Origin: a virus
Length of the DNA: 64,000 nt
IMG/VR virus record: IMGVR_UViG_3300008339_009519
Span: 59,370 to 123,369 of that record
Strand: one strand, 5' to 3'
Part shown: piece by piece, positions 1-64,000 of the stretch
Layout of the letters: each line of letters starts with the position of its first letter
Numbering within the stretch: the first letter of the stretch is position 1
Made by a program: the position numbers and the translations under genes
The notes under the pieces: generated by a model
What the model was told of the DNA's origin: nothing
The model's database searches: none
What the model saw: the letters and a program-made list of their open reading frames with translations, nothing else

Positions 1-849
1 TCTATTCTTGAAATAAATTCATCTATTGTGTCTAAACTGTCACCAATTAAAGCATTAATAAATTTACCAGCAGTTGTTTCTGGCAAAGCTAATTCTGGGG
101 TTGCTCTTTCTAGCGAATCGGCAAATGGTTTAGTCCAAGATGGGAACCTATTGAGAATATTTCTAGTGTGGTCAGATATAACTGGGCTTAATATATCCTC
201 TATTTGGACTTGAATTAGCAAAAGGAAATTGGCATCAGAGAGATCTGAAGACGTACTGAACTCTACTTTAAATTTAACATAGCGTTTTACATCTCTCAAA
301 AAAAGTAATGAAGTGTTTTCATTAATGTAAGCTATTTGCTGCCATTCTGATTCTTGTGCGTTTTCAGTTTCAGAAGTAAAAATTTTAATTTGTACTGTTG
401 GTATTTCAGAACCAGGTAGATTATTTATTGCATGCTTGTAGCCAATAATATCGGCTCTGCTTGTTGTATCAACAAATCTATATAAAAAACTAGACTGGGA
501 ATCTGGACCTAGAATCCAATATGGAGATGCATCATCAAGATTAAAAAGATAATATCCATTTTGGATCTCATCATAATTAAAGAAACCATACTGTCCGTGA
601 ATCTTGGTCTAATTTAATTTCCCCATAATTAGTCACCTTTACGGAGCCATCTATGGTTGGAGTAGCGTCCTCCAAGATTTCAGTTCCTACAAATGTAAAA
701 TCGCCAAGTTCATTGAGGCCATTAGGAGATCTAAATGTAGAATAATTTGTGTAGAACCTATTTGAGTAGATGTCAAATACATTGGAAGTCCAGGTAGATG
801 CACTTATATTAAAATCATTTTTATTTAATGCTAAAAAATAAGTTTTCAT
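1..849 (-). CDS. Tail/baseplate-region protein, partial, rebuilt through a CGGA +1 shift
   Basis: The gene starts with ATG at 849, after an AGG-rich ribosome site, and runs 85 codons to CGG at 595-597. The zero frame stops five codons later (577-579). The +1 frame is open from just before the CGG to the left edge of the window: 197 codons with no Met and no usable start of its own, so it must be the continuation. The fused product is at least 282 residues. No catalytic motif is seen. The upstream part is rich in Asn, Tyr and Thr, and the downstream part holds beta-strand-like stretches followed by a more helical end. Its place after the baseplate J gene would suit a gpI-like or fibre-connecting baseplate protein, but I do not recognise the family. 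The C-terminus lies outside the window. Confidence 0.7.
594..597 (-). other. CGGA +1 shift site 1
   Basis: The zero frame reads TCA CGG ACA GTA TGG TTT CTT TAA. The shifted frame reads CAG TAT GGT and onwards, and is closed upstream by TAG about five codons before the CGG. The shift must therefore occur in a short window that contains CGGA. Confidence 0.8.
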
Positions 850-863
850 CTACCTGTCCTGAA

Positions 864-2156
864 TTAAATGGTATCAAGCCATATTGAGTATTCTGAAGTA
901 ACTCCATTATTTGGGTGAACAAACATCAAATGCTGAGATGGTCTACTCATAGAATTAAAATATTCTTGGGCATAGGTGTTGGTGCTTTCTGGAGAACCCG
1001 AAATTCTCAATGTTGATGTACCAATAGTCATTTTTGCCTGCTGGTGGTAATGACCCATGAATACATCTTCAAATTCCTCAGGGATAGCCCCGTCTTTCCA
1101 CCCCATCACCTTTCTATAGTAAGCGGTAACTGTGTTAGGTGACGGCATTTGGTCTCCATGAATTAAAAGGCTTCCATATGAACCGATTCTATCCACTGCA
1201 TACCAGTGTCTTTCGCCTCTTCCATCTGGAATATTAAAGGTTATTCTTGGCTCATTTCTAAATATAAGACTTACAATTCTATAGAGAAGTCTATCCATAT
1301 TTGATTCTGGGTCGTACATCTTTCTATTTCTTCCACCAACAGAGCCATGGTTTCCTATAACTCCAGTAACATTTACTTTGCTAAAATTCTGTAGTGCTGT
1401 AGTAAGGAACTTAGAAAGAACTTCTGGTCCATTGATTCCAACCTGTCTATATAAACCAGAATCAAGTAAGTGGCTTTGACCAGGGAATATCTCTTCTCCC
1501 TCTACAATGTCTCCTAAGAGCCAAACATGAAGAGTGTCAACTGGATGATCTGCTCTCTGCATTTCAACGATCTTAAGCATCTTTTCTGTATAGAGCTCTA
1601 TTCTTTGTGCTAGTACTTCTGAGTCATAATCCGGTGTCAGCTTGCCCAACTGCCAGTCTGCAAAGACTGCTACAGCTACTTCTGCGTCACCTTGACCACT
1701 TCTTTTAAGTTCCTTTTTTTCTGGAACAGTTATATTTACATTTGCGAATGCGTCATAAGCTGCTGCGTAGATCGCGTTTACAGTTTCATTTCTTACATTC
1801 TTGTGCTTATCAGCTAATCTTGCTAGTCTTTTGTTCTCTGATCTTAAAAAATCAATTGTAGAATCAGTTATATTTCTTTCTGGATGAGCTATTCTAGCTA
1901 ATTCAATATTGGATTCATTTGACTGTTGATTGTCTATTTCTTCTTCTTCTATTTCATCAAAAGTATTATAAAATGAATCTTGTCCAGTAGAAAAATACAT
2001 TGAAGCTTGATCTTCAGAAACTTCTTTTGCAAAAAGGTTGTCTGCCATTACTGAGCCTGGGATGTCTTCATCTCCCTCAACAAGCCCTCTGGCGTGTTTC
2101 ATATTTTTTGCTTTGACTATGTGAGTTTTAGTGACAAGAAAAAGCTTGTCTGACAT
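864..2156 (-). CDS. Calcineurin-like metallophosphoesterase
   Basis: A 430-residue protein with the metal-binding motifs of the calcineurin-like phosphoesterase fold in order: FADWQLGK (about 170), LGDIVEG (about 217), GNHGS (about 270), HGDQ (about 335) and GHYHQ (about 370). The family includes Mre11/SbcD-type nucleases and many phosphodiesterases; the substrate here is not evident. The first 140 residues are acidic and low in complexity and belong to no family I recognise. I prefer ATG at 2156 over an upstream GTG at 2165. Its position inside a baseplate operon, between the J-like gene and a tail gene, is unusual for an enzyme of this type and could mean a virion-associated role or simply co-transcription. 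Confidence 0.85.
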   Translation of the reverse strand: MSDKLFLVTKTHIVKAKNMKHARGLVEGDEDIPGSVMADNLFAKEVSEDQASMYFSTGQDSFYNTFDEIEEEEIDNQQSNESNIELARIAHPERNITDSTIDFLRSENKRLARLADKHKNVRNETVNAIYAAAYDAFANVNITVPEKKELKRSGQGDAEVAVAVFADWQLGKLTPDYDSEVLAQRIELYTEKMLKIVEMQRADHPVDTLHVWLLGDIVEGEEIFPGQSHLLDSGLYRQVGINGPEVLSKFLTTALQNFSKVNVTGVIGNHGSVGGRNRKMYDPESNMDRLLYRIVSLIFRNEPRITFNIPDGRGERHWYAVDRIGSYGSLLIHGDQMPSPNTVTAYYRKVMGWKDGAIPEEFEDVFMGHYHQQAKMTIGTSTLRISGSPESTNTYAQEYFNSMSRPSQHLMFVHPNNGVTSEYSIWLDTI

Positions 2157-2175
2157 GTGTACCACTCTTTCGGTT

Positions 2176-3345
2176 CTAATATCCTGTAGAAGACATTATA
2201 ACAGAAAAAACGGACACAGTGCCAGCTATCATGTATTCTCTTTCAGAATTTAGGGTGAATATTCCCTTGGGGATTTCTTGCCCTCTTGCTGTCACGCTAA
2301 GAACATTTACAGATTTTATAAAGTCTGAAGAAGCTCTTATCTGAGATTCAATGTCGGCATAGGAAAGTGTACCACCAATAGTGAACGAGTTCAAGTATCT
2401 TCTCAAAAAGATTGAAGCCTGGTTTTCAAGAGCAGAAACTGCCGCACTAGACAAGCCCTGAGGCAGCACTATATTAACAGCTAGGCTGATAGGCACTCTT
2501 TCTGCAATTCTTATATTTAATTTAATGCCTACAGGCTTTCTTGGGGAAAGATTATCTAACACGTTTTGAACAAATGAAGGACTAATCGTTTGAGTTTCTG
2601 GGACTACAATAACATCACAGGAACCCATTCCATATGATGACTCACGTATACGTACGTCTCTGACCCCAGGAAGGGCAAGAGCGTTTAGTCTCAATGATTC
2701 AGCGGTGCCGTATGACTTTTCTTTAATAGAAAAGCTTATTCTTCTCCTGTAGGAGTCATCACTTTCCATACCTGGCATAGCAAATATCTCTTTTGTATTT
2801 GTGCAAAATATGATAGATCCCTCTACGGAAGTAAAGTTATGCTTAGTAAGAGTATTTTTTGCTGCAGTAAAATCTTGCCCAGTAAAAGAAGCAGCTATTC
2901 TTCCATAAGCTCTGGTTGTGCCAGCAATAATTGTTACTGAATCTTGAAGTTTATATTGGTACTGTTTGGAAGAAAATTCTGTAACATCATTATAAACTAA
3001 TGTATCTTTTGGTATGACTATATCGCTAGATGATGGAGAAGAAATAAAGAATTCTATATTATAGCTCATTCTATCTTGTTCTATTTCTGGAGAAACAATT
3101 TTTCTTCTTACCCCATACAATTCACCTATAAGGTCCAGTGATCTACCAGAAGCTGTGGATATAGATGTCTGATTGACACTAAACTTTAACGCCTCATATA
3201 AATCACCCATTTCTACTGCTACCGCTTCAGCAAAGGCTCTAGCTATTGAGCCAGGATATGTTGCAGTAATGCCAGCATTTTTCTCTAGTGACAGAAGCAT
3301 CTTCCCTAGAATCTCTGTTTTACTTTTGCTGTATACGATTGGCAT
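2176..3345 (-). CDS. Baseplate J-like wedge protein
   Basis: A 389-residue member of the baseplate J family, structural wedge proteins of contractile tails related to P2 gpJ and T4 gp6. Diagnostic features are the N-terminal helical segment ending in SGRSLDLIGELYGVRR (about 65-80), a central beta domain, a conserved 'MPGMESDDSYRRRI' segment near 195-208, and the C-terminal pattern of a helical 'SDFIKSVNVL' region. Length is typical. ATG at 3345 is preceded by AGGAG. It follows the gp25-like gene, the standard order in myovirus baseplate operons, where the two proteins assemble together. Confidence 0.9.
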   Translation of the reverse strand: MPIVYSKSKTEILGKMLLSLEKNAGITATYPGSIARAFAEAVAVEMGDLYEALKFSVNQTSISTASGRSLDLIGELYGVRRKIVSPEIEQDRMSYNIEFFISSPSSSDIVIPKDTLVYNDVTEFSSKQYQYKLQDSVTIIAGTTRAYGRIAASFTGQDFTAAKNTLTKHNFTSVEGSIIFCTNTKEIFAMPGMESDDSYRRRISFSIKEKSYGTAESLRLNALALPGVRDVRIRESSYGMGSCDVIVVPETQTISPSFVQNVLDNLSPRKPVGIKLNIRIAERVPISLAVNIVLPQGLSSAAVSALENQASIFLRRYLNSFTIGGTLSYADIESQIRASSDFIKSVNVLSVTARGQEIPKGIFTLNSEREYMIAGTVSVFSVIMSSTGY

Positions 3346-3357
3346 TTTTGCTCCTGT

Positions 3358-3741
3358 TTATATATCTTGAGTTATGGATAGGGTAATTGGCTCTAAAGAG
3401 TTGTCTTCAATATGCACATCAAATCTTATTGCTGTTGCAGATACTGGAACTGCGTCTATTGATATAGATCTTCCTTTAAATATTCCACCTTTAGTTTCAT
3501 TTTCTAAAGCTTCTCTAATAATTCTTTTGCCTATTTCACCTGTAGTTTTACTTTGTGGCATTCCTTTGAGAAGGGACAAGTCACAACCTAATCTTGGGTA
3601 AATTGTAAAATCATTTGGTTCAGTCATCAACCTTAAATAGATTTGCTGGGTATCTTTTTGAGCCCTATTTTGGACCATAGCTATATCTTTATTGCCAGAT
3701 AATTTAATGTCTCCATCGTATCCAAAATAAAAATCGCTCAT
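3358..3741 (-). CDS. gp25-like baseplate wedge protein
   Basis: A 127-residue protein of the gpW/gp25 family, the wedge subunit that contacts the sheath initiator position in contractile tails. The typical pattern is visible: an N-terminal 'DIAMVQ' strand, 'DTQQIYLRLMTEPNDFTIYP..G' (about 30-55), a helical 'IGKRIIREAL' and a C-terminal beta hairpin ending in 'ITLSI'. I chose the start at 3741 because its ATG overlaps the preceding stop as TAATG, which implies translational coupling. A longer start at 3768 would lie 27 bases inside the upstream gene. Confidence 0.88.
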   Translation of the reverse strand: MSDFYFGYDGDIKLSGNKDIAMVQNRAQKDTQQIYLRLMTEPNDFTIYPRLGCDLSLLKGMPQSKTTGEIGKRIIREALENETKGGIFKGRSISIDAVPVSATAIRFDVHIEDNSLEPITLSITQDI

Positions 3742-4424
3742 TATTTTTCCAAACCGTCTGTTATCCATGGAAAGTTTTCTAGATTTCCTGACTTATTTAA
3801 CTCACTATTTGAAACTTTATCTAAAGCGTCTTGGAATGTATATCCATTTGACATGAAATCGACAAGTAATTCAACTTCTGATTCAGTGTGCGTTTTAGCA
3901 TACGTGTCAATTAAAGTTTTTTGCTCTAGAGTAAGTTTATTTGGGTCAGATACCAGTGGAGTATCCTTTCCTAAATTTAAACCTAAACCATATTCACCCA
4001 TAATAGTAATAGGGCTTTGCTCTTGGTTCTGTGTAAATTGCTCCAAATTATTCAAATAATAACCTGATCTATAATAAGCTGGATTATTTAAGAAATCATT
4101 AGTTTTTAAAAGAGCTGGCTCATTATACACGTCAGAAGCTGGATTAAATGATTTGTCATTCCATCTTAAACCGTCATCATCTCTACAAAAGAACTTAATA
4201 GAATCTGCTACAATCGCAACACTTCTTGTATTTGGATTTAAAATAAGTCCAACACCAGGAGCTGCAAATATTTCTATTTCACCCGAGTCGGCTATTCTTA
4301 TGAAACCCTTGTGGTCTGGATGAGTAATACCAACTTCTCTATTTGAAAATTCTTTTCTTCTCTTTAATTCTGCTCCCTCATTAAAGACATTAGATTTTCT
4401 TGACTCTTCTTCATTATTAATCAT
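3741..4424 (-). CDS. Baseplate-associated protein of unknown function
   Basis: A 227-residue protein between the spike and the gp25-like gene. The N-terminus is charged; residues 30-85 look beta-rich (alternating hydrophobics around GFIRIADSGEIEIFAAPG), and the C-terminal third is helical (EQKTLIDTYAKTHTESEVELLVDFM). No catalytic motif or membrane segment is seen. The ATG follows the spike stop by two bases and the stop overlaps the next start, so it belongs to the baseplate operon and is probably a structural or assembly protein. I do not recognise the family. Confidence 0.7.
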   Translation of the reverse strand: MINNEEESRKSNVFNEGAELKRRKEFSNREVGITHPDHKGFIRIADSGEIEIFAAPGVGLILNPNTRSVAIVADSIKFFCRDDDGLRWNDKSFNPASDVYNEPALLKTNDFLNNPAYYRSGYYLNNLEQFTQNQEQSPITIMGEYGLGLNLGKDTPLVSDPNKLTLEQKTLIDTYAKTHTESEVELLVDFMSNGYTFQDALDKVSNSELNKSGNLENFPWITDGLEK

Positions 4425-4426
4425 AA

Positions 4427-4790
4427 TTACACCATAAACTTTGGGATACCGGTATCTACCGTTGTATTTCGAGTATTTTTATATGAACGTGGTTCGTTGA
4501 AGTACATTATAATATATGGATCGTCTTCGTGCTCATCTCTAAAACCCACGAGGCATCGTGTGCCTGGTGATGGGGCTACTGATTGTATGCCATAGATAAA
4601 CGGGCAAGGGACATTGGGTATCATGTTCCCGAATATTACTTGAGAACTTTTCGTCAACCATTACAGTAGCTGTATTTTGAGCTGAATTATAACTCATTAT
4701 TGTTCCAGGTCTATTTTTTACCTGCCTAAATTTTGAGTCATCAATTTGATCAGTTATTTTTTTATCAAATTTTGGATAGTTAATTGCCAT
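4427..4790 (-). CDS. gpV-like tail spike/baseplate OB-fold protein, rebuilt through a CGGG +1 shift
   Basis: Two overlapping frames make one 120-residue protein. Residues 1-54 are read from ATG at 4790 to CGG at 4629-4631; residues 55-120 continue in the +1 frame after CGGG. The joined sequence has the layout of the OB-fold of baseplate spike proteins (gpV/gp5 family): 'RPGTIMSYNSAQNTATVMV' strand pair, then 'IPNVPCPF', then 'SPGTRCLVGF' and 'DDPYIIMYF' strands. Neither frame alone gives this fold: the zero frame runs into about 30 unrelated residues, and the other frame has only a TTG start. The protein is short for a spike, so it may be only the OB hub with the needle tip elsewhere. Confidence 0.8.
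4628..4631 (-). other. CGGG +1 shift site 2
   Basis: The only site with G as fourth base. The zero frame reads ATT CGG GAA; the continuation after CGGG reads AAC ATG ATA CCC. The shifted frame is closed by TAA about 11 codons upstream. The OB-fold pattern continues without a gap across the join. Confidence 0.75.
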
Positions 4791-4807
4791 AATTACCTTC
4801 TGTAAAA

Positions 4808-6863
4808 TTAAACGTTTTCTTCATAATATTCACCATTCATCCAATCTTCAATATATGGATATGGTTTATTATTTTTGAATTTTGTTCTAATCCAACTTTT
4901 TAAAGTTTCTATTTTTTTACCACTATTAGTATATGCGGAGGAAATAGTAGAAAATTTTACCTTGTTAATAAATCCATATGTTCCTTTATAGTCTCCCCAT
5001 GGACCAAATATATAATTATCAAATTGAGTATTGTTTTTTAATCTTTTAGAAAATTCTACTTCTCCAGCTCCCGTAACGCCTACCATGTAAGCTTGGTTGT
5101 ATGGTATAAAAATTCTTTGATCAACCGTACTTCTAGAAGCTGTATTTTTTACTTTATCTTCTAAGTCAGACTGAGATAAACCTTCTTCTGTAGCGTAAGC
5201 TAATTTAAGGCCGAGCACGTTTTGGTCACTTGGATACTTTAAGAAAAATGTTTTTTTACCGTTTGCTGCTGGAAGTAAATTTATTTGGAACAAACCGAAA
5301 GAAAAATCTTTAGTAACCCTATTAGGGTTTAATGCATACGGGCTAAATCTAGATTCTCTTTCTGCGATCCCTACAAAGATGGCTGCGACTTCATAACTAT
5401 ATAGGCCAGTTGTCACTAGCATGTTTAGAATTTCATCAGGAGATAATGTTTCATTTGGCTTATTATAATAATTTGTTTTAAATTTATCAAAATTTAACTC
5501 CGAACCACCACCTGAACCACCAAAAGAAATTTGCCCTAGTGTTTCAGCCATCGCTGGAGTTAAAAAAGATCCTGCTCTTTGCGCACTAAAACTTATATGG
5601 ATGTGGTTTCTATGGCTACTATCGCATCCAAAGTTTATATACGGAGAAAGAGCTTTGTATTTAACTCTAACAGCTGAGTTTGAATCCTCTAAACCTTTCT
5701 CCAAAACACCTAATTCACTTGCAAGCTGATCATGGACTATGATTAAATCTGGATGTAGCTCTCTTGGAAGTTTTTGAAGATTAGATAAAAAAATGTCTAG
5801 TCCTCTTCTATAGGAATCAAGATTTGTTACAAGATTTATTGGTGGGTTTATTCCATCTCCGACCATATCAATGTCAAAACCTCTTCCAAAGGAGTGATCG
5901 GAAACACCATTATTTTCTGCGGTTAGAGCTCCAAAGTTTGATGAAACAATAGTTCTATGTGTTCCTTGACCACCAGAAATATATGATGTGTTTGTTAATT
6001 CCAAAAGAAGTTGTATAAGAGCTGCTGAGACATAGCATGTTTTTGTTCCGTGAACCTATATACTCTTTTGGTATCGGAATCCCAGAACCGTCTCCGCCAC
6101 CATAAAAAGTTCCACCTTGATATATCTCAAAACCCAATTTAGTTAAATCTTGATTTGTTCCACTAGGTAAAGTATTTTGATTAAAATTAATAGAAAAAGT
6201 TGATATACTACCTTTAAAATTACTTTTTTTATTTAATTCTGATGTTTTAGTTTGATATATTTCTTTTTCTTTGTCTGTTAAATTTTCTTCAAGTGCTATT
6301 TGTCTAGAACCACCATTATAGGATTCTGCATTTTGCGCGGGGCTATATCCGGTTGTGCTATGGCTATAGCTGCCACCATAATCATTACCAACTGAGCCGC
6401 TACCATCTGTGTTTAAAGTTGTAGAATTAACAACAGTTGCGTTCATCGCTCTCAAAGTTGCTTCAAATCCACTTGGAGCAACGCCAGTTGACATAATGGA
6501 CTGTTTCATTATTTCAGATCTAGCTGCAGCTCCAGTTAAATATTTACTATTAGTTGGATCGTCTGGGTCAGCTATTTTTATTTCATCATCTATATCTGCT
6601 TGTGCTGCCAATATACCGTGTAGTGCTGATTGGGTTGACTGTGCGTATGCTGCCGTAGCAAAAGCTGGATTTCTGAAAAGTCCATCTCCTTGTAAAATTT
6701 TTGCTGGATCAGCACTTCTTAAAGTTCTATCCTGCATCGGCAATCTTGACATTGTTGTATTCTTAACAACAACTTCACCATTTGGATAAAACTGTGAACC
6801 TACCTTATCAACAATGCTTTGGGTGCTTGAAAAATCAGATGAATCTAGTTCAAAATCAGACAT
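4808..6863 (-). CDS. Tail-associated cell-wall hydrolase: M15-like peptidase plus lysozyme-like transglycosylase, rebuilt through CGGA
   Basis: The fused product is 684 residues: 272 codons to CGG at 6048-6050, then 412 in the +1 frame. Residues 1-270 form an Ala/Ser/Thr-rich virion-type region. A peptidase M15 (VanY/D-Ala-D-Ala carboxypeptidase-like) zinc site follows: H323 and D330 in SDHSFGRGFDID, and the HxH pair at about 420-422 in NHIHIS. After a Gly/Ser linker comes a lytic-transglycosylase-like domain with the catalytic Glu in AERES at about 503 and the FGLFQIN signature after it. The downstream frame has no ATG near its beginning, only TTG at 6004, so independent translation is unlikely. 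The role expected is local peptidoglycan opening at the tail tip. It lies beside the spike and hub genes. Confidence 0.83.
6047..6050 (-). other. CGGA +1 shift site 3
   Basis: The zero frame reads GGT TCA CGG AAC. The shifted frame after CGGA reads ACA AAA ACA TGC TAT GTC and is closed upstream by TAG three codons earlier. Shifting here adds 14 residues before the TTG at 6004 and joins the N-terminal region to the M15-like domain. Confidence 0.82.
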
Positions 6864-6864
6864 A

Positions 6865-9800
6865 TTATTCTACTTCTCTTGGTATTGGTGTTACATCTTC
6901 TACTGAATAAAGCGCAGGTCCTTTAATTGCTAAAAGCCCCTTAGTGTAAACTTGAGCTAATCCTGTAGTTACAAGTTCCCAGTTAAGCGTTATAGGACTT
7001 CCATCATTATAGTACTCATTCCATTCGGCCATTGGCCATTCTGCTGCTTTTTCGTATACCCTATAAAGAATAAGAATCGATATTGCAGCGTCAAATGCTT
7101 TCTTTTCTAGGTTAGTTAGTCCGTTTAGTGCGTCAGTTTCACCCAATGATTCAAAATGAATATATCCGTTTTCTGGAACTGAACTATATATTGGAGGGGA
7201 CATTGTGTAAACGGCTTGCTCATCTACAATTGCGTCATAAAGTGTATCAAATCTTGTGTAAACAACAGATTGTGGACTTATGGATTCTTTTACTTTTTCC
7301 TTTATATACGCAATTGAGTTCGATGTAGATTCTGGAATTCCTAAAAATATTCCTCTAACCTTTAGATAAATTGAATTATATATATCTTTGTCAGTTCTAT
7401 AGAAAACACTTGCCATATAACGATCATCCCAATTTTGGGTTTTTGATTCATACGCAGCTAAATAATTTTCTGGGTTGTTGTATGCTGCTCCTGCTTCAAA
7501 ATCATCAGCTGTTAAAATCATGGCAGGATTATTAGGACTTATTCTTAAGACAAATAACTTTCCTTCAAGAGCTTGCTTAGTATAATGAAGTGCTTTTGAT
7601 GCTGGAGAGTTTGGGTTGATAATTGCAGTGTCAGAAGTAACGTTATTCTTAGCAAGTTCTGCTGTGTTTATTCCCTCAAATCTAACATCATATTCTTTGT
7701 TTGTTAGCACATCGTATGCCTTTATGGTGTCACCGTCTTTGACATGCGTTACTTTAACAATTGCTTTAAAGAATTCATTTAACCCTGTTTTTTCTGGACC
7801 AAGACCAGAATACTTTAATATCTCTGATTGTACTATTGCATTTTCCAAACTTATGTGTCTAACTAACGCACTTATTTCTTTTTCTTTCCAACCAAAACTA
7901 CTTAGTAGATCATCACTTCTGACAAATGCGTGTCCATCTGCTGTTTTAACTTTTGATCTAACACCAAGAATACCTGGTAATAGTCTCTTTGAATGGTATT
8001 TGCCAACAACCATTCCTTGGAAATTGGACAACCCTGCGTCCATTGGTTGACCATTTTTTGACAAATATTGTATATAACATCCGTGTTGATCCAACACATT
8101 GTTTCTAACCCATTTCCAAGCACTCCAGGCTGCATCTGTTAAACCAGCACCAACTGCTGCAACTGCGCCAGCAGCAAGAGCTCCTGTTCCGCCTGTAGCT
8201 ACAAATGTGGCTGCAGTAGCTGTGGCAGTTATTGCTGGCATTACTAGGCCTGCAAAAATAGCTGCTCCTGCACTACCATCAGTTTTGCCTGTATTATTCT
8301 TTATTAATTGTTTAACTTTTTCATTTGTGTCAGGGAGAGAGTCTGCCAATTGATTTGCTTGTATGTCTCTAAGCAAAGCTGTATGGCCATGTGTATATTG
8401 CATGCCGCCCATCATTTGATCTTTTAGCATGTCCCCTAAATTATCTATTGACACATCACCATTAATAGTGAGTCTACTGTTATTGGACTTATTCAGTAGC
8501 AAAAGCTTTGCATCATTTCTTAGATTCATCATGCTGAAGTGTGCGGCGCACCAAGAGGACATAAACCATCTTGCTGGGTCATTTACGCTTACAAATGCAT
8601 TAGGAGTTATACTTGTTATAAAACCTGTTTCTGGGGTGAAGTGGTGCACTACTTGTTCTACTTCGAATATTCCATACATTCTTTCATAAACGTCAGCTAA
8701 GTAAACTAAGTCGTGTGGTCTAATGTCTGCGTTTCCTACAACAATTATTTCTCCACCATATATATCTTTTAAAGATTCTTTCAAATATGCTAAGGCGACT
8801 CTTCTTGCTGTCAGTTCATCCGGTTCACCTTGAGCATGTTTTGCAATTCCTCTTGCTGTTTCAAGAGGGTGGAAAATTGGATGAAGTATACCGAAGACTC
8901 CTTCACCTTTTGCGTTATCAAAGTAAAGCCCAGTTTCAACTGTTTTTTCAACTTGCTTTTCAGCTGGAGCAGATTTGTCTAACGATACTGTTACTGGATA
9001 TTTGCCATCAGAAACCGCAGTAATTTGAGTTGCTACCTTACCATTTTCCTTAATATTATTGGACAAGATGTGAGTGAATGAGCTTAGATAGTGCATTCTT
9101 TGGAACGGCTCTCTGATCTCAACTACTGGTTCACCATATTCTCTTGTAAATGGATTATCTACAGCTCTTAACAAAGTCCCAGGTCTACCAAGAGAATAGT
9201 AGATTGAATCGTTATAAGCCTTATTTAAAATATTTGCTTGTTTAGTAAAGTTTTCTAGCTCTTGTAGTCCATAACCCATTTGAGCCATAGACATTCTAAA
9301 CATATTAAGAAGATTTCCAAGAGCCGCATCAAATGCTGTAAATATAGGACCAATATTTCTGTCCCAAAAACCAATTGCATCTTCGCCAATTCCAGTAACC
9401 CAGTTGCTAGCGTTGTTGCCCTCTTTTGCGTTTTTTTGTAGAAGCTTAATAAATGCTTGACTGTTTGATGCGTACTGAGCGTTATAGTCTATGAAGGCAT
9501 GGAACATTTTGTCTACTGATCTAAAACTCCATTGATCATTTTCATTACCAAAAATGTCTAAAGCCGCTACAGTTGCTCCAAATGGAATAGACACTGCTGT
9601 GGCAGCAACAGTGGCAGCTGTCCCCCAGCCAGTTGCACTATAACGCTTTTTATCTGGTCTTAGTACAAGCCATGCTCTTGCATAAGGGTCTGACCACATC
9701 TTTTGTCTGAAAATACCTACTAACAACAAGAATAATTGTTTTGGACTTTCAACACTTTCTAGTAAAAGTTTAGCTTTTTCTTCTGAACTAGAAGTTGATT

Positions 9801-12800
9801 TTATTTTTCCTAACTTTTCTTGGATTCTTTCGTATATACTTTGGCCATCTGTTCCAGGTTCAGATATGTCTTTACCAGTTGGGTCCTGTTCTGGGTTTGT
9901 TGGCTGTGCATAGTCGTATGTTTCAAAATGATTACGCACCAGTTCTCTGATGCTTGTTGCTTTGTTTATTATTAATGCGTTGTAGGCATCAAGTATGCCT
10001 TTGTCTTTATTGATTAAAGGCTTGCTATTTTCGTCTACTCCATCATAGCCACCATCTATATATTCATCCACTGCTATATCTATAGCTGATTGCTTTGCAG
10101 CTGTTTGAGCGCTGACAGAACTAATCCAGTCTGCGCCAAGTAAAGTTGTAAATTCAGAACTTCTTGTATCTGCTCCAAATTCTTCTAGTGCAAAATCAGT
10201 TTTCCAAGTTAATAAGCTAAATATTGGATCAGTAGAAACCTTATCATCATCTGGATCAAGATTATAAACTTGTTGAAATATATTTTTTACTGAATCATAA
10301 GTATGATATCCATATCTAAATTGATCCCAAATTTGCTGTGCTTCGGCAACTCTTCTTCCATTTCCAGCGATAACCTTAACTGTACTATCGAACTTTTCAT
10401 CATAAAACCCTCTTGCTGTTACAGAAACGGCATCCAGTGGATCATAAACTGCTGCAAACTTTTCGTTCTTTTTTCCTTCTCTATCTTTTTTAATTTCGTC
10501 AAAAAGATTATCTTGCGATAATTCACCTAGTTCATTGCTAATAATCTTGTCATAATACTCAAGATAATTGCCACCTTGACTCCATTCTTTTGTCCAATCA
10601 GCTGCAGTTTTTAATGCTAATTGATCGTCAAAAGTATAATCATCCTTTATTATAACTCCTGTATGAGTATTTCTCTTTAGACTTGGATGCGCACTGGTGT
10701 TTACCCCAACTTGTTTTGCTGGCAACCTATCATCGTTCATGTCAAGAATGTCTGATATTGGAGTGCCATCAGATGCTTTGAAGGCACCAAAACCAACTAA
10801 GAAATTTTCTTCCGAAAACTTCCAACCATCTTCTACATATCTAAAAGCGTTAGCTGGGTTATAAGTGCTTGTTACAACTCCTAGTGGGGTAGTATCAGAA
10901 ACAAATGTAAATCTACATTCAGAAAGATTTTGTTCTGCCATGCCCAATATTTCCCATTGGGCACTAGTGGTGGTTAACTCAACTCCTTCTGAATTAACAC
11001 TTTCGATATTCTCTAATGGAGAAAGTATTTGACCTTTACTGTTAATCAACAGTCCTAAGAAGTAAGCTGCGTCTGGAGAAACAATAGCGTCTATTTTATT
11101 GCTTCCGTTTCCGTCTTCATCGGATTCGGTTTCTCCCCATAAGAAGTACGCTGGAGCACAAACTACAGCTGTGTTTGTTTGCTCATTATAAACTAATACT
11201 CTTCTCTTTTTATATTCTTCAGGAGAGCCAACTAAATCTTCTTCTTGAAAGTTGTACATCTTCAAGAATTTTTTAAGAACTTCTTTTTGAACTTCTGGAG
11301 TCGGAGCAGTTTTATTTACCTTTGAAGCAATTTCTGTCAAACCTGGTATTGGATTATAAGGCCATCTCATGGCAATATAGAATTGCTCTTCTTCAGCTGT
11401 CTTTGGCATTCCCCAATCTCTAAAGTTCAGTGGGAGAGTATTAAACTCTTGTTGCAGAGCATAGACTGGATCTAAGTCATCATAATACTCTTGGAATTTT
11501 TCTACAAAATATTGTGGGTTTTCAGTTATTATTGGAAGCGGCATTTGTACAGTGTATGATGCGTTTATCTGACCCAAGTTACCGTTTGGGTCATAAATAC
11601 CAGAAGGGTCAAATGCTGCAGTGCCAGTTAATAATTCATCTATCCCCATCATCGGGAGTTTTGCTGCAAAGCTAAAATTAAAATCTAATGTTGTTTCACC
11701 ATTCTTGTCACTTACAAGCGCAGTAGATTCTGAATCTTTTTCTTTAGATATTAATCCTTTTTCAAGTAATGAAATTGCAACAATATTGTTTATGTTTCTA
11801 GTAAAATCTTCTTGAGTATTTCCTCTAACTATCTTGTCATAGTCTAGTGATGGGAGTATACCAGATGTTCTGTTTGTAAAAAATGGATACCTAAATCGTA
11901 TTGGTAGTTGGTCTATTTGCTTATGTTTGTCAACTTGAATTGGAGCTTCTGTTCCTTCTCCATTAGGACCAAATGGAAGGTGAAATCCAACTTGTACTTT
12001 TCCTCTATTTACGGGAAGTCTAGATACTATCTCATCATAATGTTTATAGACACTACGATTTTCATCAAGAAAATTAATTACCTTTCCTCTTAAAGGAGCT
12101 CCTGATCTAAAGATGCCACTAAAAGACAACATGTCTTTTGACATAGCTGCTATTGATTCTGAAACAGAACTTTCTGTAGATTGTGAAACTGCTAACGCAT
12201 CTGCTATAGGGGATTGTTCTTTGTTAACTGTATCCAATATCTTTTGCAATGAATCATCTGCGTCAATATAACCTGGGATTGATACACCGTCCATCTTAGC
12301 TTGTTCTTCATTTGGGAAACCTGTTGATATTGGATATACTCCGGATGTATAAAGCCAGTGTGGCTTACCATAAAATATAGTAGATCTATCTTCAAATGGT
12401 CTGACTGCAACTATATAGTTTGGAAGCAAGCGTGCACACATCTGGAACATGTCCCAAACAGATCTCATATAAGTTTGAGCTCTAAACGAAACTTCATCGT
12501 AAATATCGTCGTCTAGATCAGAAACAAGACCAAGAGTTTTCATAACATTAGTAAAACCACGACCCTGCAAAGACTTACCTAATTTTGCACCAAGGAGCAG
12601 GCCTGCACCTGGAGCAATAAAATTACCGACAGTAACTCCAGCACCAACGGCCAAAGCTCCACCGATTATTTTACTTGTTCCTACAGCTTTACTTGAATCT
12701 ACAAGTTCATTTCCTGCTGTAGATCTTTCCAAAACTTGATTAGCATCTATATTGCTCATATTCTGAGATTGTTCTATTAGACCTGACCATGATCTATTTG

Positions 12801-15800
12801 ACAATCTATCTGCATAACCAAATTTTTCTCTATCAATTTCTGATATATCAATGCTGGCCATGGTTGCCCAACCGTCATCTAAGTCACCACCCAAAAATTG
12901 AGCAACTCCAACACCATTGCCCGGATAGATATTTCTTTTAAAGATTTCTAAATCTCTTTGAGTTGAAAAATTTCCCCAAAGTGTTTGCATTGCGCCTAAA
13001 ACTGGTGTTCTTACCGAGCCACCAAAGCTTTGGAGGCCTCCAGCTGTTGGAGGAGATATAATTCCACCGGTCATTATATCAGTACTTAAAGAAGCAGTAG
13101 TTGCTATCCCTCCAGTAATTATATTTGCTGCAGAATTCCAAGCAAGGCCAGCTGTTCCGGTAATCGGATTTCTTCCAGTTGCATTGAAAGCGTTAATTAC
13201 ACTCTGCTTATACATAGAGCTTTTAGCCTCTTCCTGAGGAGTAAGAGGTTTATAAAGTATTGAACCAAAGTGTCTAATACCAAATTTGTTTTCGGAAAAA
13301 ACTGCTCCTCTGGTTGCATGAGCAAATGCTTCTCTTGTTCTTGATGCTCCCATAGATAAAAGTCTTATCATTAAGTCTCTTGGTTCAGACATCCAAAGAC
13401 CAGTGTTTATTCCACCATCAATTTTTCCGCTGTCACCCTTTTTCTTTGTGCTATTAATTATAGGACTTAGCTCAACGGCATCTGACTGTGCAATGACTGT
13501 TATTATTTCCCCATGGTCAACTTCAGCTATCACGCCATTAAAAATAGTTTGAAGAGAATTTGGGTTAGCTCCGTATCCAGCTCTTAAGTGAACTCTTACT
13601 CCTGGCTTTAATCTCATTTGGTTTATTTCGGTCACATATCTAGAGTTCATGTGAGACTTCATATTCATTGATCTTCTTATCAAAGTCTCAACAATTTTTG
13701 CAGAACCGCCTGCAAGATTTGCAGCTGTCTTATCTATCTCAGCATTTGTAACCCCGCCACTTAATTGCCCGTCCATATTAACTATGCTGCTTAATGAGGC
13801 TTCTGGTTTAGATAATTTGGAATAAGTATTTGATATTCTTAGCATCAGTGTGTCGCCAAGAATATCTTCTGACTGAACTATCGAAAAGTCAATAATAGAT
13901 TGCAAGCCATAGAAATTATCAAAAAGCTTAACGCCAGCAAAGTAGTTACCATCATCAATAAGCCACAACATGTAAGTTGGGTATGCTCTAACCATTCTGC
14001 CTGATAGATCTCTATATTGGGTATCCATCATCATCTTTTGCCAGTGTTTTGCAACGCCTTTGTGTGACCCGCCAGTTGAAACAGTTTGCATTGTATCTTT
14101 CCCAGAAGAACCATAAGCGCTCATGTATCCATCTAGACTCTTGGCTCCTGGTACTCCAGTATGAGAATCTTGCTTCTCTCTTTCTGGAGATTGTGTGTCA
14201 GATATCTGGGTAACTTGTGACGTAGGAACAAGCTTTCCATTAGAAGATACCCTCAAGAAGTCTTGAGATACATAGAATCTTCCATCTTCTCTATTTGAGT
14301 AACCCATCACATAACCACCATCTGGTGTTTGATAAATAGCTGGAATTTTATTGGTGTCTTTTGGATCTGCTGCTGGAACAAGATGGATCATACCGAAATG
14401 ATCAACATCATCTGGGTCAAATGAAGGGGCTTGATTGCCAGCAGAACTTTCTGCTGACTCTGCTATTAGCTTATTAAACTTTTCAACTTGTTCTTTAGAG
14501 CCAGACATTAAATCGCCAACTCTTATACTTCCATATCTTGTATCAAATTTTACGTCGTCAAAATTATACTCAACATCATCATCGTCTTTAAATAGCTCAA
14601 TCATATCTTTCCAAATATTTGGATATTTATTTGCTATAAATCTGCTTGATTGCAGTGATGTTTCAAATTCTGGTTCAATTTGTTGGTCAAATATTGCAAT
14701 TCTGAAAACCTTCATTGCTTCATCAGCTGGAAGATTATTTTCATTAATTAAATAATTCTTTATTTCTTCAATATTTCCATTATTTTCAATTAACTTCTTT
14801 TTAACAAAGTATACAAAAGATTTTCCTCTGTCATTTAAATGTGTTTTTTCATTTTCCCATTCACCAATAGGAAGTGTGTAGTTATTCGGATCAATAATAT
14901 TATTTACAACATCATTATCAAATGTTTCAAAACTTCTAAAATAGAAATCTGGGTCTAAAGACCCAACGTACTCCTTAGTTGATGGGTCTTCAACTGACAA
15001 TGGCATATCAGGGTATGCATTAAATGCACCCCACTTTTGCTTCAGTCTCAGGAATGGATTTCGCTTTGTGCCAAATTCTTTAATTAAAGCTATTTGCTGC
15101 TCAGAACTGATGTTCTCTCTTTTTTGCTGGAATATATCAAAGTCTACTAACATTAGGTTTACGTTATAAACATGAGGAAAGCCAGGAACAGTATCTACTG
15201 AATAGTTTACGGGAAGAACATATTTAATTCCAGCAAGGGCGCAAACTATATTTTTTATGCCCATAAAACCAATTACCCCAGCAGCGTGCTCCAGTCTAGC
15301 TAGACCACTCAAAAACTCAAACATTTTTCTTATTTTTCTTAATTCATCTTCACCAAAAATTGTCATTGAAATACTGACCATAGAATCTTTTGAACCTATG
15401 TATTGGAATGTTGGCTCTTCTTGCATTTGGAGTTGCAACTTTGCCAAGTTATTTCCCATTGAAAGAGAAACTGAATTTACTATAACATTGTTTGGGTTTA
15501 AATCAATCTTCATCATGGGGACTTCCCATTCCCTAATGGTGAATGCTGATATTTTTCTTCCGTCTATTTTTGAGTACTTTTCAGCGTCTCTTATTAAACC
15601 AACGCCAAGAAGTTGTTGGATGCTTTCATCTTTAAATACTCTTTCATACAAAGAAACCATGAACGCATCAACAAATTTAGCTTGTTCTTGAGCGTATGTT
15701 GATCGCCAGTCTTTTGAATTTTCTGGTTTTGTTTTATCAAAATCTATTTTTTTCTTTTTTAGAATAGCTTCTGTATTTTTTCTTATCTGATAATCTAACA

Positions 15801-17878
15801 TTCCTTTGGTTGTTTGAGAAGCGTTGTAGAGTTCAAACTTTTTTTCTTTTAATTGTCTTGTTAATTCTTCAGTTGATTGTGCAGGGACTTCTAAGTCATT
15901 TGGAGATTTTCTATTTTTTAGATAATCTACAGTGGCAGCATTTGTTATATTATTTGAATTGATATAATCGATTGCTAAAGCATCATAAGTCATTTCATAA
16001 ATATTTTTAGCATTTGACCCAGCAAGGGCGACATCTACTATCTTTGCTACACGCTGTCTTTCTGTCATGATTACATCATTATTAAGTGAGCTGACAACTA
16101 CTGTATCTAGATTTCTATATAATGTTGGGTCAGTTATATCAATGCCCATTCTAAACAAAATATTTTCCCAAAATGCTCTACCATAGTCAAGAACTGCTTT
16201 TTCTTCTTCGCTTCTAAAAGAAGATACGTCAGGGCTATATATTTTTGATTGGACTTCAGCTGGTATATAAAGAGTTATGTTTCTTCCATTAACCCAATCA
16301 TTCATAACATTAGTTGTCAATAAACCATCTCTATACGGCTGAACTGTGTCCAGTTGTGCGCCATAAGGAGAAACGTTATAGGTGTCCCCATTCGAAGCTT
16401 CTACACCTTGCTTTGCAATTGGTGCCACTTCTTCAACGACTGTATTTAATAAAAACTCTGAGTTAACAGAATTTGCTAAAGAACCTGCAGCTCTTCCCAT
16501 ATAGTGTCTAAATTTGCCCCAGTGAACTGCTTGATTAAAATCTTTAATCATCGGCAAGAATGGCTTGTGGTTGAACTGAGATAATTCTAAATCAACCTCT
16601 AATGTAAACGGATAATTTGGGACTGTTGATATTGTCATGTTTGTCAAAGCAACGCCCGTGATATCAAAGACAGAGTTTAGGTAATGATTTTTTATTGGCA
16701 GTATTGGCGCGTACTTAAACGCTGCAACGAGCCCTCTCAACGAGGAGAGGAATTTATCTATCTTTCTTTCATCTGGAGAATCTTTAAAATCAATGTAATA
16801 ATTTGAATTTAGATTTATCTTCGAGGCATCGTCAATGCTAGTTCCCCAAATTTCTTCATAGTTTGGGAAATAAAGTTTTAGACTAATGGTTGTTTCTTTA
16901 TATCCAGAATTATATTTTGGTGATGCTTTTTGTCTAATTGCTCCACCAGTTAAGCTTCCTGTTTTAAATCCTGTGTTAACTGATATTGTAATTGGTGGCA
17001 CATAAAAGTTTGCTGCTCCGATTCTAAGGTGAAATATATCTGGAGTTGCTGGAGGAGTGTTAGAAAAAGCTCCTGTATCTTTAATTGCTTTTTCTATTTT
17101 TTGTGCGGTAGTAAAGTTATCTATTGCCCAAACTGGTTTAAAGACTGATTCCCCATCTTCATTTGTGCCAAAAGCCTTAAACATATTTTCCATAATTTGC
17201 TTATGGTTATTTAATGGATCTTCTTCTGAATATCCATAATCTCCAGTTGCTGCTAAAGCAGTAATGAACAGCCTATATAGATTAGGGAAATACTTATATA
17301 CTGTGGCAAGTGCTAGTGGGTCGTTGTAAAAATAGTTTTTTGCTTGAATTAATCTTTCTAACCAGTATGTATCCCTAATCGGATCGTTAAAGTCTGCTGC
17401 AGATTTTCTTAATGTCTCTGCACTTTGAAAGCGCAACCTAGCAAATTCCCTTATTCCTCCAGCCATTTCTGCTAACTGAAGTAAACCTGATTGGTATATC
17501 TTTTCAAAAATTAATGATCTATTTTTTTCATCTTTAATATGTGCTAATTCAGATTTTCTATAGCTAGTTAACTGTATAAATAATTTATTGTCTGGAGCAT
17601 TTTTAAAATTATCTTTTGATAAACCTACTTGCGAAAGTTCTCTACCAACTTCGTCACTTGCAGTATTGTTTCCAAATAGGTCTGACCTAGATCCGAAAAA
17701 CGGCTGGTATACCTAAAGTAGCTATATCTAAAAGATCATTTAAGCCCTGACCAAATTTTCTCCAGCTAGACCTATCACTACCCATTTCATCAAACAACTG
17801 TGACAATGGAGCAAGATCAGAATCTGCATAGAGATTCTGGGAAACTTGGTCTGAGTTAAGATCTATTTCATCGGCCAT
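6865..17878 (-). CDS. Giant baseplate hub-like virion protein (3,670 residues) with nuclease-like C-terminus, rebuilt through CGGA
   Basis: ATG at 17878 starts 62 codons ending in CGG at 17693-17695; the +1 frame then runs 3,608 codons to 6865. Shifted codons 17691 to 17467 are coding-like and enter the long frame without a break. A hub-type (gpD/gp27-like) region shows near 1425 (KPGVRVHLRAGYG, followed by FNGVIAEV), and another near 3059 (IRPHDLVYL, then MYGIFEVEQVVHHF and GFITSITPNAF). Three Gly/Ala-rich hydrophobic stretches lie near 1750, 2755 and 3225. From about 3377 a thermonuclease (SNase)-like fold is suggested by HVKDGDTI, VRFEGINTAE and LNWELVTTGLAQVYT. The SNase domain is recognised by pattern and its catalytic completeness is unsure. 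Likely a tail-tip protein ejected or exposed at infection. Confidence 0.78.
17692..17695 (-). other. CGGA +1 shift site 4
   Basis: The zero frame reads GTT TTT CGG ATC TAG, ending one codon after CGG. The frame after CGGA reads TCT AGG TCA GAC and stays open for 3,608 codons. TAG codons close the shifted frame just upstream (within about ten codons). Confidence 0.85.
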
Positions 17879-17881
17879 AGT

Positions 17882-18361
17882 TTACCTAAACATGTTGTCT
17901 GTTTTAATGTATTCTGACATCTTATTGGCGATATTGTCGCCATTAAATGCAGAACTGTAATTACTTATTATACCATTATTTTTAATACTAGATGAACTAT
18001 TCAATAGTTTATTGGTAATATCTTGTTTGAGTTCATCAGATTTTAAAAATTCTTTTTGGTATCTAGCTTTTTGAAAAGATGGGTTATCGTATCCATCTCC
18101 ATCCATTTGTATGTGACCAGCGGATTGCTTTACCAGGCCTTCATAAGAGCCTCTCATTGGGTCTGGAGGGGCTTCTGAGAGCGTAGATCTTGATGCGTTA
18201 GTCACATTGCTGCTAACATCTGCTGTGGCTGAACTGCCTGTTTTTTGAGAAGCTATTCTTCCAGCTAAAGCATTTGAAGTTCTAGTTCTTGGTGAAGTAT
18301 CTATTCTTTTAGACGCAGCGTCAGAGAGATTTTTATTTTGTTTATCTGCACCTAAAATCAT
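17882..18361 (-). CDS. Small virion-region protein, unknown
   Basis: A 159-residue polar protein rich in Ser, Asn, Asp and Lys. It has no membrane segment and no recognisable motif. Much of it looks disordered (residues 5-70), with short helical segments after 90. It lies between the two giant genes, four bases upstream of the hub-like gene start and 11 bases after the previous stop, so it is co-transcribed with them. It may be a minor tail or assembly protein; I do not recognise the family. Confidence 0.6.
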   Translation of the reverse strand: MILGADKQNKNLSDAASKRIDTSPRTRTSNALAGRIASQKTGSSATADVSSNVTNASRSTLSEAPPDPMRGSYEGLVKQSAGHIQMDGDGYDNPSFQKARYQKEFLKSDELKQDITNKLLNSSSSIKNNGIISNYSSAFNGDNIANKMSEYIKTDNMFR

Positions 18362-18372
18362 ATTTTAAATAC

Positions 18373-21300
18373 CTAAAATCTAGAGGCTACATCTGAGTAT
18401 GGATCTTGACCCATCATTGGCAATCCGTTATACATAGTACTGTTTATCGGCCCATCAATAACATCTCCAAACAAACCTCTTAATCTATTTAGGTCTTGCA
18501 TAGAGCCAGAGGTATTTATTTGATATTGCATACCGCTTGAATCCATATTGTTTTGTTGAACTTGATTAATTATAGCCTGTCTTGTAGGGTATTCTGTTTC
18601 ATATGGGTTTCCACCTGGCAAAAGTGGAGGGCCCTGTATGTCTGAAGCTGTATGATCTTTTGCTTTTTTAGATTGATATAAAAAGCTTGCCCCTATTAAA
18701 GCTGCAGCTGCTAAAGTTCCTCTGCGAACATTTTTCGATTTAAACACATCAGAAGTAATTCTTCTATATGGGCTTCTTGCCACATCAACAGCTTCATCAT
18801 CTAGAGCTCTAACAGACCTGGTTATATCTTCTGCTAAATCTCCTATTTCATCAAGGCCTCCGGCTTCAGACAAACCTTCTGTTGTTTCGGTAACAGCGCC
18901 TTCTAGGCCTTCTAGAGTTTTTCTAGCCTGTCTATATGAATAAGCTTCTGAGGCAACTGATCTCCCCCTTGCTTCAAGGCTTGAAGACGTTTGCCTTCTA
19001 TCGGCTACCTCTTTTTCGCCCTGACTCATTATTTCCATATAGTCTTGCAGATGTTGAGATCTCACTCTTTCTGGGGATGCTTCATCTAAACCTTTTTGAT
19101 ATTCAAGGAACTGTGTAGCATATTCTTGATCGACTGCATCAATTGATGCTTCAGCGTCTCCTGTATGTTCTCTAAAAGCTCTTTGTAAAGCCCCATAGGA
19201 AGATGCATATTTTAAGTTGGCGTTGGCCAATCTTCTAGCCTTTGCTAGCCTAAACATTTCCATTAAAAATGGTTCTGCGCCTTCTTCTCCAATATTATCT
19301 AAAAGATTTGCTGCTCTGTCACCAAAGTTAGTTCTTAACTCTGACTCTAATGCATCGACAATGTCTAGAGTTGTTGAAGCACTAGCGCTATAGTTTTTTT
19401 GAATGGCTCTTAAACCTTTTGCAAGTTGCATTGTTGTTTCCATTTTTGCTACAGCTAACTGCGTTGTAAGCTTTTCATTTCCGTTCTAGATTTTTTATTT
19501 TTTGAAGATTTCCAGCTATTCCAGATACTCTAAACATTTGCTTAACTTGAGTTAAATATTCTGCTTTAGCTATGGGTTTAGAAGCTCTTCTCATGCTTTT
19601 AGACATAAAAGTAGATTCTATTTCTATGGCTGCCTGTGCAGCTTGTGCCCTTCTTCTAGACTGTGTAATTGATGCATATCTATTGAACATTTCTGAACCA
19701 ACTTTAAGACCAATCGATTCAGCAAATTGTGCATCTGTCATTGCAGATAGACTTGCCAATTCTTGATTTATCAGACTTCTTTGAGCATCATTTATTGCAA
19801 GACCCGATGTAGTGTCTAGAGCAGCTCTTGTACCTTCAATCATTTTTTGTTTTAAAATACTTATATCACCTGGAAACGTTAGTCTTTCGCTTAATGCTAA
19901 AGGATCTAAACCAACAAGTTCTTCTTTAGCTTTACCAGCTGCAATTTGAGCAGCTCGTGTATACCCAAGCAGTTGAAATTGTTGATCCATCATTGATTTC
20001 ATAATATCAGGTAATTCAAATTTACCAATAGTTTCTCTGGTAACTGAAACAGCCCTACTTCCAAGAGCTTCTGTGTTTCTTTCATTAACTCTTTTTACAA
20101 TTGCATCATAGGCGGAGGTAATTCTTGCTACTTCGTCATCGGTTTTGCCCGCTATTGCTTCACTATAGCTTAATAACTTAGTTCCTCCAACTAATTGCTT
20201 AACTAAGTCAACAACATTTGACTGCTCTATTATCCCCATTGCGTATTTGCTTTGTATTGCTTTAAGTTGATCTGGAGAAACAAGTCCTTCTAGTGCGTCA
20301 TTTAGTTGACCAGATAGAGAATATACTGTTGCTGCTCGGTTTGCTAAAACTCCAATTGAATTTTCCACATTTCCAACTCCACCAAAAGTTGACTTTGCAA
20401 TAAAATCTTCTAAACCAAAAGTCCCAATAGCAAGTCGGGTTTGCCTATCTAAACCACCTAAATCATCTGCGCCATTAACAAATGCTTCTAACTGATCTGG
20501 GGTGATAGAAAAACCAGATCTGATTTCTCCAATAGCACTATTAACACTGTCTGTCATTTTTTGTAGGATGTTTTCATCACTAGTTGTTTCTGTGGCTAAA
20601 GTAACAAAACTTTTATTAAAGTATTTTGCTCCTTTTTCAGCTTCTAAATTTTCTGCCATTTGAGCTGTTCTAAGCACTCCGTCTTGCATAACAAGGGCAT
20701 TTCGTCCTGTTGTGGAAGCACTTCTGCGTCTTGCAGTTTCTTCAAAAATATCTATTTGACTTGCAGATTGTAGGGATGGAAGTTCTGCGCCATTTAAGAG
20801 TTGTTGTTTTGCTAATCTTAAAACAGTTTCTACTGTTAACAAATCAGATTCATCAAACAGTGCGTTTGCACTAAGAGCTCCTTCTTTCAAAGAGGATTTA
20901 TAAGTAAATTTGCCACCTTTTTGATGTAAAACAGTTTTCATTCTTTGAAAAACTTTTTCTGCAGTTGCCCTATCGGTTCCAGCTTCAGCCATAACTTTTT
21001 CTATAAAGCTATCTTGTCCAAGCATTTCTTGGACTTCATTTATAGTTTCTACTTTTTTGCCTAAGATTCCTTGCAATGTTTCTGCGTGATTTAAGTTTGC
21101 TCTCATATATATAAACTCTTCATAACCTTTAGGATCTCTAAGAGTTGTAAAAGCAATTCTGGTTTTACCATTTTCATCTTTAAATGTTTTCATTATTGGT
21201 ATACCTTTGTCGTCTAAGTCAAAGGTACCTAAAGAAGCTTTGTATAGAGCCGCAACTTCTTCACTTACTAACATTCTGTCGCCTCTAATTGAAAACTGCG

Positions 21301-23534
21301 CAAATGTTGCTTTTTCTTTTTTGCCAGCTTTTGTCATTATATCAATAAATTCATGTCCAGTTTCAGTGGTTCCAGGGACTCTTATCCCACCGCTTACAAA
21401 TGTTTCAATATCATACCTAGCAGCATCTGGGATAATTGAAGTCGGAATATCACCCTTAGTAGTAAATGCTTGCATACTATAAAAATTAACTACTCTATTT
21501 ACAAGTCCTGGTATTTGTCTTGGGTCAGTATTCATTCTTAGTTGTGTAATAATTTCCTGTATTTCTCTTCTTCTTCTAATTGCTAGACCTTGAGCCTCTG
21601 GGCTTAATAAACCAAAATCAACACCAGCGACTTTTCCTCCGTCGAAATAGTGGATCACTAGTATCAATGCCAATTTCTCTGCCCTCTTTCATTAACTGGT
21701 CCATAACTTCTTGGGGCATTTCTCCTGTTCGCCTAAAAGAAGATATTTGACCAATAACCCTTTTGGTCACGGCTTCTTGCCTAGCTATGTAATCTGGATC
21801 AGTGTATGAAGTTGGGTCAGTTAGCAGCTGCATTGGTTCTTCGTAAACATCTTTTTTGTGACTTTTTGCGATGTTCATCGCAAGATATCTTGTTTCACCT
21901 GTTTCTTTTTTAAGAGCTGATACATCTGCTATAGCACCAGCGCCCATATACTCACTACGAGCTTTTATTAATTGATCTAAAAACCCATCATTAAGCTTAT
22001 CAAGCTCTTCTCTTTCTGCATCAACTAGTTTTCGACTAGCTCTTATTCTAAGAAGTTTTGCTCTTCTTTTTTCAAGACCCCTAACTTCTTTTATTGAGTA
22101 TCCGGTAAAATCTTCAAAAGATTTTATTCCAGCTTCACCCTTTAATGAACCATAACCAAGTCCAATTCTTGCTGGATCTCTGCCAAGATCTTTATTTCTT
22201 AAAGCTTCATTTAAAGAATCATACTCTAATTCAAGTTTTCTTATCTCTTCCATCTGCTCAATAGTCAGTGGACCAGATGAAGAATATAATTCTTTTACAG
22301 ATTTTATTTGATTTTCTTTTTCGGTTAAGGCACGTTCTGCAAAATTTTCGGTTATAGTGTACGAACCATCTGAAAACGTTTCTAAGTTTCCTTCTAATCT
22401 ACCAATAAGTTGACTATAACGAATCATCCTAGGATCTTCTGGTGATGTGCCCAATAATGTTTCTGCATTCTGTTGTAAGATATTTAGCATGCTTGGACTT
22501 CTACCGGCAGCTGTTTCTGTTGCATACATTCTGCCAGCTTCTTCAATCTGCTGCTTTAATAAACCATATAAATCATCTGGATCATCTAATAATTCTGTTG
22601 GATCTGCTCCAGATATACCAGAAACTCTTGCTAAAATACCCATTGCTTCAGAGCTTCCTAAAAAGGTTCCTTTTCTTATCTGTCCACCATGTGCTGCCAG
22701 TATAAATGCTTGAAGACCTTCAATTTTTTGACCTGCTGCTGCTCGCAATAAAAGATCAGTTCTATCATGGATAATCGCCAGTTGAGCCCTTGCTCCTCTG
22801 CCACTAGACATTGCTCTTAAGATTCTGTCTAATTCTTCTTCTCCAAAGGATACATCTCTTGGTGCAATTTCTGAAGAAAATCTTTTTGGTATCTTAGCTG
22901 CATCGCGGCCTATTTTTTCTAATGCTCCAGCTTCCCCTCTTGTTGCTGCTCCTATTTTTTTATAAAACTCTTCAACAAAACTTGGTCTTAATGAACTTGC
23001 TCCAGCTAAAGATCTTAAAATAGTTTGCTCTACAACAGAAAGTGGACTACCTTCTCCAGATATTCCAAAACTTAATCTTTGGATTCCTTCATCAGTTAAG
23101 TTAGTGAATCCAGGGAATCTTCCGTATTCTGAAGATGGATCTAATACTGTTGCAAGAAGGTTTTCATTGCTTTGAAAATTAAATAACAAGTATGTTGCGT
23201 CTATTTGTTTTCCAATTAATCTTCCAAGTCCGCTTGCTCTAAGTTGTTCATCTCTTGCTCCTAGTAAATATCTATTTACTGCATCAACCTGGTTCTTAAT
23301 TACGTCTCCACCTATTTTACCTTCTGCTGCGGATATACTTGGACCAAATCTTCTAATATCAGATAATGGAATCTTCCTTGTTGCTGCGATTGCTGTGTCT
23401 AACGCATTTTCTCCTGAGTAGGTTGTCCCAGTTAATTTATTACGTATACTCCCATCATCCAAAACTGTATACATTGCGTATGTTGGATCTCTTTGAAAAA
23501 CTATTCTTATAGCTTTTACTCTATCGTTTATCAT
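18373..23534 (-). CDS. Large virion protein (1,719 residues), rebuilt through two CGGA sites
   Basis: Three consecutive frames join into one product: 632 codons from ATG at 23534 to CGG at 21639-21641, 719 codons to CGG at 19481-19483, then 368 residues to the stop at 18373. The middle part, read alone, would need a TTG start inside the first frame; the last part has an ATG at 19443, but its frame is already coding before that Met. The protein is mainly alpha-helical and charged, with long Glu/Lys/Arg-rich stretches and one short Ala-rich hydrophobic segment (AAAALIGASFLY) about 240 residues from the start of the last part. No enzyme motif is seen. Its place after the tape-measure candidate suggests a minor tail, hub or ejected protein. 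Confidence 0.75.
19480..19483 (-). other. CGGA +1 shift site 5
   Basis: The zero frame reads CTA GAA CGG AAA TGA. The shifted frame is closed by TAG two codons upstream and continues AAT GAA AAG CTT ACA ACG into the next long frame. Only a few nucleotides around CGGA allow the two frames to join. Confidence 0.82.
21638..21641 (-). other. CGGA +1 shift site 6
   Basis: The zero frame reads TTT CGA CGG AGG AAA AGT CGC TGG TGT TGA. After CGGA the frame reads GGA AAA GTC GCT GGT GTT GAT. The preceding Arg codon CGA is read normally, so the effect is specific to CGG among CGN codons. Confidence 0.82.
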
Positions 23535-23535
23535 G

Positions 23536-26500
23536 TTATAGGATTCCTGCAGAAATATTTATTGAAGATTGACCACTATTATTTTGAACTGGCATTACAG
23601 AACCGTTTATCCCATTTCGTGACATCAGCATTCTTAATTTAGCTGCTACTGCGGCTTGATTTTCAGTTGCAGAAAATGCTGGATAACTTGGATTTGTTAA
23701 ATTTGCTTCACGTATCTGTTGTGGATAGTAACCCATTTGAGACATGTTTATGCCTAAAGACTGGCCCATTTTTATTTTAATATGATCCATATTTGTGTTT
23801 GGATGCCATCCTTCCCAACTTAAATCAGGAAGTTCATGTCTTGAAAAAAATTCTGTTAAATCTGGCTTTTCTTCTACTGGCATTCCCCAAGCTGCTTGAT
23901 AGATTCTTCTTTCAAGTCTTGGAGCAGTCGAAAGAATTTGCTCCCTTTCTTGTACTGGGGCATTGATCATTTCCCTAAAGTGTTCACGCTTTCTCTTTGG
24001 TATTGCCAGAGACAAAGTGTCAACAGAGCTTCCATATAAGTCTGCCCCATACATTGTTCTTTTTGCAGCTTGGTTAAATTGATTAGCTGAAGCCATATCT
24101 CCAGCTTGAGATGCTTGTGTGGCTAATGATTTATTTTTTACATATGATAATATATCTGTATATTCTTCAAGAGCCATTTGTTTTTTGCGTTCTTTTGGAA
24201 TAAATCTTTCTCCAGTAAATGCTTCCTTAGCATTACCATATGCGGAGAAAGCCATCCCAGTAGACAAGCCAAATATTGCGCCAAAAGCTCTTTCTTTTGG
24301 TCCCCTGCCAAATAGTGCTCCTATTCCAGCTGTAATTAAACCTGCTGTTAAAGGATTTCTTTGCGTGCTCTTATAATAGATTGGCTTAATAAAGCTTTCA
24401 ATTGGGCTGCTCCATTCAGGGAAGGAGTTGCCATACACATTTCTTCTCTCCCAATCTTCTTGAGCAGTTCTATTTGGAAAAAACTTTGTATTAATGAATG
24501 TGTCTCTGTGGGCAAAATATTCCCCCATTTGACCAATCATCTTTGCTGCATTACTTATTCCTAACTCTTCTGCTGTTGCATGCTTATATTTATAAGGACT
24601 AAATTCATTTCTTTTTGTCGTTTGCTCAACTTGTGCTCTAATTCTTTGTACTTCAACTCTTTCTGAGGGTTGTAAATTACCCATATTAAGAGTTCTATCT
24701 AATGATCTATACTGCCTTGAGTAAGGAGCTACGTCAGCTAAAATATCTAATTGCGTTACTGGACTTGAATAGTCTCTTCTTAGTGGGTTTAGCCTTTCGT
24801 ATGCTACACCAGGAAGTCTTAATTCTCCTTCTTGTACCTTGGTAAATGGATCACCTGTTTTAAAATTTATAAAATAATCTGACCCAGGAAGAAATGGATA
24901 TTTCATTCCCATTGTATTTCTAATTGGGTTCAAGTAAGTTATATCTGTTCTTTCTTTTGGAACAAATCTTCTTGCTATTTCAGATAGTTCTAAACTTGAC
25001 TCTGCTGCTGGGACGTCACCAAGTCCACCTAAATTTAAGTCCCAGAAAGATCTAGTCGATCCATAAGCTTTTGATGCTGATTGTAATACTGATACATTTG
25101 GTTGCAAATCCCCGCTTCCAAAACCAAATGTTTCTCTAAGAGAAGAGAAACCAAATCCATAAATACCAGCCATTTCTTGCATTCTGTAACCAAGTTCTGT
25201 TTTTTGAAATGCTGGAGAAGAAACACTAATTGGAGCACCAGCTGGTGCAATTGCTGGTGGTATATAGCCTGGCACTGGGGGTGGACCATATTGCGCAGCT
25301 TGTGTATAACCTTGATTTGCAGTTGCAATTGTATTAAAAGAAATATTTCTAGCTGTGTTTAACGGTGCGTAAGAACTTGCTACTGAATTATTGTAGCTTC
25401 CTATTTGTAAACCAGTTACTGAAGAAGATGATCTAAACTGCTCTGACTGATCTCCTCCAGAACTAAATATTCCCCCACCATAAGTTGGAGCCACTCTTCC
25501 AGAAGATAATAAGCCGGATGGATCATAGGCACCACCATAACCTGCTGGAACATATTGAGACAATGCTTGCGAAACTTCTTGTTGGTGCATTTGGACTTGC
25601 GGTTTTAGCAATCTCCCAAATGTCATATTAAGTGCTGGAGTCAATGGACCAAACGGACCAGTAAAGTATTCTCCAGTTACTGGATAAGGCCTATCAAAGT
25701 ACTGCTTTCTTTCAAATCTATATGGATCAAATGGTCTTAATGGGGAGAAATCATAACCATAAGCTAGTCTTTCAATCGGAGAACCAAAAGCGTCTGAAGT
25801 GTAGGTGCTTCCAGATTGCATTCTTCTGTAATAGGAAGGTCTGTAATATTGCACTTTGCCACCAGCAAATGGTGTTGTGCCAAGCGGCCAATATCTACCT
25901 TGTCTTACTGGCACTTCCCCCTCAAGAAGCTGTTCTTTCTTTTCTTCATAACCCATTCCACCAGGAGTTATCCCTGATGCAATTGATTGAAGTTCTACTG
26001 CTCCTCTTGCTGCTTTGCCCAAAAAGAACGGAGAATAAACCCTTTCTCCTCTTGCGTCTCTTTCTTGAGTTAGGCCACCTATTGTTCTGTCTGCACCAAG
26101 AGCTAGTGCACCACCAATATAAAGTGGTGCTACTCTTTTACCAACAATGCCACCAGCAAAGAAACTTAATGGACTTCTGTACTTATCAGCATCAACCGAT
26201 AGACCCAGTGTTCCAAAGTATCTGTTTATTCTGTCAGATAGATGTATTGCTGGTATTGAGGCTGCACTAAATGTACCTGGTGAACTATAGCTAGTTGCAC
26301 CAACTACGTTACCAAGAACTCTTGTAAAACTAGTTTGCCCTTCTGCTGCTCTATCGAGCAATGTTGAAAATGTTGGGACAAATGTTACACCAGCATTACC
26401 TAGTGGGTTTACTGCGGTATCTGCTAATTCATATGGAGCAACGCCAAAGTTTCTCTTAAAAAAAGGTCTAATTAAAGAGGTAAATCTTCCAGTTCCACCT

Positions 26501-29500
26501 GCACCAACGTTAGCTATTGTTTGACTTGTAAATGGTTTAGTCAAACCAGAAAGTGCTTTTGCAAAGGCTTCACTTTCGTTTCTTTTATTAATAATAGAAT
26601 TTAAAGCTTTTTGCTGGTTTAAACCAAATTGAAGTTTTGGTGAATAATTTTGATAAGAAACTAAGTCAAAAACATTTTCGAGTGCTGCTGCTCTTGCTTC
26701 AGATAATTGTTCTGGAGAAATTTGTCCAGTTCTTCTTAGCCTGAGAAGCACTTCTTCTAACTTTGAAGCTATCGCACCAGGATCTGCACTGTAGTCTTCA
26801 TATGCACTTATTTCAATAAGTACTTTATTAATTGCATTTCTTAAATAGTCTTGCCTTGTGCTGATTGTTGGCGATCTATGCTTAATTATATCACTTGATA
26901 AAGACTCAGCTTCTTCTGCCATATTGCTAACAAAATTCATTGCTCTTGTTAAGCCAATAGGGTTTCCTCCACGAGCCTTTATTGATGAGCTTACGGTTTC
27001 GTAAATACTTTCTAGGCTTTTTACGGCTTCTGGTAAGTCTTCGTCAGTTATAGAAGCAAGTCCTACCTCTTCACCTCTTATGCTTAGTCTTCTTAAATTA
27101 AGAGATTCTTGGTACGCATCTAATATTCTTAGTGGAGTTCCTCTTCTTGATGTTTGTTGTCTAAAAGCTTCAAAAGCTCCAGAAACTTCATCTGCATTAA
27201 ATACTACTTCTCCAGCTTCATTTATTATATTTACAGTATCATCAACAGCATTAAGTGTTAGAGTTTTGCCCCTACCAACACTAATAGTCCCTTCAGATAA
27301 AAGTTTTCCAAATACAACTGGGTTTTGTATATCTGACTTTCTTCTTGCAAATCTTCCAAGTTTTCTAAACAAAGAACTTGGTTGCTCTTCATCTACATCA
27401 AATAAAGATCTGATTCTTTCTAATCTTCCAACTGGTTCTCCAGCTATAACAGAAGACCTTTCCTGTTCTCTACCCGACGCCAATCTTGCTGCTCTTGAAT
27501 AAAGATCGGTTTCAGTCGAAGAAAATCTCTTATACAAACCAGCTGCTTCATCAATTGAAGCGCCACCCTCTGTAGCAGTAATGCCAAATAATTTTCCTAC
27601 GTTTCCAAATAAACCAGATCTCTGATTAACCCACGCATAAACCTCTGGTCTATCTACGGAATCAGCTATAAAATCTTGTCTTGCTGTCCCTCTTAAGAAT
27701 TGTATTTCCGTATCTCTAGAAACACCTTTGGGGCCACCAAAACCAAGAAGTTGTAAAGGATTAAATTTAACTACTGGTATTCCGTAGCCCTCAGTAAGAG
27801 TATCCATAAAGCTCATAAAACCAGATCTCATTCTGGTTGTATCAACTATTCTTCCAGCTGCGTTTTCGTAAACTCCAGTAAGTGCAGAATATCCAATTGT
27901 TCTAGAAACTGGATCTTGCATTGCAACTTGGCCAAATACTCTTCTAGCCTCTGCCCTACTCTTATCATCAAATGCTTCAAAAATTCCTTTATCAAATGCT
28001 TTGTCAATTGATATTTCTCTTAAGCCAAAAATATTAAATCCACCAACACTAGACGCTGGTGTCATTAATTTATTATCAATTAAGAATCCTTTTAGCTGTG
28101 AGGCATCGTCTGCATTTATTCCTCTTTTAGCTAACTGAGCAGCAATGAAATTGTCTGAGGTGTATGATCCATCTGAATTAACTAATTGTATTCCAAGTTT
28201 TTGAGCTGCTTTTCTTGAAAGAAAACTCATTTTTTGAGGAGTTATTGCTCCAGTAAAATCTTCGTACAGAGCTTTTTGTGGCCTACTTATTGCGTTTGCA
28301 TGCTGTATTATGATATTTTTTTCTATATCTTTATAAGCTAGTTCTGCCCTTTCCCTTAAAAGAGCTCTATATGATTGAGTTGTAAATGCTGAGTCTGCTT
28401 CTCTAAATGATGACTTAAGTATTTCAGCAGTAAAGTTTTCTGCTTTTTTACCTAAATCTTTTTTAGCTCTTTCATTTATTGCCGCAAAGAATGCATCATC
28501 TGTCCCTACATTTATCTTTTTAATTCCAAATGTAATTCTTTCAGAGATACTTCTATTTCTGTCAAAAGGAGTTAGAAGTCTTCTTATCTTCATTTGGCCG
28601 ACAAAGTCTAATGCAGCTTCATCATTTATCCCTCGTCTAACTAAAGACTCTTGTATAGATCTAGCATACGCTTCATTTTCAAATTCTCTGGTAAATTGTC
28701 CAGCTTTTGTTAAATCACTATCACCATCAACCATGGATTTAGCGTTTAATGACGAGTAGACTAGATTAGAAAATCTACTTGTATGTTGTTTTTTGATATT
28801 TTGAATTGTTTTTGTTAAAATATCTGCAGCAGTGGTTGTATCTCCAGTAGATCTTCTCAGTGCCTCATCATATGAAAGGGCCCCAGATATAACATCATAA
28901 GCGTTCTTTGCTGTTTTATATTGTTGACGATATGTTCTAGAGCCAGTTGTTAAGCCTCTTAATGTTGGTATTGTGTCTATAAACCCGAGTGTTTTTTCTC
29001 CTGCTTTGAATTCTCCATAGAGCGGAATATCAAGACTTGTATCAGAATTATTTGCATAGCCAAATAGATAGCCTCTAGCTGTTTTTGTAGCTCTTGCAAG
29101 TTTTCCTTCTCCAGAAAGCTCAGAAGCTGCTCTGGCTGCAGCTGCTCCTCTTCTTGCCTGGTGTAGTGCAAAAACAACTCCACCTTCTCTTCTTTGAGCT
29201 TCTTGGAATGAAGCGTTAAATGCATAGGATGCTGAACTGCTAATTCTTGTAGCTTGTTGTATTATCTTTTCACTATCTTGTCCAAATGACATTAAAATAG
29301 TTTTTAGATCTGCTACTTTATTTGCTGTTTTAAGCTGATTTCTACTTAGTGGCAGTGGAAAATCTTGATACGGTGCATCAGATAATTGTTTTATCCTCTT
29401 TATTCCCGCTCCAGCAACTGACTCTGGAAGTAGTATGCTCGTTATATTTAGTGTTGACTGCTTAACAAAATCAGTGACAACATCAACAGGGTTATACCAT

Positions 29501-30150
29501 TTTGTTCTAGGTCTATCTTCAGAGTTTCCAAATAATGGATCTGTTAAACCTCTTTGTACAATGTATGTTGCTGGTAAAGTAAGCGGTAGATTTCTTGCAC
29601 CTCTTGCAAGGTTGCTCTGCAATTGATCTCTAAAAGCCCATTCAGCTACCGGTTGACGACCTGCTCGTGAGGCTTGAAACTCTCTTCTTGTCATCCACAT
29701 TGTTCCATCGGAAACAAATTCTGGACCAGTCAATCTTGTCAGCTGTGGCCTTATTGTTTTTCCATCTGCTGCTTGATATATTAATCTGCTATAAGGATCC
29801 TCAAAACCTTCAACATATCTATTTACACCCTCAAGTTCATCTAAGGTTTTTCTTATTTGTGCTGCATTTTGGACAAAAGTCCTACCTAGATGAGACCCAC
29901 TATCTGCAGACCTCTGTATTGTTTTCGCAAGTTTAATGCCACCCTTACTTAAAAGCTTTGACGCGGCATAAGTTCCAGCTAATGTTGCAGCTGTAGTTGT
30001 TATGTATTTAAGAATCGGCTTATCATTTAACGCACGAGATATGTATCCGCTGTTTGGGTTAGGGTTTTTTTCTTCATTAGAACTTGCTGGTACGTCACGG
30101 GACGTGAGACCATAGCCTAAGTTGACTAACGGTGTTTTGTCTCTAAACAA
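23536..30150 (-). CDS. Very large tail protein, tape-measure candidate (2,204 residues)
   Basis: A 2,204-residue virion protein directly downstream of the chaperone-like pair and tube genes, the usual place of the tape measure in contractile tails. It has a hydrophobic helix near 47-68 (YITTTAATLAGTYAASKLL), long helical charged regions, a Pro/Gly/Tyr/Ser-rich region around 1420-1650, and a glycine-rich hydrophobic segment near 1930-1965 (LITAGIGALFGRG). No peptidase or lysozyme motif was recognised. The start is TTG at 30150 with AAGGG nine bases upstream; an in-frame TAG lies two codons before it, so no earlier ATG is possible. Tape-measure assignment is positional; it could instead be a large minor tail protein. 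Confidence 0.65.
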   Translation of the reverse strand: MFRDKTPLVNLGYGLTSRDVPASSNEEKNPNPNSGYISRALNDKPILKYITTTAATLAGTYAASKLLSKGGIKLAKTIQRSADSGSHLGRTFVQNAAQIRKTLDELEGVNRYVEGFEDPYSRLIYQAADGKTIRPQLTRLTGPEFVSDGTMWMTRREFQASRAGRQPVAEWAFRDQLQSNLARGARNLPLTLPATYIVQRGLTDPLFGNSEDRPRTKWYNPVDVVTDFVKQSTLNITSILLPESVAGAGIKRIKQLSDAPYQDFPLPLSRNQLKTANKVADLKTILMSFGQDSEKIIQQATRISSSASYAFNASFQEAQRREGGVVFALHQARRGAAAARAASELSGEGKLARATKTARGYLFGYANNSDTSLDIPLYGEFKAGEKTLGFIDTIPTLRGLTTGSRTYRQQYKTAKNAYDVISGALSYDEALRRSTGDTTTAADILTKTIQNIKKQHTSRFSNLVYSSLNAKSMVDGDSDLTKAGQFTREFENEAYARSIQESLVRRGINDEAALDFVGQMKIRRLLTPFDRNRSISERITFGIKKINVGTDDAFFAAINERAKKDLGKKAENFTAEILKSSFREADSAFTTQSYRALLRERAELAYKDIEKNIIIQHANAISRPQKALYEDFTGAITPQKMSFLSRKAAQKLGIQLVNSDGSYTSDNFIAAQLAKRGINADDASQLKGFLIDNKLMTPASSVGGFNIFGLREISIDKAFDKGIFEAFDDKSRAEARRVFGQVAMQDPVSRTIGYSALTGVYENAAGRIVDTTRMRSGFMSFMDTLTEGYGIPVVKFNPLQLLGFGGPKGVSRDTEIQFLRGTARQDFIADSVDRPEVYAWVNQRSGLFGNVGKLFGITATEGGASIDEAAGLYKRFSSTETDLYSRAARLASGREQERSSVIAGEPVGRLERIRSLFDVDEEQPSSLFRKLGRFARRKSDIQNPVVFGKLLSEGTISVGRGKTLTLNAVDDTVNIINEAGEVVFNADEVSGAFEAFRQQTSRRGTPLRILDAYQESLNLRRLSIRGEEVGLASITDEDLPEAVKSLESIYETVSSSIKARGGNPIGLTRAMNFVSNMAEEAESLSSDIIKHRSPTISTRQDYLRNAINKVLIEISAYEDYSADPGAIASKLEEVLLRLRRTGQISPEQLSEARAAALENVFDLVSYQNYSPKLQFGLNQQKALNSIINKRNESEAFAKALSGLTKPFTSQTIANVGAGGTGRFTSLIRPFFKRNFGVAPYELADTAVNPLGNAGVTFVPTFSTLLDRAAEGQTSFTRVLGNVVGATSYSSPGTFSAASIPAIHLSDRINRYFGTLGLSVDADKYRSPLSFFAGGIVGKRVAPLYIGGALALGADRTIGGLTQERDARGERVYSPFFLGKAARGAVELQSIASGITPGGMGYEEKKEQLLEGEVPVRQGRYWPLGTTPFAGGKVQYYRPSYYRRMQSGSTYTSDAFGSPIERLAYGYDFSPLRPFDPYRFERKQYFDRPYPVTGEYFTGPFGPLTPALNMTFGRLLKPQVQMHQQEVSQALSQYVPAGYGGAYDPSGLLSSGRVAPTYGGGIFSSGGDQSEQFRSSSSVTGLQIGSYNNSVASSYAPLNTARNISFNTIATANQGYTQAAQYGPPPVPGYIPPAIAPAGAPISVSSPAFQKTELGYRMQEMAGIYGFGFSSLRETFGFGSGDLQPNVSVLQSASKAYGSTRSFWDLNLGGLGDVPAAESSLELSEIARRFVPKERTDITYLNPIRNTMGMKYPFLPGSDYFINFKTGDPFTKVQEGELRLPGVAYERLNPLRRDYSSPVTQLDILADVAPYSRQYRSLDRTLNMGNLQPSERVEVQRIRAQVEQTTKRNEFSPYKYKHATAEELGISNAAKMIGQMGEYFAHRDTFINTKFFPNRTAQEDWERRNVYGNSFPEWSSPIESFIKPIYYKSTQRNPLTAGLITAGIGALFGRGPKERAFGAIFGLSTGMAFSAYGNAKEAFTGERFIPKERKKQMALEEYTDILSYVKNKSLATQASQAGDMASANQFNQAAKRTMYGADLYGSSVDTLSLAIPKRKREHFREMINAPVQEREQILSTAPRLERRIYQAAWGMPVEEKPDLTEFFSRHELPDLSWEGWHPNTNMDHIKIKMGQSLGINMSQMGYYPQQIREANLTNPSYPAFSATENQAAVAAKLRMLMSRNGINGSVMPVQNNSGQSSINISAGIL

Positions 30151-30167
30151 AACAATCTACCCTTCTA

Positions 30168-30794
30168 TTATCTAATTCCCCAAAGTTTTTGAGCAATTGG
30201 ATCTTCATACTTTGCTTCGCCTTCTTTTTTAGACTTATTGTATCTTTCAGCTTTATCCTTAAACTTTTCTTCTTCTTCTTGAGGATCAATAAGTTGCAAT
30301 ATTACATTTGTTGGCGCAATACCTAAAATGTTTTGTTTTATTTCTATAATTTTTTCTGATAGTGCTACTTTTTCTGCTAACTTAGTATAAGTTAAATTAT
30401 CTAAGTCCTCAGGAGAATATGTAGTTATAGTACTCAGAACAAAGGCTTTCATTAAATTTCTAACTTCTGCAGCCTGAGCCCTTTTATCATCTAATGTTCT
30501 TTTAGCCTTAGCGGGGGAGGCAAAACCAGACTCTTGAAGAATTTCTTCCGCCAAAGAAGCAACTAAGCCAGCTGGATAATGATCCAGAACGATATCTTCT
30601 GGATATAATACAGCTGACTTAATTATTAAATCTTCTATTTCCGCTGAACTTTCACCAAGTGATTCATGTTCAGCTATTTTATCGAATTCAGCAAAGGTTA
30701 ATTCACGAAATATTACAAGATCTTTTTTCAGATAAGTCTGAAAAATAGATCCATATTTTAATTTTAGTTCATATAATATTTCTGCATTGACCAT
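30168..30794 (-). CDS. Tail assembly chaperone-like protein (second of a pair)
   Basis: A 208-residue helical, acidic protein. It shares with its neighbour at 30799-31299 a module of 'FRELTFAEF'-type helix, a 'YPED'/'FPQYD' turn, and an 'AGL.. L..E.L..SGF' end (GLVASLAEEILQESGFAS here). The C-terminal half is an extra Lys/Glu-rich helical extension. Two chaperone-like genes between the tube and tape-measure genes are characteristic of tailed phages, where they coat the tape measure before tube polymerisation. ATG at 30794 follows the previous stop by four bases. No frameshift fusion of the pair was seen. Confidence 0.55.
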   Translation of the reverse strand: MVNAEILYELKLKYGSIFQTYLKKDLVIFRELTFAEFDKIAEHESLGESSAEIEDLIIKSAVLYPEDIVLDHYPAGLVASLAEEILQESGFASPAKAKRTLDDKRAQAAEVRNLMKAFVLSTITTYSPEDLDNLTYTKLAEKVALSEKIIEIKQNILGIAPTNVILQLIDPQEEEEKFKDKAERYNKSKKEGEAKYEDPIAQKLWGIR

Positions 30795-30798
30795 GTCA

Positions 30799-31299
30799 TT
30801 AGAGCTGTCTTACTTCTAATGCTAAGAACCCAGAAGCTTCTAACACTTCTTGAGAAATTAGCGACGGCAGACCAGCCATCTCAGTAATTAGCGATTGCTT
30901 ATCATACTGAGGAAATAGAATGCATGTTTCTGCAATTGCTTCTTCGTTCCAAAGATTTGCTTCTGACTGGCTAAGTTGACCAGCCTGAACAAGTTGTTCC
31001 ATCTTCTTGAAGAGATTCTTATATTCAAGACGATTCAATGTTCTCCAGGCAATATGCTTATCATAGCTAATTGATGTGACATACACGTCACCAAATTCTT
31101 TTTTCCAAGCTTTAATTTGGCCTGCTGTTGGACCGTTTGGCCAAATGTGCTCATCATCTGGCAACTCTTCTACACCGACGCTCTCTTCAACAGGTGCTTG
31201 CATTTCGTCTTCTGCAATCGTAACATACGCTTCTTGAGCTCCCATTTCTTCGGCCAGTTCTGGAGCGTCTTTAACTACAACTTTTCTCACTTCACTCAT
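30799..31299 (-). CDS. Tail assembly chaperone-like protein (first of a pair)
   Basis: A 166-residue protein with an acidic N-terminal 50 residues and a helical core (about 60-166). The core matches the downstream paralog: WRTLNRLEYKNL, then ETCILFPQYD, then AGLPSLISQEVLEASGF. ATG at 31299 has AGGAG six bases upstream. It follows a tube-family gene after a 52-base AT-rich gap that contains a TATACT-like sequence. The chaperone role is inferred from position and from the paired arrangement. Confidence 0.55.
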   Translation of the reverse strand: MSEVRKVVVKDAPELAEEMGAQEAYVTIAEDEMQAPVEESVGVEELPDDEHIWPNGPTAGQIKAWKKEFGDVYVTSISYDKHIAWRTLNRLEYKNLFKKMEQLVQAGQLSQSEANLWNEEAIAETCILFPQYDKQSLITEMAGLPSLISQEVLEASGFLALEVRQL

Positions 31300-31351
31300 G
31301 ATTTCTCCTGATTAAGTATTTTCTATTTAAATAAGTATACCACAATTATTA

Positions 31352-32401
31352 TTATTCTTCGTACAATCTTGCTCTATCCTTTAGCGATAGGAGCTCTTCT
31401 TCAGTTGGAGGAGGTTGTACGATTGTGGAATTTGTTGATCTTGTCTGTTGCTCTTCATTTATAGTTATTTGACCATTTGGAGGATCTTTTCTGACCCCTT
31501 CAGAGATATACATATCTCTAGCTATAAATTGATAAGCTTCCACCAAAGGATTTCCACCTGGATTATAATTTGTAGACATAGTTGTTAAATGAATGCTTTG
31601 TAAAATAATATCCATTTCTCTAATATTTGTTTGACTTAGTCTGTCATTATAATCTAGTGACATCAGTCTATCAAGCATATCGTATGACTGATCGCCACCT
31701 GTCCCCTTATTTCTAACCAGGGTTGTTAAAGAACCTTCTTGGGATCCATATTTTATTACAAAGTTAAATGGAGGGTGAGCACTAAATATGTTTCTGTCGT
31801 TTGAAGAATTTCTTTGATCGGATGACAGTCTATCAAGCTGGCTTGCCCCCCAATATTTTTGTATATTTTTATCGTCTTCTTGACTTTCTTTGTCACCTCT
31901 TAAATAAGATTGAATTTGAGATTTTGGAGAATCTGTATAAAAAGAAGCTCTAACATCTGCAGCTTTTGAAAGCAAGTCTCTCATTCTTCCAGGATATCTA
32001 CTATGTACTACGAATTCACCAGTGACTATTCTTGTGCCAGTCATCATAACATCATAGTTATATGACCAAAAACCATACAATGGAGTTTTTTGTTGGACTA
32101 TATTAAATGCAAAACTTGCTATATCTAATTCATCACCGGCGTCAAATAAACCATCTATATAAATTTTTACATCTTCACCAGTAAAAAAGTAATCGTAATA
32201 ATTATTAAACTTTGCTGTATCATCTACTTTTCCAGCCCACTGTAAATCAATATCTGGGTTTAGTGGATCAAAGGAATCTGGCATTATTAATGAGTAGGCA
32301 TCACCTTCTTTTGCAAATTTAAATTCTGGTGGTAAATAAGAGCTAAACGGCCTAAAAGGTTTTCCGTAAAGTCTTCCATTTTGGTCTGCTGCACCTGCCA
32401 T
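31352..32401 (-). CDS. Tube-family virion protein (divergent third copy)
   Basis: A 349-residue protein. Residues about 100-145 (QKTPLYGFWSYNYD, then GTRIVTGEFVVH) align in pattern with the conserved core of the next two genes (REK.P...G..NPR, then IAGSLIFTVF). It is longer than they are, with a Pro-rich C-terminus and an extra domain. It is probably a tube-like or tail-completion protein that marks one end of the tube or connects it to the baseplate. The paralogy is visible but weak; no other family was recognised. Confidence 0.55.
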   Translation of the reverse strand: MAGAADQNGRLYGKPFRPFSSYLPPEFKFAKEGDAYSLIMPDSFDPLNPDIDLQWAGKVDDTAKFNNYYDYFFTGEDVKIYIDGLFDAGDELDIASFAFNIVQQKTPLYGFWSYNYDVMMTGTRIVTGEFVVHSRYPGRMRDLLSKAADVRASFYTDSPKSQIQSYLRGDKESQEDDKNIQKYWGASQLDRLSSDQRNSSNDRNIFSAHPPFNFVIKYGSQEGSLTTLVRNKGTGGDQSYDMLDRLMSLDYNDRLSQTNIREMDIILQSIHLTTMSTNYNPGGNPLVEAYQFIARDMYISEGVRKDPPNGQITINEEQQTRSTNSTIVQPPPTEEELLSLKDRARLYEE

Positions 32402-32405
32402 GCGT

Positions 32406-33146
32406 TTAAGGCTTTCTTACTCTGTCTATAAATCTAGTATATTCTAACATTTTTTCTTCACCGTAAAAGTTATTTTGTCTGTCTTTGTAGACAGCGCTTT
32501 CTTCTGCACCGAGAAGCATCGGGTCATAGTCCATGGAAATCATTGGTTGAATTCCTCTAGCCATAAAAGTATATGTTTGTTCAGTGATAAGGTCGTCCAC
32601 AGACATTGTTTGACCTTCATCCACTATTGTAACACCATATATTTTCATTTTTGAACCCAAACCATATTCATTAAAAAATGTTAAAACAATGTCAAATGGT
32701 GGTAACATGTCAGCTAAGGGAGCAAAAAACAAACCAGTTTCTGACATTATATTTCTATATTCTTTTATTCTATAAAAAGCGTACTCATTAAATACGGTAA
32801 ATATAAGTGAACCAGCTATTGTTCTTCCACCCTTAACAAAGCCTCTTGGGTTAACGTGACCCACTGTTCTTACGGGAGAATTTTCTCTATGAATAGAATA
32901 AGATATTGTTTGTACTTCAGCTAGTTCAAGTACATCCATTGATTGGATTGTGCCATTTAATCTATCTATTACTGGTATAACCATCGTTGCAGAAATATCA
33001 GTTCCTGCAAAAGACATGTTTGAAAATGGATCTGGTAAACCCTTTTCTGCCCTTACTTTACTAATTGCTTCCTGATCATATAGATTTGCTCTTCTATGAT
33101 ATGGTCCAAAATCATACTTGATTGGTTTAGGGTCTATTCTATTCAT
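32406..33146 (-). CDS. Tail tube-like protein, paralog of the major tube protein
   Basis: A 246-residue paralog of the product of 33236-33934. The shared core reads ISYSIHRENSPVRTVGHVNPR, then GGRTIAGSLIFTVFNEYAFY at about 83-125, followed by a matching PPFDI.. TF.NEYG segment and a 'MSVDDLI.EQTYTFMARGI' strand. It starts at ATG 33146 with AGGAT upstream, just past a strong terminator hairpin, so it is probably expressed at a lower level than the major copy. Likely a specialised tube or baseplate-proximal ring protein. Confidence 0.7.
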   Translation of the reverse strand: MNRIDPKPIKYDFGPYHRRANLYDQEAISKVRAEKGLPDPFSNMSFAGTDISATMVIPVIDRLNGTIQSMDVLELAEVQTISYSIHRENSPVRTVGHVNPRGFVKGGRTIAGSLIFTVFNEYAFYRIKEYRNIMSETGLFFAPLADMLPPFDIVLTFFNEYGLGSKMKIYGVTIVDEGQTMSVDDLITEQTYTFMARGIQPMISMDYDPMLLGAEESAVYKDRQNNFYGEEKMLEYTRFIDRVRKP

Positions 33147-33159
33147 TTTATCCTATCTT

Positions 33160-33208
33160 TGCTAAAAAATAGATATGGAGGACCAGAGTTTCCCCCGTCC
33201 TCCATATC
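33160..33208 (-). terminator. Rho-independent terminator after the tube gene
   Basis: A perfect 12-base-pair stem, GATATGGAGGAC (minus strand, 33197-33208) with GTCCTCCATATC (33172-33183), a 13-base loop, and a T-rich run (TATTTTTTAG) right after it. It lies 27 bases beyond the tube stop codon. Because the next gene follows at once in the same direction it probably attenuates rather than ends transcription completely. Confidence 0.9.
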
Positions 33209-33235
33209 AACTTACTTTTAGCAGGTTTAATTAAA

Positions 33236-33934
33236 TTATGGTCTAATTATCTTAGGATTGAGACCGGCTTCAGAAACTGTATCTTTGTTGATCATGTCTC
33301 TGAGGTCACCTGTATTAAACTTGCCATTGGCGAGTTGGTCTGTTGTAATTCTGTACATTGGACCAATTTCTCTTGCAACATAGGTCATGGTTTCTTCAAT
33401 GACGATGTCGTCCATTGATGCTCCAGAACCCTCGTTAAGAAGCTCTACGCCATAGATTGAACGTACAGCACCTTGACCGTATTCATTGGCAAAAGTTATG
33501 GTAATGTCAAACGGAGGAATTTGGTCTGCGTAGAATGGTACTTGTGATACTACGTCAGAATCTTGTGTTGAGAACTCTGCAATACCACGCTTGTGTCCTA
33601 CGTCTCCAGGAAGAGTATTATGTCTTCTTGTGTAAAACAATTGTGCGTTATCCTTCTGGTGGTTTGCATCAAGCATTTGGTAAAGTGCTGGGCGATCAAA
33701 TACTGTAAAGATCAATGAACCAGCGATACCACGCTTTCCTCTTGAGAAAGATCTTGGGTTTGGTGAACCCATTGTGTAGATTGGTGCTTTTTCTCTTGTT
33801 ACTGAAAAAGTAATTCCTGAAAGTGCACCGATTTCAACGCCACCAAATGTGGCAACAATGTCAGCTCCTGAGAATGTGGTGTAAGTATTAAGATACTTAT
33901 TAACCGCACTGTCGTAATAGTCTGAACCAGCCAT
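33236..33934 (-). CDS. Major tail tube protein
   Basis: A 232-residue protein directly downstream of the sheath gene, the standard place of the tube gene in contractile-tailed phages. It carries the core FSVTREKAPIYTMGSPNPR, then GKRGIAGSLIFTVF (about 42-80), PPFDITITFANEYGQG, and a terminal 'MDDIVIEETMTYVARE' strand. The strong AGGAGGG ribosome site before ATG 33934 and the terminator after the gene suggest high, separately tuned output. A TATAAATA-like sequence lies about 30 bases upstream of the start. Assignment rests on position, expression signals and two further copies downstream. Confidence 0.8.
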   Translation of the reverse strand: MAGSDYYDSAVNKYLNTYTTFSGADIVATFGGVEIGALSGITFSVTREKAPIYTMGSPNPRSFSRGKRGIAGSLIFTVFDRPALYQMLDANHQKDNAQLFYTRRHNTLPGDVGHKRGIAEFSTQDSDVVSQVPFYADQIPPFDITITFANEYGQGAVRSIYGVELLNEGSGASMDDIVIEETMTYVAREIGPMYRITTDQLANGKFNTGDLRDMINKDTVSEAGLNPKIIRP

Positions 33935-33975
33935 ATTATACCCTCCTAATTCGGTATATCAGATATATGTTTTAT

Positions 33976-35232
33976 TTATATTGTTACTGCGACTTGAACT
34001 TCAATGTTCTTGAGTTCAAATGCTGGTGTGAGCACGAGATCAACAAACGCCTTATTTTCTGCTGGCCAGTAACTAACTGTGAAGTCACTGTCAAGCAAGG
34101 CACCGACTTGTTGCATGCCACGTAGTGCAGAAGTTATGGCTGTTTCCATTGAATTACGTGTTTGTAATGTGGATGCCTCGCCAACAAACTTCGTGCAAAC
34201 TTGTCTAACAAGAAGAGCTGCTTCTGTAACAATTCTCATTGTAGAAATTCTTGTGTAGTCTGATGTAGCTGCTGCCATTGTAAGACCTTCAACAAAGACT
34301 GGAATCTTATTGAAGTTCAAGGCAATAAAGTTAACACCAAGATTGGAAAGCGCTAACTGCTGTGCTCTTGATGGGTTATATCTAATAGATGCTACGTTGT
34401 AAGCTGTCTTATTAACAGGTGAAGTAAATGATGACATTCTGCTGATCGCTGCGGCGAATGTTGTTGCACCATTTGAGTAACCCCAGTCTGCATTGTAATT
34501 TACAGGCTTGAGCTCTGATGCAATAACAACAACGTGTCTACCAATTTCTTCCATTGTTGAAGAATCTCTGCTAATTAAGTTAGCAGGACCAGATCCTGAG
34601 TTATAGAGATGTGAGGAAACTTGTGCTGGAGTCATGAACTCAGATGTTCCTACGTATGGCTTAATTCCCATTACTGCGAAGCATGCGTGTGAATTTTCTG
34701 AAATGTCCTTAACCTTATCAGCTACTTTTGCTGCCCAACTAGCTGAACCAGTTCCGTTATTTGCGTAAAAGCCATACTCTTCATCGTCAGCTGGTGTTGC
34801 AGGATTTTGCCATTCACTTGAATGTGTTCCACGGCCCCAAGGAACTATAATGTCTGGCTGAGCTGATTCAGCTGCTTCAAACGCTGCATCAAAAACATTT
34901 CCACCACCTGCTGCTGCGTATGTTACGCTTGTAATCGCACCTGTTGTGTGATTAAATGATGAGTCTGCTGGAAGTGGAACAATGAAAATTCTTTCTGCTC
35001 CACCAGCAAGAAGTTCAAAATATCCTCTATGGATTTGTGAATCTTCTCCGAAAGCTTGAATTACATCTTGTTCGCTTGTAGCCTGAACTACGTCAAGATC
35101 TTGAACATTGCCAGTAGTGCTGGGTGTTCCTCTTTTTGCGATAAGAACTACTCTCGGGCCAACTGGAATATCTTGGCGAGAGATACTATAAAATCTATCT
35201 TTGATTACTGTTTTTACACCTGGTAGAGCCAT
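33976..35232 (-). CDS. Tail sheath protein
   Basis: A 418-residue contractile sheath subunit. It starts with the typical 'PGVKTVIKDRF' N-terminal arm. The 'GPRVVLIAKRGTPS' strand, the 'AFGEDSQIHRGYFELLAGGAERIFIVPL' region (about 55-85), the nucleotide-fold-like middle with 'VVVIASELKPV', and the C-terminal 'ELKNIEVQVAVTI' strand are all usual for sheath proteins. Length is typical. A GGAGG site lies upstream of ATG 35232 and a candidate phage promoter motif lies at 35280-35288. The tube gene follows after 41 bases. Confidence 0.88.
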   Translation of the reverse strand: MALPGVKTVIKDRFYSISRQDIPVGPRVVLIAKRGTPSTTGNVQDLDVVQATSEQDVIQAFGEDSQIHRGYFELLAGGAERIFIVPLPADSSFNHTTGAITSVTYAAAGGGNVFDAAFEAAESAQPDIIVPWGRGTHSSEWQNPATPADDEEYGFYANNGTGSASWAAKVADKVKDISENSHACFAVMGIKPYVGTSEFMTPAQVSSHLYNSGSGPANLISRDSSTMEEIGRHVVVIASELKPVNYNADWGYSNGATTFAAAISRMSSFTSPVNKTAYNVASIRYNPSRAQQLALSNLGVNFIALNFNKIPVFVEGLTMAAATSDYTRISTMRIVTEAALLVRQVCTKFVGEASTLQTRNSMETAITSALRGMQQVGALLDSDFTVSYWPAENKAFVDLVLTPAFELKNIEVQVAVTI

Positions 35233-35279
35233 TAGCTTTTAGACCTCCGCTTGCAGCATATGTATTTTTACTTCATCAA

Positions 35280-35288
35280 TATAGTAAT
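35280..35288 (-). promoter_or_regulatory. Candidate phage promoter element ATTACTATA (sheath)
   Basis: ATTACTATA on the minus strand, 48 bases before the sheath start in an 87-base gap. It is one of six upstream copies of the same motif in this window. Confidence 0.35.
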
Positions 35289-35319
35289 GGGCATTGTTTG
35301 AAAACAAACCACTAATAAT

Positions 35320-36060
35320 TTATGAATCTGGAGTAGCTGATTGATTTAAATCAATTATATTTAATTCAGTTCCTTCATATGTTGGTGTTGAGCCTTCATA
35401 GAATTGGTCCCAAATCTCTTTTTCCATAGCCATATAACGTCTTACGTCTAACGCTATTTGCTCTATACGCCCAACCTCCATGCCAATAAGCTTTTCGGTT
35501 GTTAACATATAGGTTACGGTTCTTTTATTTACATCTGTAGCGTCCCTATTTTCCTCAGAATCTGATAATCTTCTGGCATATACTAACTCTGATGCACCTA
35601 ATCTTTTAAAAACTGGGGTATATTCCAACATAAAATCTTCGAATATTTCAATAACCTTTTCTGCAACCTCTGGACCAGCATATCTATCTGAAGATCCTTT
35701 TAATTCACCTGAATTTGACTTTGTTATTACGGTAAAAGATATTATATTTTGAAATCTTTGACCAAAAATAGCTATATCTTTTGATGGTGATACTCTACTT
35801 CTGGGCTTTGGCTCTACGGAATGAGCCCTTCTTAACTCTAATCCATATGCTATAACAGGATATTCTGCATAGTCGCCATTTTGAATAGGTTTTATTTTAA
35901 TATTTGGGTATGCGTTTTCCCAGAGGGCTTTTACGGCTGCTATAAATTCTATATATGTTAAATTCCCTTGTGCTTGCAGTGGAGGCAAACTGCCTGAAAC
36001 TCTGTCAAATGAAAATTCATTGATATTAGCTGTTGGGAACATTGGGTAGTTCTGTGGCAT
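35320..36060 (-). CDS. Neck/tail-completion protein candidate
   Basis: A 246-residue protein between the sheath and a sheath-like gene. It contains a TYIEFIAAVKALWENAYP helix, a YPVIAYGLELRRAHS strand region near 60-75 and a 'NIISFTVITKSNSGELKG' strand, followed by an acidic helix 'VAEKVIEIFEDFM'. That layout resembles tail terminator or completion proteins in outline, but no family was firmly recognised. Its ATG shares a base with the preceding stop (TAATG), so it is translationally coupled to the sheath-like gene. Confidence 0.5.
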   Translation of the reverse strand: MPQNYPMFPTANINEFSFDRVSGSLPPLQAQGNLTYIEFIAAVKALWENAYPNIKIKPIQNGDYAEYPVIAYGLELRRAHSVEPKPRSRVSPSKDIAIFGQRFQNIISFTVITKSNSGELKGSSDRYAGPEVAEKVIEIFEDFMLEYTPVFKRLGASELVYARRLSDSEENRDATDVNKRTVTYMLTTEKLIGMEVGRIEQIALDVRRYMAMEKEIWDQFYEGSTPTYEGTELNIIDLNQSATPDS

Positions 36061-37649
36061 TATGCGCCTCTTCCTGATGCTATGTTAAATGATAGTTCTC
36101 TTAAAGTTCTAGAAGAAACAAGTGTTATGTTAAAGTACATTTTTCCTTTTTCTTGCTTATCTGCATACGCGTCTAAACTATAGTTTCTAACTATATCATT
36201 AATTTTTAAGAAATTTAATAATGCTTCAACTTTGCTAGTAATTTTAGAGTATCCAAATTTACCTATTGCATTTTTGCTAATTGCTTGCACTTCAGATATC
36301 ACCATTGCAGCTAAACGAACATTGGAAGAATCTTTAAAGTTTTCGCTTATTGATTGCGTAAAGTCACCACTCAGATATACATCATATGGGCCAGCAAATC
36401 TTCTTGATCTACTTCCTCTTGTTATCGAATTAATTCCTTTGTCATTCAAAGATTTTACTTGTGCTGTAGTTAGTTCTGCCCCATAGCCAGAAAGAGCAGC
36501 AGGAATTCTTTGATTGCTTATTCCATAATTAACTTGCATTGAAGACAATAAGCCAGCTGTTGCTGCAGCTAAAGATGAGCTATAACTTGTTTGCAGTTGT
36601 TTATGTGCAAAGATAGCTTCTCCATAAACAAGCACTAAGTGCTTACCTGTGTCTTTTGTTATAAAACCATTTCCATCAATCGTACTTTGAATGTCAAAAT
36701 TTTTATTTATTAATTCTGTGACATCTTGAGAATTAACACCCTGGTTCTTTGAACCTAATATGCCTATGGTTACTTCGCCAGTATTTTCTTGGATTTTATT
36801 ACAGAAATTAGCTAACTGCTTTGCAAAATTTACTGTTCCAGTGTTTATCATACTAGCTTCTAGTGGAACAACAAAATCTATAAAATCATATTGTTCAATT
36901 AGGTTATAGCAGATTGCGAGACTATTATAATATGTTTGGTAAAAAGTAAATGTATCATTAACACTGTCTTTAAATATTGGCGTATTTCTTTCAGCTACAT
37001 TATCAACGTACTGATTCATGTAGCCTGCTGACATTAAATATATATCTCTTGCACCACAACTATAGGCGTCAAACATTCCTCTTAGTAATGGAGAATTAAT
37101 ATCTGCTCTTAATAAATCTACGCCTTCTTTTATAGAACTAATTTTTTGAATACCATATGGCTCTATTGCATCTGTATGTCCTATTAAAAGTACATTATTT
37201 GTATCAAACTGATCCATCAACTTATATTTAGAAGTTGAATTAATTGAAACAGATTTTCCAAACAAAGAGTAGTCTGAATCAGAGCTTTGCACTACGGCTT
37301 TTATGTGGATATTAATTTCCTTAATATCAATTGCACCATTTAAAGTTGTATTTATTTCAATTGTATATTGTCCGTCAAATGCATTTGCAGGTATCTGCAT
37401 TACAAGATTGTAATAACCTTCTGAGATTCTTTCTACCGAATCTGTTGCTGTAAATGACTGTGAATAGCCTGGGCTTGCTGCTGTAGCTAAATCTATATTA
37501 TAAACATACGGCCCAATTATTACTGGCCCTACTGAACTTAAACCTCTTTTTAAGAAAATTATAATATTAGATTCTGGATCTACATATTCATAGCCAGACT
37601 TATATATAAATGGTATTTCTACACTTTGTCCTGGTGTTACAACTAACAT
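36060..37649 (-). CDS. Second tail sheath-like protein with Ig-like N-terminus
   Basis: A 529-residue protein. Residues 1-130 look like a beta-sandwich domain. From about 150 the sheath pattern appears: 'KISSIKEGVDLLRADINSPLLRGMFDAYSCGARDIYL' (cargo-like nucleotide fold found in sheath proteins), 'KIPAALSGYG'-type middle and 'KMYFNITLVSSRTLRELSFNI' at the C-terminus. It is less similar to typical sheath subunits than the product of 33976-35232, so it may cap the sheath at the neck or form a special ring. ATG 37649 directly abuts the previous stop. Confidence 0.7.
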   Translation of the reverse strand: MLVVTPGQSVEIPFIYKSGYEYVDPESNIIIFLKRGLSSVGPVIIGPYVYNIDLATAASPGYSQSFTATDSVERISEGYYNLVMQIPANAFDGQYTIEINTTLNGAIDIKEINIHIKAVVQSSDSDYSLFGKSVSINSTSKYKLMDQFDTNNVLLIGHTDAIEPYGIQKISSIKEGVDLLRADINSPLLRGMFDAYSCGARDIYLMSAGYMNQYVDNVAERNTPIFKDSVNDTFTFYQTYYNSLAICYNLIEQYDFIDFVVPLEASMINTGTVNFAKQLANFCNKIQENTGEVTIGILGSKNQGVNSQDVTELINKNFDIQSTIDGNGFITKDTGKHLVLVYGEAIFAHKQLQTSYSSSLAAATAGLLSSMQVNYGISNQRIPAALSGYGAELTTAQVKSLNDKGINSITRGSRSRRFAGPYDVYLSGDFTQSISENFKDSSNVRLAAMVISEVQAISKNAIGKFGYSKITSKVEALLNFLKINDIVRNYSLDAYADKQEKGKMYFNITLVSSRTLRELSFNIASGRGA

Positions 37650-38030
37650 TTAACTTGCCGTTTCTTCTTTGCTTGCCCCACACATCCAATATTCAACTTT
37701 ACCATATCTACCTCTTACTGGGTAGCATTCCTCTATTACATATAGAACATAGTCTTCAAGTAAAGAAAAAGAACCTTCATATATTCTATCCCCTGGTTTT
37801 GGGTTTATTTCTGATTCAAAATAATAAACTCTATTTGAATTTATGGTTAAGCCTTCAATTTCTTCCTGCTTTGTTGAAGCTAAATATCTTGAGGCTGCGT
37901 TAGTGTGTCTTGTGGTTACTCTTTCAAGTTTATCGGAATAAAGGCCGTCATCAGATAATCTTCTTTGCAGGAGAATATCGTGACCCCATTCTCTTAGTAT
38001 TTGTTTAAAAACTTTTTTTGCATTAATCAT
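37650..38030 (-). CDS. Head-tail joining/neck protein candidate
   Basis: A 126-residue protein with the pattern of small head-tail connector proteins: an N-terminal helix (INAKKVFKQILREWG), DILLQRRL, a 'RYLASTKQEEIEGL' segment, a strand with VYYFESEINPKPGDRIYEG and a terminal strand pair. I chose ATG 38030, which overlaps the previous stop as ATGATTAA, over an upstream start at 38063 inside the preceding gene. The role is inferred from sequence pattern and neighbours. Confidence 0.6.
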   Translation of the reverse strand: MINAKKVFKQILREWGHDILLQRRLSDDGLYSDKLERVTTRHTNAASRYLASTKQEEIEGLTINSNRVYYFESEINPKPGDRIYEGSFSLLEDYVLYVIEECYPVRGRYGKVEYWMCGASKEETAS

Positions 38031-38919
38031 ATTGACGCAGTCTTCTGTCCGGCATTGGGTCATCTTGCACTATTGGTTTTTTGCCTGGACCATAAAGCTC
38101 TTTGTCTGACAAATAAATTAGTTGACCAGTTTGTGGATCGAGTGTTTTTCCTGAAGTTGCAACTCTTCTGTTTGGAAGTCCTTTTGGTTGCACCCCTCTC
38201 ATTGATACTTTCTTTGCAAGGACCTCTCTTCTCAAAGAAGCGGCTATTTGGCACCAAGTTGTTGCATTTGATCTAGTAGCAACTGCTCTTGGTGCAGATC
38301 TGTTTGTAATTTCTAAATCTGCCAACTTTAATGAAAGTTCATCATCTCCACCAAAGCCATATGTTCTACTTAACTCACAAGCTGCTGCTGCTTTAATGTA
38401 CTCAAGTATAATAAATGGTAGCGTAGATCCATCCTCATCACCTTTTAGCCCATATATTTCTTTTATTTCTAAAGAGTATCTATAAATCATTTCTCCGATT
38501 TCAATTAAAGAAGCGTCTGGAAAAATGGCAACAAGCTCTTCTGGATCAAGATAGAGTGGCGATAAATCAGGAGCAAATATAATAGTTTCATCTGCTCTTA
38601 GAGTTACCGTTGGCTCATAGTCAGTAGTAGAACTATTCGCATACAATGTTAATTTGGAAACTATACTGTTCCCTGAAGATGTGGTGCCAGTAAATGTTAC
38701 TGTGTATGTGTCAGCCTCTGTTGGAGTAAAGTCATAATAATATTCAGAACCAGACAAAAGAGTCGCTGATGTATTAATTACTATTTCAGCGTCTGAATTT
38801 TTTATTAAAACCTGAACACTGACTATCTCTGCTTCTACTTGTACGCCACCGTCACCTTGGTCAAGAAATTTGACTTTTAGTCTGACGCTATCATTAACCA
38901 AAACGTTGCTAACGGACAT
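38023..38919 (-). CDS. Head-tail connector region protein with beta-sandwich N-terminus
   Basis: A 298-residue protein. Residues 1-100 look like an Ig-like beta domain (SVRLKVKFLDQGDGG, then TYTVTFTGTT). Residues 110-220 are helical (DASLIEIGEMIYRYSLEI, then FIILEYIKAAAACELSRTYG), resembling head completion or connector proteins, and the basic C-terminus ends in RRLRQYD. ATG 38919 has GGAG six bases before it. It lies in the same operon as the neck and sheath genes. The function is inferred. Confidence 0.55.
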   Translation of the reverse strand: MSVSNVLVNDSVRLKVKFLDQGDGGVQVEAEIVSVQVLIKNSDAEIVINTSATLLSGSEYYYDFTPTEADTYTVTFTGTTSSGNSIVSKLTLYANSSTTDYEPTVTLRADETIIFAPDLSPLYLDPEELVAIFPDASLIEIGEMIYRYSLEIKEIYGLKGDEDGSTLPFIILEYIKAAAACELSRTYGFGGDDELSLKLADLEITNRSAPRAVATRSNATTWCQIAASLRREVLAKKVSMRGVQPKGLPNRRVATSGKTLDPQTGQLIYLSDKELYGPGKKPIVQDDPMPDRRLRQYD

Positions 38920-38950
38920 TTTATCTCCAAAATTAAAGTAATTTACTCTT

Positions 38951-38981
38951 TATAGTAGCTGATTTACGCCACTATAGTAAT
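38951..38981 (-). promoter_or_regulatory. Candidate promoter element, two copies (connector gene)
   Basis: Minus-strand GCTACTATA at 38951-38959 and ATTACTATA at 38973-38981, 32 and 54 bases before the start at 38919. The second copy overlaps the end of the previous gene. Confidence 0.3.
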
Positions 38982-39248
38982 TTCAGCTGTGCCAGAAATT
39001 GCTATTACTGAGGCACTTGCTAAAGCTGTAACCTGATCATCTAGTGCTTGGACTGTTATAATCCCATCTATTGAGGTATCTATACTCACAACTGCAATAG
39101 TTGTTAAATTAGAAAAGTCTTCATTAGTTGGATAAAAAAAGGTTACATTATTTACGATTATTGGGCTAGATATACTTGGCGCGTTTATGACTAAAACGCC
39201 CGAATAGGTAACATTGCTATTGTAGGCTATTGGCTGGTTGTATATCAT
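38964..39248 (-). CDS. Small beta-rich protein
   Basis: A 94-residue protein almost entirely made of alternating hydrophobic strands with Thr, Ser and Ile (IAYNSNVTYSGVLVI, then SASVIAISGTAEITIVA). It has no Cys or His cluster and no signal peptide. The size and composition fit a small capsid decoration or Ig-like domain protein, but no family is recognised. ATG 39248 has AAAGG upstream and a candidate promoter element 28 bases before it. Confidence 0.6.
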   Translation of the reverse strand: MIYNQPIAYNSNVTYSGVLVINAPSISSPIIVNNVTFFYPTNEDFSNLTTIAVVSIDTSIDGIITVQALDDQVTALASASVIAISGTAEITIVA

Positions 39249-39275
39249 TCTTTACCTTTAATAAACGTATATGTT

Positions 39276-39284
39276 TATAGTAAT
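39276..39284 (-). promoter_or_regulatory. Candidate promoter element ATTACTATA (39248 start)
   Basis: Minus-strand ATTACTATA followed by AACATATACG, 28 bases before ATG 39248, in the 40-base gap after the oxygenase block. Confidence 0.4.
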
Positions 39285-39288
39285 AAAT

Positions 39289-40089
39289 TTAAAATTCTAA
39301 CCCAGCATCTTTTCTTAGATTTGGCATCCAGATTCTCCAGTCTCCGTTTTCTGTAATGCCTTCTGATGGTGTCCCATATAAAAAAGACCCAAGATAGGCT
39401 ATTCTTAGGCCAGCAGTTACTGGAGCCACTTCATGAGTTCCTATAAAATTAGTAGGGTATATTACGGCTGATCCAGCTTTTGGCTTATAGGTATGTTTTG
39501 CGTGTTTATGCGTAATCTCTCCGCCCATAAAATTATATCCGTTTAACTGATCTTCTGAGTCAACACAATCATTTAAGTAAATATTAACACTTACCTTACT
39601 ATGTTTTGGGTACTCATTTTTTGGTTTTTCTCCAAACCTAAATGGGATCTGATCATCACAGTGTGGGCCTATTCCCTGACCATTTTCATATGTTGCGATA
39701 TGACCCATACCTCTCCACCAGCAGACCGTTGAAGCGTCTGGATAATACTTACAGTATTCAACAAGTATTCTGTACATTAGATCTTCTAAGTCTGCTATAA
39801 ATTGCTCTTGCTCCTTAGTTACTTGTCTTGTTAATGAATTATTCATTTTTAATAGTGGATCTATAAATCTATTTGGTGCCAAGCTGACCGCATCTGGATC
39901 AAATTTAAATCCAGTTTTATTAATCGCATATCTTTTACCATCTTCAACAACATATGTAAAAGTTTTTTCTTCTTCTTCTCTCAACATCATTATGTAGTCA
40001 AATAAAAACTTTTGGTTAATATCAATAGCGTCTTCCACAACACAAAGACCGCTACCTACATCTTTCATTTTTAATTTAGTATCTAACAT
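39289..40089 (-). CDS. 2OG-Fe(II) oxygenase, prolyl-hydroxylase-like (copy 4 of tandem set)
   Basis: A 266-residue 2-oxoglutarate/Fe(II) dioxygenase. The iron ligands are visible as HxD in GPHCDD (about 143-145) and a distal His in GTHEV (about 223), and the 2OG-binding Arg in GLRIAYLG about ten residues later. The sequence between reads VNIYLNDCVDSED, then GGEITHKHAKHTYKPKAGSAVIYP, as in P4H-type enzymes. It is a paralog of the next three upstream genes. The start overlaps the previous stop (TAATG). The substrate is unknown; proline residues of virion proteins are one possibility. Confidence 0.88.
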   Translation of the reverse strand: MLDTKLKMKDVGSGLCVVEDAIDINQKFLFDYIMMLREEEEKTFTYVVEDGKRYAINKTGFKFDPDAVSLAPNRFIDPLLKMNNSLTRQVTKEQEQFIADLEDLMYRILVEYCKYYPDASTVCWWRGMGHIATYENGQGIGPHCDDQIPFRFGEKPKNEYPKHSKVSVNIYLNDCVDSEDQLNGYNFMGGEITHKHAKHTYKPKAGSAVIYPTNFIGTHEVAPVTAGLRIAYLGSFLYGTPSEGITENGDWRIWMPNLRKDAGLEF

Positions 40090-40988
40090 TATTGACCATA
40101 GCTTGATTTTGTAATTCTATATTGTTCTGAAAACTCGTCATAACCCCTAGATAAAAGATGCTTTCTGTAGTCTTCTACAAGAGTTGGCATGTATACGTTT
40201 GTTGATGTCTGTGCTGCGACAGGATCAACAAGTGGATCAGCTACTGCTTCTTTAACTTCTATATTTGGAGTTCCGTGACTATACCATCCAAGATAAGAGT
40301 ATCTCATTCCACCTTCAACTGGCTTGACCTCATGCCCAGCAGTGTACGAGGCTGGAAAAAATAAAATATCTCCCTTTTTAGGGATATGAGTAATGTCTAA
40401 ATAATTGAAATAATGATGACCACCCATGAAATTCTTTCCATCTAATTTGTCTTCTGAGTCAACACAATCATTAAAATATATAAGAGCTGTTACTGTACTT
40501 CTCATCGCAAGTTGATCATTTGGAGTCCAAACTCCATATATGTAATCAGTGCTAATATCTGAGTGTGGACCTAAATAAGCGCCTTTTTTGTAGGCAACGA
40601 TGTGACCTTTTACCTTCCACCATATACATTTGAATGCTAGCGGATAAAATTCTAAATATTTAAATAAGTATTTATCTCTTGACTGTTCAAGTCCATTAAG
40701 AAAATTAACAACGTCTTCTCTAGGATCTTGGTGTGCCGCAGAACCTCTTCCTGGCATGATGTCAATTGATTCTTTACCAAAGAAGTATCCACTTCTATTT
40801 ATATAGATTTCTTCTCCTGTTTCTGGGTCAATTCCAGGCTTATACATTGCATTTCTTTCTCTTGTGACTATCTCTTCACAAAAATCAAATGCCTTATCAC
40901 CATCAAAGCTAACAGCATTCTCGAAAAGAACAACTCCGCCACCAAGATCTTTTCCTTCAATATCGTTGTTGATAACCAAATTATTCAC
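40089..40988 (-). CDS. 2OG-Fe(II) oxygenase, prolyl-hydroxylase-like (copy 3)
   Basis: A 299-residue paralog with FKCIWWKVKGHIVAYKKG, the iron-binding HSD in LGPHSD (about 145), and the distal His in AGHEV followed by GMRYSYLG with the 2OG-binding Arg. The C-terminal extension of about 60 residues ends with VYMPTLVEDY, shared with the other copies. It starts with GTG at 40988, eight bases inside the previous gene, with AGGAG upstream. All known catalytic residues are kept, so it should be active. Confidence 0.87.
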   Translation of the reverse strand: MNNLVINNDIEGKDLGGGVVLFENAVSFDGDKAFDFCEEIVTRERNAMYKPGIDPETGEEIYINRSGYFFGKESIDIMPGRGSAAHQDPREDVVNFLNGLEQSRDKYLFKYLEFYPLAFKCIWWKVKGHIVAYKKGAYLGPHSDISTDYIYGVWTPNDQLAMRSTVTALIYFNDCVDSEDKLDGKNFMGGHHYFNYLDITHIPKKGDILFFPASYTAGHEVKPVEGGMRYSYLGWYSHGTPNIEVKEAVADPLVDPVAAQTSTNVYMPTLVEDYRKHLLSRGYDEFSEQYRITKSSYGQ

Positions 40989-41898
40989 CCATTAACTCCT
41001 TAACAGTATTAGAACTATTATACATTCTAGTTGTTGGTTTTAACAACTCATTTGCAGCCTTGCTATCTTCATCGTATTTACTTTTTATATATTCAACATA
41101 ATCCTTTACTACATCTGGCATCCATACTTGACCCTGTAAACCAGGCGGAATATCACCGTGAGTTATATTTATTCCTCTATCTGGGTGTGGAGAACCCTGG
41201 GAAAAGTACCCTATGTATGCGTATCTGCTGCCTTCATTGCATGGGTTGATTGCGTGAGAACCTAAATAATTAGACGGAAACATTAGTAAGTCGCCTGATT
41301 TTGGTTTATATACAACATCTGCATATGGAAAAAAAATTTCCCCATTTAAGTATTCATACTTATTTATTTCATCTTTAGATTCTACTGAAGAATTTAAATA
41401 TATAATTGATCCAACAACACTTCTTGTGGCTACCTGCCAATCAGGTTCAAATCCTGGCTGGTAATTGACATCATTATCGCTGTGGAGTCCCATAGCACTG
41501 CCTGGGCCATAAGCCAAAATATGGCCCTGCGTTCTCCACCACAGGCTTGGAAGCAACATAGGAAATAGTTCTACATACCTAAGTAAGTTGCTGTAGAATG
41601 TTTTTTCGCACTGAGCAAAGAAGTTTATTAAAAATGGATCACTATCCTTATTTAGGAAATCCATTATATGGCTAGAGCTATTGTATATAGACTCTAAAGT
41701 ATACCTATGACCACTTCTGTTAATCGCATACAGTGGATTTTTATTTTCATCATAGATGATTTTATAATCATCTTTTATTGCTTTTTCCTTTAAAGATGCA
41801 ATAAATGGTATTATTTTATCCTCATCAACATCAATAGCATTTTTGAAAAGTACTATCCCCATCCCAAGATGTTGTGGTTTAATCTCTTTCGTGCCCAT
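40981..41898 (-). CDS. 2OG-Fe(II) oxygenase, prolyl-hydroxylase-like (copy 2)
   Basis: A 305-residue paralog. It has LWWRTQGHILAYGPG, HSD in MGLHSDND, and distal His in LGSHAI with GSRYAYIGYF carrying the Arg. I placed the start at ATG 41898, two bases after the upstream TAG. A longer frame reaches ATG 41928 but would lie inside the previous gene and would include an in-frame CGG at 41923-41925; using the shorter start keeps this gene free of CGG, as in the rest of the genome. Confidence 0.86.
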   Translation of the reverse strand: MGTKEIKPQHLGMGIVLFKNAIDVDEDKIIPFIASLKEKAIKDDYKIIYDENKNPLYAINRSGHRYTLESIYNSSSHIMDFLNKDSDPFLINFFAQCEKTFYSNLLRYVELFPMLLPSLWWRTQGHILAYGPGSAMGLHSDNDVNYQPGFEPDWQVATRSVVGSIIYLNSSVESKDEINKYEYLNGEIFFPYADVVYKPKSGDLLMFPSNYLGSHAINPCNEGSRYAYIGYFSQGSPHPDRGINITHGDIPPGLQGQVWMPDVVKDYVEYIKSKYDEDSKAANELLKPTTRMYNSSNTVKELMGE

Positions 41899-41900
41899 AG

Positions 41901-42995
41901 CTAAACTCTTACTGGGTCTGTTCCGCATGGGCCTTCTGGTAAATCTTCTGAGCCAGAAGCAGTTGCCTCTTCTTTAACCTCTACCGCTTCGTGGGTAGTG
42001 TTATACTGTGCTACATTTCGCCCTTGGTAAACTGGGTTCCAGCCAATTTCAACATTGTATTTTTCTGGATTAGAATATATAGAGTATGGTGACTTGCAGT
42101 AACGTTCATAGTCATCATAGATATTGTTAAGCCATACTGCTGGGCACCATTCAAAGCTTCGGTCTGGTTCTGATATGACAATTCCAGCAGAGATATCATC
42201 TGCGCCTTGTCCAAAGAAGGACAAATAGCTATATCTTACTCCTTTGCCCATTCTTTCAACATCGTGGGCTGCAACAAAATTTGTTGGAAAAAATATAATA
42301 TCTCCTTTTTTAGGGCTATAAGATATTCCTAAATGAACAAATCTTAAATGGCCTCCTGTGAAGTTTCTGCCATTTAACTCTTCTTCTGAGTCAACGCAGT
42401 CATTTAGATAAATAAGTGAACCACAAGTCTGTCTTGATGCAACCATGCCTCTTGGCATATATCGAACACCGTTAGTTACTTTATAATTTGTATCATTATC
42501 AGCATGGCACCCTAAGATGCCACCATTACCGTATCTAAGAACATGGCCTCTATTCTTCCACCAAATACTGCCCAACATTAATGGATAATGATCTATATAT
42601 TTAAGTAGACATTTATAATTTTGTTCTTCTAGATAAAGAAAAAAATCTTTTACTTCTTGTGGAGTTTCATCAGTTACTGGATGCAGAAGCCTTACTGGAG
42701 TTGAGGGGATATCCTCTAACCTATATCTAAATCCATCTTCATTTATGCCATACTCATTTCCATCTTCTGCGGTAATATAAGCCCATCTATTTTCGTGTGC
42801 TTTCTCTGCTTTAGAATCAATATAATCTAAAATAACTTGCTGATTTATATTAAAAGCGTTTCTAAAAACAATTACACCTGGTCCTAGAACTTCTACTTGG
42901 AGTTCGCCAATCTCTTCGATTATACTATCATCAATATCTGGGGTAACTGGGAAGGCCACACTATTGATATATTTATCCACTGGGTTATTTTCCAT
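41901..42995 (-). CDS. 2OG-Fe(II) oxygenase, prolyl-hydroxylase-like (copy 1)
   Basis: A 364-residue paralog, the longest of the four. It has IWWKNRGHVLRYGNG, HAD in LGCHADND, a GSLIYLNDCVDSEEELNG region, and a distal His in AAHDV followed by GVRYSYLSFFGQG with the Arg. The N-terminal 35 residues and the C-terminal 60 residues (Glu/Ala-rich) are specific to this copy. ATG 42995 is two bases from the preceding stop. It opens the tandem array of four, which seems to have arisen by duplication and divergence. Confidence 0.87.
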   Translation of the reverse strand: MENNPVDKYINSVAFPVTPDIDDSIIEEIGELQVEVLGPGVIVFRNAFNINQQVILDYIDSKAEKAHENRWAYITAEDGNEYGINEDGFRYRLEDIPSTPVRLLHPVTDETPQEVKDFFLYLEEQNYKCLLKYIDHYPLMLGSIWWKNRGHVLRYGNGGILGCHADNDTNYKVTNGVRYMPRGMVASRQTCGSLIYLNDCVDSEEELNGRNFTGGHLRFVHLGISYSPKKGDIIFFPTNFVAAHDVERMGKGVRYSYLSFFGQGADDISAGIVISEPDRSFEWCPAVWLNNIYDDYERYCKSPYSIYSNPEKYNVEIGWNPVYQGRNVAQYNTTHEAVEVKEEATASGSEDLPEGPCGTDPVRV

Positions 42996-42997
42996 GT

Positions 42998-43615
42998 TTA
43001 CCCCAACATCTCGTCTATTGCTTCTCGTATTGTCCAGCCAGCACCCATAACTCTTGGTATTTCATCTAATGGCATGTCTTGCCAGTTAAATCTGGCAACC
43101 ATAATACCATCTCTACTTACTAAAAATTTTTCATAACCATGAGAAATTCTAGCAATAGCTTGCCCGGCAAGGTTTTGGTTTTCTTTTGCTTTATTACTTT
43201 GATCTGCTGTAAAGTCAGAATAATTTCTTTTTTCATTGCCTTTAAGTGCGGCAAATAATGGGTGTTCATTTTTTCCATTGACATCAACTTTTTCAAAAAA
43301 TGGAAAAGTAACAAATGGATAATGTTCTTTAACAAAAGTCTTTATTTCTTCATTTGTTCCTGGTTCCATTTGTGCAAATTGATTGTTCGGAAAAGCTAGA
43401 ACAGAAAATCCTCTATCTTTAAATTCATCGTGGACTTTTTGTAGTTGCCACAGTTGTCTACATGTTCTAGCATATGACCAGACTTTTGAGCACTTGGGTG
43501 TATATCCACCAGCTTTCGTGGATACGTTTACTATAAGAGTTAACATCCCATCAAACTTTGATAAAAAGTTTTCTTCTCCATCTATGGAGTTAGCAGGTAT
43601 TTTATATATTGACAT
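42998..43615 (-). CDS. Glutathione-peroxidase-like protein lacking the usual catalytic Cys
   Basis: A 205-residue thioredoxin-fold protein of the glutathione peroxidase family. NNQFAQMEPGTNEEI (about 80-95) is the family signature and YEKFLVSRDG matches the late conserved strand. In the active-site loop, where peroxidases have NVASxCG, this protein reads NVSTKAGGYTPKC: Ala replaces the peroxidatic Cys (or Sec) and a Cys sits further along. It may be inactive as a peroxidase or use a displaced Cys. I chose ATG 43615; an ATG at 43651 would overlap the upstream gene by 50 bases. Confidence 0.75.
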   Translation of the reverse strand: MSIYKIPANSIDGEENFLSKFDGMLTLIVNVSTKAGGYTPKCSKVWSYARTCRQLWQLQKVHDEFKDRGFSVLAFPNNQFAQMEPGTNEEIKTFVKEHYPFVTFPFFEKVDVNGKNEHPLFAALKGNEKRNYSDFTADQSNKAKENQNLAGQAIARISHGYEKFLVSRDGIMVARFNWQDMPLDEIPRVMGAGWTIREAIDEMLG

Positions 43616-43922
43616 TTTTTTCACCAGTAATATTAACTTCCATATATTCATCGATTTTTAAAACACCATGAAAGATGAATTCATTTATTTCAACTTCAGC
43701 GGCAATAGTCGCTTTTATTGGGGTGTCTACTGTCGCAGAAAGTTTAAGCTTGTTTCCATCTATTATGCCATTAGAGAATTCTACGGAACCATTTTCCCCA
43801 ATTATTGTACCAGTCACAAATGGATCAGTTGAATCAAGGATTACATCTGCCTTAGATTCACCAAATGGTGTGATAACTTTTACAGACCATTTTCCAACCA
43901 AACTATCTCTTGTATTTAACAT
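43602..43922 (-). CDS. Small beta-barrel-like protein
   Basis: A 106-residue protein with the repeated pattern GKWSVKVITPFGESKADVIL, then VTGTIIGENG, IDGNKLKLSATV and FHGVLKI, which is typical of small calycin-like or lipocalin-like beta domains found in bacterial hypothetical proteins. No catalytic residue is evident. Its end overlaps the peroxidase-like gene by 14 bases, so the two are probably co-translated. Confidence 0.55.
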   Translation of the reverse strand: MLNTRDSLVGKWSVKVITPFGESKADVILDSTDPFVTGTIIGENGSVEFSNGIIDGNKLKLSATVDTPIKATIAAEVEINEFIFHGVLKIDEYMEVNITGEKNVNI

Positions 43923-43941
43923 AATAAGATTATATCATAAA

Positions 43942-44619
43942 TTATTCGTAATAAAACTTCCCTGTAGACAAAGCCGTAGGAATACTGTCCTTATGCCAAA
44001 CATTGATCACCATAACGCGACGGACTCCAGTTAAAGGGGGTGTAGTGTTATGAATTATATGACCTGCGTCAAAAATAATTAACCTATTTGGTTTACAGGC
44101 TATTCTTTCCCTAAGTTCAATCGGCACTATAAGTGGTTCTATATTCTCCATCTCTAGCGCATTATGTGTTTCTTCAGAAACTGCGGTTGGATGCAATTCC
44201 AAAAATCCACCTACAACTTCATTAAAATCTGGATAATAAACACAGCCTGTTTTAGGCCCTCTGAATATCTTGGTATCTGCATAAAGAAACGTATCTTCGT
44301 CAACGTGAGTTCCTAAATATTGACCTGGCTTAAAGGTTCTTGTCCAGTATTCAAAACCACATAATTCTTCAATAGGGAATGGAAGATTGTTTTCCCAAAT
44401 TGCTTGAATAACTTTTTTTCTTGCTGTATTTGCAGGAGATTTATGCCAACCATCCCAAAACATGTAGGGTGCATAGCAGTCGGCCTGCTCACTATGATAG
44501 CTATTTAATTCAGAAGCTATTCGATCTTCATTGCCCATTGAAATAGGAAAAAAATCTTTTGTGTTTTCTATTTCTTTTAGAAGATTTTTGTCTTTTATAT
44601 AGTCATCAATGACTATCAT
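43942..44619 (-). CDS. 2OG-Fe(II) oxygenase (second family)
   Basis: A 225-residue dioxygenase unlike the tandem four. HVD in YLGTHVDED (about 107-109) gives the proximal ligands, IIFDAGHIIHNTT carries the distal His (about 190-195), and GVRRVMVINVWH supplies the Arg. TGCVYYPDF..VVGGFLELH is the usual core strand. ATG 44619 is seven bases after the upstream stop. This type often modifies proteins or small molecules in phage and bacterial clusters; the substrate is unknown. Confidence 0.85.
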   Translation of the reverse strand: MIVIDDYIKDKNLLKEIENTKDFFPISMGNEDRIASELNSYHSEQADCYAPYMFWDGWHKSPANTARKKVIQAIWENNLPFPIEELCGFEYWTRTFKPGQYLGTHVDEDTFLYADTKIFRGPKTGCVYYPDFNEVVGGFLELHPTAVSEETHNALEMENIEPLIVPIELRERIACKPNRLIIFDAGHIIHNTTPPLTGVRRVMVINVWHKDSIPTALSTGKFYYE

Positions 44620-44625
44620 ATAAGA

Positions 44626-45333
44626 TTAGTCCTTGATGATTACAGTATGCCCAGGCGCAGTTGGAATGTGATACACATTAAGACCTGATATTGATTTTAC
44701 TATTTGGTGTAACTCATATGCTGGAGTATATTCGCTATCAGAAGCGTAAACTCTTAAGTCATCATTTGTATGCGATACGACCATAGTGGCACCAGGATTT
44801 AATGCCTCACAGAAATTTTCTATAAGAGATATATCATGGAAAATGTCAAACTCAGTTATAAAAATAAAATCAAATTTACCAAGGGTTCCACTTTCAACAT
44901 CTTGCATTGATTTTGTTTGGTAATCCCAGGAAACGTTATCATCCGCCAAGCAGTGTTCTAAGTAATCTAATTGATAATTATTGATAAATGTAAGATCTGT
45001 TGTTGAATTCATTAATTTAGCGATAGTATAATTAAACGCTGGATTACTCATCAGTGTTTTTGTGGGCTTTGCTGCCAAGAATAACATTTCTACATATGAT
45101 GAAGTGTATTCTGAAACAAAACTATCATTCCAGACGGAGTCTTCTGCTGAAAAAACTTCAAAAAACCAAGTAACAAGATCTCTACCAATTGCTTCTCTTC
45201 TTTTATCTATTGGAAGAGTAGTGAGATAGTCATTTACTTTTCTAGATACGTCAAGTGTGCCCTGAATTTCAAGCGCTTTGTATTTAACAAGTTTTTCTAA
45301 TCTATCATAATAAAGTTTATCATTATTATTCAC
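44626..45333 (-). CDS. Methyltransferase-like Rossmann protein
   Basis: A 235-residue protein. The C-terminal half has the order of a class I methyltransferase: DLTFINNYQLDYLEHCL, then KFDFIFITEFDIFHD, then FCEALNPGATMVVSH, and a final strand. The N-terminal glycine-rich SAM loop is not recognisable, so cofactor use is unsure and it may be only a related Rossmann fold. It starts with GTG at 45333, overlapping the previous gene by eight bases. Co-location with oxygenases suggests a role in the same modification pathway. Confidence 0.5.
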   Translation of the reverse strand: MNNNDKLYYDRLEKLVKYKALEIQGTLDVSRKVNDYLTTLPIDKRREAIGRDLVTWFFEVFSAEDSVWNDSFVSEYTSSYVEMLFLAAKPTKTLMSNPAFNYTIAKLMNSTTDLTFINNYQLDYLEHCLADDNVSWDYQTKSMQDVESGTLGKFDFIFITEFDIFHDISLIENFCEALNPGATMVVSHTNDDLRVYASDSEYTPAYELHQIVKSISGLNVYHIPTAPGHTVIIKD

Positions 45334-45637
45334 GGTTTAAAGCTCCTATTGCTAGTTGACGCCAATACCAAAATCTTCTAATGTTTAGAATTAGGAACAT
45401 TCTTTGATGCTTCAAGAAAACATCTTCTGGTGTGCCTGCAAAAATACTGTTTTGAGTTTCATTAATATAAAATGCGGATGAATTTTCCCTATCAACTTTT
45501 GATAAGCTTCTTGCTGCGGACAGCAACTCGTCAATTGTTACTGAATCTAATGATTCCGGATCTAACCCAACCATAAACATAAAGTATGCTAGTTGCTTTT
45601 CTATATAGCTTATATTTTCTTGAGCATTGAACGCCAT
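45326..45637 (-). CDS. Small helical protein, GxDPE family
   Basis: A 103-residue helical protein. Residues 8-35 (ISYIEKQLAYFMFMVGLDPESL) match the pattern in the genes at 45852-46070 and 46080-46331: an amphipathic helix followed by GxDPE/D. The C-terminus RRFWYWRQLAIGALNRE is aromatic and basic. Function is unknown; it may be a small assembly or regulatory protein duplicated in this locus. Confidence 0.55.
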   Translation of the reverse strand: MAFNAQENISYIEKQLAYFMFMVGLDPESLDSVTIDELLSAARSLSKVDRENSSAFYINETQNSIFAGTPEDVFLKHQRMFLILNIRRFWYWRQLAIGALNRE

Positions 45638-45650
45638 AAAAATCCTATTC

Positions 45651-45845
45651 CTATACTAAATCTTGGTCTTCTATGTGAAGACCGTTATCTGTCAGTAGCG
45701 CCACTGGTGAGGCAAGGCCTGCACATTGGACAATCGCACCATCGTTAAACATAAAAGTACCATCATCCTTAGAATACACTGCATAATTGTTTTTTTCTTC
45801 TACTTGGGTGACGAATTCTTTTTCGTTTATATTTGGATTTGACAT
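45651..45845 (-). CDS. Small acidic protein, unknown
   Basis: A 64-residue acidic protein with two short beta-like segments (YAVYSKDDGTFMFNDGA and ASPVALLTDNGLHIE). It has no membrane segment and no motif. It is packed with 7- and 13-base gaps between small genes of the same block, so it is likely real, but no function can be assigned. Confidence 0.5.
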   Translation of the reverse strand: MSNPNINEKEFVTQVEEKNNYAVYSKDDGTFMFNDGAIVQCAGLASPVALLTDNGLHIEDQDLV

Positions 45846-45851
45846 ATTTTA

Positions 45852-46070
45852 TTAGCCTTTTAAGTTCTCAAGAACTGTAACTTGGTTAATTAACGATTCA
45901 AAAGCTAATTCTTGATTAGCGCCTACAATCTCAGCTGGTTTTTGCATAGATGAAGAAACATTATCTGGATCAATCCCCAAAAGAACAGCCAACATATATA
46001 TTGATTTTTCTAAATATGAAATAGCTTTATTTTTTACAGAAAGCAATTCCGCTGAACTCACGTTTTGCAT
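45852..46070 (-). CDS. Small helical protein, GxDPE family
   Basis: A 72-residue helical protein. ISYLEKSIYMLAVLLGIDPDNV is the signature shared with the genes at 45326 and 46080, followed by a second helix. It is probably a paralog produced by local duplication. Confidence 0.5.
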   Translation of the reverse strand: MQNVSSAELLSVKNKAISYLEKSIYMLAVLLGIDPDNVSSSMQKPAEIVGANQELAFESLINQVTVLENLKG

Positions 46071-46079
46071 GTCTCTCCC

Positions 46080-46331
46080 TTACGAAAGTTGTTGTATTTT
46101 TGCTTTTAGAGTGGTTAATTTTGTTAAATTAGCGCTAATGTCTCTCTTGATCGCAAAGTCTCTATCTTCTTCTGCAGAAGAGGATGAGTCAAAGACAAAG
46201 GTGCTTGGATTAAATGTTTCAGGGTCTTCTCCAAGTTGATGAATCAGTCTATACAAGTCGTCTTCAACGTTGCGGAGTGCTGTTTCTGCGCTCTTCTTTT
46301 TTTCTGAATTTGAAATTAATGAAAAATCCAT
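46080..46331 (-). CDS. Small helical protein, GxDPE family
   Basis: An 83-residue protein with the signature DDLYRLIHQLGEDPETF, an acidic Ser-rich linker and a final helix (LTKLTTLKAKIQQL). It is the first gene of the small-protein block and has a candidate promoter element 33 bases upstream. Confidence 0.52.
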   Translation of the reverse strand: MDFSLISNSEKKKSAETALRNVEDDLYRLIHQLGEDPETFNPSTFVFDSSSSAEEDRDFAIKRDISANLTKLTTLKAKIQQLS

Positions 46332-46363
46332 TCTTCCTCACTTTTTAGTTATAACGTTAGCTT

Positions 46364-46372
46364 AATAGTAAT
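46364..46372 (-). promoter_or_regulatory. Candidate promoter element ATTACTATT (46331 start)
   Basis: Minus-strand ATTACTATT 33 bases before the start at 46331, in a 63-base gap. Confidence 0.35.
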
Positions 46373-46394
46373 AAATATCTGTAAAATTTTATGT

Positions 46395-47099
46395 TTAAAT
46401 TTTTGGATTTTCTAATTTTATTAAACCAGAATTTGCTGGGCCTATTCTTTCGCCCTTTTCATTTAAGCCAGTTTTTATGCCCTTCATCCATGTCCAGGGC
46501 TCTTCTCTATTTTTTCTCATTTTTTCTTCGCCGTATGCTTGTCTGGCCTCCATGAGATCTGGCTTATCCCAAAGATTGTCTACCTCAAACTTAACCGATT
46601 CTAAAACATTACTTTTAAAGATATTAAAAAACATAAATGGTGTTCCAGCAGAAAAAGTGACTGGCTCATTTATTTTAGTAATCATCCAATTCATTTGGAA
46701 CTCATCTGGCCACCAACTTGAAGGAATTATAGCTGAAAGAGCAAAAGCTCCATCGATGTTATAGTTTGGTGGACCACTAATATATGTTTCATAACCATCT
46801 TCCGTACCAAAAGCCCAACCAACCGAAAATGAAACCATGCCTACTATTCCCCCATATGCTAACTGCCTATCTTTATAAAATTCTCCTTCTAGGATTTTTG
46901 GCACGGTGTTGCCGCCATCCCACTGCACAACTACATCTTGTGGAAGAATTAGCTCCCACCCGCTGACATTAGCGGTTGTGACTGGGAGACATTGATAGGC
47001 GTGTTTTTTATAGGTATTATCCATCCAGTCTCTTTTAAGACGTGATTGGACTATTTCTGGTGGATTTTGATGAGTTTTTGTTAAAGTAACTTTAGTCAT
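46395..47099 (-). CDS. DUF6065-like protein
   Basis: A 234-residue protein with the layout I know for DUF6065: a YQCLPVTTANVSGWEL segment near 35-50, an IVGMVSFSVGWAFGTEDGY core, PSSWWPDEFQMNWMITK, and 'FSAGTPFMFFNIFK' near 155. The C-terminus is basic and helical. The family is of unknown function and often travels with 2OG oxygenase genes in phages and bacteria, as here. The match is by recalled pattern. Confidence 0.7.
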   Translation of the reverse strand: MTKVTLTKTHQNPPEIVQSRLKRDWMDNTYKKHAYQCLPVTTANVSGWELILPQDVVVQWDGGNTVPKILEGEFYKDRQLAYGGIVGMVSFSVGWAFGTEDGYETYISGPPNYNIDGAFALSAIIPSSWWPDEFQMNWMITKINEPVTFSAGTPFMFFNIFKSNVLESVKFEVDNLWDKPDLMEARQAYGEEKMRKNREEPWTWMKGIKTGLNEKGERIGPANSGLIKLENPKI

Positions 47100-47102
47100 A
47101 CA

Positions 47103-47717
47103 TTAAACAAGTTCTTCTAAAAGAACCTCAATAGCTGCTTTAATATTAATTAAAGACTGTTGCGAATTAGTTTTTCTATTTCCTGCGTCAAAAGCTAGAT
47201 CAAGAAGATCTGAGTTACAAAATCTAAACATTTTTTTTCCATCTCTAGAGATAATAAACTTTTCAAAGTTTCCTTGGACTGGACCACCGTTTGCTGGGAA
47301 CCCACCATATTGAAGAATATCATAAAGCTTATGTGGAGCTAATCCAGAATCTTCATCTTTTTTGATGGTAACCATTTCAGTATATGGCAAATCTGTTTTA
47401 TAGTGATTCTGCATGTGTGCTCTCATATTTTCTGCTGTTGCACTTGTATCAGCAAATTCTCCATAGGCAAATTCGCAAAAGTCTGTGCTTGGTATTGCAA
47501 GTACTTCAAAACCCTGATCTTTATACTCATGATATAAAGATTCAATAATTGGGTATTGGGCTGAATTAGCACACTCTCCTGTTACATTTGTAATCATTGT
47601 AACCTTACCCTTATATCTTGATAAAATATCTTTTTCTCCATTAATAGAATTGATAGATACGTCATATAAAGACTGTTCAAATGTTTGAAGCGTTGGTAGT
47701 TCGTTTTTCTCTAACAT
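47103..47717 (-). CDS. Glutathione-peroxidase-like protein with catalytic Cys
   Basis: A 204-residue thioredoxin-fold peroxidase. The active loop reads NVTGECANSAQYP, keeping the Cys at the position of the peroxidatic residue; the second loop is AIPSTDFCEF, and GNFEKFIISRDGK (about 155) is the typical C-terminal strand. Compared with the paralog at 42998 it keeps the reactive Cys but has a less typical Gln-containing loop. It might reduce peroxides or support iron enzymes nearby. Start ATG 47717. Confidence 0.75.
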   Translation of the reverse strand: MLEKNELPTLQTFEQSLYDVSINSINGEKDILSRYKGKVTMITNVTGECANSAQYPIIESLYHEYKDQGFEVLAIPSTDFCEFAYGEFADTSATAENMRAHMQNHYKTDLPYTEMVTIKKDEDSGLAPHKLYDILQYGGFPANGGPVQGNFEKFIISRDGKKMFRFCNSDLLDLAFDAGNRKTNSQQSLINIKAAIEVLLEELV

Positions 47718-47724
47718 GGGTGTC

Positions 47725-48459
47725 TCATCCTGGCATTGGGTAGGTTATAGGCTGGTTTGTGCCTTTTGTTATTCCAGCAGTTTGATTGACCACAGGACCA
47801 TCAGCAGTATACCCAATGGCATATTTATGATTATTGTCATTGTAGTCAAACATTGTAACTGCTGAATATTTAGTCCCACTGGTCACTTTTAAGGAGGCAT
47901 GTGCATAAATAAAAGTTGATGGAAAGAGAATAATATCTCCGGCTTGAGGTTTAAAATTGATATCTAAGTATGGAAACCACAATTCCCCACCCTCATAATC
48001 ATCATTTAAATATATCACCGAAGACACAGTACAGCTGTATGAAAAGCCATGATCTGCATGAACAGCAAAGTGTTGACCAGGGTTATATCTTACAAAGTTA
48101 ATAGCTTCCATGTAGTCCATTTTAAAATTGTAGAGAGATTCATAGTGAGTCAGACATTTTTTGAGATGTGTTTCAACATCTTCATAACACTTTCTGACTT
48201 CTTCAAATTCTGGGGTAAGATACTGCCAATGAGATGGACTCATTTTTAGGTCAACACAATCTCTGTAGTCTGGCATTTTTGTATTATATCCTACCATCGC
48301 TTCAGACCACTTAAAAAGATCATGCGTACTATTGCCGATAGTTGCCTCTAATCTTTCTGGAATGTTAAGCTCTCTTGGAATGGCGTTTCTATACAAATAG
48401 ATCCCAAATTTTCTATTATCTTCTGGATTAGCGCAGGCTCCTACATGAAAAAATTCCAT
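47725..48459 (-). CDS. 2OG-Fe(II) oxygenase with Lys in place of the 2OG-binding Arg
   Basis: A 244-residue dioxygenase. HAD in HFAVHADHG (about 137-139), VSSVIYLNDDYEGGELWFPYLDINFKPQAGDIILFPS and the distal His in YAHASL are in place. Where the family has an Arg for 2-oxoglutarate (GxRYS), this protein reads GTKYSAV, so Lys takes that role or the cofactor affinity is changed. The start at ATG 48459 faces the only plus-strand gene across a divergent gap. Confidence 0.82.
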   Translation of the reverse strand: MEFFHVGACANPEDNRKFGIYLYRNAIPRELNIPERLEATIGNSTHDLFKWSEAMVGYNTKMPDYRDCVDLKMSPSHWQYLTPEFEEVRKCYEDVETHLKKCLTHYESLYNFKMDYMEAINFVRYNPGQHFAVHADHGFSYSCTVSSVIYLNDDYEGGELWFPYLDINFKPQAGDIILFPSTFIYAHASLKVTSGTKYSAVTMFDYNDNNHKYAIGYTADGPVVNQTAGITKGTNQPITYPMPG

Positions 48460-48534
48460 TTTTTGACTTCTTTCGATCAGTAAAATTGTTTAGTGATATA
48501 CTATATCATATAAGTATAAGCTGAGGAGCAAAAT
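48460..48534. promoter_or_regulatory. Divergent intergenic region with near-palindromic promoter candidate
   Basis: A 75-base gap between divergent genes. GATATACTATATC at 48495-48507 is nearly its own reverse complement, so each strand reads a TATACT or TATAGT-like box at 30 to 40 bases before its start codon. A GAGGAG ribosome site at 48523-48528 serves the plus-strand gene. Confidence 0.5.
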
Positions 48535-49170
48535 ATGGATTTTCAACCAGAAGAAAAATCTCTAGTAGAACCTGGTCATTTTGGTTCTTCAAAAGATAAT
48601 ATTCTTATAGTAAAAAATTTTGTTGAATTAGAAGATTTAAAAACAATACAAAAATTTTTACCAACCATTAATGAATGGATGGATGCTGGAAAAAATAAAT
48701 ATGCTGAAGACGGGACCTGCACATATGATGCGTCTTACTGGCAGAATCGTCAGTGTAGTGGAGAAATTTTATCTAGAATTAACTTAGATGTATACAATTT
48801 AGTTGATAAATACATTATAAAAATGAAATGGCTTTTAGAAGACAATTTTAAAGTCAAACTAACTGTAAGACCCCCTGTTATTATAAGGTGGTTTCCTGGT
48901 CTTGAACAGCAACCTCATGCTGACAAGCAGCTCAATGATGGATCACCAAATCCATTCCCAACATATGATTTAAATTCATTAATTTATTACAATGATAATT
49001 TTACTGGGGGAGAATTATACTATCCTCAGCATGCTCTTGAAGTTAAACCTGAGCCCGGACTTGCCGTAGCTCATCCAGGAGATATTAACTATCTTCATGG
49101 AGTAAAAAAAGTACTTTCAGGAGAAAGATATACTACTCCTTCTTTTTATACAATAACTAAATTATTGTAA
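48535..49170 (+). CDS. 2OG-Fe(II) oxygenase, only plus-strand gene
   Basis: A 211-residue dioxygenase with HAD in PHADKQ (about 127-129), LNSLIYYNDNFTGGELYYPQ, and distal His in YLHGV followed by GERYTTPSFY with the Arg. It has a strong GAGGAG site six bases before ATG 48535. Its end overlaps the end of the convergent membrane-protein gene by nine bases. It differs from the tandem family and resembles the protein of 47725-48459 in core layout; separate control is likely. Confidence 0.87.
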   Translation: MDFQPEEKSLVEPGHFGSSKDNILIVKNFVELEDLKTIQKFLPTINEWMDAGKNKYAEDGTCTYDASYWQNRQCSGEILSRINLDVYNLVDKYIIKMKWLLEDNFKVKLTVRPPVIIRWFPGLEQQPHADKQLNDGSPNPFPTYDLNSLIYYNDNFTGGELYYPQHALEVKPEPGLAVAHPGDINYLHGVKKVLSGERYTTPSFYTITKLL

Positions 49171-49836
49171 TTTTTCTTTACGGAATAAAGATTTTAAAAG
49201 TGTTATATCTGCCCATATTGGGCCAATTATAATTATAAGATAAATATATCCAGCTATACTTTTTTGCCAATTCAAAATATGATAAGTCATGTTCATCGTG
49301 AAGGTAACTGCATAATTATATTTGGCTATTATTTTTAATAAACTTACCTTATAGTAAAGTTTAAGAGCTAGGTAGGCGTTAACTGATGAGGCTGCAGCAG
49401 CCGTAAAGCAGTACGATGCGCCAAGTTGACCAATATTTGAATCTTGAAAATCAACACATAAAGCCATAATAGCCATAGCTATGGCGCCATAATGATGATA
49501 CTTTGTAGACTTCTGAAGTAATTTATCAGATTTAACAAGAGCCATTATATCTGAAGCTAAATACATTAAACCTAATGTTCTGATGGGTATATTGCTCCAA
49601 ACATCAAATCTAATCTGTGTAATTATTAAATAAATCCAACCAACTGCAATAACAAAACTTATACCACTTTGTATTAATTGCCCAGAACTATAACTTTCTT
49701 TTGGATTAATAGATCCATTTTTTCTAAATATTAGAAGAAATTTTTCATTATTTTGTAATAAATTTATTATTAAACAACAAACTAAAAAAGCGGATATAGG
49801 AATTAAGTTCCATATATCCGCTAAATTAGTTATCAC
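49162..49836 (-). CDS. Multi-pass membrane protein
   Basis: A 224-residue protein with about six hydrophobic segments (near 8-28, 55-75, 85-103, 120-135, 140-155 and 190-212). KYHHYGAIAMAIMALC and the later TYHILNW give a His-rich pattern that recalls TLC-like (TRAM-LAG1-CLN8) membrane proteins, but this is a weak resemblance. It starts with GTG at 49836 with AGG upstream. A membrane enzyme or transport role in the infected cell is possible; membrane location is the only firm inference. Confidence 0.6.
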   Translation of the reverse strand: MITNLADIWNLIPISAFLVCCLIINLLQNNEKFLLIFRKNGSINPKESYSSGQLIQSGISFVIAVGWIYLIITQIRFDVWSNIPIRTLGLMYLASDIMALVKSDKLLQKSTKYHHYGAIAMAIMALCVDFQDSNIGQLGASYCFTAAAASSVNAYLALKLYYKVSLLKIIAKYNYAVTFTMNMTYHILNWQKSIAGYIYLIIIIGPIWADITLLKSLFRKEKLQ

Positions 49837-49862
49837 TCTTTAACCTACTTTACAATTAATTT

Positions 49863-50265
49863 TTACTTAAATCCTGGTGGGAAAAAAGGTGGAAAGAAAG
49901 GTGGAAAGAAAGGTGGGAAGAATGGGGGAAAGAATGGGGGAAAGAATGGTGGGAACCATGGTGGGAAGTATGGTGGGAAGTATGGTGGGAAATATGGTGG
50001 AAAGTATGGTGGGAAAAACGGAGCGTGTCTTTCATATGAAATTGCTGTACCTAAAGGAGTAACAGTTGTATCTGTTAGTGCGGTTTTAACCTTATTGAGA
50101 TCTGCTGCAACTGCTGTTGCAGTGTCAATTGGTGTCCCAACAGTAAAACCAGCGCTTGTTATCGTTGTATTAGCAGTTGAATCGGCTGTTCCGTGCTGCT
50201 ACTGTTGGTTTTGCTGCTTTTCTTTTAGAACCTTTACCAGGTTCTGGTACCCTGTTTGTACTCAT
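49863..50265 (-). CDS. Phe-Pro-Pro repeat protein, rebuilt through CGGA (133 residues)
   Basis: ATG 50265 starts 25 codons ending in CGG at 50191-50193; the +1 frame then gives 108 residues. The N-terminus is basic (KGSKRKAAKPTVAAR), followed by STANTTITSAGFTVGT, a Thr/Ala-rich helix and about 11 repeats of FFPP, YFPP or WFPP, ending PPGFK. The sequence STANTTITSAGF and the basic start are shared with the protein of 59136-59641, which also needs CGGA at the same place, so the join is supported by homology. The zero frame stops after seven codons. The gene begins one base after the stop of the fibre gene at 50267. Likely an exposed tail or fibre component with polyproline-type repeats. Confidence 0.85.
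49873..50018 (-). repeat. Tandem 12-base repeats coding (F/Y/W)FPP
   Basis: About eleven imperfect 12-base units, seen on the plus strand as GGTGGGAAGTAT and variants, each coding a Phe/Tyr/Trp-Phe-Pro-Pro tetrapeptide on the minus strand. They are expected to vary in copy number between relatives. Confidence 0.9.
50190..50193 (-). other. CGGA +1 shift site 7
   Basis: The zero frame reads GCA CGG AAC AGC CGA TTC AAC TGC TAA. After CGGA the frame reads ACA GCC GAT TCA ACT GCT AAT, matching the paralog at 59574-59577 in position and context. Confidence 0.9.
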
Positions 50266-50266
50266 A

Positions 50267-52195
50267 TTATGCCGCCAAGTCTCCTAAAGCTACCCATGTA
50301 TCAGTAGCGCGTTTGATAAGTGTAGCAGATGACCACTGCGTACGCAACTTAAGACCTGGTGTGGCGTTAACTGTAACTCCAGCTTGAGCAGCAATTGTTG
50401 TTTGACCAGATCCAGTTTGAAGAACTGTAATTGTTGTTCCGACTGGGAAAGCAACGTTTGAATTGCTCGGTACAGTAAGGTTATTCGCTGATCCTACGTT
50501 CATTTCAACCATGTCGCCTCTATCACCTAAAACTAGAGTATAGCTTGCTGTCTGGGCGTTTGTGACCGTATCACTAAATATTCTTTGATATACTGTGCCA
50601 TCGTTTGTAAACTCCCAACAATCGTCTGTTTCATTCCAGCGGAAAACAACATTTGTTGAGGTTCCACGCTCTACTTCAATTCCAGCGTTCTGGCTTGGTG
50701 TGCCAGCTTCATTGTTATTTAATATAATGATATTATCATCAATTGTAAGTGTTTCTGTATTAATACTTGTTGTAGTCCCAGAAACTGTCAAGTTACCAGA
50801 AACAGTTAAGTTTCCAGCAACTGTTGGGTTAGATGTGTTAACCCAAGCCGATCCGTTATAAAGAAGGACTTGATTTGTAACTGCTGAAGTTATTGTTACA
50901 TCAGAAAGTTCTGATACGCCAATTGTTTCAGCAAGCCCTGTGCTAACCCAAGCTGAACCATTATATTTTAAAAACTGACCATTTGTTGCGCCTGTTACTG
51001 CAACGTCGCCAATATCATCAAGATTATTGATTGTTGGAATTGAAGCCCATTCAATGCCAGTAGCAGCAGATGAATTAGCTTTTAAGTAATATCCATCTGT
51101 TCCAACAGAAAGAACTGCTGGAGTATCATTCGCTGTAGCAGTAAAAATATCACCTTTAGCATTTGCTGTTGTCTTCAAAATAGCATCATCTGATATTTGA
51201 GCAACGACGAAAGCTGTTGTTGCAATTTGCGTATTGTTTGTACCAACTGCCGCTGTTGGTGCTGTTGGTGTGCCTGTTAAAGCTGCGTTTGCTGCTGTAG
51301 CATAGCCGACAAATGAAACGTTTGCGGTTGCGGTTCCAGACACTCTGCCATATGAATCAACAGTTAATCCAGTAACAAATGTTGTTGTATTTGAACCTGT
51401 TGTATTACTCTGCGCTACCTCTGCAAGATCGATGTTATCAGCATTGATAACTATTCTTGAAGAGCTTGCTGTAACAACATCAAGGCTGTTGCCAGTTTTT
51501 GTTAAACCATTGCCAGCTGACAATGTGGCAGTGCCTGTAAACTGAGTATATGTTAAATCATCAGTCCCAAGCACAAATGCGCCAGACCCACCAGAGCCAG
51601 TTGATGTAAGTATGAAACCTTGTCCAGAATTTGCTGAACCAGAAAGAACTAGAAGTGCGTCACCGGTCTTTAATTGACCAGCAGTGCTATTGTCTGCATC
51701 TGTTCTACGTGTAAGAATAAATGCGGTTGTTGATGTAGCTCCCTGCTCAGTTACAGTATAAATACCGTTATGCGCTGCATTGGATTGGTTTTTTACTAAA
51801 ACTGATTGACCAGTTGTGACCTGAGATCCATCGACAGTTAATCTACCATTACTATCACCAGTAAGTGTTGCTCCTGCGCCACTTGAACCATTCGCGTAAG
51901 TGCATGTTGGAAGAGCTGCAGCTGTTGCATAATTAGCAACTTCATGCCAGTTGATTCCAGCTGTTAGTGAATCTACGTATCCCCTTGTTGCAAGAGCAGT
52001 TGATCCTGTTCCTGCATTTGATGCAACAACAGAAGTAACGTTCATTACTCCGTTTGCTGCTATATTAGCAACGACTGAACCACTAGAGTTTTTAAACTCT
52101 ACGAGAGGGGCTGTTGCGCCTGATGCTGCCTTGAATACTGCTGATTCATCATACACCGTAATTTCAGGTGCGGTTTCTGTTCTTAAACGTGCCAT
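50267..52195 (-). CDS. Tail fibre protein
   Basis: A 642-residue beta-rich fibre. It carries the modules shared by the other fibres here: GQFLKYNGSAWVSTG, then LTVSGNLTVSGTTTSINTETLTIDD, NAGIEVERGTSTNVVFRWNET, and a C-terminal 'LRTQWSSATLIKRA' to GDLAA end. Repeated short strands suggest a trimeric beta-helix or beta-sandwich shaft; receptor contact is likely at one end. ATG 52195 is preceded by AGGAG and a candidate promoter element lies 36 bases upstream. The Pro-repeat gene starts one base after its stop. Confidence 0.8.
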   Translation of the reverse strand: MARLRTETAPEITVYDESAVFKAASGATAPLVEFKNSSGSVVANIAANGVMNVTSVVASNAGTGSTALATRGYVDSLTAGINWHEVANYATAAALPTCTYANGSSGAGATLTGDSNGRLTVDGSQVTTGQSVLVKNQSNAAHNGIYTVTEQGATSTTAFILTRRTDADNSTAGQLKTGDALLVLSGSANSGQGFILTSTGSGGSGAFVLGTDDLTYTQFTGTATLSAGNGLTKTGNSLDVVTASSSRIVINADNIDLAEVAQSNTTGSNTTTFVTGLTVDSYGRVSGTATANVSFVGYATAANAALTGTPTAPTAAVGTNNTQIATTAFVVAQISDDAILKTTANAKGDIFTATANDTPAVLSVGTDGYYLKANSSAATGIEWASIPTINNLDDIGDVAVTGATNGQFLKYNGSAWVSTGLAETIGVSELSDVTITSAVTNQVLLYNGSAWVNTSNPTVAGNLTVSGNLTVSGTTTSINTETLTIDDNIIILNNNEAGTPSQNAGIEVERGTSTNVVFRWNETDDCWEFTNDGTVYQRIFSDTVTNAQTASYTLVLGDRGDMVEMNVGSANNLTVPSNSNVAFPVGTTITVLQTGSGQTTIAAQAGVTVNATPGLKLRTQWSSATLIKRATDTWVALGDLAA

Positions 52196-52230
52196 ATCGC
52201 TCCTAGCTTAGGATTATAAAAAGCTATTGA

Positions 52231-52239
52231 TATAGTAAT
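52231..52239 (-). promoter_or_regulatory. Candidate promoter element ATTACTATA (52195 start)
   Basis: Minus-strand ATTACTATA 36 bases before the fibre start at 52195, in the 59-base gap after the glycosyltransferase gene. Confidence 0.35.
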
Positions 52240-52254
52240 AGAAATATTCTAAAA

Positions 52255-53061
52255 TTATTGTGTTATTCTCTTTAAAAATTCTAACATTTTTCCGACATAT
52301 TTTATGCGGCCAAAGTGAGTTAAATTAATGGTTGGATCAACCCAAACTTTGCCACCCATTTTTTGCCAATATCTACAAAAGCCATAATCTTCTGACAAGA
52401 ATCTACCAGTTTCATCAACATAAGAATTAAATAAGGCATACGCATTTTCTGCCTCGTTGCCCGACAGAGCTCCAGTATCATCTTTATATTTTAATTTCTT
52501 ATACTTTTTAAACATTTTTTCAAAAACTTCACGCTTAATTACCATAAAGCCAGTTCCTGCTTCAAAGCATTCAATTGCACCGTTGTCTACATTAAGCTTG
52601 TTATTCCCTGGTTCAGTTAAGTGAACAACATATCTTGAAGCGTATTCCATAAGATCTTTTGATTCAAGCCCATTATTAACACCCTCTTTTACTCTATCCC
52701 AATTAATTTCTTTAATTGGATAAGAAGCGGTCATGACATCTTTATCATGCCAAAGGAGTTTTAAAATTGCCTCTTTGTCAAACTGAAGATCAACATCAAT
52801 AAAAACCATATGGGTAAAGACTTCTGCGCCCATAAACTTGGCAACAAGATTGTTTCTTGCGCGATTAATTAACGAATCTGATATCGTGCAAACAGAATAT
52901 TTTAAGCCAATTTCTTTATAATATAAAAGAGCTTGTAAAAAGCTCATCATAAAAGGCTCTGTTACATGAGAATCATAACATGGGAGTGCAAAGAAAACAT
53001 TCCATTCTTGAATTTTTTCTTTAGGAATTGTGATATTTATTTGTTGTTCTTCTATGGACAT
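52255..53061 (-). CDS. Glycosyltransferase, GT-A-like
   Basis: A 268-residue transferase. It begins with VFFALPCYDSHVT, a common opening of GT-A enzymes, and has SLINRARNNLVAKFM and the metal-binding DVD in MVFIDVDLQF (about 90-95). ECFEAGTGFMVIKREVF and LSEDYGFCRYW are usual acceptor-side motifs. The gene lies among fibre genes, so it probably glycosylates virion or host surface molecules. The ATG at 53061 is 21 bases after the previous stop. Confidence 0.8.
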   Translation of the reverse strand: MSIEEQQINITIPKEKIQEWNVFFALPCYDSHVTEPFMMSFLQALLYYKEIGLKYSVCTISDSLINRARNNLVAKFMGAEVFTHMVFIDVDLQFDKEAILKLLWHDKDVMTASYPIKEINWDRVKEGVNNGLESKDLMEYASRYVVHLTEPGNNKLNVDNGAIECFEAGTGFMVIKREVFEKMFKKYKKLKYKDDTGALSGNEAENAYALFNSYVDETGRFLSEDYGFCRYWQKMGGKVWVDPTINLTHFGRIKYVGKMLEFLKRITQ

Positions 53062-53082
53062 AAATAAATTATATCACAAAAA

Positions 53083-54075
53083 CTACCAAGTGCTCAAACC
53101 AGCTCTTTTCCAAGTATTTGTAGAAACGCAAATATAAATATAATTTTCGTCATAAGCTATATCACCAGTATTGCCGGAAGCTGATGAGCTTGAAGGAATC
53201 TGTGCAGCAATTTCACTTAGTGCAGGAACATATCTACTGCCACCAACACTAGTGAATACTGTTATTTTTCTTGAATTGCTTGACGGAGGTTCTTCAAAGT
53301 ATACAGTAGCAGTATTGGCTGTGGTAGCTTCCCATCTAGTTATAATTAAATCAAATTGACCAGTCAATGATCTAGTAATCAAACCAACGTCTCTAGTATT
53401 TAAATTATGTGTTATTGTAAAACTTGTTGAAGAACCATCCCCAACAATAGCCGAATATGATGCACTTGTTGCAGGCAAGTATACGGAAGCAACTAGTGAA
53501 TTAGAGCTTGGAGGAGCAGAAAAATCTAAAGTAACTCTTTGTGCTGTAGGCGAATATGCTAATGCTTGGACAACTTCATATGGAGAATCAGCTGATCTTA
53601 CAACAACAGAAACATCTCTGGAACCAAGATTATGATCTAGGTTTATACTAGAATCTGATCCATTGCCAATGGTTGCAACATAATAATCAAGTGTGCCAGC
53701 AGAAGTTATAAATACCCTTCTTGAAGAAGAAGAAACGACTGCAGAAAAATCTAAAACTACTGCATTTTCAGTAGTTGCTTCCCATCTAACATTTACAAAA
53801 TCATATGGACTATTCGCATCTCTTACGGTAACTACAATGTCTTTAGTATTTAAATTATGAGTAACAGTATAAGTTGAATTAGTCCCATCACCTATAGTTT
53901 CAGTATATGATGCTGTCTCAACAGCACCTTCATCGGATGCTGGAGCAAACTTAGTCCCATCAAACTTTAATATTTGGCCTGATACAGCACCGGAGGGGTC
54001 AATCTGTACGCCATTGATCGTTGCAGTGTCGCCAACAACTAAGCCATTTTTAACTACAAAATCTTTGTCTGCCAC
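53083..54075 (-). CDS. Fibre-associated protein with three beta repeats
   Basis: A 330-residue protein. After a short N-terminal module (GQILKFDGTKFAP) that also begins two other fibres, it has three copies of a beta domain of about 70-80 residues, each starting IGDG....T.THNLNTKDIVVTVRDANSPY or close variants and ending SSSRRVFITS-type. Similar single units occur in the fibres at 54136 and 59643. It ends with a short IAYDENYIYICV strand. The start is GTG at 54075. It is likely a distal fibre or adhesin protein. Confidence 0.75.
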   Translation of the reverse strand: MADKDFVVKNGLVVGDTATINGVQIDPSGAVSGQILKFDGTKFAPASDEGAVETASYTETIGDGTNSTYTVTHNLNTKDIVVTVRDANSPYDFVNVRWEATTENAVVLDFSAVVSSSSRRVFITSAGTLDYYVATIGNGSDSSINLDHNLGSRDVSVVVRSADSPYEVVQALAYSPTAQRVTLDFSAPPSSNSLVASVYLPATSASYSAIVGDGSSTSFTITHNLNTRDVGLITRSLTGQFDLIITRWEATTANTATVYFEEPPSSNSRKITVFTSVGGSRYVPALSEIAAQIPSSSSASGNTGDIAYDENYIYICVSTNTWKRAGLSTW

Positions 54076-54135
54076 TAAAGTTCACTGTCCCTCTAGTTTT
54101 AAACTTATTATTAAGTTTTAAACTTACTAAATATA

Positions 54136-57100
54136 TTACACTGCTATCAATGTTCTTGCAACTTTTACAGTGGCATTTGTTGAAGCTGCGTCTGTAATTG
54201 TCACTCTTAACAAAACGTTTCCAGCTGATATTGATGTTGAAACTGCCAACGGTATTCTGGAAGCACCAAGTTCAATTACAGCATATTCTGACATGTAGGA
54301 GTCTGTTCCATCGTGCGCAAGGAGGACCTCTGAGCTTGTATACTTAGAGCCTTGAGTAACCTGAATCAAGTACTTGGCTGTTCTGTAAGCTGTTTTACTA
54401 AAGCTATCAACTGTTGTTATTGTATTAACAGTCACTGCCTGAGTTGATGTATTAAGTTCTCCAGTTGAATCAATAGTGAACGCACCAGCAGCTACTGTAC
54501 TGAATTCTACTGCTGCATTTGTAGCTACGCTCTGACCAATTGAGAAGGTTGGATTTGAACCCTCACCACCGGCATTAGCAATTGTTACGCCAGTTCCAGC
54601 TGTAACATTAGCCAAATAATCTCCAACAGTGTCTGTTCCAAGATTAATTGCATCATTAACCCAGGCTGATCCATTATACTTAAGGAAATCACCAGAAGCT
54701 GCAGATGCTATTGTTACATCGCCAATATCATCAATTGCATTGATTGTTGGGATTGAAGCCCACTCAACTCCGTAAGTTGCTGAAGAATTAGCCTTCAAGA
54801 ATGAACCATTTGTTCCAACTGAAAGTATCGCTGGCGTATTGTCAGAACTTCCTACGATTAAATCACCCTTAGCATTTATCTCGGACTTAAGTATTGCTGT
54901 TGTAGTATCACCAAGTTCTGTGTAGTTAGTTCCATCATTGGTGAATTCCCATTTATCTGAAGTTTCGTTCCAACGAATTTCAACATTTGTTGAAGTACCG
55001 CGTTCAACTTGAATACCAGCATTAGTGCTGGGTGATGCGGTCACGCCAGAATTAAGGACTATAATATTATCCTCAACAGTTAAAGTCTCAGTGTTCAGGG
55101 TTGTTGTATTGCCTTGAACAGTAAGGTTGCCAGTAACAGTAAGGTCCTGCCCAATTGTTACATTTGAAGGAAGGCCAATCGTAATTGAACCAGCAGAAGC
55201 TGAAACTTCAACTTCGTTTGCTGTGCCAGCCAACGATGTTACAGCATTGGAAGAAAGATCACTAATCTGCGAAGCATTAATTGAGATAGTTGTATTTGAT
55301 GCTGCAGTTAGCCTACCTTGAGCGTCAACTGTGAATGATGCAATTGAGTTTGCTGAACCATAGTTTCCAGCAGTTACTGCGGTGTTAGCCAAATCTATTG
55401 TAACTGCACCAGATGAACCGCCACCACTAAGGCCAGTTCCAGCTGTTACAGACTCAATGTCTCCAGCGTCATTTGTAAAGCTTATAACACCAGTGCTCGA
55501 GTTGTACGCAAGATCTCCTGATACACTGATAGCAGCTCTTGCATTTGATGTGAAGTCAGAAACTTGACTTGCAAGAATGTTAACGGCATTAGAACTGGCT
55601 GCTGTTAATCTACCTTGTGCGTCAACTGTGAAACTTGGTATTGTATTTGCATTGCCATATGAAGCAGCAGTCACAGTTGTGTTATCAAGATTAATGGTTA
55701 TTGTATCTGTATTACTTGCAACTGAACTCAATCCAGTGCCACCAGCAATTGTTAATACATCTAAGCCTGAGGTAATTGACTGGATATTTCCACTATCACC
55801 ACCAACACCAAATGATGTTGAAATATTTGCAATTGTGTTGTTTACATTTGAAATTGCATTATCTGTGTATGTTGTAGCATTTGAATAGGAGTTGCTAACA
55901 TCTGTATTGCTAGCAATATTTACATAGGTAGTTCCATCATTACTGAATTGCCATTTATCTGAAGTTTCATTCCAACGAATTTCAACATTATTAGAGGTTC
56001 CTCTTTCAACTTCAATTCCGGCGTCTGCAGATGGTGATGCGGTAACGCTAGAGTTGAGAAGAATCTTATTATCCTCAACTGCTAAAGTTTCGGTGTTAAG
56101 AGTTGTAGTATTGCCTTGAACAGTAAGGTTTCCAGTCACAGTAAGGTCTTGACCAATTGTTACATTTGAAGGCAGCCCAACTGTAACTGATCCATTAGAT
56201 GCAGATACTTCAACCTCATTAGCTGTACCAGTAAGCGAAGTTACTCCAGAACTAACAAAACTTATAACACCAGTTGAAGAGTTATACGCAAGTTCTGAAC
56301 CAGAAACACTAATTGTTGCTCTTGCATTTGCAGTAAAGTCGGAAACCTGGTTTGCAGTAATTCCTATGGTATTGCTTGTAGCTTGTGTCAATCTACCCTG
56401 TGCATCTACCGTAAAAGTTGCAACAGAGCTCATTGAGCCGTAAGACCCTGCGGATACAGATGTATTATCAAGATTGATTGTTACCGTATCTGTGTTTGAG
56501 GTTACTGATGAAAGACCAGTTCCACCCAAGATACTAAGTGTATCTGAACCAGAAGTAATTGTCTTGCTAGTTCCACTATCTCCCGCCACTTCAAATGATG
56601 TAGCAACATTAGCAACCAAGTTGGCAGCATAATTTTGTGCTGCTGTTTGAGCACTTGATGCTGCACCATATGCATCATAGGTATTTGCTGTTACAGCAAT
56701 TGTTGGAGTAGATCCTTCACCACCAGCATTGGTGATTGTAATGCCAGTGCCTGCTGAAAGATTTGATACATAGTCGCCAACTGTATCTGTTGAAAGGTTT
56801 ACTGGATCATTAATCCAAGCAGAACCGTTATAACGAAGGAAATCGCCATTTGCAGCGTTAGAAATAGTCACATCGCCAAGATCATCAATTGATCCTATTG
56901 TAATCGTTGATCCAGCTACTGCTGCATACACACCGACTCTAACTGAATTAGATGATGGAGCAGAAGAAAAATCTAATTTTACTGTTCCAGTTGTTGTTGC
57001 TTCCCAACGGACATCAATAACTTCATATGGGCTAGCAGCATTGCGCGCAACAACTACAACATCCCTAGTTCCAAGAGAGTGTGTAATTGTATAATTTGTT

Positions 57101-57538
57101 GCAGAGCCATCACCAATTGTTGTTGTATATACAGTTCCAGCTAAGCCTGCGGTATCAGCTGCTGGAACAAATTTTGTTCCATCAAATTTGAGCACTTGAT
57201 CCGATGTTGCTCCAGCTGGATCTATTGCGACACCATTAACGGTCAGGGTATTGGCATTTAAATTACCTGTGTTTACAGTAGCTGGCAAAGCCAGTGTATA
57301 AACACCCGATGTTGCGTTAGCAGTTACGCTAATTTGATTAGCGGTGCCGACAACATTTGAAATTAAATTAATTCCGGATTACTGCATTTGCAGTGCTGTT
57401 TTTATAAAAAAGTTTTCCATCAGCTACGTTTATAGCAAGTTCACCTAATTGCAGAGAGCTTGGGGCGTTGTTTGCTTCATCTGATCTCTTGAGGAGAAGT
57501 GTATTATTGACCGCAAAAATTGAACCGCTAAAAGACAT
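54136..57538 (-). CDS. Large tail fibre protein (1,133 residues), rebuilt through CGGA
   Basis: ATG 57538, with AAGGAG upstream, begins 55 codons that end in CGG at 57374-57376; the +1 frame continues 1,078 codons. The N-terminal piece (NNAPSSLQLGELAINVADGKLF) is a well-known type of phage fibre N-terminus, which the downstream frame alone lacks. Downstream are repeated units: LTVTGNLTVQGNTTTLNTET, AGIEVERGTS, VEIRWNETSDKW and FTVDAQGRLT, each occurring several times, suggesting a long shaft grown by duplication. The C-terminus ends in a compact beta domain. Without the shift the product would stop at residue 56. Confidence 0.85.
57373..57376 (-). other. CGGA +1 shift site 8
   Basis: The zero frame reads GTA ATC CGG AAT TAA; the shifted frame is closed by TAA immediately before TCC GGA. 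The shift therefore has to happen in about ten nucleotides that contain CGGA. This is the tightest of the ten sites. Confidence 0.88.
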
Positions 57539-57579
57539 TGTAGCTCCTTATTTAAGAATTAAGCTGTTATAATCATTTT

Positions 57580-57588
57580 TATAGTAAT
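57580..57588 (-). promoter_or_regulatory. Candidate promoter element ATTACTATA (57538 start)
   Basis: Minus-strand ATTACTATA followed by AAAATG, 42 bases before ATG 57538, in a 99-base AT-rich gap that holds nothing else I can recognise. Confidence 0.4.
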
Positions 57589-57637
57589 ATAAAAATTGAT
57601 TTTTGTAATCACATTCTGCTTTTTAATTTTTAATTGA

Positions 57638-58639
57638 CTATAAACCCAATTGTATCTTAAAACCGCTTATTTTTTCAAATTCTAATGAACATATTTCAAG
57701 ATAATCAGTTAAGGTCATGCTATTGAAGAGGATATTGCGGGATTGAGATAAGCCCAAAAGCTCATTTGCTACTTCATCCCAGTCAAAGGCATTTACGTCT
57801 AGTTCTGCAAAATCTATGCGAGAAATTCTTCTTGGGTGTTCTAAAATCATTGTTTCATATTCTTTACTTTTTAAAGAATTTTTACCGTCTTCTGATTCAA
57901 TGTATGGGTGTGGAAGCAAGTGTTTTGCGGTCTCTGTTAATTGTGTGACTACATTAAAACCACTTGAGATCAATCTCATGGACATCAAAGCTTCTTCTCC
58001 TGCACTTAGGTTTGGCATTTCCTTATATAGCTTGTACATATCTCCAGTTGAGAAAATAAAATGTCCAGATACACAGTTGTGCGGATTGTCTGTTAAATTA
58101 TTAAAATTACATTTATTTTTTTTTATTTTAAATATAAAACCTATTTTATTTCCAATTGAATTAATTTCATTTAAATTTGGTTTAGTATAACTTTCTATTA
58201 ATTGATTTTTCCAGCTATATTCTTTTTTTGGATCATTAGAATATCCATGACAATAAGAACTTATTGCAAGTTTAGATTTATATAGAGAAGTTAAATGATT
58301 ATAATCATCTATTAAAATAGAATCCCAATTTTTTCTAAATAACATATGGGAGTCTGTTTGAAAATAAAAATCTTCACCATCATAAAAAGAATTGGCCAAA
58401 TAACGGGCTTTTTGCATTCCTAGGTTGATGGGAGCTTTGCTAACTAAACTTTTTACCTGTCCGTTTTTATGTTTATTCTGCAGGGTTTTTTCTATTTGAT
58501 ATGGTAAATTTTCATAATAATTAAAATGTATACCTACATTTAGTATATTATTACCTGAACAATTGGAAAAAACACTATTAAGTGTTCTTTCTAATTCAAG
58601 ATCATGATATGCGGGAATTTGTACAAAAATGGAAGCCAC
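57638..58639 (-). CDS. GT60-like (GlcNAc family) glycosyltransferase
   Basis: A 333-residue protein. SIFVQIPAYHDLELERTLNSVF, then LGMQKARYLANSFYDGEDFYFQTDSHMLFRKNWD (given here in pieces: GMQKARYLA, GEDFYFQTDSH and FRKNWD) match the layout of the GT60/GlcNAc family that includes the Skp1 hydroxyproline GlcNAc-transferase. DSH takes the place of the metal-binding motif. HNCVSGHFIFSTG and NLSAGEEALMSMRL follow as expected. The N-terminal GTG at 58639 lies close to the preceding small gene. The family match is by recalled pattern. Confidence 0.75.
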   Translation of the reverse strand: MASIFVQIPAYHDLELERTLNSVFSNCSGNNILNVGIHFNYYENLPYQIEKTLQNKHKNGQVKSLVSKAPINLGMQKARYLANSFYDGEDFYFQTDSHMLFRKNWDSILIDDYNHLTSLYKSKLAISSYCHGYSNDPKKEYSWKNQLIESYTKPNLNEINSIGNKIGFIFKIKKNKCNFNNLTDNPHNCVSGHFIFSTGDMYKLYKEMPNLSAGEEALMSMRLISSGFNVVTQLTETAKHLLPHPYIESEDGKNSLKSKEYETMILEHPRRISRIDFAELDVNAFDWDEVANELLGLSQSRNILFNSMTLTDYLEICSLEFEKISGFKIQLGL

Positions 58640-58645
58640 AAAATA

Positions 58646-58876
58646 TTACCACTTTTTAAGTGGACACTCTGCGTTTTTTAATTTAACCTTTAGTGGCATT
58701 ACGCATCCACACTCTTTGCACTGTTTGGTAACAGGAATTAGTCTTGGGCATTCAAGGCAAACTGCATATCTTTTTGATGCGTCTTCTTCTGTTGTAGTTT
58801 CTGCAGAAGGATTGAAAACATCCCACGGGCGTGTAGATCCTAATTTTTTCTTATATTCTTGCCAAGCGTTTGTCAT
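58646..58876 (-). CDS. Small Cys-rich zinc-ribbon-like protein
   Basis: A 76-residue protein with four Cys pairs or single Cys: CLEC, then CKECGC and a final CPLKKW. The layout (CxxC..CxxCGCxM..K..CP..KW) is a frequent small zinc-ribbon type in phages. I chose ATG 58876, four bases after the previous stop; a longer start at 58909 would overlap the upstream gene and include an in-frame CGG at 58898-58900. Confidence 0.65.
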   Translation of the reverse strand: MTNAWQEYKKKLGSTRPWDVFNPSAETTTEEDASKRYAVCLECPRLIPVTKQCKECGCVMPLKVKLKNAECPLKKW

Positions 58877-58880
58877 AAAA

Positions 58881-59114
58881 CTATGGTTGGATAAATTCCG
58901 CTCCGTCATATGTCCAACCCTCTCTTACTAAGAGTTTATCATTTGTAGATAGCTTTACTACTTTAGGATCTGATGATAGTGCAGCTATCATTTGCTCAAC
59001 CTGACTATGAACTGGTATCTTTAATGCCACCTCTCCATCAACAACAAAAACAAAAAATTCATACTCATCTGGTGATTCAAATGGATTTGGTGGTGGTGCT
59101 GGTGTGTTGCTCAT
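58881..59114 (-). CDS. Small protein of cyanophage-like hypothetical type
   Basis: A 77-residue protein with a Pro-rich start and the pattern FVFVVDGEVALKIPVHSQVEQMIAALSSDPKVVKLS, then WTYDGAEFIQP. Similar small hypothetical proteins are common in aquatic myoviruses; the function is unknown. GGAG precedes ATG 59114. CGGA occurs here in another phase (GAC GGA GCG GAA) and is read without a shift. Confidence 0.6.
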   Translation of the reverse strand: MSNTPAPPPNPFESPDEYEFFVFVVDGEVALKIPVHSQVEQMIAALSSDPKVVKLSTNDKLLVREGWTYDGAEFIQP

Positions 59115-59135
59115 AATACTCCTATTATAATTAAA

Positions 59136-59641
59136 TTATGGACAGGCTGGTCCAGTACAGTATAGCAGCACCGGTGGACAGTTGCAACCAGTGCAGCCCG
59201 CTGGTGCACAAGTATAGAATTGATACCAACCAAAGCAGCCGCCACTTCCTCCTGCAGCTGCAGCACACTCTGCAGCTGCAGCAGCGCCAGTGCTACTTGC
59301 CACACAGCTTGAACAATAGACAGTAAAGTCTGGTGGGAAATAAGGAGGAAAATAAGGAGGGAAGTAAGGTGGGAAATACGGAGGAAAATATGGAGGAAAA
59401 AATGGTGCGTGTTGTGTGTACGGTATGCTTGTTCCAAGGGGAGCAACACTTGTGTCTGTTAAGGCTGTTTTAACTGTATTTAATTGTGCTGAATCTGTTG
59501 TAGATTCACTAGTTACTGTTCCAACGACAAATCCTGCACTTGTTATTGTTGTATTAGCAGTACTGGAAGCCGTTCCGTGCAGCTATTGTAGGCTTAGCTT
59601 TTTTAGCTGAACCAGATGAAGTTCCGTCTTTGAATTGTCAT
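59136..59641 (-). CDS. Tyr-Phe-Pro-Pro repeat, Cys-rich protein, rebuilt through two CGGA sites (167 residues)
   Basis: ATG 59641 is followed by six codons to CGG at 59624-59626, 16 codons to CGG at 59575-59577, and 145 residues to the stop. The rebuilt protein has a basic N-terminus (SAKKAKPTIAAR), STANTTITSAGFVVGT, about six YFPP repeats, an Ala-rich region and a Cys-rich end (about ten Cys, including YCTGPACP). It is homologous along its first 90 residues to the product of 49863-50265. Two four-base units are needed in one gene. In the third frame this DNA shows a hydrophobic open frame (59111-59449) that is only a shadow. The gene starts one base after the stop of the fibre at 59643. Confidence 0.87.
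59332..59402 (-). repeat. Tandem 12-base repeats coding YFPP
   Basis: About six 12-base units, seen on the plus strand as GGAGGGAAGTAA or GGAGGAAAATAT types, coding Phe/Tyr-Phe-Pro-Pro tetrapeptides on the minus strand. Confidence 0.9.
59574..59577 (-). other. CGGA +1 shift site 9
   Basis: The incoming frame reads GCA CGG AAC GGC TTC CAG TAC TGC TAA. After CGGA the frame reads ACG GCT TCC AGT ACT GCT AAT, aligned with site 7 of the paralog (both after KPT.AA). Confidence 0.9.
59623..59626 (-). other. CGGA +1 shift site 10
   Basis: The sixth codon of the gene. The zero frame reads AGA CGG AAC TTC ATC TGG TTC AGC TAA. The frame after CGGA reads ACT TCA TCT GGT TCA. The shifted frame is closed upstream at the start codon by an overlapping TGA. 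Confidence 0.87.
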
Positions 59642-59642
59642 T

Positions 59643-62600
59643 TTATGCCGCCAAATCACCAGTTATTAACCACTCGTTAGTCCCTATCTTTGTTAGTGTT
59701 GCGGTTGAATATTGTGCTCTTAAATTTAGTCCTGGAGTTGAACGCAAACTAACCCCAGCCTGAGATGCAAAGGTCACTGTTCCTGTTCCATATCTTGTAA
59801 CGTCAATTCTATCTCCAGTTGTAAAAGCTACGTTAGCTTCGGTAGGCACTGTCAAAGTTGTTCCAGTGCTAGAATCTACTTTAATTAACTTAGCTAGATC
59901 TGACAATTGTAGCACATATGGACTCGTGTTTACAGTTGCTATTTGAGATCTAAAACCAGCTCTTGGAACACCTTCTTGTAGGATTGTTGCGGTTACGGAG
60001 TTTGCTGCTACTGTAGCTGCTTCTCCAGTATAATTTGTTGCAGAAAGCACTTGTGTACCAGCAATTTTAATTACTTTTCCGCTAGCAAGGTTCAAACTTT
60101 CAGAAGATGACCATGCAGAAGTTGTATTTGACCAAGTGAAAGATTTGTTTGCTGATCCATCTGGAACAACTATTCCAGCTCCATCTGCAGTTGTATTACT
60201 TGGGCTAACAGCAGTGCCTAATTCAATTGTTTTATCTTCAACAGTAATAGTTTCTGTATTTATTGTTACAGTGTTACCATTTACTACAAGATTTCCAGTA
60301 ACTGTTAAATTGCCACCAACTGTAGGGTCTATTGTACTTACCCAAGCAGAACCATTGTAAACTAAAATACTTCCAGTTGCTGCACCTGTTGCACTAACGT
60401 CACCAACATCATCAAGATTATTAATTGTTGGTATAGAATCTGGAATCCAAGCTGTACCATTCCACTTCAAGAACTGCCCAGTGCTTGGAGCATTACTTGC
60501 AACGTCTCCAAGATCTGCAAGAACAGCTGAATTTAATACTGATGAGTGATCGTGTGCGTCGTGTCTTGTAGAATTAAAATACTGTGTATGGTCATCATCT
60601 CCAAGCCCAGTCATTGAACCATGGTCAGATATTGGAGTTGAAGGTATGGCACCTGTAGTTGATAATACTCTTCTTAAATCCCAAACTGATGTTATAGCAG
60701 CCTGGGGATCGTTGGTATAAGTGTTTGATGTGTAATAAATAATTTTATGCAAAGGTCTAAACTCATAGATTGGAAAACCTGTTAAGTCAAGATCTTCCCA
60801 TACAGCGTCTTCTGCTAAATTTGTAGCAGTGTAATTTTCTTGACCAAGAATTGCTATGATTGGTTCATTTAAATTATTTGTTGCAACTATCCAAGAAATA
60901 CCCCATCTATTATTTGATATTTCTGGTGTAGACCAAGTTCCTGCAGTGTTAAGGTTATACATAGCTCTTCCACCGTTGTGCTTAAGTGGATAATCTGTTG
61001 CTGCGTCTTTTACCCAAGCAGAACCTGATCTGTAAAACATTGGTATTTGAGCTACTGGACTAAGTGTTTGTTGCCAAGTATTTGATGCTGGAGTAGCAGA
61101 ATCTATAATTTCTACTTCTAAATCTTCATCAAAAAATGTTCCACCAGCTAATGAAACTTGAGCATGGGTATTACTTGTGCCATCTCCTCCAGTTGTGGCC
61201 GCAATACCAAAACCATTAGCAATAGCAGCTCCACGTGTTCTGTGAAGATATTCATGCGTAGCCCAATCAAGGACTATTCCATGACGCTCATCTGCAAAGA
61301 AGTGGTGGGTGTTTCCACCGCTGTTCCAATAAACATAAGCTACTGGTGCTTCGTTTTCAAAATCAAAAAATGTATTAAACTTACTTGTTAAAGCACCTGT
61401 GTTACTGAAGTAAATATAGTGCAAACCAGATTGGTCAGTTATCGTTACTGATGATGATGTTGTCTTAACATATCTCTTACCTTTGCACCAAACTGTGTAA
61501 GATCCAGATACTGGTGCAATTGTAAATACTCTTCCAGAAAGACTAATCGTAGAATCAGCTTTATTTTCAATTCCGGTTGGCTCACTAGTTGGAAGAGTTG
61601 AATTTACCCAAGCAGAACCGTTATACATTAGCATTTCACCATTTGCTGGTGAGGTTACAGTTACATCTGCTATGTCTGAAATATTTTGGATTTCATTTAT
61701 AGTTGATCCAACCCAAGCTGAACCATTATATTTTAAGAATTGATTAGCTATAGCTGAGTTAGTTCCCTGAACATCAGCCATATCATTGAGATAAAGTGCA
61801 TGAGCTACCCAGTAGCCACCATCTCTGTATAAAACATCTCCTGCCGAAGCACTACCCGTTATTACGTCTGGTAGTTGGTCAAGAGACGATATAACTATAG
61901 AGGCGGTAGAGACGTCACCAAAAACTAATACTTTTGCATCTCCCGCCGCAGGAGGTGTTTCAAAATAAACTTTTACCTGAGTATTACTAGAAACTTCCCA
62001 TAAAGCATTGACGACTTCAAAGTTATTGCTTGTATTTTTTTTCATTACAACTACAAATGGTTCATCTGTTGTAAGGCCGTGTGTTACTGTAAATTCAACA
62101 TCTGTTCCATTTCCAACTACTTCTGTATATTGAACACCAGTTGGAATTGTTAAATCTAATGCAGATTTGGCTACCCATGTATTTGTATTGCCATCAAATG
62201 CTAATAATTGTCCATTACCAACTAGGGATACATCAACATCATTTAAATTATCTAAAGAAAGATTGGCAGTAATTGTTGGCGTTGAACCTTCCCCAGAATT
62301 ATTAGATATTGTAATTCCTGTTCCAGCAACTAAAGATTGAACATAGTTTCCTGTAGTGTCTGTCGATAGATCAACTAAGTCATTGATCCATGCAGTTCCA
62401 TTAAATTTAAGGTAGCTATTAGCTATAGATGTATTTATTGTAACATCTGCTAAATCATCAACTTCAAATAAAGACAATTGGTTATTGGTGTAGGTTGTTG
62501 CGTTACTGTATGCTGTAGCAGCTTTTGTCGATGCGTCTGTTGCTGCATTTGATTCTGCTGCTGCTGCGGCTCCATAAGCGTCATAAGTGTTTGGGGTAAC

Positions 62601-63368
62601 GCCTATTGTCGGTTGAGATTGTTCACCAGTGCCATTAGTTATTGTTATGCCAGTTCCGGATGTTAAATTTGCGACATAATCACCTGCTGTATCTGTCCCA
62701 AGTTGAACAGAGTTAGCAATCACATTTGCTGTTAGAGTTACGTTTGACCCACCGTCAATAATAACATTTCCTTCAAGATCTCCAGCTAAAGTTATTTTTC
62801 TTGGAGTTGTCCAACCAGCAGCTGTTCCACTAATGTTAATGGCTACTGTAGATGGAAGACTTATGACAATATTACCGCTTGCAGCACTGACGTCAACTTC
62901 GTTAATAGTTCCAACTATTGTATTAACAATACTTGGTTTATTAAGAATATTATCCCAGTCTATTTTTGCAGCTAGTTCGCCAATCGTTCCAGAAAATACT
63001 TCAGAGGTATTTGTTGCATCTGGTATGAATGTAAATTTTCCTGATGAATCATCAAATCCAAAAAAACCTATTTTTGCAGATGTTCCATTATGCCAACGGA
63101 ATTCAATACCACGATCTTTATTGTCATCAAGAGTTGGTGCGGTTTTTCCACCCAACGTTATTATTGGATCTTTTATAGTTGTTACTGTAGATTCAATAGT
63201 TGTTGTATTGCCAAGAACTGTAAAATTATCATCAGTTGTGATTAAATTAGATTCTTGTAATAAATTCAATGATGAATTAACTAGATTGCCATCACTATCA
63301 AGATAGTAAAATATTCTATTAACTGGGTCTAGTGCTATTTGGCCATCGGTAATGCTAGGTAATGCCAC
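59643..63368 (-). CDS. Large tail fibre protein with host-contact-like central domain
   Basis: A 1,241-residue fibre. It starts with GQIALDPVNRIFYYLDSDG, a typical phage fibre N-terminus, followed by the same repeated modules as the other fibres (LKFNGTAWIND, AGTGITISNNSGEGS and LTVTGNLVVNGNTVTINTET). A central region near 640-930 differs: it has GSYTVWCKGKRYVKTT, a His-containing NTHHFFADERHG segment and APVAYVYWNSGG, the kind of sequence found in receptor-binding domains. The C-terminus ends NEWLITGDLAA, like the fibre at 50267. The start is GTG at 63368 with AAAGG upstream. Confidence 0.8.
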   Translation of the reverse strand: MALPSITDGQIALDPVNRIFYYLDSDGNLVNSSLNLLQESNLITTDDNFTVLGNTTTIESTVTTIKDPIITLGGKTAPTLDDNKDRGIEFRWHNGTSAKIGFFGFDDSSGKFTFIPDATNTSEVFSGTIGELAAKIDWDNILNKPSIVNTIVGTINEVDVSAASGNIVISLPSTVAINISGTAAGWTTPRKITLAGDLEGNVIIDGGSNVTLTANVIANSVQLGTDTAGDYVANLTSGTGITITNGTGEQSQPTIGVTPNTYDAYGAAAAAESNAATDASTKAATAYSNATTYTNNQLSLFEVDDLADVTINTSIANSYLKFNGTAWINDLVDLSTDTTGNYVQSLVAGTGITISNNSGEGSTPTITANLSLDNLNDVDVSLVGNGQLLAFDGNTNTWVAKSALDLTIPTGVQYTEVVGNGTDVEFTVTHGLTTDEPFVVVMKKNTSNNFEVVNALWEVSSNTQVKVYFETPPAAGDAKVLVFGDVSTASIVISSLDQLPDVITGSASAGDVLYRDGGYWVAHALYLNDMADVQGTNSAIANQFLKYNGSAWVGSTINEIQNISDIADVTVTSPANGEMLMYNGSAWVNSTLPTSEPTGIENKADSTISLSGRVFTIAPVSGSYTVWCKGKRYVKTTSSSVTITDQSGLHYIYFSNTGALTSKFNTFFDFENEAPVAYVYWNSGGNTHHFFADERHGIVLDWATHEYLHRTRGAAIANGFGIAATTGGDGTSNTHAQVSLAGGTFFDEDLEVEIIDSATPASNTWQQTLSPVAQIPMFYRSGSAWVKDAATDYPLKHNGGRAMYNLNTAGTWSTPEISNNRWGISWIVATNNLNEPIIAILGQENYTATNLAEDAVWEDLDLTGFPIYEFRPLHKIIYYTSNTYTNDPQAAITSVWDLRRVLSTTGAIPSTPISDHGSMTGLGDDDHTQYFNSTRHDAHDHSSVLNSAVLADLGDVASNAPSTGQFLKWNGTAWIPDSIPTINNLDDVGDVSATGAATGSILVYNGSAWVSTIDPTVGGNLTVTGNLVVNGNTVTINTETITVEDKTIELGTAVSPSNTTADGAGIVVPDGSANKSFTWSNTTSAWSSSESLNLASGKVIKIAGTQVLSATNYTGEAATVAANSVTATILQEGVPRAGFRSQIATVNTSPYVLQLSDLAKLIKVDSSTGTTLTVPTEANVAFTTGDRIDVTRYGTGTVTFASQAGVSLRSTPGLNLRAQYSTATLTKIGTNEWLITGDLAA

Positions 63369-63387
63369 TGTAAAACCTTTCTTTTAC

Positions 63388-64000
63388 TTAGAAGGTTCCA
63401 CCATCTATTGTTACACCATCAAAAGTGGTTAAGTTAGTGATAGATCCTCCGCTTATACTCACGCTATTTGCATTTTGTGTGGCTATTGTTCCAAGACCAA
63501 GGGTAGTTCTTCCAGCAGCCGCATCTACATCATCTATCAATGATCTACCAAAAGCTGTAAGTGTGGTAAGTGATGCTGTGTTTGCTCCTGTAAAGTATGG
63601 GAGTTTATCAGCAGCTGATGTAAGGCCAGCTAATGCTGCAAGTTCTGGGTCATATCCTTGAACGTCAACGCCTATTTCAAGACCTAGGTTAACTCTAGCG
63701 TTAGATGCTGTTGTTGCGCCTGTCCCACCATAGGCTATTGCAATAGTTCCTGCATTCCAAGTGCCAGTTGTAACTGTCCCCAAAGATGTAAGAGATGAGT
63801 TAACAACTGATGAACCTAATGTTGTATTTGATAATACAACTGCTCCATTGACCATATAAGCTTTTCCAGATGCAAGGTCCATATATTCTGATGATGTCCA
63901 TGCATCGCTTGCATTAACCCAGTTGAATGTTTTGTCAGTTGTACCCTTGACAGTTAAGCCAGCCCCATCGGCTGTTGTGTCCGATGGGGAAGCAGTACTG
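63388..64000 (-). CDS. Tail fibre protein, N-terminus outside the window
   Basis: At least 203 residues; the frame is open to the right edge of the window, so the start is not visible. The right-hand part (SPSDTTADGAGLTVKG, then FNWVNASDAWTSSEY and MDLASGKAY) is the same module that appears in the fibre at 59643 (ADGAGIVVPDG, then LNLASGK). It continues with a repeat of fibre-type strands (TGTWNAGTIAIAYGGTGATTASNARVNLG) common in phage adhesins. The C-terminus ends at the stop at 63388, 20 bases before the next gene. No CGG codon occurs in the visible part. Confidence 0.75.
   Translation of the reverse strand, partial: STASPSDTTADGAGLTVKGTTDKTFNWVNASDAWTSSEYMDLASGKAYMVNGAVVLSNTTLGSSVVNSSLTSLGTVTTGTWNAGTIAIAYGGTGATTASNARVNLGLEIGVDVQGYDPELAALAGLTSAADKLPYFTGANTASLTTLTAFGRSLIDDVDAAAGRTTLGLGTIATQNANSVSISGGSITNLTTFDGVTIDGGTF

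Follow-up and report, generated by a model that had tools for sequence, protein, structure and literature searches.

A conserved block of 2OG-Fe(II) oxygenase genes, with a four-paralogue tandem array, beside the neck and tail genes of a phage group

Introduction

Seven genes for 2OG-Fe(II) oxygenases lie within 10 kb of phage DNA, and four of them are paralogues standing in tandem. Several other virus groups are already known to carry such enzymes; what is new is that four paralogues form an array which stays together throughout a large and widely sampled phage group. The stretch of DNA analyzed here, referred to as the window, has 64,000 nucleotides and covers positions 59370-123369 of the virus record IMGVR_UViG_3300008339_009519, that is, the last 64 kb of 123,369 bp. 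We tentatively propose that the block encodes working protein hydroxylases which would be expressed late and would modify the phage's own virion proteins; their substrate, activity and co-expression are the parts of this proposal that we infer.

The Phage, Its Relatives and Its Probable Host

By coordinates, the record coincides with the 123 kb at the right end of an IMG/VR contig of 171,197 bp (G001), and it is regarded as part of this contig because genes of TauD, PF13640 and DUF6065 proteins are found at a constant offset; the first gene of the array (A4) is 100% identical between the two. The window encodes families of the tail sheath, the baseplate wedge and tail fibres, from which the virus is classified as a contractile-tailed phage. 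No near relative of it was found among 50,697 phage records searched, and its tail sheath is approximately 30% identical to the sheaths of Moorella and Bacillus phages. Between the baseplate and tail genes there is a single ORF of 3533 aa (window 6865-17466).

The host is probably actinobacterial, as suggested by WhiB, which was found in 6 of the 12 large relatives, by a class II RNR with 81% identity to that of Actinomycetia phage DSL-LC01, and by DNA polymerase III alpha, for which Streptomyces phages are the best named phage matches. The acyl-CoA dehydrogenase gene was also considered as an indicator of the host, and its best matches (37–39%) were uninformative. At record positions 1-2116, a TauD-family dioxygenase gene is directly followed by an acyl-CoA-dehydrogenase-like gene; this pair is not an edge artefact, since by coordinates it is internal to the 171-kb contig. 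The habitat would be mainly fresh water, judging from the link to DSL-LC01 and from general knowledge of IMG/VR sample numbers. Two relatives of approximately 210 kb (G002 and G008), which is the size of jumbo phages, carry exact end repeats of 123 bp (IMGVR_UViG_3300013005_000001) and 119 bp (IMGVR_UViG_3300044630_006293) and are thus most simply complete circular assemblies, although both are catalogued as linear.

Seven Oxygenases with Intact Active Sites

All seven genes of the original prediction were recovered as open reading frames with support from PF13640 or from orthologues. The array is encoded on the minus strand and starts with A4 (41901..42995, 364 aa), a P4H-fold 2OG-Fe(II) oxygenase, followed by its paralogues B3 (40981..41928, 315 aa), C2 (40089..40988, 299 aa) and D1 (39289..40089, 266 aa), with PF13640 scores of 37.9, 30.2, 44 and 40.8 bits, respectively. 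The remaining three are, as had been predicted, of other types: the divergent 2OG-Fe(II) oxygenase E5 (43942..44619, minus strand, 225 aa), the P4H-like F6 (47725..48459, minus strand, 244 aa; PF13640 49 bits), and G7 (48535..49170, 211 aa), an oxygenase on the opposite, plus strand. PF13640 is above its cut-off for the four array genes and F6, whereas G7 falls just under it (23.9 of 27 bits, E 8.5e-5; phrog_61 2.3e-14) and E5 far under it (E 0.0078). E5 is counted as a family member because PF13640 is matched by 18 of its 21 orthologues (best E 1.7e-6) and because H105, D107, H190 and R/K200 are invariant in its family.

The iron triad HxD...H is formed by H164, D166 and H244 in A4, H149, D151 and H225 in B3, H142, D144 and H219 in C2, H143, D145 and H219 in D1, H105, D107 and H190 in E5, H134, D136 and H187 in F6, and H128, D130 and H188 in G7. 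The 2OG-binding Arg or Lys is located about 10 residues past the distal His in all seven families, being R254, R235, R229, R229, R200, K197 and R198 in the same order. Since some of the fetched loci are near-copies of each other, residues were counted on distinct orthologue sequences. The triad is invariant in every family (38–46 distinct orthologues each; A4 46/46, B3 38/38, C2 42/42, D1 38/38, E5 38/38, G7 40/40), and closer alignment thus revealed no loss of the iron ligands that had been claimed to be kept. The 2OG-binding residue is Arg in six families, with Lys in 3 of 38 E5 sequences, and either Lys or Arg in F6. Outside the window, the record possesses a further PF13640 gene (3007-3639) and three TauD-family dioxygenases, giving a total of 11 2OG oxygenases in 123 kb (7 in the window and 4 outside).

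Fold and Enzyme Type

An AlphaFold2 model of A4 (58-row alignment, pLDDT 85.6), in which the protein is predicted to adopt the double-stranded beta-helix fold, gave 309 matches in the PDB at E<=0.001 with 2OG oxygenases as the best. These include Chlamydomonas P4H (2jig/3gze), PBCV-1 vCPH (5c5t), bacterial P4H, PHD2 and PKHD enzymes, together with numerous phage 2OG dioxygenases that have no assigned function. The Chlamydomonas and PBCV-1 enzymes have the fold and active site in common with A4, but they are only about 14% identical, are encoded by single genes and act on collagen-type or Pro-rich substrates. By sequence, the F6 family profile matches Bacillus P4H (6e-12), human P3H1 (1e-8) and LH3 (4e-6). 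The best profile and fold matches to the block enzymes are Bacillus P4H (3itq/5hv0/5v7y) and PKHD-type PiuC/YbiX (3dkq), yet the block enzymes stay far under the NCBIfam equivalog cut-off of the PKHD type (PRK05467; D1 31 and F6, the best, 41 of 143 bits).

Most of the matched enzymes act on peptides or proteins, and because they mostly hydroxylate peptidyl residues, a protein substrate is favored. This argument is not airtight, since PolD of Streptomyces cacaoi, an enzyme of a biosynthetic pathway, is also among the structure matches of A4. The block might instead encode auxiliary metabolic enzymes whose substrates are small molecules, glycans or lipids, or which do no more than turn over 2OG. 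Two of the three TauD-type dioxygenases do lie near glycosyltransferase-like and methyltransferase-like genes, and for cyanophages a role in 2OG/nitrogen metabolism has been suggested (PMC3037559, PMC9602691). We nevertheless consider such substrates improbable: TauD is a different family located elsewhere in the genome, the PF13640 enzymes of the block match mostly peptide or protein hydroxylases with PolD as the exception, and four diverged paralogues are not needed for burning 2OG. It is still far more improbable that the enzymes modify phage DNA bases in a TET/JBP-like manner, which would agree with very weak, sub-threshold Tet_JBP matches of F6 and one gene outside the window, whereas PF13640/P4H is the best match for all of them and the block has no modification-gene context.

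A protein substrate could also belong to the host, for example a translation factor or ribosomal protein whose hydroxylation redirects the infected cell. Two of the matched structures show a P4H with EF-Tu: the Bacillus one (5v7y) is among the nearest solved relatives of F6, and the P. putida complex (4iw3) is matched by A4. Host targets are rather unlikely in our view, as the genes have a fixed place amid virion genes and not amid takeover or replication genes, and four to eight enzymes are many for such a task.

An Old Tandem Array under Strong Selection

The description of A4, B3, C2 and D1 as paralogues in tandem whose ends overlap or abut is well supported, as B3, C2 and D1 are each 32–35% identical to A4, C2 and D1 overlap by 1 nt (TAATG), and B3 and C2 by 8 nt; the listed ORFs of A4 and B3 overlap by 28 nt, and the two genes would abut with a B3 start at the ATG directly after the A4 stop. 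In a maximum-likelihood tree, the phylogeny that had been suggested as a check, each of A4, B3, C2, D1, F6 and G7 is monophyletic with bootstrap values of >=99%, while long branches leave the order of the deep splits unresolved. Each paralogue forms its own clade, and therefore the duplications are older than the radiation of the phage group. Median dN/dS is 0.058 for A4, 0.060 for B3, 0.061 for C2 and 0.052 for D1, compared with 0.060 for the neck gene c4, 0.086 for c6 and 0.129 for the sheath. The array is thus under strong purifying selection, with values as low as or below those of the neck and sheath genes tested.

These observations also touch on the idea that the four paralogues are virion or assembly components, forming a hetero-oligomer in which catalysis is secondary. 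The array adjoins the structural cluster, the order of the paralogues is fixed, and selection is as strong as on structural genes, but the iron and 2OG ligands are never lost in the four paralogues and B3 can drop out as a unit, so we regard a mainly structural role as very unlikely. Of 78 informative loci, 7 lack B3, all from one clade of relatives. A connection of this loss with the loss of a neck gene was considered and rejected, because c10, the neck gene in question, is split over two frames and not lost in five of the loci without B3; these five loci belong to one clade and no inference is drawn from them. The split of c10 (window 37650-38063) in L045, L047, L049, L050 and L086 may be real, a frameshift or an assembly error.

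The paralogue alignment found no relatives of the array in bacterial genomes, and 396 genomes of the phylum of an Amycolatopsis genome yielded only short and weak matches. In the phage records searched, the array family had only a distant partial match (28%).

Conserved Gene Order and Companion Genes

Relatives of the tandem family are encoded on at least 256 stretches in IMG/VR, and the best 80 were fetched, which makes them a best-scoring and not a random sample. A search for the same block in relatives had been proposed, and the same order was indeed found in approximately 80 viral loci: tail fibre, G7 on the opposite strand, F6, GPX2 where present, DUF6065, a variable part, E5, GPX1, A4-B3-C2-D1, c7, neck genes, sheath and two paired tail genes. 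Because this order recurs in so many loci, chance clustering is rejected. In nearly all relatives the block sits between tail-fibre and neck/sheath genes, and in some of them extra oxygenases follow directly after D1. In the window, the neck and tail genes after the array occupy 33976..38919 on the minus strand in conserved order (38023-38919, 37650-38063, 36060-37649, 35320-36060 and the tail sheath at 33976-35232, with a sheath phrog match of 7.9e-26). A tail-fibre-like protein (50267..52195, minus strand; phrog_8745 1.3e-34), found in 41 loci, flanks the block at its opposite end.

The oxygenases are accompanied by further genes on the minus strand, among them three small conserved ones (43602-43922, 44626-45333 and 45326-45637, spanning 43602..45637). 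The GPX-fold protein GPX1 (42998..43651, GSHPx 2e-26) is directly upstream of A4 in every relative having that stretch. It lacks the peroxidatic Cys/Sec at the canonical position, which is A, F, Y, L or S in the orthologues aligned, while Cys54, five residues past this site, is invariant, and it has an insertion of approximately 13 residues (WSYARTCRQ...). A second GPX-fold protein, GPX2 (47103..47717, GSHPx 3.2e-14), occurs in about half of the relatives, with 37 members in the loci compared. The DUF6065 protein (46395..47099, 234 aa; PF19541 1.7e-44) was found in 74 loci and in 12 of 12 large relatives, and in 0 of 3 other phages. Among 398 genomes sampled from one bacterial phylum, 25 also carry it, but scanning of 18 neighborhoods with oxygenase profiles detected no oxygenase there. 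As a functional clue DUF6065 was set aside, its model being poor (pLDDT 61.5) and its dUTPase-like matches weak.

Comparison with Known Systems

Seven oxygenases in 10 kb had been called unusual even for phages that carry several. The density is real, but it is normal within this phage group and not without precedent outside it, since Synechococcus phage S-SCSM1 has six annotated oxygenases in 9.0 kb (210.7–219.7 kb), interspersed with genes for tail fibres and minor coat proteins, and 24 2OG-Fe(II) oxygenase genes in its genome, where most T4-like cyanophages have 1–5 (PMC9602691). One of the six is annotated as ferrochelatase and contains a PF13640 domain; our own PF13640 scan (E 0.001) recovered four of them. 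S-SCSM1 and the T4-like cyanophages resemble the phage of the window in having many PF13640-type genes per genome, and the cyanophage proteins listed are about 26–35% identical to F6 over part of its length. They differ in lineage and host, and have neither a conserved four-paralogue array nor DUF6065. DSL-LC01, a freshwater phage of 129 kb (PMC10611076), shares the closely related RNR, the lake habitat and the probable host phylum, but has no PF13640 gene, no DUF6065 and, as annotated, another set of structural genes.

Proposed Function

According to the virion-protein proposal, the enzymes would be working hydroxylases that depend on 2OG and Fe(II) and have the prolyl-4-hydroxylase/PKHD fold, and the four tandem genes would have arisen by old duplications and later become specialized, each holding its own lineage. 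The array genes may be made together and late in infection, because they adjoin the neck and tail part of a one-direction cluster and their ends overlap. Their targets would be specific Pro, Lys, Asn or Asp side chains at different positions in the virion proteins of the phage itself, most likely those of the neck, tail or fibre. Map position is no proof of late expression or of a virion target. The placement in unrelated cyanophages is consistent with such a target in S-SCSM1, where oxygenases lie amid tail-fibre genes, and in S-H9-1, where an oxygenase gene is beside the tail chaperone; against it, the best F6 match in several cyanophages lies near the uvsX/gp41 replication genes and not near tail genes, and DSL-LC01 has several collagen-annotated proteins and no PF13640 gene at all.

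Collagen-like proteins were considered as a general explanation of the substrate and rejected, because only 2 of 12 large records, G002 and G008, have a match to the collagen family (PF01391); the other 10, among them the record of the window and the 171-kb contig containing it, have none. Tracts of (G-X-Y)8+ occur in the fibre genes of a few relatives, and near the block, collagen-like (GPT)n tracts were seen in the fibre genes of L042, L064, L069, L077, L078 and L080 only. The fibre proteins of the window are low in Pro (about 1.5–3.6%) and in Lys, and Asn and Asp are more frequent in them; Pro may still be hydroxylated at single sites.

The array is under selection as strong as that on the virion genes tested, has a fixed place beside the neck and tail genes and is found on hundreds of contigs, so that these enzymes appear to be core functions of the phage and not optional metabolic cargo. 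The fixed location gives a short list of candidate substrates, namely neck, sheath, tube and fibre, and the question of virion substrates becomes open to virion proteomics. In a bolder version, which we consider unlikely, maturation in this abundant group of freshwater actinophages, some of them jumbo-sized, would need oxygen, with four specialized hydroxylases, perhaps in one complex, each modifying a defined neck or tail site.
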